Assembly: GCA_964017045.1 (NCBI GenBank)
Contig: OZ024797.1
Location: forward strand, 16,636,863-16,700,862
Length of the DNA stretch: 64,000 nt
Origin: Omphiscola glabra
Lineage: Eukaryota > Mollusca > Gastropoda > Lymnaeidae
Reading direction: 5' to 3'
The translations under genes and the position numbers were made by a program. The notes below the pieces were generated by a model that was not told the origin of the DNA, made no database searches, and saw nothing but the letters and a program-made list of their open reading frames with translations. This document shows, piece after piece, positions 1 to 64,000 of the stretch. The first letter of the stretch is position 1, and every line of letters begins with the position of its first letter.

Positions 1-354
1 CTGCTGATATGGTTTCATGAAATCACAATTTAATGGCTCAACAATAACATTTTATTCAGGACTGGGTAACTTAAAATAATTGTTTCCCTCAGTTTTAGTG
101 TTGCTCAATTAATAGCACCAATTTTCATACTGGGTCTGTCACAGATTCATTTATGGCAACTGAATTTCTAGATGACCCTGGTTGCTAAAAGAAAGGTAAT
201 CTATATCTGTTATATTTTAAATATTTTGAAACACTAAAAAAAACTTGATCAAGCAGGACAAATGAAATGAGAAGAATTAAATATATATGCCTTCAGCAGG
301 TGGTCAACTCTCAAGTTTAACCAAACTTTCTGTCAGTTTTCAAAAATTGTTTAG
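1..354. other. AT-rich non-coding left edge
   Basis: No exon with conserved protein features or repeat structure was recognised here. The 23-bp minisatellite begins at its right edge, and the only open frame nearby is a read-through into that array. Confidence 0.5.
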
Positions 355-3300
355 TCTTTTCAGCAAAAACAGTTTATTCTGTTCAGCAAAGACAGTTTAT
401 TCTGTACAGCAAAGACAGTTTATTCTGTTCAGCAAAAACAGTTTAGTCTGTTCAGCAAAAACAGTTTATTCTGTTCAGCAAAGACAGTTTAGTCTGTTCA
501 GCAAAAACAGTTTATTCTGTTCAGCAAAGACAGTTTATTCTGTACAGCAAAGACAGTTTATTCTTTTCATCAAAGACAGTTTATTCTGTTCAGCAAAAAT
601 AGTTTAGTCTGTTCAGCAAAAACAGTTTATTCTGTTCATCAAAGACAGTTTAGTCTGTTCAGCAAAGACAGTTTATTCTGTTCAGCAAAGACAGTTTAGT
701 CTGTTCAGCAAAGACAGTTAATTCTGTTCAGCAAAGACAGTTTATTCTGTTCAGCAAAAACAGTTTAGTCTGTTCAGCAAAAACAGTTTAGTCTGTTCAG
801 CAAAAACAGTTTAGTCTGTTCAGCAAAGACAGTTTATTCTGTTCAGCAAAAACAGTTTAGTCTGTTCAGCAAAAACAGTTTAGTCTGTTCAGCAAAAACA
901 GTTTAGTCTGTTCAGCAAAAACAGTTTAGTCTGTTCAGCAAAGACAGTTTAGTCTGTTCAGCAAAGACAGTTTAGTCTGTTCAGCAAAAACAGTTTAGTC
1001 TGTTCAGCAAAAACAGTTTAGTCTGTTCAGCAAAGACAGTTTATTCTGTTCAGCAAAGACAGTTTAGTCTGTTCAGCAAAAACAGTTTATTCTGTTCAGC
1101 AAAAACAGTTTAGTCTGTTCAGCAAAAACAGTTTAGTCTGTTCAGCAAAAACAGTTTAGTCTGTTCAGCAAAGACAGTTTAGTCTGTTCAGCAAAAACAG
1201 TTTAGTCTGTTCAGCAAAAACAGTTTAGTCTGTTCAGCAAAGACAGTTTAGTCTGTTCAGCAAAAACAGTTTAGTCTGTTCAGCAAAAACAGTTTAGTCT
1301 GTTCAGCAAAAACAGTTTAGTCTGTTCAGCAAAGACAGTTTAGTCTGTTCAGCAAAGACAGTTTAGTCTGTTCAGCAAAAACAGTTTAGTCTGTTCAGCA
1401 AAAACAGTTTAGTCTGTTCAGCAAAGACAGTTTATTCTGTTCAGCAAAAACAGTTTAGTCTGTTCAGCAAAAACAGTTTAGTCTGTTCAGCAAAAACAGT
1501 TTATTCTGTTCAGCAAAAACAGTTTAGTCTGTTCAGCAAAAACAGTTTAGTCTGTTCAGCAAAAACAGTTTAGTCTGTTCAGCAAAGACAGTTTATTCTG
1601 TTCAGCAAAAACAGTTTAGTCTGTTCAGCAAAAACAGTTTAGTCTGTTCAGCAAAAACAGTTTAGTCTGTTCAGCAAAGACAGTTTAGTCTGTTCAGCAA
1701 AGACAGTTTATTCTGTTCAGCAAAAACAGTTTAGTCTGTTCAGCAAAGACAGTTTAGTCTGTTCAGCAAAGACAGTTTATTCTGTTCAGCAAAAACAGTT
1801 TAGTCTGTTCAGCAAAAACAGTTTAGTCTGTTCAGCAAAAACAGTTTATTCTGTTCAGCAAAAACAGTTTAGTCTGTTCAGCAAAAACAGTTTAGTCTGT
1901 TCAGCAAAAACAGTTTAGTCTGTTCAGCAAAGACAGTTTATTCTGTTCAGCAAAAACAGTTTAGTCTGTTCAGCAAAAACAGTTTAGTCTGTTCAGCAAA
2001 AACAGTTTAGTCTGTTCAGCAAAGACAGTTTAGTCTGTTCAGCAAAGACAGTTTATTCTGTTCAGCAAAAACAGTTTAGTCTGTTCAGCAAAGACAGTTT
2101 AGTCTGTTCAGCAAAGACAGTTTATTCTGTTCAGCAAAAACAGTTTAGTCTGTTCAGCAAAAACAGTTTAGTCTGTTCAGCAAAAACAGTTTAGTCTGTT
2201 CAGCAAAAACAGTTTAGTCTGTTCAGCAAAAACAGTTTAGTCTGTTCAGCAAAAACAGTTTATTCTGTTCAGCAAAAACAGTTTAGTCTGTTCAGCAAAA
2301 ACAGTTTAGTCTGTTCAGCAAAAACAGTTTAGTCTGTTCAGCAAAAACAGTTTAGTCTGTTCAGCAAAAACAGTTTAGTCTGTTCAGCAAAAACAGTTTA
2401 GTCTGTTCAGCAAAAACAGTTTATTCTGTTCAGCAAAAACAGTTTAGTCTGTTCAGCAAAAACAGTTTAGTCTGTTCAGCAAAAACAGTTTAGTCTGTTC
2501 AGCAAAAACAGTTTAGTCTGTTCAGCAAAAACAGTTTAGTCTGTTCAGCAAAAACAGTTTAGTCTGTTCAGCAAAAACAGTTTAGTCTGTTCAGCAAAAA
2601 CAGTTTAGTCTGTTCAGCAAAAACAGTTTAGTCTGTTCAGCAAAAACAGTTTAGTCTGTTCAGCAAAAACAGTTTAGTCTGTTCAGCAAAAACAGTTTAG
2701 TCTGTTCAGCAAAAACAGTTTAGTCTGTTCAGCAAAAACAGTTTAGTCTGTTCAGCAAAAACAGTTTAGTCTGTTCAGCAAAAACAGTTTAGTCTGTTCA
2801 GCAAAGACAGTTTATTCTGTTCAGCAAAAACAGTTTAGTCTGTTCAGCAAAAACAGTTTATTCTGTTCAGCAAAAACAGTTTAGTCTGTTCAGCAAAAAC
2901 AGTTTAGTCTGTTCAGCAAAGACAGTTTAGTCTGTTCAGCAAAAACAGTTTAGTCTGTTCAGCAAAAACAGTTTAGTCTGTTCAGCAAAAACAGTTTATT
3001 CTGTTCAGCAAAAACAGTTTAGTCTGTTCAGCAAAAACAGTTTAGTCTGTTCAGCAAAAACAGTTTAGTCTGTTCAGCAAAAACAGTTTAGTCTGTTCAG
3101 CAAAAACAGTTTAGTCTGTTCAGCAAAAACAGTTTAGTCTGTTCAGCAAAAACAGTTTAGTCTGTTCAGCAAAAACAGTTTAGTCTGTTCAGCAAAAACA
3201 GTTTAGTCTGTTCAGCAAAAACAGTTTAGTCTGTTCAGCAAAAACAGTTTAGTCTGTTCAGCAAAAACAGTTTAGTCTGTTCAGCAAAAACAGTTTAGTC

Positions 3301-3517
3301 TGTTCAGCAAAAACAGTTTAGTCTGTTCAGCAAAAACAGTTTAGTCTGTTCAGCAAAAACAGTTTAGTCTGTTCAGCAAAAACAGTTTAGTCTGTTCAGC
3401 AAAAACAGTTTATTCTGTTCAGCAAAAACAGTTTAGTCTGTTCAGCAAAAACAGTTTAGTCTGTTCAGCAAAAACAGTTTAGTCTGTTCAGCAAAAACAG
3501 TTTAGTCTGTTCAGCAA
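355..3517. repeat. 23-bp minisatellite, about 137 copies
   Basis: A 23-bp unit built around ctgttcagcaaaaacag repeats head to tail for about 3.16 kb, with almost no length variation and no spacers. Two positions vary in an almost two-state manner: aaaaac versus aaagac, and tttagt versus tttatt. Minority variants are frequent in the left two thirds, and the right third is nearly homogeneous. Each unit contains short inverted repeats (ctgtt with aacag), so the single strand could form a ladder of small hairpins. Because 23 is not a multiple of 3, the array reads in all three frames in turn, and the short ORFs in it are artefacts. Confidence 0.97.
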
Positions 3518-4477
3518 GCGTATAAAAAACAACATCAAGTGATAGAATTTTAGTTTTTATTATTTCACAAATTGTTTTTTTTTTAACAAACTGCTTTAAA
3601 GTTTGTCATTGGTAGATATTGTAGGACCAAAAACCGTAATATCCAAACATGTGTGTGTAATTGTGTCAAACAATGAACTAACTTTTACTTTATTTGTGGG
3701 TGTGGTCTAGTTATATTATGTACCAATTTTACTCAATCATTTTGTTTTGTTATATTTTGTGAAAAGTCAAACTTTTGTTTGAACATTTGTCTTGACAAGT
3801 TAGGTAACAGTGTGATGAAGGTCTGTGAGACCTACAAATGCTTTCATTGAAGAGTTCAACACAATTGACTACATTATAAATGTTCATGACATTTTTTGTC
3901 ATCTTTTAATGTAAATTAATTCAATAAATCAAGAATCATAACCCTTGCTTGTTTCTGCTTTTATTTGATTAATTGTGTTACTTATTACATTTTAATCTGT
4001 AGAAAAAAAGTGGGATATAATTTCTGAATGATATTTCTTCATGTGACACAGTATAGACATGTTCTTAGAAATAAATTATGATATATCATGTTCTATATCA
4101 TGTTCTGAGAAATAGAATTAGTTATCATGGATTAAGCTTGATCAGGAAACAGTTCTTTGAATGTGTTTGACCTTTAGTAACAGAGATAGGCCTGTGTGTT
4201 CTAATTTAACGTTGCACACATTTTCTTCCTTCTTATGAGTGATTTAGAGTGTTAAACTGTCGATAACAAAAGACATGCATTCCTCAAGCTAATAACATAA
4301 AACAAACACTCGCTTGAGCTTAGTTGACTCATGATTTTGTTTATTTTTATTAAATTACTGCTAAAGATCACAAGCCATTTTATTTTGTGATTTCTGTTTT
4401 AATTTTTTTCTGAATCAGTCTAATACTGTCAAAACTTCAAAGTTGTGCTACAACATTAATTCCTTTCTCATCAAACA
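3518..4477. other. Intergenic, downstream of gene A
   Basis: AT-rich sequence with no recognised exon. It holds a small perfect stem (aggtct, loop gtg, agacct) at 3819-3833 preceded by tgatga, which resembles a decayed retrotransposon hammerhead core. Gene A on the minus strand ends at 4478, so its 3' UTR should lie within this stretch. Confidence 0.45.
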
Positions 4478-7400
4478 TTACCACAAAGAGTCCTCCCCCC
4501 AGCCGAGATCCTTGTACATGTTGTAACGACTTCGAGGCTTGACCCATTTGTCTGTAGGCTCCACAATACCTTTACCAACCTTCCAGCCATACATTTTATT
4601 GTAAGAAGACGGCGGTATTGAATCGCTGGTTTTGAAGCTGCAGAAATTTTATTAAGTATGATCATCGATATTTATATGTATTTAACGAGATTTGCTTATA
4701 GCGGCCCCAAATCTAAATTATACATAAAATAATAATATCTGTGCCTGTATGTCTTATTGTAGAAATAACACTGTTAGTAAGTGTATAATGTTTGCCTCAA
4801 ACTAAAAATATTTAATATAGATTAATTTGTAATTGCTGTACATTGTCTAACACAGCATTCTAAACTATATATATTCGTGGCCTACTTAAACATTTTATTT
4901 ACCGCTGTGCCCCCCCCCCACCCCACATACCTTCCACTTTGTTAACATTACAGTGGAACCTCTCATAAAGAGCATAATTCGTTCCAGAATCTTACTCGTT
5001 AAGCGAAAAACTCGTTAAACGAAACAATTTTTCCCATACAAATCAATGTAAAATACGATAATGCGTTCCATGCTGAAAAAATACTAATATTAAAAAAAAT
5101 ATATTATCATTTATTCAAATAAAATTACTTATGAATTGTTAAGGAGTGTAACAACTTGGAATACAATTTAGATTTGAAACAAAAAACGTAAATAAAAATA
5201 TGAATTTATGACAAATAATTAATCCTTTTTAACTAGAGAACTGTCTAAAGACATTTGTTTTTACCGACGCTTCAAAATTTGATGAAAATGTGTCGCAGCA
5301 TTGTCATTGAATAAATTTGTAGCACGAATAGCCACCTCCTTATTAGGGGGATGCTTCTCAATGTACGATGCAACAGTTTCCCATGCTTTCAGCAATTCTC
5401 TTATTGCGCTAGAAGATTGTTGCTCTGCTACTTCCTCCTCCATTAATGTGCTCTCCTCCATAATTTCTTGCTATGAAACACGATGAAATTCCATAAGCAC
5501 TTCGATGGTCAACTCTTGACTGAGCTCTTTCACAAGCTCTTCAATATCGTTGTTGTCCGCCTCGAGTCCCATGATATTGGCCAATGACACAATCTCGTTT
5601 TAACTGAAGACTCCACAGGTACCGTTTCAAAATCACATTCAACAACTCTCTCTGGCCTAAGTTTTTTTCCAAGCAGAAGTGAATGTCGGGAAAAAGGGAC
5701 TTCCCCTATCTGCGTAACTCTTTATGCGAAATGTAGCTCGTTAAGGGAGCAAATTCTTCACATTTTTTTGCTCGTTATGCAAATTACTCGTTATGAGAGG
5801 TGCTCGATATGAGAGGTTCCACTGTATTTTAAAAAACACTTTTGTTATAGATATGAAGTTCATTTTTTTCAAATTTTGCGCGACCCTCAAGAAATATGCT
5901 ATGGGCCCCATATGTCCCACTTTGAGAAACGCTGTCTTAGCATGCAGCCCGTATGTGGGTCGCCTTTTTAAAATTATTTTAATGGCTCACTTTTTCGTCA
6001 TCCTAGACTCTGGATCAGGCCACATATGAGCAAACTCTTCTGGGTCTACTCTTTTCACTTTGGAAGGCATCGGTCTTCTCTCCCCTTGATCTACATTTGT
6101 ATTTAGCTAAAATTAAAAAATCAATAATCAATCTAGTAAAAAAAAAATAGTAACTAGTTTAATTAAACATCTGTTTTGTGTCTCCGCTTTGCTTCTTATT
6201 CATTTCCTCAGACATCCACTCCAGAAACACAGACTTAATGACTTAAATTCACGAAGGAACTAGTAAAAAGTGGCGAAACTCCCAAGGGGGGGGGGGGGCC
6301 TTACTCCCAAACACCCCCCCCCCCCCCCATGGTCAAATAATCAGTATGTTCAGTATGATATTGCTGCTAAAAAGAATTATCTTTTTAAAATATTGCATAA
6401 TAGTTGATTCCTTTGATTCACAGTCACTCACGTGTCACTAAACTAAAACAGGGTTGCCAACCAAACGTAAATGTACGTATTATAATAGGCTAGTTCGTAA
6501 AATTTTGACATAAAATTTATTAAATAATTTGAACCCTTCATTTTAACCACTTCGGAATATTTGTAAAAAAAAAAATAATCATAAAAATGGAAGAATTTTC
6601 TAAACATATTTGGAACGAAACAAAACCTTGAATTTTGAGCATTTTATTGCTATGCTTTAAACTTGTATGATTATAAACAGGGTAAATGAAACATTGATGC
6701 GAGTTCCACCTTATGCAGTAAACTATCGCTAAATTTAGACATTGTGTCACACATATATATATATATAGATTTATTTATTTATACTTAAAAGAGATGTTCT
6801 TATGCCACTAATATTTTACTTGTTTTTAGTCCCAAAGTTATTGCAAATTTAGTTTTACAAACGATTACATAAAATATTTGTTTGCCCGTAAAACTTTTGA
6901 AGATTTAAGACACACGTCCTTAAATATTGTATTGAGTTTGCAAAACTGGCAGTCTAAAACTCGCGAATGAACAAACCCAACATTTAGGTAAAAGTCGATG
7001 ACTTTAGACATTGAACAAAAAATAATTGAATAGACAGTATGCTGGGGCAAAGTCACTTGGGCAGCTAGGCCGTTTCTATGAGTTCAAACCTTTTTTTCAA
7101 ACCTAGGTGAGAATTGAAAAATGCCCCCCCCCCCCAAATTGTTTTCCCTTTTACTACCACCACTCTCTCTCTCTCTCTCTCTCCCTGGCCTCCCTCCCTC
7201 TCTCTCTCCCTGTTATCCAGGCTACAACAATGCATTAGATATAAAAGAACTTTATATTCAATGCTAAATAATAATTTTAATTTTTAAATGGTTCCTCCAT
7301 ATCATTTTTTTCTCCTAATTCATTATAATATTTATATGTTGAGTTAAATTGTATAAGAGCCCGTAATTTGAGTAATTGTGCGATAATTTTTAACAACATT

Positions 7401-7569
7401 TTTATCAGCGATCTGCAACGATCTATTGCAGGTGCTATTGCATTGTGGGAATACATGTTCATGTCAATCTGAGGTTCAGGCAATAATGGTCAGAACGTGA
7501 GCTCAAACAAAGATTTGAAGCTAAAACCACCCACACATTTTCCGAAATATAAAATCAAAATGAAATTAT

Positions 7570-7601
<32 letters not shown>

Positions 7602-9961
7602 GTAATATCATAAACAGTTAAGAAAATATCACTGTTAATAAATTGGTCTACAGTTCTGGGACAATTATGCTAATTCAGGGACGTCTATCACCCCTTCCCC
7701 TCCCGAGTATTGGAAGCCAGCCCACACCCGCTGGACTTTGGTCAGTTCTGCATGGTATTAGCATTGGTATATAATTCTAGAGTTCACAATGAGTGGGTCT
7801 ATTATTAATACAAAAATTGGTAGAACGTTATTGATTATTATTTAAATTAACAACAAGCGATTACAATTTCGCTAATATCTCCATTATTCTTCAAATTTTT
7901 CAGCAAATCAAATCAAATGATTGCTCAAAAGGGATTTTACTTTCTTTTAAAGTTATCCTTTTTTTAATCACCATTGCGCCTGTCGCTCGATTGCTATGCC
8001 AGGCTATGCGGTCAAAATGTGTCACTGTTATACAGTGGCGTAGCTAGGGTTGGTGTCACCCGGTGCGATCCGCATCCCCCTAGCTACGCCACTGCTGTTA
8101 AACATCATGCACAAGTCTTTTCAGGTGAATTTATTGACTTGACTTCACTGTTTAGACGTTTACAACAATATCCGAATAAAATAAATAAATTAATGAATTA
8201 ATTAATATATAGATATATTGCGATTTAATGAAATACAATTATTGAAAATATCTCACTTCACTTTCTTGAAATTCACTACCTTCCATTCTCCAATGCACAG
8301 GGAATACAGATATTTTACTGTGCTCGGCAAGCTCTTCTCAGTGATTCTCACATTCATAACAATATCTTAATGTCTGGGACAGTTGCTTTTTTTTTTTTTT
8401 TTTATTTCCCATGAGAAGTTTGTAACAGTTGCTTTGTCTTTCAACAGCCCCTCTCCCCCCTCCCCCGTGTCGATGGCCCTGATCTGGTCGAATATGTTAT
8501 AAAACAAATTAAAACAACGAAGTGGCTATTCGTACGCGGGTACCAGAAGTGAGAGGTTGGGATTTAAAAACTATTTAAAATATAATTGTTGGGTTTGTAA
8601 GACAAAATGAGATAATTGAATGGACTATATGTTTGTCAACTTAATTCTTCAGTTTTACTCAAATAAACTACCACAAATGACATCCGAATAGCACTTCGAT
8701 ATTTAAAAGACATATTTTTTTTTGTAGCACTAAGCATATCCGGTATCTCGAATAAATCTACGATTTTCCCCCGTAATCTCTAATGTGTCACTCTTTATTC
8801 ACAGTCGTTTTTCTTGTCTTTAACAAAAAGTTTACAATACTGTGATACGATGTTAGAAACTTAAAACAAAAAAAATTGCTCAAGGGTTCTTGTTAATGTA
8901 CGTGAACGAGTTGTCCCCCTTGAATTATTACAGCTTGATCGAAATGAGATTTGTCATAGTAGCTGATGATCGATTACTTGAAATTATGTTGCTCTTGAAT
9001 TTGCATTGCAGCGTAACCGCATACTTTTGACTTTTGGAAGATTAAAATCAAGCTGAAACTAGCAACTGGCTTAGGAGAACTGTTAAAATAAACGATTATA
9101 TCCCCTACCACCACACCAAAACCCAACGTCTTACTTTATTGTAAATGGTAAAGATTTACTTCCCCCCCCACCCCAAATCCAAGACCGAACCCTATGTCTC
9201 ACCTCATTGTAAATAGGCAAGATGTACCCCCACATACAAGGCCAAGTTCTGCGATGTATCATATTCTCTTTGTTGATCATTTCTTTCCTGGAGGAAATAG
9301 GAATAAATAGCAGGACAAATTGCAGAACAAATGGCAGGTCAAATGGCAGCACAAATGGCTGGATAGATGGCAGGACAAATGGCAGGACAGATGGCAAGAC
9401 AAATAGCTTGTGAAACGTCACCTAAACTGTCTACGTGTATTTTAGAATCATGTCTACCATGCAAAATCACAACGATTCCCATCTGTAGATGAAATGAATT
9501 GTTTTCTCTCACTACCCAGTCCTAACACACATACATTTGTTTTCTCTCACTATCCAGTTCTTACACACATACAATTGTTTTCTCTCACTATCCAGTTCTT
9601 ACACACATTCAATTGTTTTCTCTCACTATCAAGTTCTTACACACATACAATAGATATAATTTGCATCCCTTAAAATTAAGCATGTCCCGGCACACTGGAC
9701 AGGGGACTAAAGGAATGAGGAGATATAGACAATATTACAATGAAAGGAAAGAGTATTATTATTATAACACTCAACACAAAACTATCAAAATACTGTATGG
9801 GCTGACAAAAGAACAAGCGAAAAATTGCAGTCTCGTTGTATGGAATGCATATCTAATTATACTTTGAACCGAAACGACTTTAGGAATGAAAATAATACTT
9901 ACGAAAATCTCATTTTTGCCACATAGTTGACGAAAGGGTCGTCATCTTTGGGCTTTGCCAT
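4478..9961 (-). CDS. C20orf85/CIMIP1-like ciliary protein, paralogue A
   Basis: Four exons on the minus strand: 9961-9903 (ATG start), 9287-9203, 6106-5991 and 4637-4478 (TAA). Lengths of 59, 85, 116 and 160 nt give a 139-residue protein. All junctions have GT donors and AG acceptors and keep phase. Visible motifs in order are FVNYVAKM, a RRTWPCMWGYILP block, RVDPEEFAHMWPD, and a C-terminal YGWKVGKG followed by YNMYKDLGWGEDSLW. Length and order (Trp-rich WG block, Pro-rich linker, GW motif, Trp near the C-terminus) match the small ciliary microtubule inner protein C20orf85/CIMIP1 as I know it; that family lines the lumen of axonemal doublet microtubules. Paralogue B at 24.5-32.2 kb has the same exon pattern. 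Start choice: the ATG at 9961 aligns with the ATG of B. The exon model is strong; the family name is inference from motif order and length. Confidence 0.72.
4853..5934. mobile_element. hAT-like non-autonomous element, split by a Tigger insertion
   Basis: The right end (minus strand) begins CAGCGTTTCTCAAAGTG and the left end begins cagcattctaaact, an imperfect terminal inverted repeat of hAT type. Flanks gtctaaca and tcttagca look like a decayed 8-bp target duplication. Removing the nested Tigger (4951-5824) leaves about 208 bp. It sits in intron 3 of gene A. The left end is diverged, so that boundary is less certain than the right one. Confidence 0.5.
4951..5824 (-). mobile_element. pogo/Tigger-type DNA transposon relic
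   Basis: Ends are inverted repeats (cagtggaacctctcata at the left, tatgagaggttccactg at the right), each flanked by TA, the target duplication typical of Tc1/mariner-pogo elements. The 874-bp copy keeps only the C-terminal part of a transposase on the minus strand, about 5610 to 5261. It shows an acidic EADNNDIEEL stretch, then an in-frame stop, then an ATNLFNDNAATHFHQILK block like the C-terminal tail of Tigger/jerky-type transposases. The catalytic DDE domain is absent, so this is a dead internal-deletion copy inserted into a hAT relic. Confidence 0.82.
8033..8094. mobile_element. 62-bp hAT MITE with 8-bp target duplication
   Basis: The ends cagtggcgtagctaggg and the reverse complement ctagctacgccactg form nearly complete inverted repeats. 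The flanking 8-mers ctgttata (8025-8032) and ctgttaaa (8095-8102) match at 7 of 8 positions. The 8-bp duplication and CAG...CTG ends indicate hAT mobilisation. A longer relative lies at 43121-43284. Confidence 0.78.
8518..8698. mobile_element. 181-bp MITE related to the foldback at 30.5 kb
   Basis: It starts cgaagtggctattcg and ends cgaatagcacttcg, an inverted repeat with one gap. The interior (gggtaccagaagtgagag near the start, then gttgggtttgtaagac) is closely similar to each arm of the inverted structure at 30493-30911, showing at least three copies of this family in the window. Confidence 0.65.
9308..9405. repeat. 12-bp-type short tandem repeat
   Basis: Degenerate copies of aaatggcaggac run for about 100 bp, directly upstream (on the minus strand) of the exon 2 acceptor of gene A. 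ORFs on both strands here are translations of this repeat. Confidence 0.7.
9499..9652. repeat. 38-bp tandem repeat, 4 copies
   Basis: A unit containing tgttttctctcactatcc followed by agttcttacacacata repeats four times with few substitutions, inside intron 1 of gene A. Confidence 0.88.
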
Positions 9962-10140
9962 TTTTGTTGGTGATTATTACGACACGCAATGGGGGCTGGT
10001 TCTATGGTGGTGCGGAAATGTTCCAAGAATATTTATTAAGCATCCGGTCCCAAAATGTGCAAATATTGAAGTGGAACATAAAATATCAGTATTCATTCAA
10101 AATTTCCCAAGCCCTTTTCACCAAACAGAGCTGTAGCAAA

Positions 10141-10376
10141 AAAAATTGGGGTGGGTGAGTACGTTGGAGATTAATTTTGCATTATATATGAGAGACTGCG
10201 TCCAAGTCGTGTGAAGGAAATAATGGAACAAGATATGTTTAGGCTCAAATTGAAAAGACGGGACAATTAAAATAACGTTTCGGCTGGATGCCTTCTTTAG
10301 CAGACAAGACAAAACAAGAAAAGTAGATGAAGATGATTAGAAATAAAAAAAATCATAACTTAAGTGCTAGAAAATC
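10141..10376 (-). mobile_element. Possible Penelope-like or related retroelement fragment
   Basis: On the minus strand the stretch 10302-10273 reads ctaaagaaggc, a short loop, then gccgaaacgtt. This small stem followed by GAAACG resembles motifs seen at the ends of Penelope-like and related retroelements, including hammerhead-type cores. No reverse transcriptase is left, so the assignment is weak. Confidence 0.3.
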
Positions 10377-10380
10377 TCAG

Positions 10381-10716
10381 TGTAGTCAATGGATCTCAAT
10401 GTAGTCAATGTATCTCAATGTAGTCAATGTAGCTCAATGTAGTCACCGTAGTCATTGTAATCACTGTTATCAATGTAACTCAATGTAGTCACTGTAGTCA
10501 ATGTAGTCAATGTAGTCAATGTAGTCACTGTAGTCAATGTAATCAATGTCATCAATGTAGCTCAATGTAGTCACTGTAGTCATTGTAGTCAATGTATTCA
10601 ATTTAGTCACTGTAGCTCAATGTAGCCACTGTAGTCAATGTAGTTAAATATAGTTCAATGTAGTCAATGTCGTGCAATGTAGTCACTGTAGTCAATGTAA
10701 TCAATGTAGTCCATGA
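10381..10716. repeat. 9-bp minisatellite (tagtcaatg type)
   Basis: Copies of gtagtcaat(g) and gtagtcact(g) variants run for about 335 bp. Several copies carry an inserted base (gtagctcaatg), so the phase shifts repeatedly. Confidence 0.92.
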
Positions 10717-11181
10717 AGTCCTATTTTTAGAACCGGAAACGTTTTATGAACTTTGCATCAGACTAGTACGAAAACCTTGATAAACTGTTGAACGTTGACC
10801 ATAACATTGGACCAAACTAAGACTTCTGGTTCACAACTCATGTGTCGCGACGGAAACTTCTCTGTAAGGTCACCGCCATTTTTAGTCAATTAAAAAATGT
10901 TTAAGAAAATAAAATTATACAAAGTAAGACATTTTTATTTGAAACGATGTCTTGATAAAGTTAAATCAATTTCATAATTCTCCTACTTTACACATCTATT
11001 TTACATATGTTTCGTTTATTGTCTTTTTATTATTTTTAAGTGTGTCGGGGTCGTGGGTCACTTCGCTTCTATAAGATGAGGTCGCGACTCAAAAAAGGTT
11101 TGGAACCAATTCCTTGGACTAACATCTCATCTTTGACTATCATTGATAATAGATGACCCGTAGCCGACGTTTCCTTTCAAA
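10717..11181. other. Intergenic with a hAT-like end remnant
   Basis: No exon seen. The stretch 11085-11106 (gtcgcgactcaaaaaaggt) resembles the subterminal part of hAT elements, but no matching second end was found. Confidence 0.3.
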
Positions 11182-11263
11182 GTACCTCCTCCTCACTCCC
11201 ACTATATAACTCTACCTTCTCCTCACTCCCACTATACTCTACCTTCTCCTCACTCTTCGAGGG
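11182..11263. repeat. Left remnant of a ccttctcctcactc minisatellite
   Basis: Three copies of a unit containing taccttctcctcactc lie just left of the Helitron array. The same core recurs in a longer array at 19982-20300 on the right side, consistent with a single older minisatellite separated by the Helitron insertions. Confidence 0.7.
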
Positions 11264-11326
11264 ACACTGAAAATGATAAAAAAATCATTTAAGAACTACT
11301 TAAAGACTTTTTTCTTTAGATAGATA

Positions 11327-14300
11327 CTAGCCGATATACCCGGCGTGGCCCGGGATTGCATTAGGACCCCGATCCCGGTGGTCTACAGTTCCCGTTAGGA
11401 TACTGTTCTCTGTAGAATCCCGTTCCATCTAGGGACCCTGCTTTCTAATGTTATCCCATTTCCCGATAAAATCTATTGAATAATGCCATAGATATAGCAT
11501 TTTAAGAATATCGAACTTTCTGGAAAATTCTAGATTGGATATTATTAGTTTTACATCCACCGATATTTCTGTACGGACAGTGAAGTGCATTGCTACCACC
11601 CTAGGCCTATATTCATCAATTGACATAGAAACTATAGTGTTGTCTAATCCTATCGATATTTATATAGCTCATATAAGGAAAAATGAAATGGGGTCCCGGC
11701 CCCAGAAGAATGGATATTATGAGTTCAGTACCCTTCGATATTTGAATATGGATAATCAAGTGTACGTGTACTAATTTTTGTTCGATGTCCATCCATTCAC
11801 ATAGGAGTCATTGTTTGTAATTTTTTTATATAGCTCACATTAGAAAAAAACGAATTCGGGGCCCCCGGCCCCACACGAAATGTTATTAAAAGTTCTCAAC
11901 CCCGTAAGAGTTCCTTCTGGATAATGATGGATATATGTACCAAGTTTGGTCAAGATCCACCAATCCGTGTAAAAGCCTTTGTGGAACAGACCCACAAACA
12001 AACAAACAAACCCACAAACAAATTTTCACTTTTATATATATACTAGCGGATGTACCCGGCAAATTTGCCGGGATAGCATTCGGAACGAAGGAACTTCAAC
12101 AGTCTTCAGCCTTATAATTATTCCGATCCCGGTGGGCTCCCAATCCCGTCGGTATCCCGCTCCCGTTAGTATACCGTTTCCCGGTGGGATTTTGATCCCT
12201 CTGGATACCAATTCCGGTATGATCCCAATCCCGTCGGTATTCCGATCCCGGAGGTATCTCGATACCAGTGGGATAACGATAGCTGTCGGATCCCGATACC
12301 GGTGGGTTACCGGTCTAAGCCTATTGATATTTATACATAGCTTATATAAGGAAAAATTAAATGGGGCCACCGGCCCCAGAGAAATGGATATTATAAGTTC
12401 AGTACACTTTGGTATTTGCATATGGATAATAAAGTGTATGTGTACTAAGTTTGTTCAAGATCTATCTATTCATGTAGGAGTATTTGTTGGTCATTTTATT
12501 TATATAGCTTATATAGGAAAAAACTACATTTTGGGCCCCCGGCCCCAAACAGAATGTCATAAAAAGTCCATAACCCTTTAATAGATCTTTCCGGATAATG
12601 ATGGATATATGTGCCAAATTTCGTCAAGATCCATCCATTATTCTAGGAGATTTAAGTCTATTGACCTATAGAACTTTCTGGAACATTCTAGATTAAATGT
12701 ATTATCCTCCTCGAACTGTATAAAAACTGTCTTTTCTGAGTAATTATTCTTCGAATACGAAAAGTTATTCAACTAAATGCATTTCTATAACTATAGTACT
12801 TATATGTTAAAAGAGGGGGGCCCCGGGGGCCCATTCCACAATTGTACCAAAACATTTTAACAGATGGGGCCCAATAAAAATCATTCAGCTAAGTTATGAC
12901 GCTAAAATTTTTAATTTGTCCCAATAAAATCTATTGAATAATGCCATAGATATAGCGTTTTCGGTATTTGAATATGGATAATCAATGGTACGTGCACTAA
13001 GTTTGATCGATATCCATCCATTCACGTAGGAGTATTTGTTTGAACATTTTTTATATAGCTCATATAAGGAAAAATGAAATGGGGCCCCCAGCCCCAGGAG
13101 AATGGATATTATGAGTTCAGTACCCATTAGTATTTGAGTATGGATAATCAAGTGTACGTGTACTAAGTTTGATCGATGTCCATCCATTCACGTAGGAGCA
13201 TTTGTTTGTAATTTTTTATATAGCTCATATAAGAAAAAAACGAATTCGGGGCCCCCGGCCCCAAACGAAATGTTATTAAAAGTTCTCAACCCCTTAAGAG
13301 TTCCTTCTGGATAATGATGGATATATGTGCCAAGTTTGGTCAAGATCCATCAATCCGTTTAAAAGCCTTTGTGGAACAGACAAACAAATCCACAAACCCA
13401 CAAATTTTCACTTTTATATATATACTAGCCGATATACCCGGCGTGGCCCGGGATTGCATTAGGACCCCGATCCCGGTGGCCTACAGATCCCGTTAGGATA
13501 CTGTTCTCTTTGGGATCCCGTTTCGTCTAGGGACCCTCCTTTCCAATGTTATCCCATTTCCTGATTTGGTCGTGACATAGATTTAGCTTTTCAAAGATAT
13601 CGAACTTTCTGGAAAATTCTAGATTGGATATTCTTAGTTTTAAATACACCGATATCTAAAAACGGACAGTGCAGTGTATTGCTAACACGTTAGGCCTATA
13701 TCCATCAATTCACAAAAAACTAAAGTGTTATCTAAGCCTATTGACCTATCGAACTTTCTGGAACATTCTAGATTATATATTATTAGTTTTGCATCAACCG
13801 ATATTTCTGTACGGACAGTGCAGTGTATTGCTACCACCCTTGGCCTATATCAATCAATTCACATAGAATCTATAGTGGTGTCTAAGCTTATTGATATTTT
13901 TATAGCTTAAATAAGAAAACGGAAATGGGGCCCCCGGCCCCAGAAGAATGGCTATTATGAGTTCAGTACCCTTCGGTATTTGAATATGGATAATCAAGTG
14001 TATGTGTACTAATTTTGGTCAAGATCAATCTATTCATGCAGGAGTATTTGTCGGTCATTTTATTTACATAGCTCAAATAAAAAAAAAAAAGGATTCGGGG
14101 CCCCCGGCACCACACGAAATGTAATTAAAAGTTCATAACCCCTTAATATTTCCTTCTGGATAATGATGGATATATGTGGCAAATTTGGTCAAGATCCATC
14201 CATCCATGTAGGAGTATTAAGCATATAGACCTATAGAACTTTCTGGAACATTCAAGATTAAATGTATTATCCTGCTCGAACTGTATAAAAACTGTCTTTT

Positions 14301-17300
14301 ATTAGTAATAATTATTCTTCGAATACGAAAAATTATACGACTAAATGAATTTCTATAACTATAAAACATTTAAATTAAAAGAGGGGCCCCGGGGGCCCAT
14401 TCCATAATTGTAAGGAATTAGTTTTGCCTGAGATGGGGCCCTCTAAAAATCATTCGGGTAAATTATGACGTTAAAATTTTAAATTTGTCCCATTAAAATC
14501 TATTGAATAATGCCATAGATATAGCGTTTTAAAAATATCGAACTTTCTGGAAAATTCTAGATTGGATATTATTAGTTTTACATCCACCGTTATTTCCATA
14601 TGGACTAAGAAGTGTATTGCAACAAAGCTAAGCCTATATTCACCAATTCACATAGAACCTATAGTGTTATCAAAGCCTATCTATATTTATACAGCTTATA
14701 TAAGGAAAAAAGAAATGGGGCCCCCAGCCCCAGAGAAATTGATATTATGAGTTCAGTACCCTTTTGTATTTGAGTATGGATAATCAAGTGTATGTGTACT
14801 AAGTTTGGTCAAGATCCATCCATTCATGTAGGAGTATTAAGCCCATCGATATTTATATAGCTCATATAAGGAAAAATGAAATGGGGCCCCCGGCCCCAGA
14901 AGAATGGATATTGTGAGTTCAGTACCCTTCGGTTTTTGAATATGGATAATCAAGTGTACGTGTACTAAGTTTGATCGATGTCCATCCATTCACGTAGGAG
15001 TATTTATTTGTAATTTTTTTATATAGCTCATATAAGAAAAAAACGAATTCGGGGCCCCCGGCCCCAAACGGAATGTCATTCAAAGTTCTCAACCCCTTAA
15101 GAGTTCCTTCTGGATAATGATGGATATATGTGCCAAGTTTGGTTAAGATCCATCAATCCGTTTAAAAGCCTTTGTGGAACAGACAAACCCACAAACAAAC
15201 AAATTTTCACTTTTATATATATACTAGCCCATATACCCGGCGTGGCCCGGGAATGCATTAGGACCCCTATCCCGGTGACCTACAGATCCCGTTAGTATAC
15301 TGTTCTCCATGGAATCCCGTTACATCTAGGGGCCTACCTTTCCAATGTTATCCCATTTCCATATAGGATCCCGATTTGATCATGACATAGATATAGCTTT
15401 TTAAAGATATCGAACTTTCTGGAAAATTCTAGATTGGATATTCTTAGTTTTAAATACACCGATATCTAAAAACGGACAGTGCTGTGTATTGCTACCACGT
15501 TAGGCCTATATCCATCATTCACAAAAAAAAACTAAAGTGTTATCTAAGCCTATTGACCTATAGAACTTTTTGGAACATTCTAGATTAAATGTATTATCCT
15601 CCCCGAACTGTGTAAAAACAGTCTTATATTAGTAATAATTATTCTTCGAATACGAAAAATTATACGACTAAATGAATTTCTATAACTATAGTACATTTAA
15701 GTTCACATAGAACCTATAGTTATAGTGTTGTCTAAGCCTATTAATATTTATATAGCTTATATAAGGAAAAATGAAATGGGGCCCCCGGCCCCCCAGGAAT
15801 GAATATTATGAGTTCAGTACCCTTAGGTATTTGAATATGGAAAATCAAGTGTACGTGTACTAAGTTTGATCGATATCCATCCATTCACATAGGAGTATTT
15901 GTTTGAACATTTTTTATATAGCTCATATAAGGAAAAATGAAACGGGGCCCCCGACCCCAGAGAAATGGATATTATAAGTTCAGTACCCTTCGATATTTGA
16001 ATATGGATAATCAAATGTAAGTGTACTAAGTTTGGTCAAGATCCATCTTTTCATGAAGGAGTATTTGTTGTTAATTTTATTTATATAGCTCATATAGGAA
16101 AAAAGGACAGTTTGGGCCCCCGGCCCCAAACGGAGTGTCATAAAAAGTTCATAACCCTTTCAGCGTTTTTTCCGAATAATGATGGATATATGTGCCAAAT
16201 TTGATCAAGATCTATCATTCCATGTAGGAGTATTAAGCCTATTGACCTATAAAACTTTCTGGAACATTCTAGATTAAATGTATTATCCTCCTCGAACTTT
16301 ATAAAAACTGTCTTTTATTAGTAGTAATTATTCTTCGAATAAGAAAAATTATACGACTAAATGAATTTCTATAACTATAGTACATTTAAGTTAAAAGAGG
16401 GGCCCCGGGGGCCCATTCCATAATTGTAAGGAATTAGTTTTTCCTGTGATGGGTGCCCTATAATAATCATTCAGGTAAGTTATGAAGTTACAATTTTAAA
16501 TTTGTCCCATTAAAATATATTGAATAATGCCATAAATATAGCGTTTTAAAGTTATCGAACTTTCAGGAAAATTCTAGATTGGATATTATTAGTTTTACAT
16601 CCACCGTTATTTCCATATGGACTAAGAAGTGTATTGCAACAAAGCTAAGCCTATATCCATCAATTCACATAGAACCTATAGTGTTGTCTAAGTCTATTGG
16701 TATTTATATAGCTTATATAAGGACAAATTAAATGGGGCCCCCGGCCCCAGAGGAATGGATATTATGAATTCGGTACCCTTTAGTATTTGAGTATGGATAA
16801 TCAAGTGTATGTGAACTAAGTTCGGTCAAAATCCATCAACTCATGTAGTAAGTATTAAGCCTATCGCTATTTATATAGCTCATATAAGGAAAAATGAAAT
16901 GGGGCCCCCGGCCCCAGAGGGATGGATATTATGAGTTCAGTACCCTTTAGTATTTAAATATGGATAATCAAATGTATATATACTAAGTTTGGTCAAGATC
17001 AATCCATTCATGTAGGAGTATTAAGCCTATCGATATTTATATATCTCATATAAGGAAAAACGAAATGGGGCCCCCGGCCCCAGGAGAATGGATATTATGA
17101 GTTCAGTACCCTTCGGTATTTGAATATGGATAATCAAGTGTACGTGTACTAAGTTTGATCGATATCCATCCATTCACGTAGGAGTATTTGTTTGTAATAT
17201 TTTTATATAGCTCATATAAGAAAAAAACGAATTCGGGGCCCCCGGCCCCACACGAAATGTTATTAAAAGTTCTCGACCCCTTAAGAGTTCCTTCTGGATA

Positions 17301-19879
17301 ACCATGGATATATGTGCCAAGTTTGGTCAAGATCCATCAATCCGTGTAAAAGCCTTTGTGGAACAGACAAACAAACAAATTTTCACTTTTATATATATAT
17401 ATATGACTAGCGGATATACCCGGCAAATTTGCCGGGATAGCATTCGGAACGAAAGAACTTCTACAGTATACAGCCTTATAATTATTCCGATCACGGTGGG
17501 CTCCCAATCCTGTCGGTATCCCGCTCCCGTTAGCATACTGTTTCCCGGTGGGATTTTATCCCACTGGATCCAAATTCCGGTATGATCCCAATCCCGTCGG
17601 TATAAAGATCCCGGTGGTATCTCGATATCAGTGGGATAACGATAGTTGTCGGATCCCGATACCGGTGGGTACCGGTCTAAGCCTATTGTTATTTATAGAT
17701 AGGTTATATACGCAAAAATTAATTGGGGCCCCGGCCCTAGAGAAATGGATATTATAAGTTCAGTATTCTTTGGTATTTGAGTATGGACAATAAAGTGTAT
17801 GTGTACTAATTTTGGTCAAGATCCATCTATTCATGCATGAGTATTTGTCAGAAATTTTAATTATATAGCTCATATAAGAAAAAAACGAATTCGGGGCCCC
17901 CGGCCCCAAACGGCATGTGATAAAAAGTTCATAACCCATTTAGAGTCCTTTCCGGATAATGATGGATATATGTGCCAAATTTGGTCAAGATCCATCCATT
18001 AATCTAGGAGTATTAAGCCTATTAACCTATATAACTTTCTGGAACATTCTAGATTAAATGTATTATACTCCCCGAACTGTGTAAAAACAGTCTTTTTTTA
18101 GTAATTATTCTTCGAATACGAAAAATTATACGACTTAATGAATTTCTATAACTATAGTACATTTAAGTTAAAAGAGGGGCCCCGGGGGCCCATTCCATAA
18201 TTGTACCGAATTAGTTTTGCCTGAGATGGGGCCCTATAAAAATCATTCAGGTAAGTTATGAAGTTACAATTTTAAATTTGTCCCATTCAAATCTATTGAA
18301 TAATGCCATAGATATAGCGTTTTAAAGTTATCGAACTTTCAGGAAAATTCTAGATTGGATATTATTAGTTTTACAACAACCGTTATTTCCATATGGACTA
18401 AGAAGTGTATTGCAACAAAGCTAAGCCTATATCCATCAATTCACATAGAACCTATAGTGTTGTCTAAGCCTATTACTATTTATATAGCTTATATAAGGAC
18501 AAATGAAATGGGCCCCCGGCCCCAGAGGAATGGATATTATGAGTTCAGTACCCTTTTGTATTTGAGCATGGATAATCAAGTGTATGTGTACTAAGTTTGG
18601 TCAAGATCCATACATTCATATAGGAGTATTAAGCTTATCGCTATTTATATAGCTCATATACGGAAAAATGAAATGGGGCCCCCGGCCCCAGAAGAATGGA
18701 TATTATGAGCTCAGTACCCTTCGGTATTTGAATATGGATCATCAAGTGTACGTGTACTAAGTTTGATTGATGTCCATCCATTCACGTAGGAGCATTTGTT
18801 TGTAATTTTTTTATATAGCTCATATAAGAAAAAAACGAATTCGGGGCCCCCGGCCCCAAACGAAATGTTCTTAAAAGTTCTCAACCCGTTAAGAGTTCCT
18901 TCTGGATAATGATGGATATATGTGCCAAGTTTGGTCAAGATCCATCAATCCGTGTAAAAGCCTTTGTGGAACAGACAAACAAACAAATTTTCACTTTTAT
19001 ATATATATATGACTAGCCGATATACCCGGCGTGGCCCGGGATTGCATTAGGACCCCGATCCCGGTGACCTACAGATCCCGCTAGTATACTGTTCTCTATG
19101 GGATCCCGTTCCATCTTGGCCTATATCGAGCTATTCACATATAAACTGTAGTGTTGTCTAAGCCTATTGATATTTATATAGCTCATATAAGGAAAAATGA
19201 AACGGGGCCCCCGGCCCCAGAGAAATGGATATTATAAGTTCAGTACCATTCGATATTTGAATATGAATAATCAAGTGTATGTGTACTAAGTTTGCTCAAG
19301 ATCCATCTATTCATGAAGGAGTATTTGTTGTTAATTTTATTTATTTAGCTCATATAGGAAAAAACGACAGTTTGGGCCCCCGGCCCCAAACGGAGTGTCA
19401 TAAAAAGTTCATAACCCCTTCAGCGTTTTTCCGAATAATGATGGATATATGTGCCAAATTTGGTCAATATCTATTCATCCATGTAGGAGTATTAAGCCTA
19501 TCGATATTTATATAGCTCATATAAGAAAAAATGAAATGGGGCCCCCGGCCCCAGGAGAATGGATATTATGAGTTCAGTACACTTCGGTATTTGAATATGG
19601 ATAATCAAGTGTATGTGTACTAAGTTTGATCGATATCCATCCATTCACGTAGGAGTATTTGTTTGAACAATTTTTATATAGCTCATATAAGAAAAAAACG
19701 AATTCGGGGCCCCCGGCCCCACACGAAATGTTATTAAAAGTTCTCGACCCCTTAAGAGTTCCTTCTGGATAACGATGGATATATGGTCCAAGTTTGGTCA
19801 AGATCCATCAATCCGTGTAAAAGCCTTTGTGGAACAGACAAACAAACAAACAGATTTTCACTTTTATATACATATATGA
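11327..19879 (-). mobile_element. Tandem array of six non-autonomous Helitrons
   Basis: Six copies lie head to tail on the minus strand: 19879-19013, 19012-17407, 17406-15224, 15223-13425, 13424-12043 and 12042-11327. Each ends 3' with a GC-rich hairpin, then about 8 nt, then CTAG. The two junctions at 17406/17407 and 19012/19013 read CTAG directly followed by TCATATATA, so a 3' CTAG meets a 5' TC with nothing between. The array begins after an A and ends before a T, as expected for Helitron insertion between A and T. 5' ends share tataaaagtgaaaat and a gtttgtttgt run. Two 3'-end subfamilies alternate: one with palindrome cccggcaaatttgccggg (12055-12072 and 17419-17436) and one with a cccgggccacgccggg hairpin. 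No Rep/helicase coding sequence is present. Interiors carry GC-rich cores about 167 bp apart. Confidence 0.85.
11690..19720. repeat. Internal ~167-bp monomers with GGGGCCCCCGGCCCC cores
   Basis: Within the Helitrons an AT-rich monomer carrying ggggcccccggcccca repeats, usually in runs of two to four. I counted about 27 cores, for example near 14717, 14883 and 15051, near 16734, 16903, 17068 and 17235, and near 19205, 19374, 19538 and 19705. Adjacent cores are 164-172 bp apart. A second GC core, ggggccccgggggccca, occurs four times (near 12817, 14385, 16398 and 18175). Mollusc Helitron relatives carrying about 160-bp internal tandem repeats are known, which fits this architecture. Confidence 0.8.
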
Positions 19880-19912
19880 TATGATATGATATGATATGAT
19901 ATGATATGATTA
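19877..19912. repeat. atatg pentamer microsatellite at the Helitron 5' boundary
   Basis: About seven copies of a gatat/atatg pentamer abut the outer 5' end of the Helitron array. This is probably an insertion hotspot or a product of the insertion. Confidence 0.85.
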
Positions 19913-19981
19913 GGACATCAAAACGCTGAGAGCGTTCTAAATAGCATGGACACAAGCGCTATAAAAGTACTCAATCATCAT

Positions 19982-20300
19982 CAACATACCCTACCTTCTC
20001 CTCACTCTCAACATACCCTAACTTCTCCTCACTCGCAACATACCTTACCTTCTCCTCACTCGCAACATACCTTAAACTCACTCGCAACATACCTTACCTT
20101 CTCCTCACTCGCAACATACCTTATCTTCTCCTCACTCGCAACATACCTTACCTTCTCACTCCAAAAATACCCTACCTTCTCACCCCACCAATACCTTACC
20201 TTCTCCTCACTCTCAACATACCCTACTTTCTCACCCCCATCATACCTTACCTTCTCCTCACCCCTACCACACCCTACCTCCTGCTCACCCCCACCATATC
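19982..20300. repeat. ~27-bp minisatellite, right part
   Basis: Variable copies of caacatacc followed by ttaccttctcctcactc. The reading frame stays open for 173 codons (19946-20467), but the translation is only a repeat artefact rich in His, Pro, Ser and Thr. Confidence 0.85.
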
Positions 20301-20672
20301 CTACTTTCTTTACAACCCTCTTCTCAACCAACGCCATCCACACTCTGCTCCCCGCGCCTCAGAACACCAGTAATTTTTTCAGTAAATTAACAATGATTAA
20401 AAACTGTCCTGGTTCGGACAAAACAGAAGAAGAAACTAACGGTCCAGAAGGCTATGAACTAAATTAACTCAAAAGTCAAATAGTTAAATCGGTTAATATA
20501 AACAAAACTTAAACAAAAGCACTCACTATTTTTTATATAATGTTATTTTAATTAATGCAACAGAATATAATTAGTGTCTCTCGCAATCTAAAATTAATCA
20601 TTAATTAAGTACATTTCTATGCATACGCCCATCAGCCAACGATTTAACAGTGTCAAATCATTGGGCAGACGT
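20301..20672. other. Intergenic, nothing recognised
   Basis: AT-rich spacer between two minisatellites. No splice-compatible coding segment or inverted repeat was found. Confidence 0.5.
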
Positions 20673-21466
20673 CCAACAGTCAACTCGTCTCATGACAGGC
20701 ACGTCGGTGTACCATTTCAGTCAACTCCTCTCATGACAGGCACGTCGGTGTACCATTTCAGTCAACTCGTCTCATGACAGGCACGTCGGTGTACCATTTC
20801 AGTCAACTCCTCTCATGACAGGCACGTCGGTGTACCATTTCAGTCAACTCGTCTCATGACAGGCACGTCGGTGTACCAATTCAGTCAACTCCTCTCATGA
20901 CAGGCACGTCGGTGTACCATTTCAGTCAACTCGTCTCATGACAGGCCCGTCGGTGTACCATTTCAGTCAACTCCTCTCATGACAGGCACGTTGGTGTACC
21001 AATTCAGTCAACTCGTCTCATGACAGGCACGTCAGTGTACCATTTCAGTCAACTCGTCTCATGACAGGCACGTCGGTGTACCATTTCAGTCAACTCCTCT
21101 CATGACAGGCACGTCGGTGTACCAATTCAGTCAACTCGTCTCATGACAGGCACGTCGGTGTACCAATTCAGTCAAATCGTCTCATGACAGGCACGTCGGT
21201 GTATCAATTCAGTCAACTCGTCTCATGACAGGCACGTCGGTGTACCATTTCAGTCAACTCCTCTCATGACAGGCACGTCGGTGTACCAATTCAGTCAACT
21301 CCTCTCATGACAGGCACGTCGGTGTACCAATTCAGTCAACTCCTCTCATGACAGGCACGTCTGTGTACCAATTCAGTCAACTCGTCTCATGACAGGCACG
21401 TCGGTGTATCATTTCAGTCAACTCCTCTCATGACAGGCACGTCGGTGTATTATACCATTTCAGTCA
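20673..21466. repeat. 41-bp minisatellite, about 19 copies
   Basis: The unit contains catgacaggcacgtcggtgt, followed by accatttcagtcaactc. One site alternates between cctctc and cgtctc, almost strictly every other copy in the first nine units, which indicates an 82-bp dimer that was amplified before single-unit changes. Copies are otherwise very similar. Confidence 0.95.
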
Positions 21467-22557
21467 ACGGTGACATGAGTCGAGTGGAATGTTGACTTTG
21501 GTGGCGTCTTAAAAATTCCTTGATTGTATATCTGGTTTTTATATCTCATATAATTATGTAACAATATTTCGTCTTGACATTCATTATAAATAAACACAAT
21601 GGCACACAAAATAAAATGCAGACACGGTAGCACTACAAAATGCAGACTATAGACACTACCATACTAAAGGAATAATATTGCATTGTCAAATGACAGATTA
21701 GTGACACTGCCAAATGCTATATCACAACATTTGTGTGACATAATAGCACTATGAAATGACAGACACAATGATACAGTGATACCGCCGCATTATATTTAAG
21801 AACGAACACGGCTTTGTCCCAACACAATGGTCGGAAAATCAAAAATTTGAAATTAAGAACAACGACATACAAACCAGACTTATCAAAACTTTCCAAGGAA
21901 ATGTAAGGTCATAGTTCACATTAAATGCGTGTTTTTTTTGTTGTGTTTTGTGTGTGTGTGTTTTGTTTTTTGTTTTTGCCAATAAGATGACTATTTTAAT
22001 ATCTGTTTGAATTTAATGTTTAATGCGTCTTTATTTTTTGTCAATAAATAGATTATTATTGTTGTATCTGGTTGTATTTGATGTTTAGCAGCTTGTTTAA
22101 ACCGACTCCGAAAAACATGGCTCTTGGCAGTTTCTTGCTGATAATTTTTGGCTCTTTTGATTAATGAGTTTTCCGATCACTGCCCCAACATCATATACAT
22201 GAAGTTAACTGCACTGGCTAGACATTGTTTACTATTGCCAGTACCAGAGAATGTCCATTAGCAATATCTGTCCATAAACACATTGTGATGGTAAAAATAA
22301 TATCATGAGTATTATATTCTTACACATCATAGACGCACTCTTCAAGTAATTAGACAACTTGACACTCACACGTTTCTTATCATAAAAGGTTGGCTCCGTT
22401 AATGATAAAAGGTTGGCTCCGTTAATGAAAGAATCAAATGGTAACTAACCCAGAGAACAATCAAATTATGCATAATTATAAAATAAAACAATCAACATAT
22501 TTAAAATCAACTTTTCTTTTAGCATAAATCAACACAGGGTCTTCTCTGTAGCATCTA
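21467..22557. other. Intergenic spacer
   Basis: No exon recognised. It has a T/G-rich stretch near 21925-21980 and an immediate 22-bp duplication (ggttggctccgttaatga) near 22387-22430. Confidence 0.5.
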
Positions 22558-22671
22558 TCAACACAGATTCGTGTATGCAGCACCTATCAACGCAACAGAA
22601 GCAGGTCTTAGGGCATCTTTGACCCAGTTCTGTGCTGTACCCACAACAGAAGCAGGTCTGTGGGCATATGC
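22558..22671 (-). pseudogene. Partial copy of the CIMIP1-like last exon
   Basis: The minus strand encodes VVGTAQNWVK, identical to residues in the last exon of gene B (24639-24480) and conserved at DNA level over about 26 bases. The surrounding residues differ and contain a direct repeat (RPASV twice). A consensus-like acceptor (ctacag then GCATA) precedes it at 22672. It is either a decayed duplicate of that exon or a chimeric alternative 3' exon. Confidence 0.5.
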
Positions 22672-22836
22672 CTGTAGCCCATCAAGAATGAGACTGGTGC
22701 TACTTGTATGTATATCATAAACAAAATAGAGAATTGTATGGGGATGTAGCATGTATCAAGATATAATTTAATTATATTCTATGTTTAAAAGCCTATATGC
22801 TAATTAGTTATCCATAAGTGTACAGTGTTGCTATTT

Positions 22837-23748
22837 TTAATCCCTTCGTGGATGTATTGTCCGTCTGTATAGTCTCGCCCATATCTCTCTAGCAATTCTA
22901 CCGAAATCAGCCAATAGTTGTCTTTGTAACCTACATGACTCCGCCCATATTTGTCTTGCTCCTCTACATAACTCCGCCCATATCAGTCTTGTCACCCTAT
23001 AAAACTCCAACCACATAAGTCTTGACACCCTGTAAAACTCCACCCACATTATACTTGACACTCTATAAAACTCCGCCCATACACGACAAGCCACTCTAAA
23101 GAACTCCTCCCATACCCTCTCACCCACTCTGTATAGCATCAGCCATATTTTCCTTGCAACTCTATAAATCTCCGCCCATATTTGTCTCGTCACTCTACAT
23201 ATCTCAATCCATAATAATCTTGTCACTCTACATATCTCAATCCATAATAATCTCATCACTCGACATAACTCAATCCATAATAATCTTGTTACTCGACATA
23301 TCTCTAACCATACTTTTCTTGTAACTCTACATAGCTCTCTCCATGTTGGTCTTGCAAATCTACATAACTCTTTACATATTGGTCCTACTACCCTTCTTAT
23401 TCCTCTCCATAGTATTCTTGCTATTCTACATAACTCCACCCATATCTGTCTTGACACTCTACATAGCCACGCCCATATTCGTCTTGACACTCTACATAAC
23501 CACGCCCATGTTTGTCTTGACACACTACATAACCACGGCCATGTTTTTGTAACCACTGTATATAATCCATTCCAAATATATGTTGATACTCTACATAACC
23601 ACGCCCATATATATTTAACAATTGTACATAACCAAGTCCATGTGTAGCTTGCTAGTCTAGAAAGCCACTCCCATGTTTGTCTGGCCTTCCTCTCAGCTTC
23701 GTCCATGTTCCTCTGTGTAGGGATGTATGCCTGTAAGGCGTAAAACAT
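22837..23748 (-). CDS. Unrecognised Trp/Arg hendecad-repeat protein
   Basis: A continuous 303-codon frame runs from the first ATG at 23748 to TAA at 22837. After about 30 residues it consists of about 25 copies of an 11-residue unit with consensus I-W-x-E-L-C-R-V-x-R-x. Position 2 is Trp in nearly every unit, position 7 is Arg in most, position 10 is mostly Arg, and position 6 is Cys or Tyr. Hydrophobic residues at 1, 5 and 8 give the 3-4-4 spacing of hendecads, which predicts one long amphipathic helix: either a coiled coil of the right-handed or straight kind, or a surface- or membrane-lying helix. N-terminal units have a second Trp at position 4; later units have Glu there. Units differ much more in DNA than those of the neighbouring minisatellites, yet no stop or frameshift has appeared. 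An acceptor-like site at 23731 (cgccttacag before GCATAC) could make this an internal or last exon. I do not recognise a family. Alternatively it is a chance-open 33-bp minisatellite. Confidence 0.5.
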   Translation of the reverse strand: MFYALQAYIPTQRNMDEAERKARQTWEWLSRLASYTWTWLCTIVKYIWAWLCRVSTYIWNGLYTVVTKTWPWLCSVSRQTWAWLCRVSRRIWAWLCRVSRQIWVELCRIARILWRGIRRVVGPICKELCRFARPTWRELCRVTRKVWLEICRVTRLLWIELCRVMRLLWIEICRVTRLLWIEICRVTRQIWAEIYRVARKIWLMLYRVGERVWEEFFRVACRVWAEFYRVSSIMWVEFYRVSRLMWLEFYRVTRLIWAELCRGARQIWAESCRLQRQLLADFGRIAREIWARLYRRTIHPRRD

Positions 23749-23760
23749 GTCACGTTTCAA

Positions 23761-24479
23761 TGATCAATCGACTCATGAACGTATGTTTAAAATTAGAATT
23801 TTCTTGTTTCGTTATTTCGTGAAATCGGTGTCATCATATTTCCTTCATCTTCCTCTTGAAAAAACAGAAAAAATGATTTTTCGGAGTTGGGGATTGGGTT
23901 TTAAATTTGAAAGAATGTGTTGTCAACGGTATTTAAATATATTTTTTTAATGCTCTTAAAATACCATTTCAATGTTTCCAGAAAATCAAGTTACCTTTTG
24001 AATCGTCGACGGCGGTAATCTCATCTGTAGGTAAATGTAACAGGAAATATAGAAGATGAATTGGCCATTTAAATCACATTGATATTTTAACATTTAACAA
24101 AATTTATATTGCTTACCGAGTTGTGAGTTACATGTGGGTGGAAAGCCCTTTAATTTAGAAGCAGCCGACTGTGTAAACCGTGAAATATGGCTATGGGTAT
24201 TTCTAGGTGGGACATTTCCTAGTTTCACCCGTGTCATTTCCCAACGCCCAGCAGCCCGCAGTCCCATTTTTCCCCCCACACCAAAAAAAAATTTTTTTTT
24301 AAAAACAATCGTAATAATATCGTCTCCACTGAACTGAGTGGTACCTGTCCTTCGATAGCGTGCACAAACAGAATGACAAATATCCCGATTTCTAATCCGT
24401 CTGTATGGGAAATTTTTGATATGTAAAAACCCTGTTACATAATATGTAAAAAATTTCAACCACATTTTTGTTAGCTCCA
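23761..24479. other. Spacer between gene B and the hendecad ORF
   Basis: AT-rich with no recognised exon. It must contain the 3' UTR of gene B immediately left of 24480. A short A/T homopolymer block (about 24284-24305) interrupts it. Confidence 0.45.
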
Positions 24480-27400
24480 TTACCAAAGAGATTCATCACT
24501 CCAGCCTAATTCCATAAACATGTTGTATTTATAGCGTGGTTTGACCCAGTTCTGTGCTGTACCCACAATGCTCTTTCCGACCTTCCAACCATAGAGTTGA
24601 TTAGTAGTGGGCGGGGGAACTGAATCACACGGTTTGAAGCTGCTCAAATAAAATAGCCAATGAAATGATGTGTTAGCTTAGCACAGGTGGCGGAGCCAAT
24701 GAAATGATATGTTAGCTTGACACAGGTGGCGGAGCCAATGAAATGATATGTTAGCTTGGCACAGGTGGCGGAGCCAATGAAATGATATGTTAGCTTGACA
24801 CAGGTGGCGGAGCCAATGAAATGATATGTTAGCTTGACACAGGTGGCGGAGCCAATGAAATGATATGTTAGCTTGGCACAGGTGGCGGAGCCAATGAAAT
24901 GATAATTTAGCTTGGCACTGGTGGCGGAGCCAATGAAATGATATGTTAGCTTGGCACAGGTGGCGGAGCCAATGAAATGATATGTTAGCTTGACACAGGT
25001 GGCGGAGCCAATGAAATGATATGTTAGCTTGGCACAGGTGGCGGAGCCAATGAAATGATATGTTAGCTTGGCACAGGTGGCGGAGCCAATGAAATGATAT
25101 GTTAGCTTGACACAGGTGGCGGAGCCAATGAAATGATATGTTAGCTTGACACAGGTGGCGGAGCCAATGAAATGATATGTTAGCTTGGCACAGGTGGCGG
25201 AGCCAATGAAATGATATGTTAGCTTGGCACAGGTGGCGGAGCCAATGAAATGATATGTTAGCTTGGCACAGGTGGCGGAGCCAATGAAATGATATGTTAC
25301 CTTGACACAGGTGGCGGAGCCAATGAAATGATATGTTAGCTTGGCACAGGTGGCGGAGCCAATGAAATGATAATTTAGCTTGGCACTGGTGGCGGAGCCA
25401 ATGAAATGATATGTTAGCTTGGCACAGGTGGCGGAGCCAATGAAATGATATGTTAGCTTGACACAGGTGGCGGAGCCAATGAAATGATATGTTAGCTTGG
25501 CACAGGTGGCGGAGCCAATGAAATGATATGTTAGCTTGGCACAGGTGGCGGAGCCAATGAAATGATATGTTAGCTTGACACAGGTGGCGGAGCCAATGAA
25601 ATGATATGTTAGCTTGACACAGGTGGCGGAGCCAATGAAATGATATGTTAGCTTGGCACAGGTGGCGGAGCCAATGAAATGATATGTTAGCTTGGCACAG
25701 GTGGCGGAGCCAATGAAATGATATGTTAGCTTGGCACAGGTGGCGGAGCCAATGAAATGATATGTTACCTTGACACAGGTGGCGGAGCCAATGAAATGAT
25801 ATGTTAGCTTGACACAGGTGGCGGAGCCAATGAAATGATATGTTAGCTTGACACAGGTGGCGGAGCCAATGAAATGATATGTTAGCTTGACACAGGTGGC
25901 GGAGCCAATGAAATGATATGTTAGCTTGGCACAGGTGGCGGAGCCAATGAAATGATATGTTAGCTTGACACAGGTGGCGGAGCCAATGAAATGATATGTT
26001 AGCTTGACACAGGTGGCGGAGCCAATGAAATGATGTGTTAGCTTAGCACAGGTGGCGGAGCCAATGAAATGATATGTTAGCTTGGCACAGGTGGCGGAGC
26101 CAATGAAATGATATGTTAGCTTGACACAGGTGGCGGAGCCAATGAAATGATATGTTAGCTTGGCACAGAAGGCGGAGCCAATGAAATGATGTGTTAGCTT
26201 GACACAGGTGGCGGAGCCAATGAAATGATATGTTAGCTTGGCACAGGGGGTGAGAGATTAAGTACAAGCAAAAAGTGAAATAAAAGAGAATAAGTATGTC
26301 CACTGTGATTGGTCGTGACGCGGATGGGTGTAGCAAAGGATTAACAGGTAACTGAAAACATGACATTCATGACGTGTGGTTTCAAGGTTCCATAAGTCTG
26401 CATCAGCTTGTTTTCCCAATTGTGTCCCGTCTCCAAACATTTCAACAGAAGCGACCACTGCGGGTTTTGCAATTAGTGATCGGTTTTAAAACTGAACTCA
26501 GTTAAATACAAGTTCAGACAATAGCAGGGTGTCATCAGAACAGGATGTCACCAGAGCAGGGTGTCACCTGAGCAAGATGCCATATGAACATAGAGCCACC
26601 AGAAAGGGGTGTCACAAGAGCAACATGACATATGAACATAGAGCAACCAGATCAGGGTGTTACCAGAGCAAGATGCCATATGAACATAGAGCCACCAGAA
26701 AAGGGTGTCACCAGAGCAAGTTACCACCAGAGTAGGGTGCCAATATAGCAGGATACCACCAGAGCAGGGTGTAACCATGGCAGGCAGACCAGGGTGCAAT
26801 CAGAGTAGGTTGCAAACAAAGCAGGTTTCAACTAAAACAGGATGCCACCAGAGCAGGTTGCCAACATAACAGGGTGCTGTTAAAGTCAGGTGTCTATAGA
26901 ACAGGGTTCCACCAGAACAGAGTTTCACCCAGACAGGACCCACCAGAGCACTGTAATAGGGTGTCACAAGAGCAGGGTGCCACCAGACAGAGCAGAGTGC
27001 CACCAGACAGAGCAGAGTGCCATCAGAGTAGGTTGCAGCCAGGTCAGGGTGCCAAATGAGCAAGTTTCCTCCATTGATGGGTAATACCAGAGCAGGGTGC
27101 CACCAGAGTGGGGTGCCACCAAAGCGGGGTACCACCAGGGCGGGGTGCCACCAGAGCAGAATGAAACCAGAACAAGGTGCCACCAGCGTGGGGTGCCACC
27201 AGAGCGGGGTGCCACCAGAGCGGGTAGCCACCAGAGCAGGGTGCCACCAGAGCGGGGTGCCACCAGAGCGGGGTGCCACAACAACTGTGAGATTCGGAAG
27301 GGGTTAATGTTTTTTTAGGGGGGGGGGAGTATAGAGGGGATGAAGAAAATGATAAGGAGCATTCAAGAAATGGTAGGGAAGAAAGTCTCTGCAGAAAATG

Positions 27401-30400
27401 TAATCCAAATCAAACATGAAAAAGTCGTCTCCTTTCAATTCGAATCCTTTGGCTACATAGAGTGCTCATCTGCACAGTCTTTATTGGCGTATTGCATTTA
27501 AGAAATTTTAAATAATTGTCAACTTTGTAGTGCTTTTGAACTCGTCTTTGATAGAAAGTTTTTATATATATATATATATATATATAGTAGGCCCTACTAT
27601 AGACTATATGCGTCTTCTTTAGTAGGCCCTACTATTATTATATTTAATTTATATCTGCTACACTCACCTTTTTGACTTCTGAGATTCTGAATCAGGCCAC
27701 AAGTGAGCGAACTCTTCTGGGTCAACTCTGATAATTTTGGAAGGGAGTGGCTTTCTTTGCCCTTGGTCTAGTTTCTTATTCATCTATCGTTGAAAATAAG
27801 TATAAAATGAGATGATTCATCATACTCATTATATTTAAATTGAAATAATAAAATTTGCCACCTCACCGTGTACCTAAAAGTAGATTTCTCTATGACATGG
27901 AAACAATGTCCATGCTAGCAATTTTATTTGTTTCATGCGCATTTATTTTGTTTTTAAGCAACAATCATGGCTGTGTTGTTCTTGAACAGGAGTCAACCAC
28001 ACATGTACCAGTGACGACGTCAAGCAAAATTGGTCATGTTAAAATTCCCATTTCCCATCCCATCCAATTTATATGTATACAATCTGTATCTTAACATTTT
28101 ACATTGTCTGAGTTGAGAGTTACAGAGAGTAACAATTGTAACTATCGCCGCAGATTACAATAATTATTTCCCCCTTCTACCAACATTGCAACATTGTCAC
28201 ACTGTACCCCCACACCAACATTGTCCCACTGTTCCCCCACACCAAGATTGTCCCACTGTACCCCCACACCAAGATTGTCACAATGTACCCCCACATCCCC
28301 CACCCCCCACCCCCAACGTCGTCACAAAATCTCGACTCCTCAAAATTAATGACTATGAATTCATGCCCCCTCTCCTGACCTCTTTACCGTATACTAAACC
28401 CCACCCACAAAGTCCCACCTCAGAGTAAACAGGTAAGATGTAGCCCCACTGACTTGTCCAAAGTCTGCGATTGATCAAGTTTTCTTTGTCGATCATTTCT
28501 TTCCTGTCAAAAATGGAAATTTAAAGTGCACTTGTACATGAGATTGTTCAAAAGCACGGCCTTGTGGACCACTTTGGGTGACATCGTTAGATTTTTTTTT
28601 TTGCACGTCTGGCTGGGGGGAGGGGATAATTAGGGGTTAAAACGTTGCCTTGTCTGACGTGATTTTATTGGCCTAGATCTGTAGTCTATACGAATTGATC
28701 TATGCGCCTCGAAATAATGCGTCTAGATCTGAAAATGTCACATAGGAGATGGCGTCGGTGGGCCGTCAAGCGCGAGCTCTTAATGTCCCCTCTTCCGGCA
28801 CACCTCCACACGGGCCAGACGCCGGGTTTCCCCGCCGACAGACGCCGGGAACCCCCTCCCCTCTGCCCTGTGGGACGTCCTGTCGACCGAAAACGATGCG
28901 TTTAAAGCGTTCGTGGTCCACTCTCCCAAGGGTCAGGGCGGTTTGCTTCCACTCCGGAGCCGGAGGGATGGTGTTGTGTTACCACCCCCACCGCCCATGG
29001 AGTCTTTCGGTCGGGACGGAAAGCTGCGACGAAACGGTATCCTAGGAGCGGCTTTCTCACGGCCACCTAGATCTAATATGTTTCTTGAATTAATGTGCCT
29101 TGATTTCTGTATCTTGAATGTATGTGTCTTGAATCATTTGAATCATTTGAATGTATGTGTCTTGAATGTATGTGTCTAGATTTAATACGTGTCTTGGATT
29201 GATGTGCACTGATTTAATGAGTGCCTTGAAATTATGCGCCTTGGTTTAATATGGTCCTTGAATAAAATTAATGTTCACTGGTGTAATCTGGGTCGTTAAT
29301 AGTGTAATCTGGGTCGTTAATAGTGTAATCTGGGTCGTTAATAGTGTAATCTGGGTCGTTAATAGTGTAATCTGGGTCGTTAATAGTGTAATCTGGGTCG
29401 TTAATAGTGTAATCTGGGTCGTTAATAGTGTAATCTGGGTCGTTAATAGTGTAATCTGGGTCGTTAATAGTGTAATCTGGGTCGTTAATAGTGTAATCTG
29501 GGTCGTTAATAGTGTAATCTGGGTCGTTAATAGTGTAATCTGGGTCGTTAATAGTGTAATCTGGGTCGTTAATAGTGTAATCTGGGTCGTTAATAGTGTA
29601 ATCTGGGTCGTTAATAGTGTAATCTGGGTCGTTAATAGTGTAATCTGGGTCGTTAATAGTGTAATCTGGGTCGTTAATAACTCTACTACTGCTATTATAT
29701 TAGGCTTTTGCCCTTAATTGATGGGCCTTGATCTAATGTAACTTTATCTCAGCGGATCCCTAATACGTTAGTAAGGATATTAAAATCACGCCTAAATCTA
29801 CAGTTTTGATCGGGACTGCGGAAATCTAACAAGGTTTAACTGGTTTGCGGGAAATGTTTGTTTGTCACAACAAATAGTCCCAGGAAATGTTTGCTTGTCA
29901 CAACAAATAGTCCCAGGAAATGTTTGTTTGTTACAACAAAAAGTCCCAGGAAATGTTTGCTTGTCACAACAAATAGTCCCAGGAAATGTTTGCTTGTCAC
30001 AACAAATAGTCCCAGGAAATGTTTGCTTGTCACAACAAATAGTCCCAGGAAATGTTTGCTTGTCTCAACAAATAGTCCAACGGGTAACCTACGTGGTGCT
30101 TTTCTTTCCCCTTATCATTTTTTTTTTTTTAATGTGGAGACGAAATTATTGCGGCGATGAAGGGTTTGTTGTACTGCGGTTTGTGGCAGGAACACCAGCA
30201 GATGAAATCTGTAGGAGACTAAAAGTATTGCTAGCTAGTCGACGTAAAGTAGTCCTTGCAAAAATTATAGCTCTAAAAATTAGCGCAAATGCCAATAGAA
30301 TATTATGGATGTTTATGTCTGGTTTCATCAACACAATGATAATGTCATTCAACTATGATGGCCTAAAATATTACCCCAAAAAACACCCGCATTACGTAAT

Positions 30401-32202
30401 GAAACAGAGAACAAAATTGACCCTGACAGGCTGAAACTAGGTTATGTTTACATCTAAAGAACCTACAGATGAATCATTTTCAAAAGGCTGCACCTATTGG
30501 TACCCGGGTACCAGAATTGAGAGCTTGGGATTAAAAAACGATTTAAAATATTATTGTTGGGTTTGTAAGACCAAATGAGGTATCAAATGAAAGATAATTG
30601 AATGTACTGTACGTTTGTAAACTTAATTCTTCAGTTTTACTAAAATAAACTACTACAAATGACATCCGAATAGCATTGTCTAATGGTACCCGGGTGCGAA
30701 TGGCGGCGCTGCGTGTCTGAGTTATTTTGACTAATTGGGATGTCATTTGTATTAGTTTATTTTAGTTAAAATGAAGAATTAATATTACAAACGTATAGTC
30801 CATTCAATTATCTTTCATTTGGTACCTCATTTGGTCTTACAAACCCAACAATAATATTTTAAATCGTTTTTTAATCCCAACCTCTTAATTCTGGTACTCG
30901 GGTACCAATAGCCACTTCGTTTTCAAAATTGAATTGTTCAACAATCTCCGGCGTGGTCCACCGATATGATTATAATTGGGCCCTATTAGTACTGCTTAGA
31001 CTACTCCTACTACTATAGTCAATATGCGTTTTTTAGTAGGCCATACTATTGTCAATATGCGTTTTTTAGTAGGCCATACTATAGTCAATATGCGTTTTTA
31101 GTAGGCCATACTATAGTCAATATGCGTTTTTTAGTAGGCCATACTATAGTCAATATGCGTTTTTTAGTAGCCATACTATAGTCAATATGCGTTTTTAGTA
31201 GGCCATACTATAGTCAATATGCGTTTTTAGTAGGCCATACTATAGTCAATATGCGTTTTTAGTAGACCATACTATAGTCAATATGCGTTATTAGTAGACC
31301 ATACTATAGTCAATATGCGTTTTTAGTAGACCATACTATAGTCAATATGCGTTTTTTAGTAGCCATACTATTGTCAATATGCGTTTTTTAGTAGGCCATA
31401 CTATAGTCAATATGCGTTTTTAGTAGGCCATACTATAGTCAATATGCGTTTTTTAGTAGGCCATACTATAGTCAATATGCGTTTTTTAGTAGCCATACTA
31501 TAGTCAATATGCGTTTTTAGTAGGCCATACTATAGTCAATATGCGTTTTTAGTAGGCCATACTATAGTCAATATGCGTTTTTAGTAGACCATACTATAGT
31601 CAATATGCGTTATTAGTAGACCATACTATAGTCAATATGCGTTTTTAGTAGACCATACTATAGTCAATATGCGTTTTTAGTAGGCCATACTATAGTCAAT
31701 ATGCGTTTTTAGTAGACCATACTATCGTCAATATGCGTTATTAGTAGACCATACTATAGTCAATATGCGTTTTTAGTAGGCCATACTATAGTCAATATGC
31801 GTTTTAGTAGACCATACTATAGTCAATATGCGTTTTTAGTAGACCATACTTTAGTCAATATGCGTTTTTTAGTAGGCCATACTATAGTCAATATGCGTTT
31901 TTAGTAGACCATACTATAGTCAATATGCGTTTTTAGTAGACCATACTATAGTCAATATGCGTTTTTAGTAGACCATACTATAGTCAATATGCGTCTTCTT
32001 TAGTAGGCCCAACTATAGACTATATCAGTCTACTTTAGCAGGCATTACTATATACTATACGAGTCTAGAAGAAGACAAATATTATATAACCAAGACAAAA
32101 AAAGACAAATGCCTGAAATGAATCAATAATTTCATTGAAAGCTCACGAAATTTTCATTTTGGCCACATAGTTGACAAACTCATCTTCCTTGTATCTCGCC
32201 AT
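24480..32202 (-). CDS. C20orf85/CIMIP1-like ciliary protein, paralogue B
   Basis: Four minus-strand exons: 32202-32147 (ATG), 28503-28419, 27783-27668 and 24639-24480 (TAA). Lengths of 56, 85, 116 and 160 nt encode 138 residues. Exons 2 to 4 have exactly the sizes and phases of gene A. Motifs are FVNYVAKM, NRRLWTSQWGYILP, RVDPEEFAHLWPD, PPPTTNQLYGWKVG and YNMFMELGWSDESLW. The known C20orf85/CIMIP1 is about the same length and has the same order of WG block, PP-TT-GW motif and Trp-containing C-terminus; members bind the inside of ciliary doublet microtubules. The coding sequence is only 417 nt but the gene spans 7.7 kb because introns 1 and 3 are filled with tandem repeats. Both paralogues look intact, so this is a local duplication with two probably functional copies. 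The family name is inferred. Confidence 0.75.
24650..26250. repeat. 39-bp minisatellite, about 41 copies, 12-unit higher order
   Basis: The unit contains acaggtggcggagccaatga, with a following atgatatgttagcttgg. Rare variants recur 468 bp apart: the variant with gataatttagcttggcactg occurs near 24900 and 25368, and gttaccttgacac near 25296 and 25764. This means a block of 12 units was duplicated. The array lies in intron 3 of gene B. Each copy carries a CCAAT pentamer. Confidence 0.95.
26521..27287. repeat. 17-bp-type minisatellite in intron 3 of gene B
   Basis: Degenerate units around gtgccaccagagcgggg repeat for about 770 bp. The left part includes a longer composite unit with gatgccatatgaacatagag. 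Long open frames on both strands are translations of the repeat (TRAGCHQ or LWWHPAL patterns). Confidence 0.9.
27555..27640. repeat. AT microsatellite and solitary units of the 32-bp family
   Basis: An (at)n run at 27566-27586 is followed by two copies of a tagtaggccctactat motif that is the relative of the large array at 31.0-32.0 kb. This places seeds of that family at both ends of the gene B intron region. Confidence 0.7.
28182..28320. repeat. ~27-bp tandem repeat, 4 to 5 copies
   Basis: Units of cattgtcccactgtacccc plus cacaccaa lie between exons 2 and 3 of gene B, ending in a C-rich tract. Confidence 0.85.
28700..29060. other. GC-rich island in intron 1 of gene B, unidentified
   Basis: A 360-bp block of markedly higher GC and CpG content than its surroundings, open in several frames on both strands (28749-29045 is one). 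No known domain is apparent in any frame. It could be a promoter-type CpG island, an inserted fragment or a decayed mobile element. Confidence 0.35.
29085..29270. repeat. Degenerate ~16-bp repeat (gtgtcttgaatgtatg type)
   Basis: Loose copies of a cttgaatgtatgtgtc motif precede the perfect 21-bp array. They are strongly diverged and therefore probably older than that array. Confidence 0.6.
29280..29678. repeat. 21-bp minisatellite, 19 near-identical copies
   Basis: The unit gtgtaatctgggtcgttaat plus one a is repeated without visible substitutions for about 400 bp. Since 21 is a multiple of 3, a 148-codon frame stays open (VIWVVNS repeated), but the absence of silent differences shows recent expansion rather than coding constraint. 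Confidence 0.97.
29860..30072. repeat. 33-bp tandem repeat, about 6 to 7 copies
   Basis: Unit with tcccaggaaatgtttgcttg followed by tcacaacaaatag, in intron 1 of gene B. Frames of up to 190 codons arise because 33 is divisible by 3. Confidence 0.93.
30493..30911. mobile_element. Foldback element, ~200-bp inverted arms
   Basis: Left ctattggtacccgggtacc and right ggtactcgggtaccaatag are inverted, and the similarity continues inward for nearly 200 bp on each side (aattcttcagttttact against the reverse complement). The centre holds a second ggtacccggg and a short GC-rich piece. It looks like two copies of the 8518-8698 MITE inserted in opposite orientation, or a true foldback element. Confidence 0.72.
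31014..31996. repeat. 32- to 34-bp minisatellite, about 30 copies
   Basis: Units of actatagtcaatatgcg followed by a T run and agtaggccat. Unit length varies with the T run (4 to 6 T) and with gg versus ga in the agtaggcc part. A block of variants recurs (about 31021-31360 and 31370-31660), showing segmental duplication inside the array. It lies in intron 1 of gene B, close to exon 1. Confidence 0.95.
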
Positions 32203-32559
32203 TTTTTGTGTGATTTGACCACAAAAGGGCGCAAAGTTGTCTTGCAGTTTAAAATGGTGCAGAAATGTTCTCGTTTTGATCTCTCAAAACTTTGACTGAT
32301 GTATTCACAACTAGTCTCAGTTTATTTGTAACTTTCTTTTCATACAAGTAATAAGTCTGTATGTTCAGTTATGTATAAGTTTGGAGGGTAATCTTGGTGC
32401 TCGGCATCTCTGATACAACCAATGAGTTTTACACACTGTAACTGTAACACAGGGCACACTTACACTGTAAACTGTTTTAAGTTGAATCTTTACATTCTGG
32501 TATACTATTAGATTTCACTGTTAAACTGTAATGGTAGGCCCAAATTTACGTTGTCATAG

Positions 32560-32812
32560 AAGGCCCACACTTACACTGTAACTCTAGACCCACCATCACA
32601 TGAGTCATGAATGCTGTAACTTGTAACTCTAGACCCACCATCAGACCAATACTGTAACTCTAGACCCACCATCAGACCAATACTGTAACTCTAGACCCAC
32701 CATCAGACCAATACTGTAACTCTAGACCCACCATCACACGAACACTGTAACTCTAGACCCACCATCACAGCAATAGTGTAACTCAAAACCCACCATCAGA
32801 CCAACTCCACAC
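32560..32812. repeat. ~31-bp tandem repeat, about 6 copies
   Basis: Units of ctgtaactctagacccacc followed by atcagaccaata, upstream of gene B's start. They could lie in or near its promoter region. Confidence 0.88.
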
Positions 32813-33039
32813 CATAGTTTACTTTTCGTCACTTTTATTACATGGATTAAAATTATTGAAGATGTTACTGCATAATGAAAAGATTGTAAAATCAGGGGGT
32901 CAGTGAAATAGAATCAGGGGTGTCACTGACAAACAGTCAGTGGGTCAATTACATAGAATCGGGGGGGGGGGGGTCACTGACACAGTATTAGGGGGGGGGG
33001 GGGTCACTAATGCAGTATAAAGAAATTAAATCAGCTTTG

Positions 33040-33330
33040 ACCCACTTAGAGACAAAAGCTGAAATTAGACCCACTTAGAGACAAAAGCTGAAATTTGACC
33101 CACTTAGAGACAAAAGCTGAAATTTGACCCACTTAGAGACAAAAGCTGAAATTTGACCCACTTAGACAAAAGCTGAAATTTGACCCACTTAGAGACAAAA
33201 GCTGAAATTTGACCCACTTAGAGACAAAAGCTGAAATTTGACCAACTTAGAGACAAAAGCTGAAATTTGACCCACTTAGACAAAAGCTGAAATTCGACCC
33301 ACTTAGAGACAAAAGCTGAAATTTGACCCA
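33040..33330. repeat. 29-bp tandem repeat, about 10 copies
   Basis: Units of gacccacttagagacaaaag plus ctgaaattt. Two copies lack the gaga tetramer. Two poly-G tracts at 32961-32971 and 32991-33003 lie just left of it. Confidence 0.92.
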
Positions 33331-34796
33331 GCAATTAGGTTTCTCTGGAGCAATGCATAACTCCCCCCCTCCCCATATCTTCAGAGAATACAAATCCTTA
33401 CAAAGTCGAGGTCTTTACTGGTGTATAGATCAAACTGTTTTAATAACATGTTCTCTTTAAATGCCATAGAAACAAAACCTACAGAATGTCAAATTATTAT
33501 TAAAGCTGAGCATATACTGTTTTATTGACAGACATTGTTTGTGTCTAATTCATCAGAATTATTATTAAATGATTTTAAATACTTTATGAGAAAAACATTG
33601 GTCAACTGCAGAGATAATTATATTATACTTTAAACTTACAGACTGTCATAAAAATGCCAAAACATGTTAGCAAACGTACTACTCTTTAACTTCTGATACA
33701 AAGCTGGATATATTATCTGGACATACTCTCAACAAGGATTCCCTGTACATCTATATTAATTCATGTCTTAAGACATCCACTGTTCTGTCCATTTGGTTTG
33801 GCATAGGCAGGTACCGGACAATGTAACAATGCAGTCAAATTTGACATAACTTTAACGTCACTGATTTTATGAGTGGTTGTTTGGTCCCTCATTTACAGAC
33901 TGGAAATAACAATTTCTGGATCTGTATCAATGTAGTCACCTCTACATTTACATTCATTCAAATGAGTCACACGACATGAACAGTGGCAGCAAAGATCTAA
34001 CATTATAACCAACAATTTTTTTAACTTAATATGTAAATCCCATTACATCCACCGATACTCAGTAAAATAACCAGGTGGTTTTAGAATGGCATGATTGTAT
34101 CATCATTAACATGTCACTTGTCTCCAGCATTCATTAATTATTAGGTTTACATGCACCATAGAACAGTCAAACAGCATCCACAGATATAAACCTTATGCAG
34201 AACAAACTCTGAAAGTAATCAAATAGACTTTTCTATTTACAGATCAAGGCAGCGGCCCAACATAGGCTGTAGTGCCACTGATGATGATTTACAGATCTGT
34301 CTTATGCTTGTATGACTGCACAATTAAACACAAATATGTATGCCTGTTGGTTAAAGAGATGACTTCATTTCACAATCAACATTGCATGACTAATACATTA
34401 ACATAATGCAATGATAACGCAGTATCCTGAATCTAGACCAGCTTATCTGTATCCTCATTAGACATTTTCCAAACAATAGTTTTACTGATACATTTCATTT
34501 TATTTCATTTTTTTTTTATGTGTAAAGAGAGAGAAAAAATGATGAATATCCCCAACCAAATTTAGAAGAACAAACATATGTACAAATCAATCAAGAAATA
34601 AATTAAAGTTTTTCAAAAAACAAATTCTCACACCTCATTCACTCCCAACAGCGGCCCGCCATATTTGAATAAATTCATCCAGCTCTCACCAGTACAGGTG
34701 CCATTGTGTTCTATAAAACCAGAGATTTTGTAGCATCATTTTTGACAGTCACCTATGGTAATGAGGTTTAATAACATTTCAAAGACTCAAACATTT
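33331..34796. other. Intergenic between gene B and SRP14
   Basis: AT-rich, with no recognised exon or inverted repeat. The 3' UTR of SRP14 should occupy its right part. Confidence 0.5.
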
Positions 34797-37574
34797 CTAC
34801 TGTGTGGCTTTTGTTTTCTTTCTCCCTCTTGCAGCTTTCTTGTCTTTCTTTTTCAGCCCGTCCATGTTTGCCTTCAGGAGATTTCCATATGCCTGCGACA
34901 AAAAGTACATTTAAAAAATTTCACTTAATATAACTTATATTAGAACTATGTTGGTGAAATAATATCCTAAGTGTGACAACCAAGAAACTGTTTGCATTTT
35001 CTAAAAATGGAAATTATTCATTTAAACAGGAAAAAATCAATTAATTAAAATAAATAAAAAATATGGTCGCTTGGTTGTTTTGTTTTTTAAATGCTCCCTA
35101 GAATTTAATTTACATTTTTTAAAAACAAAATGTAAAACTTCCATTTCATGATGCTTCCATGGGAGCACTGGCTTTTACATAATACAGTATTCTCACTTTG
35201 TTATTTATCAATGTTATAGCTTAAGACATAAAGTCTATGCTTTCTCAAAAAATGATGCATGTGGCTTTTCTCTGAACACTTAATTATTTCTGATATCATT
35301 CCATTGTTATCATTTTGTATTTCCTTCCTGCAAGCTCAGATACAAACACCAGTGATCTACTTGCAATGGAATTTTGCTTTGGAAGCAAAGTCATTATGGT
35401 CAACACAGACTCACAAAACTGAATGAATAGTGTTAAGCATGAATGAACCTGCAAGTATTATGCCTTGGAGCTTTTCTTCTATTATCTTAACTCAACTCAC
35501 AGCCACACTGACTCAACTCACACTGACCGTTGGATCCTTTTAATCATCTAAATAAGTTTTTCAGACACATAAAACATTTTTCTATTAGTTTAAAAAATAT
35601 AGTTATTTGAGTTTATAAAATTTTTAAAAAGCAATAAATTCACAGGTGACCAACATATATCTTTATATAATATAATGCCTATAAAATTAATTAGCATCCT
35701 ATTCTCCATTACTTCCACAATTATAACTTGAACTGCCACTAGTTCTAGATCCACTATTGCAATTATCGCTCCCATGAGTAATGCCAACAAAACTTTCTTC
35801 AAAATCACTTTCATAAAGAAGTAATTCAAATTAATTAGGATTTTGTTTTGCAGGACTGAGTACTACAAGTTAGTTTTTACCAAAAAAAAACTTCCTAAAT
35901 TTTTAAGCTCAATTCAATTTTTGTTTTTAAAGATGATGAACACATGAAATATTTATCTTAGTCTTCTATAAATAGGGAGTAAATCTAATTTGTTTGAGTT
36001 ATCTTCTTCTATATTTTGAGAGCCCATGATCAATGTCCCGTATTGATCATTCTGATTTATGATTGTCATTTATACTAATTAATTTTATATTGGTCGTAGC
36101 ACCCCAGATGATCAGGGGTCATGACAGTTCGTGGCTTAAAAAAGACTATGTCTAGAAATCTTTTTAACTCCCACTCCAAACAGCCAACTATTTTATTGAC
36201 AGAAAATTCAAACCTACCATTTGAAACTTGGTGACATCTTTGTGATTTATCTGGTGATATATATTGGTATTTATATGAATATGCGTGCATCATTTCAAAT
36301 ATAAAGCAGTTTTAGTCATTAACACATTTTCTAATTTTAAAAAAAGTAATGTTTAAAACTTACATTACATTATTTTTAGTCTTTGTGGCCTAATTAAAAA
36401 TTTTAATCTGGGTAGGATTATGGTAATTTATGATAAATGAAATCTATGCCTTCTGAATACCCTCCAAAAAAAGACATACCACGGTAGTGAGTTTTTTGGT
36501 GCCCAGGGTAGCCCTTACTAAGCATTTGTATTCATTGGGCTCTGGCAAATTTCCTGATCTTGGTTTTGGTTTCAGGCGTCCATCATCTGAAAATTTAAAA
36601 AAAACATCTTATCAAACCTTACGAAACAAATAATGTCTCTTGGATCTGGATGAGATTAATTTCATACAAATATTTATAAAAAAAGCCAAATTCTTTTGTA
36701 CATATTTATAAATTAGAAAGGTTATGATCATGCACTGGTGACAGTGGTGTGCAGAAAGAACGCATAAGGCAAATATGGTCAGATTGTCATTTGTTTTCTC
36801 TATTACTACTAATAATAAAATATTCTGGAGTGTTCAGACCTTGGTAGTCGACCTGTGTCGTACATGGGTAGGGGGTCACTGTAACAGACCAACGGTTAAT
36901 GTCCTTTAAAACGGCGGGTGGTCTTTACAACAACTTTAGTGTCAGTCCGGACCTGCAGAAACTGACCAACGGTCAAGCAGATCAGATTGCCCCGGGACAA
37001 TCGTTAGGTGCTGGTTTATAACCAATTACACTTTGGGAAAATTTCAGTGCCTGAGATTTAGGACTAAGATTAAAGCCCTGGGAAGAAATCTTTATGGACG
37101 CGGGACTTAAAAAAGGGACAGTTAGACGGGACTAAAGGGCAGAACTCAGCCGGGGAGGCAAGTGGACAGATGGGAGACTCCGATGCACAGGAGTATAGAA
37201 CAGACGAGAGAGAACGAAAGAGATAGAGACGAACCAGGACAGTCGGAGTTGACAGGAGTATAGAACAGACGAGAGAGAACGAAAGAGATAGAGACGAACC
37301 GGGACAGTCGGAGTTGAGTATGACAGAGAGAGAGAAAGTGAAGTCAAAGGAGGAGACAAATAAATGTTCAAAGACTATAACCATCGTTAAGTTGTCAAAT
37401 TGGTGCAAATTGGTATCAACCAGACAAAATAGTTATAGAATAGAGACGACGAAGGTTCTCTATAATATTATTAACCAGATTAGGCGTATATGTGAACTTA
37501 CATCTCTTCATTGTCATTGTAACAGAGCCTGTGTTTTTTCCCTTCAAAAAAAGCTTTGTTAACTCTGTTAAAAA
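34797..37574 (-). CDS. SRP14: Signal recognition particle 14 kDa subunit, first exon not found
   Basis: Minus-strand exons: 37574-37502, 36586-36480, 36250-36218 (a 33-nt microexon) and 34892-34797 (TAG stop). All splice sites are GT-AG and the phases agree. The assembled part begins FLTELTKLF and continues GSVTMTMKR, DGRLKPKPR, EYKCLVRATLGTKKL, then the microexon HKDVTKFQM, then AYGNLLKANMDGLKKK and a Lys/Arg-rich tail. These are the conserved features of SRP14, which pairs with SRP9 on the Alu domain of SRP RNA and causes elongation arrest in the cytosol. About 103 residues are present. The family normally has roughly 8 further residues before FLTEL on a separate first exon, which I could not place. 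The C-terminal Ala-rich extension seen in some mammals is absent. Confidence 0.93.
37180..37320. repeat. ~68-bp direct duplication in SRP14 intron
   Basis: Two adjacent copies of a segment with agtatagaacagacgagag and gatagagacgaacc lie between the SRP14 exons at 36.5 and 37.5 kb. Their purine-rich open frames on the opposite strand are not genes. Confidence 0.85.
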
Positions 37575-38456
37575 CTGTGAAAAAATAATACATTTAATTA
37601 GGCCTATAGTTATAGTTTTAAAATACAAAACGGCATAACTGCAGAGTCTGATATAATAATTGGTAGGTAGTTATTAAGTTTGCGGTTGGGACTTTAACAA
37701 GAGTTGTCTCAACCTAAGCTCGGTGAAACCCTTTTGGGGAATCCTAACGCTAGACTTTAATTAGGGTAAATAGACCAATGATAAGACCTGAAGAATATGT
37801 CATTGGGTGGTTAATTATAATATTTAAATTTTCCGGCCCTTTGGAATATGGATTTGCATTGATTTTTCAGACAACTTTTGGATTTTATTTTTGGTGGAAC
37901 CTGCAATAAAGTATAAAAGTGTATTGTATGCGACCGTAAGTTGGGTTTTCATTATTTTGAATACTTAAAATAATTTTAATATTTGTATTCAAAATTATGA
38001 TTTTGTCAGTACAGTACTACTTACTACAGTGTGTAACCGTAGCACATGAACATCTGGCTTAAGGGTTCACGTTCTGCGTTAGGTCATATAATTTAGGTTT
38101 GAAGATTTACGCTTAAGTTAGGGGTGGGACTGAATTTAGGGGGAATTTACACATGAATTAAGGATACTGTGATAGCCTTTGGGTAAGGGTAGAGTAGTAG
38201 ATGTTAGGATTGAAGATATTTCTAAAAAATTATTTGATTACATTTTAACGTATCTCCTACATTCCGATTGAGTTTTTTTGTTCTTTATATCAACTTTAAG
38301 TAAGGAAAATTGTATGTCAATATAAGGCATCTTTGCATTAAAAAATTTGTTCTAAATATTCAAAGTATGTCTTTGATATTAAAAGTAGGCCTGCATAATT
38401 TATTGAGGTATATGTGTGCAAAATTTCATTGGGATAGCTCATGAAACATTTTCACA

Positions 38457-38960
38457 ATGCTCCTCAACGTTGACCTCATTATGCAATGGTCGCTCAGGTC
38501 ATTTTGGATTAGTGATCATGCCCCTTTTAAGCGGTGGAAGACGCCGATACTTAGCTTAGGAAATATTCAATTATTACCACTATATAGTGATATATACATC
38601 AAAATATTTGATAATTTGTGTTTCAGAATGCATTTTGAAGACATTTGAACTGGAATGTTTTAATTTGAGCTTTAAAAATCCGGTAGAGTCCACATTATTA
38701 AATATCAGAATTCTCTGTGTCCAAAACGTTGTAATCAACCATTCACAGATTCACAGCAACTTGCATAATGGCTATACCGTAGTACTACCTCAGAGTTTCA
38801 TTCATAACAGTTTGCACTGTGCAAAAACTATTCAACCATTGGTCAGGGAAAGCGTCAATTAATTAGTCATGTTGACTCATGTGTTAAGTGCCAAAGTTGA
38901 AAGTTCAAAATAAGTATAAGTAGATCCCAAACAGTATTTTAGGGGATGCGTTGCCTTATA
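38457..38960. repeat. Dispersed repeat copy 1 (~500 bp)
   Basis: This stretch shares extended similarity in the same orientation with 52690-53070, including atcaaaatatttgataattt, tttaatttgagctttaaaaa and caaccattcacag. No coding sequence or clear terminal repeats were seen. A fragment with gagctttaaaaatccg also occurs at 53413. Confidence 0.7.
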
Positions 38961-39684
38961 TAGACTGATATACATAGTGCATTTATTAGTTAGATAAACT
39001 TTATTTATATATAATTGTATAACATTATTACAATTATTGGCTAATTGTTAGGTACTTTGACACCAAATTTAAATATTGTCCGATTGCCATGAATGATACA
39101 TGATTTTAAAGGGCTAGCAATAAGCTTTACAAAAACACCAATTTCATCTTTCTATCTTTTATAGGAGTGGAGTTATGATTTTTTTGGTCAATTTTTTTTG
39201 CCCCTTATATAATCTATATATTTTACCCCCAAAACGTGTGACCCGAATTTCAAATTTCTGTACTTTTTTTATTTTTCAAGATAATTGCACAAAATTTTCA
39301 GGAGACATTCTCAATCTAATATACAATACAAAGAACAACAAAACTTTAACATTACATCAAGACTTTTTATTTTGGATAATTTTCTTTGCAGGTATGTTAA
39401 AAAAAATCATGTACAAAAAAATTGTAAACATTATTATTTGTAAAAGCAAAAACAAAAAAATAACATGTTCATTGTATTTTAATTAAATATATGATTAATT
39501 TATATTTAAAATAAATTCTTATATTTATAAAAGGTAAGTAGACGTCTTTTTTTAATGTAAAATTGAATGCATGAACTTATAAAAACGACTAAAATCACTC
39601 ATAAGACAAGACTAATACGAGCATACCAGTACCGTTATGAGATAAAATTTTTAAAGGTAATGGGGATGTTCTGCCTGTCATTTG

Positions 39685-39849
39685 CTATATAGACTGCTTG
39701 GTCTTGTTGATGAGTCCCACGATGTCTCTGTCGTTGTCTTTGCCATCTACATCAAAATGTGCCTCATAATCGATGGGCGGAATTCCACAAAGTTCTTCAA
39801 TAAAAAGATTAAAATGTTCTTGATTCTTACGTACCCTGTATACAGAACA
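39685..39849 (-). other. Unassigned coding-like exon candidate
   Basis: Between a plausible acceptor (aatttag at 39850) and a TAG stop the minus strand reads RVRKNQEHFNLFIEELCGIP, then PIDYEAHFDVDGKDNDRD and a short tail. The composition and balanced charges look like real protein rather than AT-rich noise. I do not recognise it, and no partner exon was found. It lies between SRP14 exon 2 and the 41-kb promoter-like region. It could be an exon of another gene or a retained fragment of a pseudogene. Confidence 0.35.
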
Positions 39850-41000
39850 CTAAATTATAAATATAATTATAATCCTGAATGTAAACACTATCTAATTTCT
39901 TTTTAATATTATTCAATTTTTGAGTTTGTTAACAAATCTTTTCTTTTTTTTTGTTATTTGATTATTTTGGTATATTAAATATTTGTCTGTCTATGTAAAC
40001 TGTTTCACTATGTCTGTAAAAATAAACAGTATTAAAATAATATATTAAATTAACAATTAATTAACATTTATAATTAAATACCTTATTAAATTTTTTTAAA
40101 TGTAGATTTTCATTAGGCTTGTAAGAATATTAGTAATTAATTAGGCTTTTACTTGTATGATCTTATGACTAAGACTAAATGGACTATATAATAATAATTT
40201 TTATTGTTATAACTTATAATTAGGCCTAATTTTAGTGATATAATCCCATATGATTTGGCATTAACAAGAGTATGACTATTATTATTATTATTGATGCAAT
40301 TAATGACGCTAGGATTAATTATTGATTCTATAATTTACAGGTACTGTAATTAAAAAGAGAACCGATAAATTTGGTGGGGCTAGACACAATTTTTTAACGT
40401 AATAAAACTACGGTAAAACTAATGACAACCCACTGATTCCCAATTAAAAACTTTTCAAGTTCGGTTGAAATGTTTTATTTAATTTTTTTAAATTATTAAT
40501 TTGAAACTACGTAGTATTATTCAGATGTTAGGGGATTCAACAATTACGATTAAATTCATAATTGACAGTGATAATAGCCATTTCCGGTATCTCGATCGGA
40601 AAATAAATAACTTTTAATATGGCCACATTTTCGTCCCCACCCCATGCAACTATTGGAGCAGCATAACTTTTTTGGGACTTGTTGAAGTATAATAACATAA
40701 GAATGTTTAAACTTGCTAATTGAATGTAGTTTAACTTTATCTAGATCCCATTAACTTTTTTTCACTACCTGAGGAGTATATTATTATATATGCTTACCGA
40801 GTCGCTATGATAATCCTGTCCGTGACACAGAAAATAAATCGTTGCTAAAATTTCCTAGAAACACCGGAACACAAAAACTGACACGTCACTGATGAGGAAA
40901 GCAATATTTAGTAAACAAAGGTGACGTAGAAAGCAATTTTCCAAAGATACCGTGTAGCCGTACGCCATATTGTAGAACAAGTTTTTTCAACATTTTTGGT

Positions 41001-41020
41001 ATGCGCAGACTGCATGCGCG
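41001..41020. promoter_or_regulatory. NRF-1-like site in promoter-like region
   Basis: The stretch atgcgcagactgcatgcgcg contains paired TGCGC half sites as in NRF-1 elements typical of housekeeping promoters. It lies upstream of SRP14 on the minus strand. A strong donor (gcgactcg then gtaagc) follows on that strand at about 40798 and could end a 5' UTR exon. Confidence 0.35.
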
Positions 41021-41069
41021 AGTGGACCTTTGAAATGCCTATAATTGTTACTATTGATGCCTTGCGTCA

Positions 41070-41217
41070 AAACCCTGGTTCCGATAGGGTCAAAACCCTG
41101 GTTCAAACAGGGTCAAAACCCTGGTTCAAACAGGGTCAAAACCCTGGTTCAAACAGGGTCAAAACCCTGGTTCAAACAGGGTCAAAACCCTGGTTCAAAC
41201 AGGGTCAAAACCCAGGT
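41070..41217. repeat. 23-bp repeat with palindromic core, about 6 to 7 copies
   Basis: Units of gttcaaacagggtcaaaacc plus ctg. Each unit holds cagggtcaaaaccctg, a 6-bp stem with a 4-nt loop, and the flanking ccctg...caggg can also pair. Confidence 0.92.
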
Positions 41218-41317
41218 TAGGGATAAATTTAGGGTTCAGGTTAGGTTTAGGAATACATTTATGAAATTTGTTTATTATTTTACAACGCTTTATTCTTAAT
41301 TTTACGGGTCGCGGCAA

Positions 41318-41330
41318 CCAATATGGCGGC
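41318..41330 (+). promoter_or_regulatory. YY1-like motif overlapping CCAAT
   Basis: ccaatatggcggc matches the AAnATGGCGGC form of YY1 sites, usually found close to transcription starts of housekeeping genes. With the NRF-1-like site 300 bp away it suggests a promoter region. Which gene it serves is unknown; SRP14 is the nearest gene pointing away from it. Confidence 0.3.
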
Positions 41331-43120
41331 CGTGTGCGACATTGCGGCATCAATAGTATCAAATTACCAAATTATTTTTTAATACAGCATTCGTCATTAG
41401 TTCTGAAAATAAAAAATGATCATTGAAATGAGAGTTGTATAGCTCGTGACGCAAACAGCGGAATTTTGATCACAGAATGTGGAGATTCGTCCATGTTAAA
41501 AAAGGACAAACAAAGTAGTACTTAAAAAATTCATAACTTAGTAATAACTTTAAAACTACAATAGTTAAAAATATGATTTTGGTGTTATAATTCTGTAAAA
41601 AAATAGCTCTATTCAAATATGCCATTGGTTTATTTTTATAAATTTTTTAACTTTATAACCAAAGTGTCTACAATACGGCATAATTTGGCAATTGAATTCA
41701 AATTGTCAATATGGTCATGGAGTGGAGACTCTTTTCTCCTACATTTACATTACAGATTCAAACTTTGGTACCATTATATAAAACTTATTATTATTAAAAG
41801 AAATACATACTGCATCATTTTCTAAAAGCATATTTGTAGATAGAACACTTGTCTTGTCAATCTACCATTAGTTGTAACTGTGTCAGTGGTTCAGTGAATT
41901 ATAGTCGCGCAGTGTGGAAAGTTTTTTTTATAAAATCAAACTTACATACATATTTTATCAACATCAATGCTTTCCTAATGTCAAAACAACTCTCGTGGAC
42001 CAAAAGAGCTGAGCAAATGGCCTAAATCCGTTATTCCCATGTTGTTCTCGTAGCCGAATGAATACAGATGGTCCAGGACTGTAGTTCTAGTATACATTTT
42101 AAAAATATCATCATTAATTGTGGTCCCAAATCACCACAAACGTCTTCTGAACCAATAAAGTTTTTGTTTTTTATGATTAATAGCGGTACAAGATATGGTT
42201 AGACTTGGAAACAAAATAATAAAAGGACGTTAAAGGTAAACTAATTTTCTTCATCTCACTTCATCAGCATAGAAGAATAAACAATATTTGAAATTGAAAA
42301 ATTAAGCTTAAACTTAACTTGATAGTAAAGGCCCCCTTCACTTGTATTAGATGAAACGTGATTGATTGCCGAAGATGCCGTTCGTGAAATCAATTTAATA
42401 CTCTCTTCCAAGTGTTTATCAATTTCTCTCTATTTCTATTCTATTTTGTGTAGTTTAAAATATTAGTCGTCCAATTAAAAATTTCATCCCTCCTATCAAC
42501 TACCTTAAAAGTTGTGAACCTTATTGGACCTTATCAAATCAATTTGTAACCGTTTCCAGATTACAGATTTTTTCGTTAAAAATACTTAGCATATATTAAT
42601 ATTATGAAATTCCCAACTACTTTTCTATTTTAAATATCAGAAACATAAATAATCTGTCCCACATATTTGCACGCATTTTGCAGTTGAGAACCCAGTAGAA
42701 AAAGCTTCTTTTTTTTTTAAAGTAACAAATAAAAAGTTTTCGTAAACTAGCAAAACAATAATATTCTTCTTTCTAGGTGGTAAATTTAAACATAAATTCC
42801 ATGGATTTAGTAATAAAAATGTGTTAAATTATATCGAAGAGACAATTTATAATTTGTCAGAAGAAAGTTATAGTTTTTCAATCAAGTGAATGCCAGTATG
42901 GCTGGCTCTGGTCGCCAATTTTAGTGTCGATGGATACACTGCATAGTTGGGTAGCTTTTGTTATTGCCGCCCTCTGCTGGTCAATATTTTTGCCACACAC
43001 CCTTTCACGATACAAACTCTGCAGTTGTTCGAAAATGCCCCCCACCCTTTATTTTTCCATATAAAGAAAATTTGACACCTGGGTCGACCACCCATTCCAC
43101 CCTCATTTCTACGCCACTAG
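41331..43120. other. Intergenic, nothing recognised
   Basis: AT-rich, and only short ORFs lacking domain features are present. Confidence 0.45.
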
Positions 43121-43284
43121 CAGAGGCGTAGCTAGAGTTTTTTGGCGCTGGTGGATAAGATTCATTTACGCCCCCCCCCCCCATTCTAAAACCAATATTT
43201 TCATCCATTAATTACCACCAAAGCCAAGTTTGGCGCCCCACTTGTTTGGTGCCTGGGGGATCTGCCCCAAAAGCTACGCCTCTG
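43121..43284. mobile_element. 164-bp hAT MITE with 8-bp target duplication
   Basis: Ends cagaggcgtagctag and agctacgcctctg are inverted repeats. The flanks gccactag (43113-43120) and gccactga (43285-43292) match at 6 of 8 positions. It is of the same end type as the 62-bp element at 8033-8094. Confidence 0.75.
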
Positions 43285-44298
43285 GCCACTGACAATGCCC
43301 ACCCCAAAATCTGAAATGCCCCCCCCCCCCCAGGAAACTATCTGAAAGAATTACTGCGGTGAACTCGACTAGTAGTTGCGAAATTGCCGCTGCAGCAGGT
43401 TGGATCTCTCTCAGAGTTTAGCCTACGAAAGTAGTTATGGGTCGGGCAATTAGTGTTTTTTTTTTCTGTTTCAGTCATATATCCTTATCTTCCCTTGCCC
43501 ATCGTTCATCTCTTTCCTTTTTATCCCTCTCCTCACAGTCTCTTATCTACATATTGAGATAATGCAGTTTCGTTTTTATAAATCATCAACTCACTATTTT
43601 CCTTAAATTCTAAATTTAACTATTCTTCACTCATATCCACCGACAACCCCTCTCGAGACAGTCAAGTGACCCCACCCCCGAGTAAAAAATAAATCGAATA
43701 TAAAATATATTTTTAATGTGGTGGTGTAGGCCCCGCTTTGTAAATCGCGCCCAACACCAACACTGTATTGAAATTTGATCTCGTCCAACACGGGATTGGA
43801 ATGTTGACCTCTGGTCAAGTTCACCCCCTTCAGGCTGACCGGCGGCTCTCCCTCATCGCGTAGAATTAGAATACTTAAATAGTGGGAGTCACTATGTGTG
43901 CTTTAGTAATCAGTTAAATAATTTATATCTCGGGAACCATAGTGAATTAAATTATAAATGATATCTAGTTGGGAAGAGGAGTTTATTCGCTTTACTTTAG
44001 TATATTTACAAGTCTCCATCATCATAGGGTATTTTAATTTTTAGTAAATAAGATAGTTTTCACATTCATTTATGGGGGTTCCCAAACTATTTTATTTAAA
44101 TATCTCAAAAAGTATATAACTCATAGAAACATAAAAATGTATCTTAGATAGCCGATACAAAACTAAGAAGGACACATTTAAGTTGTTAAGGATTGGGTCC
44201 GGGATATCAACTTAATTCGGGTTGTAGTCTCCAGGGTTTGTCAGTTTACCACAGAAAATATGTCAAAAGACAAGTTTTGGACTGTCGAAGTGGGGGCG

Positions 44299-44345
44299 TG
44301 ACGTCAGGTTTTCGGGTACGTTCGCGCACGACTATTTAAGGCGGG
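44299..44345 (+). promoter_or_regulatory. CRE-containing promoter-like segment
   Basis: A perfect tgacgtca at 44299-44306 follows a gggggcgtg box, with actatttaag about 30 bp further as a weak TATA-type element. A donor-like site (gctctgtgagt) lies near 44425 and an aataaa at 45398. No protein-coding exon was found downstream. It could drive a non-coding transcript or be part of an LTR. Confidence 0.3.
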
Positions 44346-44513
44346 CACATTAGGGAGATTTTTATTCGAGGTTGGAACCGCATCCCTGCAGTGTGTCAGT
44401 GTTCATAGCGGCCCATTTGGACGCTCTGTGAGTAGAAGCAAAAACGCCTTTTTTTATTTCTGAGCTTGTAGACTGCATTACTTGTTAGGTGTTAGTAATG
44501 GAATATTTCTGTT

Positions 44514-44584
44514 CATGACTTATATTAGGAAGTGTTTTAATCACCTACTAGCATGACTTATATTAGGCAGTGTTTTAATCACTT
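44514..44584. repeat. ~37-bp direct duplication
   Basis: Two copies of catgacttatattagg followed by agtgttttaatcac, 37 bp apart, with one substitution. Confidence 0.8.
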
Positions 44585-45849
44585 GTTAGCTCTGTCAATT
44601 TGACGTGTACCAATGATATTGTGATAGTAGAACATACAGCCTTTCACTGAATTCTAAAATGGAATTAGATACCAATGCATGTGAGCATTGCACGCAACCG
44701 TTATATCGCTCTGGTCACACATACTGCAATGTGCTTAACAGCTATTGATACAACAGTATACGACCAGCGAATATACGTACAACAGGTGTAGTAGACTACC
44801 TCCCTTGCCTTGTGCTATATTCTCAAATAGAAAATAGTGCATGTGTTAGGAGACTATTACCAGCTGAATTAATAGGCTTAGACATTTCGCAATTTGCTTT
44901 TGTCTTAAAAAGACACAGCGATTGCGGGATGCATGTATCTAACCAATGGTGGTTATACCTTACACCATTATAGTACCTGTCCTGCTTTGGGTTCATCTTA
45001 CATAGACCCCTTACATGGATGACAGTACCACAGTTAGACCTTTGTACTAGCCCTCACATCTCACACTGGTTCTTTGTATAAAACAGTGTACGTGCTACAC
45101 ATTAAACCTTGCCACGTGATTACTTTTGTCATGAAACATTATTAAAACAATATAATTTTAATTTCACATTGTCTACCATGTACGCATACTCTATTTTTAG
45201 TTAAGTATATGTTGTCACACGCTGTATTTACATGGTTAGTTAATATGCTTATTTGTTGGCTGCGCTATTCAATGTTAATGTTAGTCGGGGCATTTTTAAC
45301 CTGTATTTGCAGGTATTGTCCCTTTCCTTTTCTGTAGCCTTTCTTTTCCATCATAGTAATTTCTCTTTAAGTTGGCGTGAGTTTCTGTTAGTTTCCAAAT
45401 AAAAGCTATAGTCCTCAGGCCTGCATTTTCTTAGTTTGTTTTAGTAAAACTGTCAGCCATCAATACCAAGAAACCACCAACAACCACTTGGCTACATATA
45501 TATATATATATATTATGTAAATAGCATATTGTTTATACCGGTATTTGTTTTCAAAATACTCAATTTAAAGTCTTACTTATGTTGAAAGTGCGGCCTCTGA
45601 TCTGAACAATACCGAATTAATCTAACTTTCCATCGCCATGAAACTCTTCCATTCTGGATCAAATTTTCTGAAAAGAACAATGATTATCAGGTAGCCTATA
45701 GGCCAAATGGCACCCCTTGATTTTGTTTTCCCCAAAATTTCTGATAACCCTTCCCCAGACCCCTCCCACTTTCCGACTGGTGATTCTGATCATCCAGTAT
45801 TGTACTTAGGTTAAGAGCCACCCAATACAGACAATACTTTGGGCCGCCC

Positions 45850-47180
45850 TCTTCCACATCCACGATAAAAACTCTGCAATAGGCCGAAAATGCTGCACCT
45901 CCATAAATGTAAAAAGACAAAGACCCCGGGTTGGAATGCCCTTTCCTTTCCACCCTCCTTTCCTACGCCAATGACCACTCGAAAATCTGAAATCCCCCAC
46001 GCCCCCATCGGAGCAACATGTCTGCAAGAAACACTGCGGACAATGCCCAGGTCTCGTGATTTCTGTACCACTAGGCTCTGTTGGTGATGACCGGGTTTCC
46101 ACAAGGGATCGCTTTAGATCGGTAGTGGAATGGTCTGGCCACCCAGGTAAAACTTTCCTACAAGTGGTAGTTAAGCTATGCCCGTCACCCAAATATGTCA
46201 TTAGCAGGTTAGGTTGTTTCTGGTCCGACTGGGTGGCGCTTGTTTTCACCAGAGCGTTTGCTCCTTTGTCCTCCATTGTGTCTTCAGACTCATTGAAAGG
46301 GACACTTGCCTCCATTTGCCTAGATGTCGTCTACAGAATGGCACTGACACTTTTTAAAGTCCAACGAGCACTTTCCATTGGTTTCAAGATCTAACCGCGA
46401 GTCAGTAAAGATCTCAATAGTCTGGAAACTATGTCTTTTAGCTGATCGGCAGCACACTTGTTTCATTGCCATGAGTAGGCCTATTGCTTTGATCTCAGAA
46501 TCGAAATTGTTCCTTTATGCCCCAATAGACCCTGAAATCTCCTCTGCCGGTATTGTATCAGTGCAGCCGTGGACAGATATTTTTTCATTTGTAAAACACG
46601 AGCCCTCTGTGAAGAACCACCGAATCTGTGAATGCCTTGATTTTTCTCGAAGCTACCTGTTGCGGCAGATGCATAGGACTGTTGTTCTGGCTCCCCACGT
46701 CTATCATCGTCAAACCTCTTTCAAGCCAGTTAAAGTTCTCGTAAAGAATTCACGCCTTAGTTTCCTGCTTCTTTCAGGTATGACATGTTTACTTTCCAGT
46801 GCTTAGACGCTTCCATAAAGTAAAAGAGTGTCACTTAAGCCTTGTCCACTTTACCCAGCAGTCTTGTCGTTGCAAGCAGGGTTCTGTCCTATCAAACCTT
46901 TCAAATCTTTTCACCGTGGTCAATATGGTATTATCTCGCCTGATAGCGAGGTGTTTCACTTCTGTCAAGATTTCAACGGCAGCGGTGGCTCATATCGCCC
47001 TGCAAACAGAACGATGAGCAAGGTTCCTAAGTCTCCAAGGCTGTTCTAGTTCAACCCACATAGCGTGTATTGGTAGGTTGTAGATCATGATTCCTTTCAC
47101 GCTTCCCTGATAAAGAGCTCTGAGAAGTTCTGCTTCATCATAAAATATATTGGTTCCTTATTCCATTGCAGTAGATCTTC
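45850..47180 (-). pseudogene. LINE reverse transcriptase/RNase H relic
   Basis: Read on the minus strand in shifting frames, fragments follow the order of a LINE C-terminus: LLRALYQGSVKGIM near 47120 (reverse transcriptase thumb), LAIRRDNTILTTVKRF near 46940, an RNase H-like IEIFTDSR near 46410 and KGANALVKT near 46260, then ITRPGHCPQCFLQTC near 46050. The spacing matches elements that carry RT followed by RNase H. Several stops and frameshifts interrupt it, and the front half (endonuclease and RT core) is missing. This is an old 5'-truncated copy. Confidence 0.65.
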
Positions 47181-47264
47181 AGAACTGTATCGTGCTTCGG
47201 TGCATTCCTTCCATTACCAAAGGGATTCATATTAACTCATTATGTATAATGAATCATACTAACT

Positions 47265-47460
47265 CAGGTCTGCACAACATACGGCCCGCGGGTCACATGC
47301 GGCCCGCCAGAACCCACTTTGCGCCCCTCGAAGTAATGAAATATTCTTTAATCTTCTTATTTTTGTAATAGCTTTCCCTCCTGTCCTATTTTCTTTTGGC
47401 CAGCACAAGTTTTTTATTAAGTATTACGGCCCGCCTTACATTTTGAGTTGTTTAGGCCTG
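47265..47460. mobile_element. 196-bp hAT-like element (cggcccgcggg type)
   Basis: The left end caggtctgcacaacatacgg pairs imperfectly with the right end ttgtttaggcctg (10 of 13). Flanking 8-mers tactaact and tacttagt match at 6 of 8. Subterminal acggcccgcgggtcacatgc is the pattern common at hAT (Charlie-like) ends. Confidence 0.65.
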
Positions 47461-48135
47461 TACTTAGTTATGTAAAATATATCATACTAACTCATGTATA
47501 ATGTATACCCCTACATTTAATGGTTGATACTTAATGGTATTGATCAACAAAGCCATGTAATGACTTGACCTTAATTGATTTATTTTCTCTATTTGGTTTC
47601 ATTATTGTGTTGCCAGACCTTTCACTTATTCAGTTAATGTGCCATTTAATTTAAATTTATTTTGGACTTTGGAGTTCAAGGGCAACTTGCATTACAGAAT
47701 TCATTAGTTTTGAAATAGGCCTAAATAATGATCTAAATTATATTTCATGTAGAGAAGAAGTAGCAAATTTAAATTGTTCTTTATTTAAGTACCTCAATAG
47801 TCATTAAAACTAGGGGGGTGGGGGGTGATTTACACATTATTTTTTCACATTCCTCGTTACCAGTACCATATCTAAAATTATAAGGGAAGACAAAGTATTT
47901 TAAATGTATATGTCAAATTTCAAACTTTTTATACCTTCTTAAAGGTTGTTGATACACTTAAAGTTAAATATTTTGCATCTTGAGACCTGGCACAGATCAA
48001 TGGAATAAGATCTGCAAAATATAATCCTGATTCTGAGGAAAATCCAAAGAGGCAGTTAATATACAGAAGCATAGTCTCTTGGCAGTTTCCAGTATGAGGA
48101 ATTCATGAATGAAATGTTAACTCAACATCATCATC

Positions 48136-48305
48136 ATGTCCCTTAGTCCTTGGACCGTTGGGGCGCCACAGATGACATGAAAGGTATCCTTCTCCATTCC
48201 TCTCGGTGTTCTGCACTACGCATAGCATTGCCTAGTTTTAATCCCGTCCACTCTTTGATGTTATCTTACCATCTTTGTCTCTGTCTTCCTTTTCTTCTTC
48301 TTCCT
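48136..48305 (-). pseudogene. LINE C-terminal tail remnant
   Basis: The minus strand encodes RKGRQRQRW, a stop, then DNIKEWTGLKLGNAMRSAEH and REEWRRIPFMSSVAPQRSKD before a stop and a CATCATCATC-type repeat. This RW...DNIKEWTG...REEWR...PQR block is the characteristic extreme C-terminus of a class of metazoan LINE endonuclease/reverse transcriptases. Only the last 55 or so codons remain. Confidence 0.65.
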
Positions 48306-49103
48306 TTAGTTACATATTTACTTTTATTTACCCACACCCTGTGTATGGGATGATTTTTATTTTCTGACCAAATGCATTAGTTTTCTGTGTAAGTTAATTA
48401 TGTAGTTTCTCAAAATATAATGCCAGTTAGGCTCAAGTTTAAGATGAAATGAAAATTGATAATGAGCAAAATGTAATCATAAACTTTGTGAGTTTTTAAG
48501 TCAACTGAAAGCTGTTGAGTGAACAAAAAAATTAAGATACAGCATTTCAACTGTGTGTTGCAGAAGACTCATACGTGTATCACAAGGTTTTGATATAAAG
48601 AAATATAAATTGATGTTTGATGCAATTTTTTATTTACAAAGTAAGGTGTGACCTGTAATTTAAACCATTTAATCTAATAGAAGTAATTTGCATGGATGAC
48701 GCTCCTCAAAGAGAAGAGAGATTTAAATACAGATACTTAAATGATGTGTTTCAGAATAAGTTACTAAATACAGTTGCTTTGTAAAGACAAACTGAAAACT
48801 ATTTCATTTTCGAGGTATCATAAACTGAATGATTGACATTTTATGAAAAGCATTATTGATACGGTTAATGCAGATAAAAACTAATTTTAATTAGGTTTCA
48901 ATAAAAAATCTCTTAAATATGTTCTTAGGGAAATGATGTGTTTTTCTTGCAAAACCTGCATTATGTGACTTGCTCACCCCTCACTCATCGTTAACTACAT
49001 CCCCACAAAATAATATGTGCAGAAAATATTATTTTTAAAATATTTCAACAAAACACGATATAGTAACAATTATTTCTTCATTAAAATTTGGATAATGCAT
49101 AAA
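48306..49103. other. Intergenic, 3' flank of MRPL14
   Basis: AT-rich with no exon seen. The MRPL14 3' UTR should lie at its right end. Confidence 0.45.
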
Positions 49104-50915
49104 CTAAACAAATTTGGTGGCCAGAGACAAAATTTTGGTGAGGTCTCCGCCTTTCCCTCTCAGCGCTGATGGAATTGGTACCATAATCCTGTTGCCCAAA
49201 GGGCTGCCGTTGTCATCAACTAAAACAATGTTGTTTGTGTCCATTCTAGGGACATTGGGGTACTGCTTCTGTTTCAAGCCAACTATATAGGCTCGTTTCA
49301 TCTCTCCTTTTACTGTTACCAGAACTTTGTCTCCTAACATGCCAACCTGGGGAGAAATGTAGATATAAACTTTGGTATTTCTGAGAAGCTGTAAACTGTA
49401 CGTGTATGTTAGGATGTGTCACATAAATACACATCATTATCATACAATATTTCAATATTGTTTTCTTATTTATAAAAATTCAGAAAGACATTTAAATTTT
49501 AAAAAAAGTCTTCTTATAATAAAAAATTGAGATTGATAATATATTGCATTGTATATTACATTCCTATTGCTATTACTTTGTGTCATTTACAGAAGGTTAT
49601 TTTGCTGGTGATGTGGCACAGTAGTAACAATGTCTGTCTTGAAAAATGGGGGTAGTAGCTTTAAATTCAACTGGGGCCATCCCCAGCAAAGGATAAAATG
49701 CCCAGGTGGATTAGACTCAAACATAACTTGCTCACATTTGCTATTGTGAAATTCTTACCAGCTTCTAAAAAAAATCCAGAACAGCAAAAGAAACAAAGAA
49801 AATAATTCTTATACTAACACTGCTGTAACAATGTCATCACTCTAAAATACATTAAATTTATGCTGTAATCTCCTCATAGTGTAGCAATACTAAGTCAGTT
49901 ACTTTGTGATATCTTACATTTTATGATCTATTTTTGAAACAATTTGACTTAATACAAAGCTATTAAGAAAGAGATGAAAAGAACAAGGTTTCAGAATAAG
50001 CTAATATATCGAGTATCTGTATCGAAATGTAGGAATTGAGACACACTGTTCAGAAGAAGTGACAGAGACAGTAATTATGACATACCTCTTTTGCATTGTA
50101 TACGTAAATGACACGAGGTGGTTTCCCTATTTGAGCAGCAGCTTTCCCTATTGCACTATTATCTACTATTCTCATTCTAGCCATTTTCCGTATTTCATAT
50201 AATTTTTGTGAAGTGCTGAAAACAAACAATGCAAAAAAAGTAATGACTTTTTAATGAAAAGTTTAAATGATCGCAAAAATTGATTAATATTGCTATTAAG
50301 ACTAAAGTCAAGAAGAATAACTGAGATGAATAAGATTTGAAATCTTTCATTCAATTCTGACATTATTTAACAGTGGAAGGATTATGAGAAACACAATTGA
50401 AACATTAAAATATAATTCACTCCGCAAGAAATAGATGACTTGTTTTGTTTTTTTTCAATCATGATGAATAATTGAGTGGTCGCTTCAAAATAATCATCAT
50501 CTATCTGAAGATACTGGTGCAGATAACAACAATCTTAAGTTAGCCTAAAAGTAACTTCACATCTTTCTTTGTGCCAAAAAATTATCATAATATAAATCAA
50601 CAAAATAATGGAACTTTCTGCTTCAAGGATAGTCTACAATGAGGGCACTTTTTTTGCCCTGGAGTTAGCCCCCTTTTCAGTAAAACTCTGGCAATTATAA
50701 ACATCAGGAAACACTAAACCGAGTCTGTGGTTGGTAAAAATTAATTTTTCATTAAAGAGACCAAACAATGATTTGGTGTGTATCATTGTTTTTTAGTTAA
50801 TCAATGCAAATAAAAAAATAGAAAGTTGGGAATAGTTTTACCTGAAGTAGCATGATGTAATCCTTGCCATGGAAGGTGCGAGTGAACAAACAGCTGGGTA
50901 CATTGTCAGCGCCAT
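49104..50915 (-). CDS. MRPL14: Mitochondrial large ribosomal subunit protein uL14m
   Basis: Three minus-strand exons: 50915-50842 (ATG), 50215-50086 and 49346-49104 (TAG). They have GT-AG sites and consistent phase, giving 148 residues, about the length of animal MRPL14. The N-terminus (MALTMYPAVCSLAPSMARIT) is uncharged or basic with Ser/Thr and suits a mitochondrial presequence. The uL14 core follows: MARMRIVDNSAIG, GKPPRVIYVYNAKEVG, GDKVLVTVKGEMKRAYIVG, then RMDTNNIVLVDDNGSPLGNR and the terminal PIPSALRGKGGDLTKILSLA. The protein binds 23S-type rRNA at the subunit interface of the mitoribosome. Intron 2 carries a degraded tRNA-type SINE. I see no sign of pseudogenisation. Confidence 0.96.
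49604..49790 (+). mobile_element. Degraded tRNA-derived SINE
   Basis: gtggcacagtagtaacaatg resembles a tRNA A box region (TGGCnnAGTnGT). About 35 nt further, tagctttaaattcaactgg occupies the place of a B box, with mutations. An A-rich stretch ends the element near 49775. It lies in intron 2 of MRPL14. Confidence 0.45.
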
Positions 50916-51004
50916 CACAACTGCAGACAAATTCAAATATAATATGTGCTATTACTATTATTCAATAAAAAACAGCAGGGCTTCCCCAAGGTCAGGCCAA
51001 ACTC

Positions 51005-51130
51005 CTTATCCAAATTCAAAGAGCATCAGATAGGATTAAAAATTACCTTATCCAAATTCAAAGAGCATCATATAGGATTAAAAATTACCTTATCCAAATT
51101 CAAAGAGCATCTTAGAGGATTAGAGATTAA
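51005..51130. repeat. 42-bp tandem repeat, 3 copies
   Basis: Units of cttatccaaattcaaagagc followed by atcatataggattaaaaatt, just upstream of MRPL14 exon 1 on its strand. Confidence 0.9.
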
Positions 51131-51794
51131 AAGACCAAGAAAGGTGTATCCATAAATTAATATGAAACCAATTTGTACAAAACCAAATTGTATGAAGGAA
51201 TGTTGTCCAATGAAATTAAAAACACAAGAATAAAAATTATTAAAAATGTTACTCTTGTTTTCCATTTCTCCCTCACAAATTCTCTTTAAAAAAAAACATT
51301 TGTTTAAAAACAAGATCTCTGTCTAAAACTTTGATTTTAAACAATTTTACATTCGAAGAAACTTTTATTTGAAGTATTTGAACTAACTCAGTTTCATACA
51401 TATCTCTGGTAAACTCAGGAAGGACATACCAACTTCTTCTCTGCCTTTAACCAGTATGAATGTATAATTGGTTGTACTAGAAAAACATATCACAGTTTTA
51501 AATACTAAAAAATACTTGTACTGTGTATTATCATATCCATTGATTTTTCCTATAGTTGGGAGGTATTGTTGGGGGTGGGGTGGTTGTTTCTTTGCAGAAT
51601 TTATATGCAAATACATTTATGCTAAAATGATACTGAAATTATGACAGTCCATAAATAGCCTATTCATACATCTAATATTACTAATAAAGATAACTGTAAC
51701 CTAAAAATGTGAAATCCATAATTTCTAATTATTTTAACAAGCTACAAAATATCACTGAAAATTTTCATTGTTGTTCATCAGTCGGGAGTCGATC
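51131..51794. other. Intergenic, nothing recognised
   Basis: AT-rich. ORFs on the minus strand are low complexity, without domain features. Confidence 0.45.
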
Positions 51795-52031
51795 ATGACC
51801 ACTTTAATCATCAGATTTATGCCAGTTCTGTCTGTGGGTGCGCAGATGGCTAATGAGGCTGATTCTGGCACAAAATTTTCCTTTGCAGTAGGTGCAAGGG
51901 AATGATGGGGCATATCCAGGAGCAGAGTCAGACCAGGCCTTCCTGGCATGTCTCTTGCGCTCTGCAGCCGCTGTTCTGCCAACTTCATGTTGTTTCATAA
52001 TTATCATCATACAGTTGCAATGAGTAGACAC
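51795..52031 (-). pseudogene. LINE-type C2H2 zinc-finger tail remnant
   Basis: The minus strand reads GRTAAAERKRHARKAW, then CTYCKGKFCARISLISHLRT and HRQNWHKSDD before a stop. The CxxC...ISLISHLRTH finger preceded by a basic AERKRxARK stretch is the C-terminal finger module attached to many molluscan and other metazoan LINE reverse transcriptases. No RT domain lies upstream on this strand, so this is a 5'-truncated relic rather than a transcription factor gene. Confidence 0.62.
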
Positions 52032-52689
52032 ACTAGATATCGCAACAGTAATAGTGACAACATTGAAAATTTAACTATTTTGCATAATTAATATAGGGTT
52101 GGCCCCTTTTACACTACATCTTCAGTACAGTGAGTAATACAGACTGAGACTACAGATAGTAGATCAACACTACCTTGAGTCTGTAGCGGTAATACAGAAA
52201 TATGAGTCATATTCATAGATGATAATATCTGTCTCATCTGATTAATCTTATTTGACTTTGAGTCAACTTTTGACTATCACTGACTAGCATAGTCTAAGTC
52301 TTAATTATTTCATGGTTTAACATGACATTAGACTTGAAACAATACTGGTTAGTCATCACTCATTGTAGGTAAGCTACTTTTGTAAATTAAGGGCGAGTAC
52401 AACTAAATTTGTATTGGTAATCATATTTGGAACAGAGCAATCCAAGTTTTTAAATTTTGTTATAAGACTTATTTCACTGATAATTGCTATGTGTAAAATT
52501 TGCTACCCAAGTTTAATTTTTTCACTTTAGAGGATATCTTTGATTACATGATACATTTTTTTGGAGTTGCACTGGTGATCTTCAATAACTAATCATTCTT
52601 TTTAGGCTACAACCTCTCTCCAAAAGTTAAATTTCAATCCCTGTCCACTGATAAGGGCGGAGTTGCCATCCTTAAAATCGCCACTTACA

Positions 52690-53070
52690 CAATGGCAGAA
52701 GTCGTCAATACTTATAATAATCTTCAATTGTTACCACTATTAACATCAAAATATTTGATAATTTGTGTTTTATACTGAAAAAAGGCATTTAAAAAAGAAT
52801 ATTTTAATTTGAGGTTTAAAAACCCGTCAGAGTCCATATTATAAATCATCATAATTTCTTGTGTGCACACATTGTCACGGGCAACCATTCACAGTCACTT
52901 TATGTGGCTAAACTAATTTTAAATTAAAATAGTATTATTCTCAGGGTTTCATTCATAACTTTGAAGGCCAGTCTGCAATTTTAACCATTTGTCAGGAAAA
53001 GCTTTAATTAATTATTCATGTGCTTAAGTTGAAAGTCAAAAATAAGTAGTCCTTTTTGGTGATGGGAAGC
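52690..53070. repeat. Dispersed repeat copy 2
   Basis: Same-orientation relative of 38457-38960. Matching segments include atcaaaatatttgataattt, attttaatttgaggttt, caaccattcacag and tttaattaattattcatg. It carries indels throughout, indicating an old family. Confidence 0.7.
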
Positions 53071-55080
53071 ATTGCCTTACATTACTTACATAGAATATAT
53101 ATAATGGACACTGCCCTCAGACTTAGTAAACAGAATAGCCACATGGTGTATATTCAATTTACTGGTAATACATAGATATTTACGATTTACTTATAATTGC
53201 ATAATATTATTAACATTATTTTTAATAAGTTATTTTAACATAGCATTAATCCTGAAATAAAAGTTGTATCAAATTATCATTAAAATACAATAAAATCTAA
53301 CTAATATTTAATGTAGTAAGAGTAAATTAATTTAATGTAGTCTACAACCAATAGCTTCTAGATTTCTAGAGAGCTATTGGTAGTCCAGCAAATCAAATCA
53401 AACCAAAATCTGAGCTTTAAAAATCCGTTTTCAATGACGGTGGCCAAGTATTGCTCCGTTCATTTATTACTAGCTCGTACTAGTGACAACCACTCAGCAT
53501 TAATTATAACATCTACAGTACTGTTTTAACACTGTCTTCTGCAGCCCTCCTCATGCATTGATTTGGCTATATCGCTATATAATTATAATATAGACCTAAT
53601 ATAGATAGATGTATGATACTGGGGGGGAAGGGGATCATAGTATGAAAAAATGATACCCAGCTTCTTTTTTGCCAAGGCCAAAGTAATATGTGCAGTAAAA
53701 ATAAAATCCAGCTGACTGCCAGCTGTAAATTTTGTGTCTGCTAATTATAATGATTGAAATTATAAATTAAAATTAATATAGTATATTTATATAGAACTAA
53801 AATGTCTATAATTACCATTAGAATAGTTTTACTGCATACAAAGTGTGCATATTAAAAAAAATCTTGTTACTTTAGTTAAATGAAACTGTATTATACTGTT
53901 TAATAACGTGATAAGACTTAATTGTAAAGATGACAAAATAAGCTTAGGCCAATCTTTGTTTTGGAACATGGTCACGTGACCCCCCCCCCCCCATGCCCCC
54001 TGATTTTCTGTTGGGAGATAGTAATAGGCCTACTGAGTATTATTTACACAAATGAGCCCTTGTTAACTTATAAAGGCATTGATGTTCTTATGTCAATGTA
54101 CAATTTAAAAATTTCATTCATTGGGTATATTGTGCATCTATAACTTTAAAACACAAATTAATTTCTATTTACTTATTTACTATTTATTTTTTAATACTAT
54201 GCAGAATCAATGTTTGAAACTGCTCAGAATCCAATGAAAACATAAACCGCAATACATAAAATAAAATATAAACAAAGTAAAAATAAATACAAGTGTATTT
54301 ATTATGTCCGAAAATCCGATTGGAGAGAATTTATGAGACATGACACAAAAAATAAATGTTGTTGAAACTTGTTGGCACCCCATTTTTTTGGCAACACAAG
54401 TCATAAGAGTAATTTCATTGATGTACCGGCACCGGTAATTAAACAAAATAATTTAATAATGACAACCAATACTTAGATCATAAACTAAACTTAGTCAATT
54501 TCAATTACTCAATACCTGCACTACATTTATCTATCACTATCAGCAATTGGTAGTTTTTATTTTAGTAAACTACCAATACTAATAATCGCCTAGAAGAGAG
54601 TGGTACAAAATGAAAACAAGTGTCAAAACTAAGCTAATCAATCACTGCAGACTACGTTAATAAATTATAAATAAAAACTGCAGAAAGCAAACAAGGCAAA
54701 GGTGGGTCCGGTAAACTTATTGATTATTGTCGTACCTGAAGTTTGTTATTTACCAAATATCATGTCAACCTTCAAAACGAAACAGGAAGTCGATAATTTT
54801 ATAATTTTACTTTTTATCATAAAATTTGTAACTTGAATTACCTTTTTGAAAGGTCTTTGTTTGTTAATTAACGATTTCTTTTTTTTTTTTCGCTTTAAAA
54901 TATTCTTTGAAAATATTTCAACAAAATAAATTGTTCATATTATTCTATAGATAATCTTAGCAAAAAATGATTTATATGATGCTTTTAAAGTAGTTTACTA
55001 ATTATTTATCCGCCAAATAAACTTGTTCTTGAAATGTTTACGAAAAAAATATATGATTTTTGGCGCATCCTCTGCAGCGA
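53071..55080. other. Intergenic, nothing recognised
   Basis: AT-rich and without recognised exons. A C tract lies at 53981-53993. A fragment of the dispersed repeat (gagctttaaaaatccg) is at 53413. Confidence 0.45.
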
Positions 55081-55096
55081 AGTGAAAGTGAAACTT
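55081..55096. promoter_or_regulatory. IRF/ISRE-like motif
   Basis: agtgaaagtgaaactt matches the GAAAnnGAAACT pattern of interferon-regulatory-factor binding sites. No promoter or gene start could be tied to it, so the match may be coincidental in AT-rich DNA. Confidence 0.25.
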
Positions 55097-56090
55097 CGAC
55101 TGAAATGCAAAATCGACAATAATTTAATCAAAGGTAGCACCATATGCGGCATAGACATAGTAGTTTAAGTCGGGGTACCTAAGTCGGTTCTTACTCAAAA
55201 TGAATATATATCTACTACTATTAAATACTTACTTACTTACTTTGTGAATTTAAATAATAAATATTCTATCATTAGACTGCAGTATAGTTGAGTATAGTAA
55301 GTTAAGTAAATAAGTGACGTTCGCGTTCGGACAGTCAGGGTAGTTTAATTAATAAAATAAAGTTTAAGTCAATTTAAGTGTCTCAGGCAGTGTTTAGTGT
55401 CACTTCTTAGTATAAGTCAATAAATAAATTAAATAGTTTTAATTTTTTCTTAGTAGTTTAATTAATTAATTATTATATTTTATATGATTATAATTATGGC
55501 CCCAATTTCATTTTAAATTTTAAGGCAATGCATTGAAATTTAAGGAGTTATAAAATATGATGTCTCTCTATTTTGAAAGTTTCACCTCACCCCCACAGGA
55601 TTTAATAGACATGACAGACAATTCAATAGTACAACAGTGAACAGAGGCAGAAGAATTTCTCTTCATTACCTCGCAGTTTTGTATGTGCTACTTAACTACT
55701 TAGGCTACTATGTTTAAAATTTGCTACAATGGCATAGTAATAATTTAATAATACTTAATAATATAGTCCGAAGCAAGTACTTAGTCTTATAGGCCTTATG
55801 GCCTTATGTCTTTTTGAAAAATGCAAATATTCAAATATGACGATCTGATTGATCCAGCATATAATTCCAGGGTATTTTGTCAGCCCCTCACTTAGCATTA
55901 AACTTTAAAGAAACTCTCCCCCCACCACCCCTTTCAACTTTCTTTTTTTTTTTTTAAAATTAGATTTACTCTTACCCTCAACTCGGGGTTTCAAGATGGA
56001 ATAAAACCCAACTTTTTTTTTTAAAGGATACAATATACAGTCTTACTGACTACTGCCTTAATTAAAATATATGCCTTCTTACTTCTTATA
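55097..56090. other. Intergenic, nothing recognised
   Basis: AT-rich with taa/tta-rich stretches. A C-rich tract lies at 55916-55930. No exons seen. Confidence 0.45.
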
Positions 56091-56901
56091 GGGGCTATCC
56101 ATAAATGACATCACTCGTCTAAAAGAGGGAGGGGAGTCACATTTTTGTGGTGACAATGTGTGAGTAACAAGGGGAAGTGGGGGCTTAAGCAATGTGACGT
56201 CACATGAAAAGATGAATATTTTCGTAAAGAATTGCACTTAATAACCTTAATTTATAGACATTTTAAACTGTACTTTTTTATAACAATAACATATTTTTAA
56301 ACTAACGATCACTGAGAGAATCAGTACAGCTATGCGAGGTCCGAAAAATGGCCTCCGATCAAGTTACAAGCCACCACTGAGGAGGAGAAAATGGGTGTAG
56401 TGACATTGAAAGTTGAGAGAATTTACGTCAAAATGTGGAGACAGGAATCATGGAATTAGGACTACCACATGTGAAATGGAATGGAACGGAAAAAAATGGT
56501 TAACGGGTGAGGGGGGTGAGCTTAGTAAATGCTCTAGGGCAGGGATTCTGCAGGCCCACTCCATTTTAAACATTCACCCCAAACCGTATAAATTATATTG
56601 TTAAAAAATATGAAAATAATTTAGTTATCGTAGTTATATTTCTTTAATTAACTTTTTATCAACAAGGAAAAAATTTACCAACACAATTAATGTGCAAACA
56701 AAATTCACGAGAAAAAAAAATACTGCTGCTAATAAAAAGGCATTTAAACAATTTAAACAGTAGTGGACACTGGGAAATTCTATAGGTGGGAGGGCGCAGA
56801 GATTTGTTACGTTATATTTGAGGGTTGGGGGGGTTCTAACTTTTTGTGGCGATGGGGGAGGGGGTTTAAAAATTTGCATAATGTCATTTATGGATGGCCC
56901 C
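56091..56901. mobile_element. 811-bp DNA element with ggggctatccataaatgaca ends
   Basis: The left end ggggctatccataaatgaca and the right end tgtcatttatggatggcccc are inverted with one mismatch. ATA flanks both sides. Ends of the form GGG(G)NNATCCATAAA are widespread in invertebrate DNA transposons. No transposase is recognisable inside, so it is non-autonomous. Confidence 0.75.
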
Positions 56902-57472
56902 ATACAACTAAGAAAATTGGGCCAGCTCTACTTTTAGAATAAAAAGTGTCATTAAATTTAGTAATGCTGTGGCGTAATATTAGTATAATACAGATAATAG
57001 CTCTTGGTATATTACTCAATGGCCTACCACAAATTAATTATTTATTTTAGAAAGTAAATATAAAAAAAGATTTCTTCTAAATCCTTGAAAAACTGTACTT
57101 AATCCTTTATGATATGGCTTTAGACTTTTCAAAATTCCTAAAACGAGCACAAAGTATGGGCGGGTAAACCGCACGGGCTGGCATGGATACTAGACAGAAT
57201 ATGTATAGTTTTGTATGGTAATTATATTATTATTACACTAATTTTAGCGTCTATATATAAATAAATGTATACAAAAATTGTGGTCTAAGTTAATCAATTC
57301 AATCCAATTTTACAAGCCTCCTAGTTCGTGGAGAACTGTGAGTTTTGATTACCTGAAATCTTAAATATTCATTTTATAAAAACATCTCATTTTTTATGGG
57401 TAATAGGTAGATTATATCATGATTATTAAAATTATTTTATATCATTAACATTACAAAATTTTTGTTTAAGCT
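56902..57472. other. Upstream region of MGME1
   Basis: AT-rich, with no distinct promoter motif recognised. The 5' UTR of MGME1 may include a separate exon within it. Confidence 0.4.
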
Positions 57473-59872
57473 ATGGCGCTCATTCGACATTCTTCAACAT
57501 TACGTTTGTCATGGAAGTTGTTAGCAGTAGAATTCAAGTCTATTCATTTGTCAACTAGACCCAATAAAAAGTATGATTATGATCTTGATAGCTTAATTCA
57601 ATTTAAGAAGGAAACAACCCTTGTTTTTGGGGCAGAGCGTAAACTAACAAAAACTGGAAAACTGAGAAAGAAAAAAGTAGACTCCAAGATTAATGACTAT
57701 TTACAAGTTCTGAGTGCTTATTCAACCCAAGATTTGAATGATTTCCAAATAAATCAAACTTTGGACATTGAATTTGATGGTGTTGAGAATTATCAAGAGG
57801 GTCAAGATCAGCTGTTAGAGCTAACCACTAATAAATCTTCACCAGTTACAAGGAATAGTAAATCTAAATTTAAAACAAAAAGGACAACAAATTTACTCAA
57901 GTGTGTATCTGAAGATTTTGAAAATAAGGACAAACCAGATACAGAGTGTACAACTGAAGAAATTCCTATTCCTAAAATTTCTGCTGTACCATTATCACAG
58001 ACATGTGTAAAGAAATTACAGGAGAAGAGACAAAAAAAAGTTGTAAATAATTCCAAAGAATTTGATGCAAACAATTTGCAAAAGTCTTCAGATATTCATT
58101 TCACCAAAGCAGAATCCGAATTGCAGTTGAACTCCTCAATAGAAAGCAGCAATAATTTATCAATAAACAGCCAGTCAAAAAAAACTATGTCTTATGACAC
58201 AAAAACATCAAATGATGAAATTTTAATTCCTAAAATGGCTCCAATTCCTGATGAGAAAACACATTTTCCGGTTTCAGTGCCATTTGAAATTGCTGTATCC
58301 CAGTCACAGACAATCCATTTGAAATCATTCATAAATCCTCCAATTGAACCCCCAAGCTCTTTTGATGTCATATTTAAGGTGCCTTTGTTTTCTAATGAAA
58401 GTACAAGCTGGCAAACAAGTGCAGATTTTCACGAGTTTCAAAAAGACATAGAACAGATGGAATTAAGAACCTCGCCCTCTGTAAAAACTATTCTCAGTAA
58501 AACTATGCCTGAAACAAATAGGTTTTTTCTCAATCGCTGGCGTGAGAATATGATCAAAGAACTTGGTGAAGAAGGATTTAAAAAACATCAAGATGGTAAG
58601 AACTTTTAATAATCTTGTCACTGAGTTACAATTTCATTCCAGTTCAAGCCACTGATTTTAACTAAAATCAGAATATATTATAATGTTTCACTTGACAAAT
58701 ACAGAATGATGAAAAATACTCTGACTATTATAGCTTAGAAAAAGAAATAGTATTATTTTAGAATTGCCAAAGTTAAAATTTGTACTTTGAAAAATATTTT
58801 ATTATCTTTTATTTTAATTCCAGCAACAATCAGGAAGGGTGTCAATCTCCATGCCAATATCATGGAGTACTTGTCAAAGAAGCCAATAAATGAAATACAA
58901 ATCATGCCAGAAAATGAGGGACACTGGGCAAGTCTCCAGTCTGTTTTTCAAGCAGTTTCTGGTGTAGCAGCTTTAGAAGTTGAGGTCTTTCATTCTTATC
59001 TGTTCTATAGGGGCGTGTTTGACTGCATTGGCCGTTACAAGTAAGAGTGTCTAAAAATATCCATAAATTCTTTGCTTGAGAAATCTTTGAATGTTCAGAA
59101 TAATTTATTTTATTAATTGTATATTATAAATAATGATTAATGGAAGAATGGACCAAGAAATGGTAAATAATGATCCTTTCATTTGTATTAAATTTAGAGA
59201 CCTTCTTTGTATCATTGACTGGAAGACGTCTAAAAAGAGTCGTCCACTTCTTAAGAATACCTATGATGATCCACTACAAATAGTAGCATACATGGGAGCT
59301 ATCAACTCTAATGACCGATACACCCAAAAGGTCAGTGCAAGTCAGTTATCAATGAGTTTATAATAATAGGTTTCTTTGGCTCTTTGAAAGTAATTGACTT
59401 TGAATCATAAAAAAATCCATAAACAATTGAAGTTGCAAATCATTAAATTAATTATATGTTGTTTAATTTTACCATAAGATCTATGCCAAATAAAGATAAA
59501 GCAAGTCATAAAAAAAATTATTGAAGAAAAATACATTAATCCGCTCTGGTGTATAGCAAAATAAACATTGACACAGTTTCAAAGCCTTTTCTAATTAGAA
59601 AAATTATGGTCTTCTATATTTTATCTTTTTACCATCTTGTCTCAATATTTGATCAGTTTGGTGAGGTTAACTATGGTATGATAGTTGTGGCTTACACTGA
59701 CGGCAGCCCCGCCCACATCCACCTCATGAACAGAACAACTTGTGAAGTGTATTGGAAGGATTGGACAGATCGTCTCTACAACTTTTATCAGTTGACATAC
59801 ACAGAAAAGGTTGGAACAAAGAAAATTTCTCATGACGGATTTCCCAAGAGAAGTGAAAAAATTGCCGCTTGA
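57473..59872 (+). CDS. MGME1: Mitochondrial genome maintenance exonuclease 1
   Basis: Four plus-strand exons: 57473-58595, 58824-59040, 59198-59330 and 59657-59872 (TGA). All have GT-AG sites and matching phase and encode 562 residues. The N-terminus (MALIRHSSTLRLSWKLL) looks like a mitochondrial targeting sequence. A long, poorly conserved Lys/Ser-rich stretch of about 310 residues follows, so the protein is considerably longer than the human one (about 344). The nuclease part begins near residue 335 (SVKTILSKTMPETNRFFLNR, WRENMIKELGEEGF). It then has KGVNLHANIM, QAVSGVAALEVEV, GVFDCIGRYK, the PD-(D/E)XK signature IDWKTS, YDDPLQIVAYMGA, and GMIVVAYTDGSPAHIHLM. These match MGME1, the single-stranded DNA exonuclease that trims flaps during mtDNA replication. 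The Asp of GVFDC and the Asp and Lys of IDWK are the expected metal-binding and catalytic residues. Confidence 0.95.
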
Positions 59873-60519
59873 TTTTCATCAAAATGGTCTCTTGAAAAAG
59901 AGCCATGTTTTAAAATTGAAATATTTATGTTAATAATAAGTTCAAAAGAAACAATTATGTTATTAAATTTAAGTCGTTTTAGATTCTGTTTTTTATACTG
60001 CAGGCATTTAAAAAAAAGTTGTTGTTTTTCTAGCACCATTGGGCATTGTTATTAATGTTAATAGTGTAAATAATTTATACATAAAATGTTCATAGTACCT
60101 AGAATTTCAGTTTCAAAGTTATTTAGAGCTAAAATTATATTCTCTTATTCATGCTATGTGCAATGTTGGTTCAGTCTTACTTTTCAATTTTGATCAATTT
60201 TCACATGACGGCAACTGTCTTTTACTCCATTTGGCTCCTAAATTATTCCTTCAATCACTACTCTAAACTTATTCGTTTGCTATAGGCTGGGTCTTCTCGA
60301 CTTTAAACAGCAAACAGTTTTAAACTATTTCAGAATGTGACAAGCATTTGTTCTTTTAAAATTTGCGCATTAAAAGTATCATTTCAAACATAAAATATGT
60401 AGTTGTCTCACTTCAGACATTGAGGGCATTTTATCATTTTCACATTGTCATCTTCTCATTTTGTCTGGTATTATTGGACTTCCAGCTTTTTTTTTTCCTT
60501 ATCATGGCTGTTTTATTTA
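59873..60519. other. 3' flank of MGME1
   Basis: AT-rich. It should include the MGME1 3' UTR. No conserved element seen. Confidence 0.45.
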
Positions 60520-60693
60520 CCGTATTTTACGGACTATAAGACGCTACGGACTATAAGATGCACCTGAATTTTAAGCAATTTTAAAAAATAAAATTTTTAC
60601 CATTTTTATATTAATTTCGAGTATAAGTCGCACCTGAATTTTGGAGGTAATTTTTCGAAGAAAAAAGTGCGTCTTATAGTCCGTAAAATACGG
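60520..60693. mobile_element. 174-bp MITE with TA target duplication
   Basis: Ends ccgtattttacggactataa and ttatagtccgtaaaatacgg are perfect inverted repeats extending to about 25 bp, bordered by TA on both sides. The first 13 bases are themselves palindromic. Subterminal gcacctgaattttaag recurs as gcacctgaattttgg. The family with gtccgtaaaatacgg-type ends is widespread in animals. It is non-coding. Confidence 0.85.
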
Positions 60694-60928
60694 TAAGTAA
60701 TGTCATGTTTTTTTGAATCATAAAATGGTTTTCAGGCATTTACGAGTCAAAAACATAATAGTCATATTAAATATCAGCATTTATTTGCAATAACTATAAT
60801 TATAAGTATGGTTTTATTCATGTTTTTGGGGAAAGTTAAAAAAAAATCAGGAAAGACAAATATTTTTCTTTGTTTAAGTCAACTTTCTCTATTCTCTTGA
60901 TTTACATGACCTTTATTGCAGACATAAA

Positions 60929-61040
60929 ATTACAGTTGAACCAAAAATCTGTTGAATTTCCTGACCTGATAAAAATAATTCTTTGATTTGAACCAAAAAT
61001 CTGTTGAATTTCCTGACCTGATAAAAATAATTCTTTGAAA
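60929..61040. repeat. 51-bp direct duplication
   Basis: Two adjacent copies of a segment containing ttgaaccaaaaatctgttga and tttcctgacctgataaaa. Confidence 0.9.
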
Positions 61041-62420
61041 AGACAATTAGTTCCATTTGAAGTTTGTTGTATATATTATTGGTATAGTATAGTATGCTAA
61101 TTTCTTTACAATTATCACTCAGAGAAATTAATGTATATTCAATATTAAGGCCAATCAATAGGTAAAATATTAAATAAAAAATTCTCATTGTTTTATAATG
61201 ATAAACCTATTTATTTTCATGGCTTAACTAAACATGTTTTGTGTCCTGTAAAGACCATGACTTAATTATCTGGTGAGTTTAAAAAAAAAAAAATGTTTTC
61301 AATAGTTACTACATTCTTTGAATGAATAAAAGACATTCTAAATGACTTTCATATGTTGAAGTTTTAAAAAAAACATTTTTGTTTAAGAAACAGTTTATTT
61401 GAACAAGATAAATTATTGTAGGTCAAAATAAATTGCTGAAATGTGAAGACAAATACAATAAATAAAAAAGAGACAAAGAAACTTGTCAGTATGATGTTTG
61501 ATCTTTTGTGGATTATTTGTCAATGTGATTTATAAGATTAAATGAATAGACTCGATTTAAAAATGGAGTGACATCACATTAAATCTTTATTTTGTCATGG
61601 CAAGATCAAGTTGCATATAATATTCAAGATTAACAAATATGTGACATGGCACATGGAGTCAAAGGTGATATAAAATGTTAAAATTCTTTTATTACCACAA
61701 ATACAATATGAATGAATTAATGACATTGTTAAGGTCATGTACGTTAATAATTATTATTTTAAATATTTTTCACCAAAGAGTAAGTTATAACAAAGAAGCC
61801 AAAATGCAATTATTTACAGTATTATGTATATCACAGATTGTATGGACAAAAAATTATGATAATATCAATTTTATTAAAATGTTAATGCATTATCCATCTT
61901 GCAAAATCTTCTCATTTTAAAGATTAACTGAATTATGTCTTTTGGAGATGTTTAAAATAATAATTTATTAGAACCAGATACCATTTACAGAATGTTTCTA
62001 ACACAAATTCCCCTTAGAATCAGATACCATTTATAGAATCTATCTAACACAAATTCCCCTTAGAAAATGGTCTGATTATCAACATTTTTCAAATTATTTA
62101 CCAGAATCATTCACAAAAATAATTTCAGAGAGCATTTAAATATTGAATCTATTTTTGTTAATCCTGTCAATAATTATCTATACCAAGTGCTTAATGGTCT
62201 GAAAAATTTAAAAAAAAACACACACAAGCAATAATAAAGTACCAAGTTATATTATTAACCTCTCAATAATTTAGTTGATTTTTTTAATAATGTGGATTTG
62301 TTAGTTGGCATTTAGAAAGATTTAATTACTTGTCCTTCAAAGTACATATTTGGACATTGCATGTACTATCATGATTAAAATACTTGCATTCAGTACTGTC
62401 AGGAATATGCATGATTTATG
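61041..62420. other. Intergenic between MGME1 and dynein
   Basis: AT-rich without recognised exons. A 48-bp near-direct duplication (cagataccatttacagaat and acacaaattccccttagaa) occupies 61975-62064. Confidence 0.5.
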
Positions 62421-64000
62421 TTAATCATCCAGCTGACATATCATGGCGACCCCTCTTAGGATCCAAAAGTCTGGCGGCTGCTCTGATGGTAATGTGATAG
62501 ACGTGACAAAGTTGGTGGAGTGCCCAGTGGATGACAGAGTGCCCGCCCTTGCTGATGTCCGGTAGAGAGGACATTCATAGGAACTCTCTGTAAAAGTTTT
62601 TCTGGTAGACAGATCTTTTGAGTCCACAAATTGGGATGCTGATGAGTTGACTTCTCTGTGCTGAAACAAAAATTTATTTATGGTATTATCTCTAAGGCAA
62701 GAAATTTCAGATAAGGATTTCCTAAGTTTTTGCAGAGTATAAATATGGAATTAAAATGAATCTAATATTGCGATTAGATAAGTGAAAGAGTCCTCCTTGT
62801 ATCTAATACTCAAGTTTAAATAAAATACATTTTGATAAATTCCTAACCTCTCTTGGCTCAAAATGAATATCAGGGAGACAACAAAATCGCTTGTTGGTTA
62901 AACAGTCCTGCAGTGTATGAGTTTCTGAATCCCAACGAGCACCATCTAGAAATAAACCACTAACAAGGACCCCATTCTCTGGAGACTTGACCTGGACAGA
63001 CAAATAAAAAGTTATATTTTTATGTCATTGGAATTTTTTTTTAATCTCTCATGTGGATGAGGAAAGTTTTTAAATATATAATCAATACAAATATAGTTGA
63101 ATTTAAGAAATGTTTACAAAACTAACATTATTTGAACAAAGTAGTTAATTACATTTTCAAGTAAAATTGAAATATATAAATGAGTAATATTCTTTGATTA
63201 TTAACCGATTGGTACAAATTGTTCTAAAATTAAATTTATTAGCAAACCATTTCAGAGGGTAGGAAAGCATGACAGCTATAAATTGAAAATTTCTTAACTC
63301 ACAGAATAAGACATTTCTTTAACACTGGATGTTGCTGAATCTGACCGCTCAGATTTCTCACTGCTGATTTCTGTGGCAGGTCTTTCAATCTCAAACTTGA
63401 ATTCTAATGAGTCAACAGAAATTCCAACTTTGCGGGCATGATTCTGAAGCACAGCCGTCAAGAAACCTTTGGGTGAAAATATTTGTAATGAGTGTAAGGG
63501 ATTATGCATAGAACTATTATTTTGAATTTCTTTTAACGTAACATTTAAAAACATTTATTTGGAAATAACTTAAGTAAATCTTGAAAAGCTGATGCCCAAA
63601 GGTGTGAGCTTTGAACCTATCTTATCCAAATATTTTCATATTTTACAAAGATGATCATATACTACACACATATTCATGTTAAAATAAAGCTCTGACTTCC
63701 ATTACCCTGCTTTCAATCATGGTAACAATGGCAATGTTCCATTCTTGGATTGTGTTAATTTATTAACAAATTTGCATCCAAATAAAAATTCATTTCACCT
63801 TGAGGAAAGAAAAATGCAGACAGCCAGAAAGTTGTTGGTTGTGTTTCAGACCGGGTGTCAACATTTCCAGCTGTATCTTTTACATTGCGTACAATTTGTC
63901 TGAATTTTTTCTCTATGCTCGAAGATAGTAGCTTGGCCCACTCAGCAAAAAACTCCACTCTCTGTTGTAAGTCAGACACCCAGGAAGATAATGATTTTGT
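62421..64000 (-). CDS. Axonemal dynein heavy chain, C-terminal part
   Basis: The minus strand gives the last four exons: at least 64000-63799 (runs off the window), 63466-63303, 62991-62848 and 62660-62421 (stop). Splice sites are GT-AG and phase is kept. Recognisable motifs of the dynein heavy chain C-terminal region are [69 protein letters not shown], then [29 protein letters not shown] and [15 protein letters not shown]. These belong to the single-headed inner-arm type of axonemal dynein, the motor that bends cilia and flagella. A Ser/Glu-rich insert ([16 protein letters not shown]) interrupts the segment before GLFLDGARW. The paralogue number cannot be fixed from this piece; DNAH6- or DNAH14-like is a guess. 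Confidence 0.93.

What the first reader, a model, noticed from the sequence alone, without database searches (positions are those of the whole stretch)
22837..23748. A 303-codon ORF of about 25 Trp/Arg hendecads with no recognisable relative
Seen directly: an open frame in which I-W-x-E-L-C-R-V-x-R-x recurs with period 11, Trp at position 2 nearly invariant, and hydrophobic residues at 1, 5 and 8. Known: hendecad periodicity supports long helices, either coiled coils or lipid-surface helices. Inference: neighbouring minisatellites are nearly identical between copies, while these units are strongly diverged in DNA yet retain Trp, Arg and an open frame, which suggests selection on the protein. 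A periodic W/C/R helical rod about 300 residues long would be a new repeat-protein type.
Basis: partly seen in the sequence, partly recalled or inferred. Interest (0 to 1): 0.8.

Follow-up and report, generated by a model that had tools for sequence, protein, structure and literature searches.

The report
Orphan tryptophan-arginine helical-repeat protein in snail
A pond-snail genome carries an open frame of 25 eleven-residue Trp/Arg repeats that appears to be kept open by selection and probably encodes a long helical rod of a type with no relative found so far, though whether it is expressed is untested.

Summary
On the minus strand, 22837-23748 encodes 303 residues with 25 contiguous in-frame 33-bp units; Trp is kept in 23 of 25. 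The window comes from a lymnaeid snail: an MGME1 exon is 93% identical to Lymnaea stagnalis.

The frame looks selected, not lucky. Units average 61% pairwise identity. Mutation nulls predict 11-14 new stops; none is seen. The other five frames' stop counts fit or slightly exceed expectation. The register shows no indel, against 6-11 expected. A codon model gives omega about 0.4; three testable control frames are not significantly below 1. Against this, plain pN/pS is only mildly low, and no expression data were available.

Hydrophobicity peaks at 98.0 degrees, the hendecad angle. AlphaFold2 on 16 units gives two long helices, pLDDT 86. No sequence relative was found.

Best reading: a lineage-restricted, fast-evolving gene for a straight hendecad helical bundle with an Arg row opposite its hydrophobic stripe. 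A lipid-surface helix is the main rival.

The parts
22837..23748 (-). Open reading frame, 303 aa + TAA
22837..23706 (-). Likely CDS if translation starts at the strong-context ATG (AACATGG; MDEAERKAR...), residue 15 of the ORF
   Evidence: read from sequence; start choice is inference from Kozak context (rule recalled)
22855..23679 (-). 25 contiguous 33-bp units in one ungapped register, no stops
23449..23679 (-). Units 1-7: variant with Trp also at unit position 5 (6 of these 7)
23134..23379 (-). Predicted C-terminal helix A (residues 124-205)
   Evidence: AlphaFold2 single sequence, best of five models pLDDT 86.0 for the fragment
23122..23133 (-). Predicted break between helices A and B (residues 206-209, YRVG)
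22855..23121 (-). Predicted C-terminal helix B (residues 210-298)
23731..23745 (-). Splice-acceptor-like TTTTACGCCTTACAG just before the strong ATG; would put an intron in the 5' leader or join a phase-0 upstream exon
   Evidence: read from sequence; such sites are common by chance, not tested
22767..22772 (-). ATTAAA polyadenylation-like signal about 65 bp after the stop
   Evidence: hexamer match only

Best explanation
This is a real, lineage-restricted protein-coding exon of a lymnaeid snail. It encodes about 290-300 residues, almost all of them 25 hendecads, x-I-W-x-E-L-C/Y-R-V-small-R. Shown by computation: the frame stayed open and in register while the units diverged, and the residues kept belong mainly to one helical stripe (positions 9, 2, 6, 10, 3, 7, about 164 degrees wide) plus Arg 8, which lies opposite its centre. 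Inferred: the chain folds into straight 11/3 helices that double back at Gly/Pro breaks into an antiparallel bundle, with I/L/V/W/C/Y inside and a row of Arg outside. Further inference: the Arg row docks the rod on an anionic partner (membrane phospholipid, nucleic acid or acidic protein), and the array still gains and loses whole 33-bp units, since some neighbours are 91-97% identical.
Against: Heterozygosity is nearly equal at codon positions 1, 2, 3 (0.40, 0.35, 0.37). Nei-Gojobori ratios are 0.68-1.04 depending on kappa and pair set; synonymous excess is weak, P 0.03; changes do not track synonymous fraction (rho 0.13). The hydrophobicity correlation is one of 18 computed, uncorrected; one control frame also gave p 0.013 on another measure. 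After correction for eight tests only W3 and I2 remain, and the classes were chosen after seeing the data; E5, V9 and R11 are not significant. TRF's gapped alignments report 2-3% indels in some rows of this array, so compensated small indels are not excluded. No L. stagnalis or other gastropod protein matched, although the database holds some. No RNA evidence. Unit trees rest on 33 columns and ignore gene conversion. The full-length model is weak (pLDDT 70.3, pTM 0.40), the fragment's other four models score 73.8-81.0, and AlphaFold2 tends to pack any amphipathic helix (recalled).
Confidence: 0.5

Rival explanations
1. The protein is real but works as a long amphipathic helix lying on a membrane or lipid surface, like apolipoprotein, synuclein or perilipin-4 11-mer regions: Trp and Tyr sit at the interface and Arg binds anionic head groups.
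For: Moment 0.45 on an 11/3 wheel and net charge +32 over 275 residues; hydrophobic fraction 0.53, aromatic 0.167, charged 0.255, against 0.35, 0.002, 0.15 for Plin4 and 0.40, 0.065, 0.35 for apoA-I in Table 1 of PMC5889406. 82% of 18-residue windows pass a lipid-binding discriminant recalled from HeliQuest.
Against: AlphaFold2 gives paired helices. Arg 8, nominally constrained, lies at the centre of the polar face, away from the interface, where a lipid-surface helix would not obviously need it. So large an aromatic content would be expected to bind membranes unselectively (inference).
Confidence: 0.25
2. A diverged minisatellite, not a gene; the open frame is luck or a relic of a gene now dead.
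For: It lies among about a dozen minisatellites. Open frames arise freely in arrays here: near-identical ones (24655-26247, 29281-29679) and also diverged ones (19982-20309, 78% matches, no stop in 109 codons of two plus frames; 26549-26777, 84%, none in one minus frame). No relative, no transcript; flat codon-position divergence.
Against: These units differ by 39% on average and use stop-prone codons: 8.7% of single changes give a stop, against 4.5% and 4.1% in two other array ORFs and 5.4% in the MGME1 exon. Zero stops and no indel are hard to obtain neutrally. A recently dead gene cannot be excluded.
Confidence: 0.17
3. A secreted precursor of many 11-residue peptides, cut at the R-x-x-R that closes each unit.
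For: R8-x-x-R11 is present in 15 of 25 units; tandem peptide precursors are common in molluscs (recalled).
Against: R11, next to the would-be cut, is not retained beyond neutral expectation (9 class changes against 6.9) and is R in only 16 of 25; no signal peptide evident by eye in this exon; the first residue of each unit is highly variable.
Confidence: 0.04
4. Selection acts on DNA (a binding site or structural motif repeated every 33 bp), not on protein.
For: Columns differ in rate more than Poisson (chi2 73.3, 32 df).
Against: Fast and slow columns follow codons at the hydrophobic sites: V9 changes 9, 3, 12 and L6 8, 1, 5 at codon positions 1, 2, 3. Stop avoidance and hydrophobicity constraint appear in one frame of six.
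Confidence: 0.03

Closest known systems
Maxi, hyperactive type I antifreeze protein of winter flounder (PDB 4ke2)
Perilipin-4 and other 11-mer amphipathic helices (apolipoproteins, alpha-synuclein)
   Same: Tandem 11-mer periodicity, long amphipathic helix, repeats without insertions or deletions, net positive charge (PMC5889406, passages and section 6 read).
   Different: More hydrophobic and far more aromatic (0.167 against 0.002) with a larger moment (0.45 against 0.257; ours computed over the whole array, theirs as a mean of helices); no sequence match.
Hendecad coiled coils
   Same: Period 11/3 residues, which gives slightly right-handed coils (PMC4786415 passages); hydrophobic positions L6, V9, small 10, I2 fit an a-d-e-h core (core rule recalled).
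   Different: A near-invariant Trp and a Cys/Tyr site widen the hydrophobic face; 25 units in one register with no heptads.
LEA group 3 proteins
   Same: Tandem 11-mers predicted to form helices (recalled).
   Different: LEA 11-mers are hydrophilic, Ala/Lys/Glu-rich and lack Trp (recalled); no Pfam match above cut-off.

Membership tests
Hendecad helical-repeat proteins (general kind) | Hydrophobic periodicity of 11/3 residues over many units | tested here: met
   Moment peak at 98.0 degrees over 275 residues; 0.45 at 98.18 against shuffle maximum 0.20 of 2000
Hendecad helical-repeat proteins (general kind) | Helical, oligomeric or self-packing structure | tested here: inconclusive
   AlphaFold2 helices; units 10-25 pLDDT 86.0, pTM 0.61, but full length pLDDT 70.3, pTM 0.40
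Perilipin / exchangeable apolipoprotein / synuclein | Sequence match to the family | tested here: not met
   No Pfam family above cut-off; the only PDB sequence hit was a tape measure protein at E 0.12
Perilipin / exchangeable apolipoprotein / synuclein | Binding to lipid surfaces | not testable with these tools
   Composition is compatible
Hyperactive type I antifreeze protein | Ala-rich composition with Thr/Ala ice-binding 11-mers (recalled) | tested here: not met
   Ala 16 and Thr 16 of 275; Arg 46, Trp 29
Hyperactive type I antifreeze protein | Straight long-helix hairpin fold | tested here: inconclusive
Tandem neuropeptide precursor | Conserved basic cleavage site closing each unit | tested here: not met
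   R11 not retained beyond neutral expectation; R in 16 of 25
Tandem neuropeptide precursor | Signal peptide | tested here: inconclusive
   None evident in the ORF's N-terminus by eye; no predictor run; an upstream exon cannot be excluded
Protein-coding gene | Purifying selection specific to one frame | tested here: met
   pN/pS alone is weak
Protein-coding gene | Transcript or peptide | not testable with these tools
   No RNA or proteome data available
Protein-coding gene | Orthologue in a related species | tested here: inconclusive
   No match among predicted proteins, which include some of L. stagnalis; genomes of relatives not available

The most novel reading that the evidence does not exclude
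A protein-coding gene born from a minisatellite: a 33-bp array in a minisatellite-rich stretch of a lymnaeid genome acquired translation, became fixed in one frame, and then diverged under selection for a Trp/Arg hendecad helix. This gave a new kind of helical-repeat protein, a straight bundle with a hydrophobic stripe on one side and an Arg row opposite, without a match in any collection searched here.
Probability: 0.3. Interest if true: 0.78.

Novelty: new variant of a known kind. Interest (0 to 1): 0.6.

Why it matters
If expressed, it is a candidate case of an animal gene arising from a minisatellite, with the frame's history readable in its own 25 diverged copies. It would also add a natural Trp/Arg hendecad to a group of straight-helix proteins that I know mainly from Ala-rich or weakly hydrophobic examples. 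The test used here, comparing one frame with the five others inside a single array, could find other such genes that homology searches and repeat masking miss.

Tried and rejected
Homology: Pfam (one hit, PF09075, E 0.54, 10.8 bits against a cut-off of 25, chance), PDB sequences (one, E 0.12, a tape measure protein), 5.8 billion proteins with the ORF (6201 candidates, none at E 1 or better) and with a doubled query (4360 candidates, none at E 10 or better), prokaryote genome contigs (18 pattern matches, none a relative). Foldseek against PDB gave no match at E 0.001 or better for either model: best E 2.5, a BAR domain, and 0.91, a chemoreceptor model.

Units beyond the ORF: an upstream stretch with a one-base gap resembles a unit (score 8.5, shuffle P 0.12) and the downstream flank does not (P 0.80), so no claim is made. 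A single-unit DNA profile found 24 of the 25 units at E 10 or better; it missed unit 9 (23383-23415), which the two-unit profile covers. Six-frame search of the window for further copies found nothing convincing; next best E 0.019 at 24060-24155 plus strand.

R-x-x-R cleavage: rejected because R11 is not constrained. Cys chemistry as the essence: rejected because Cys alternates with Tyr (14 and 7 of 25).

Literature, listings only: searches (0 papers; 2; 20 of 33 shown; 2; 1) on hendecads, 11-mer repeats and coding minisatellites, and 31 (4 shown), 45 (8), 46 (10 of 129 shown), 64 (8 of 78 shown) on Lymnaea genomes and minisatellite genes. No title or abstract start shown named a Trp/Arg hendecad protein. 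Of the papers, PMC5889406 (found, 8 of 42 shown) was read in passages and section 6 and PMC4786415 in passages. The library lacks most subscription journals.

Full report
What is there. The minus strand of 22837-23748 holds 303 codons and a TAA. From 23679 down to 22855 it consists of 25 contiguous 33-bp units in one ungapped register, with no in-frame stop. The register is x-I-W-x-E-L-C-R-V-x-R. Across the 25 units W is kept in 23, R at position 8 in 22, L/I/F at 6 in 24, V/I/L/F at 9 in 23; position 7 is C in 14 and Y in 7; position 5 is E in 14 and W in 6, the W form confined to units 1-7. A strong-context ATG (AACATGG) begins 27 bp before the first unit, and the stop follows five codons after the last (start choice is inference).

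Where it is. The window is animal: an exon at 57473-58609 matches mitochondrial genome maintenance exonuclease of Lymnaea stagnalis at 349 of 375 residues, with differences spread along it, so the source is probably a close relative of that snail. An ORF at 62424-62750 matches the end of the dynein heavy-chain C-terminal domain. The stretch from about 20 to 33 kb is crowded with tandem arrays.

Is the frame more than luck? Three lines say yes. First, stops. A minimum spanning tree of the units needs 175 substitutions. Simulating them gives 10.7 (sd 3.1) stop changes in this frame and none is seen; in the other five frames observed and expected numbers are 17/15.3, 18/16.4, 24/17.4 (slightly high, P 0.038), 4/5.2 and 7/7.8. 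With an empirical substitution spectrum and 4000 simulations the expectation is 13.6, or 11.2 when column rates are held, and no simulation gave zero. Shuffling bases within columns gives 8.9, none of 5000 at zero. The codons used are stop-prone (8.7% of single changes, against 4.1-5.4% in three other ORFs of the window). Second, indels. A 166-bp repeat family 3-12 kb away shows 43 gap openings for 695 substitutions in 26 copies of at least 100 bp, which would give about 11 in this array; the 15 copies of 85% identity or more show 10 for 274, which would give about 6. The register shows none, although TRF's gapped alignments of parts of the array report 2-3%, so small compensated indels are not excluded. 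Third, a codon model gives best omega 0.4 with 2dlnL 12.4 against omega 1. Three control frames had enough stop-free units (14, 20 and 18) and gave 0.8, 1.3 and 1.7; the first two did not differ from 1, the third leaned above it (2dlnL 4.08). Two control frames had only 5 and 3 stop-free units and were not tested.

Results that pull the other way. Heterozygosity is nearly flat over codon positions (0.40, 0.35, 0.37). Nei-Gojobori ratios lie between 0.68 and 1.04 according to the transition weight and pairs used. The synonymous excess is modest (49.2 against 39.7, P 0.03), and column rate does not track synonymous fraction (rho 0.13). The fit with hydrophobicity (rho -0.44, p 0.010) is one of 18 correlations computed, and one control frame gave p 0.013 on the stop measure. 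Other, stop-poor arrays in the window are open by chance, including a diverged 27-bp one at 19982-20309. The picture is of a frame that must stay open and a helix that must stay amphipathic, with much freedom otherwise. Trees of 33 columns and gene conversion between units limit all of these estimates.

What is being kept. Eight positions were tested against neutral simulation (observed and expected class changes): W3 3 and 11.4, I2 (hydrophobic or Thr) 0 and 4.1, R8 2 and 8.1, C/Y7 3 and 8.0, L6 1 and 5.1, V9 3 and 4.9, E5 4 and 6.7, R11 9 and 6.9. The first five are nominally significant, W3 and I2 also after correction; classes were chosen after seeing the data. On an 11/3 wheel positions 9, 2, 6, 10, 3, 7 form one stripe from 65 to 229 degrees, and R8 at 327 degrees is opposite its centre. 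The hydrophobic moment of the 275 residues peaks at 98.0 degrees, and net charge is +32.

How it probably works. Hendecad helices have a straight hydrophobic stripe. At Gly/Pro breaks the chain folds back so that stripes face each other and form an antiparallel bundle; a stripe of about 164 degrees is wide enough for a three- or four-helix bundle, either within one chain or by dimerisation. The Arg row then faces outward and could dock on an anionic partner. The main alternative is a lipid-surface helix: by the definitions of Table 1 in PMC5889406 its aromatic fraction (0.167) exceeds every helix listed (largest 0.11). Its moment (0.45, computed over the whole array) is above apoA-I (0.39), synuclein (0.30) and Plin4 (0.257), and below CCT-alpha and GMAP210 (0.48), CIDEA (0.53) and the artificial Hel 13-5 (0.69). 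Fold, oligomer and partner are inference.

Known or new. No relative was found in Pfam, PDB sequences, about 5.8 billion proteins (two query lengths, together covering proteins of roughly 167 to 1020 residues) or prokaryote genomes. The same protein database returned four named gastropod proteins for the MGME1 exon, so snails are represented. The snail's own genome could not be searched. It is filed as a new variant of hendecad helical-repeat proteins; the bolder reading is a gene born from a minisatellite.

Noticed in passing
62424-62750 (-): ORF matching the end of the dynein heavy-chain C-terminal domain (PF18199, E 3.5e-20); probably the last coding exon of such a gene.
   Followed up: partly
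57473-58609 (+): First exon of MGME1, 93% identical to Lymnaea stagnalis; used to place the window.
   Followed up: yes
24655-26247: 39-bp array of about 41 copies, 96% matches; one minus frame has no stop in 530 codons and another has 2. Expected for a near-identical 3n array.
   Followed up: partly
11656-19830: 26 further copies (at least 100 bp) of a ~160-bp repeat with GGGGCCCCCGGCCCC cores, in two identity classes (85-96% and 69-76% to the query) that follow one another as pairs or triplets.
   Followed up: partly
341-3517: 23-bp minisatellite, 138 copies, 96% matches.
   Followed up: no
29281-29679: 21-bp array, 19 copies at 100% matches, no stop in three frames; looks very recent.
   Followed up: no
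19982-20309 (+): Diverged 27-bp array (78% matches, 8% indels) without a stop in two plus frames over about 109 codons; its codons are stop-poor.
   Followed up: partly
23168-23647 (+): 159-codon stop-free stretch antisense to the ORF; plus-frame stop counts fit neutrality, so taken as a by-product.
   Followed up: partly
22382-22428: Perfect 23-bp tandem duplication downstream of the ORF's 3' end.
   Followed up: no
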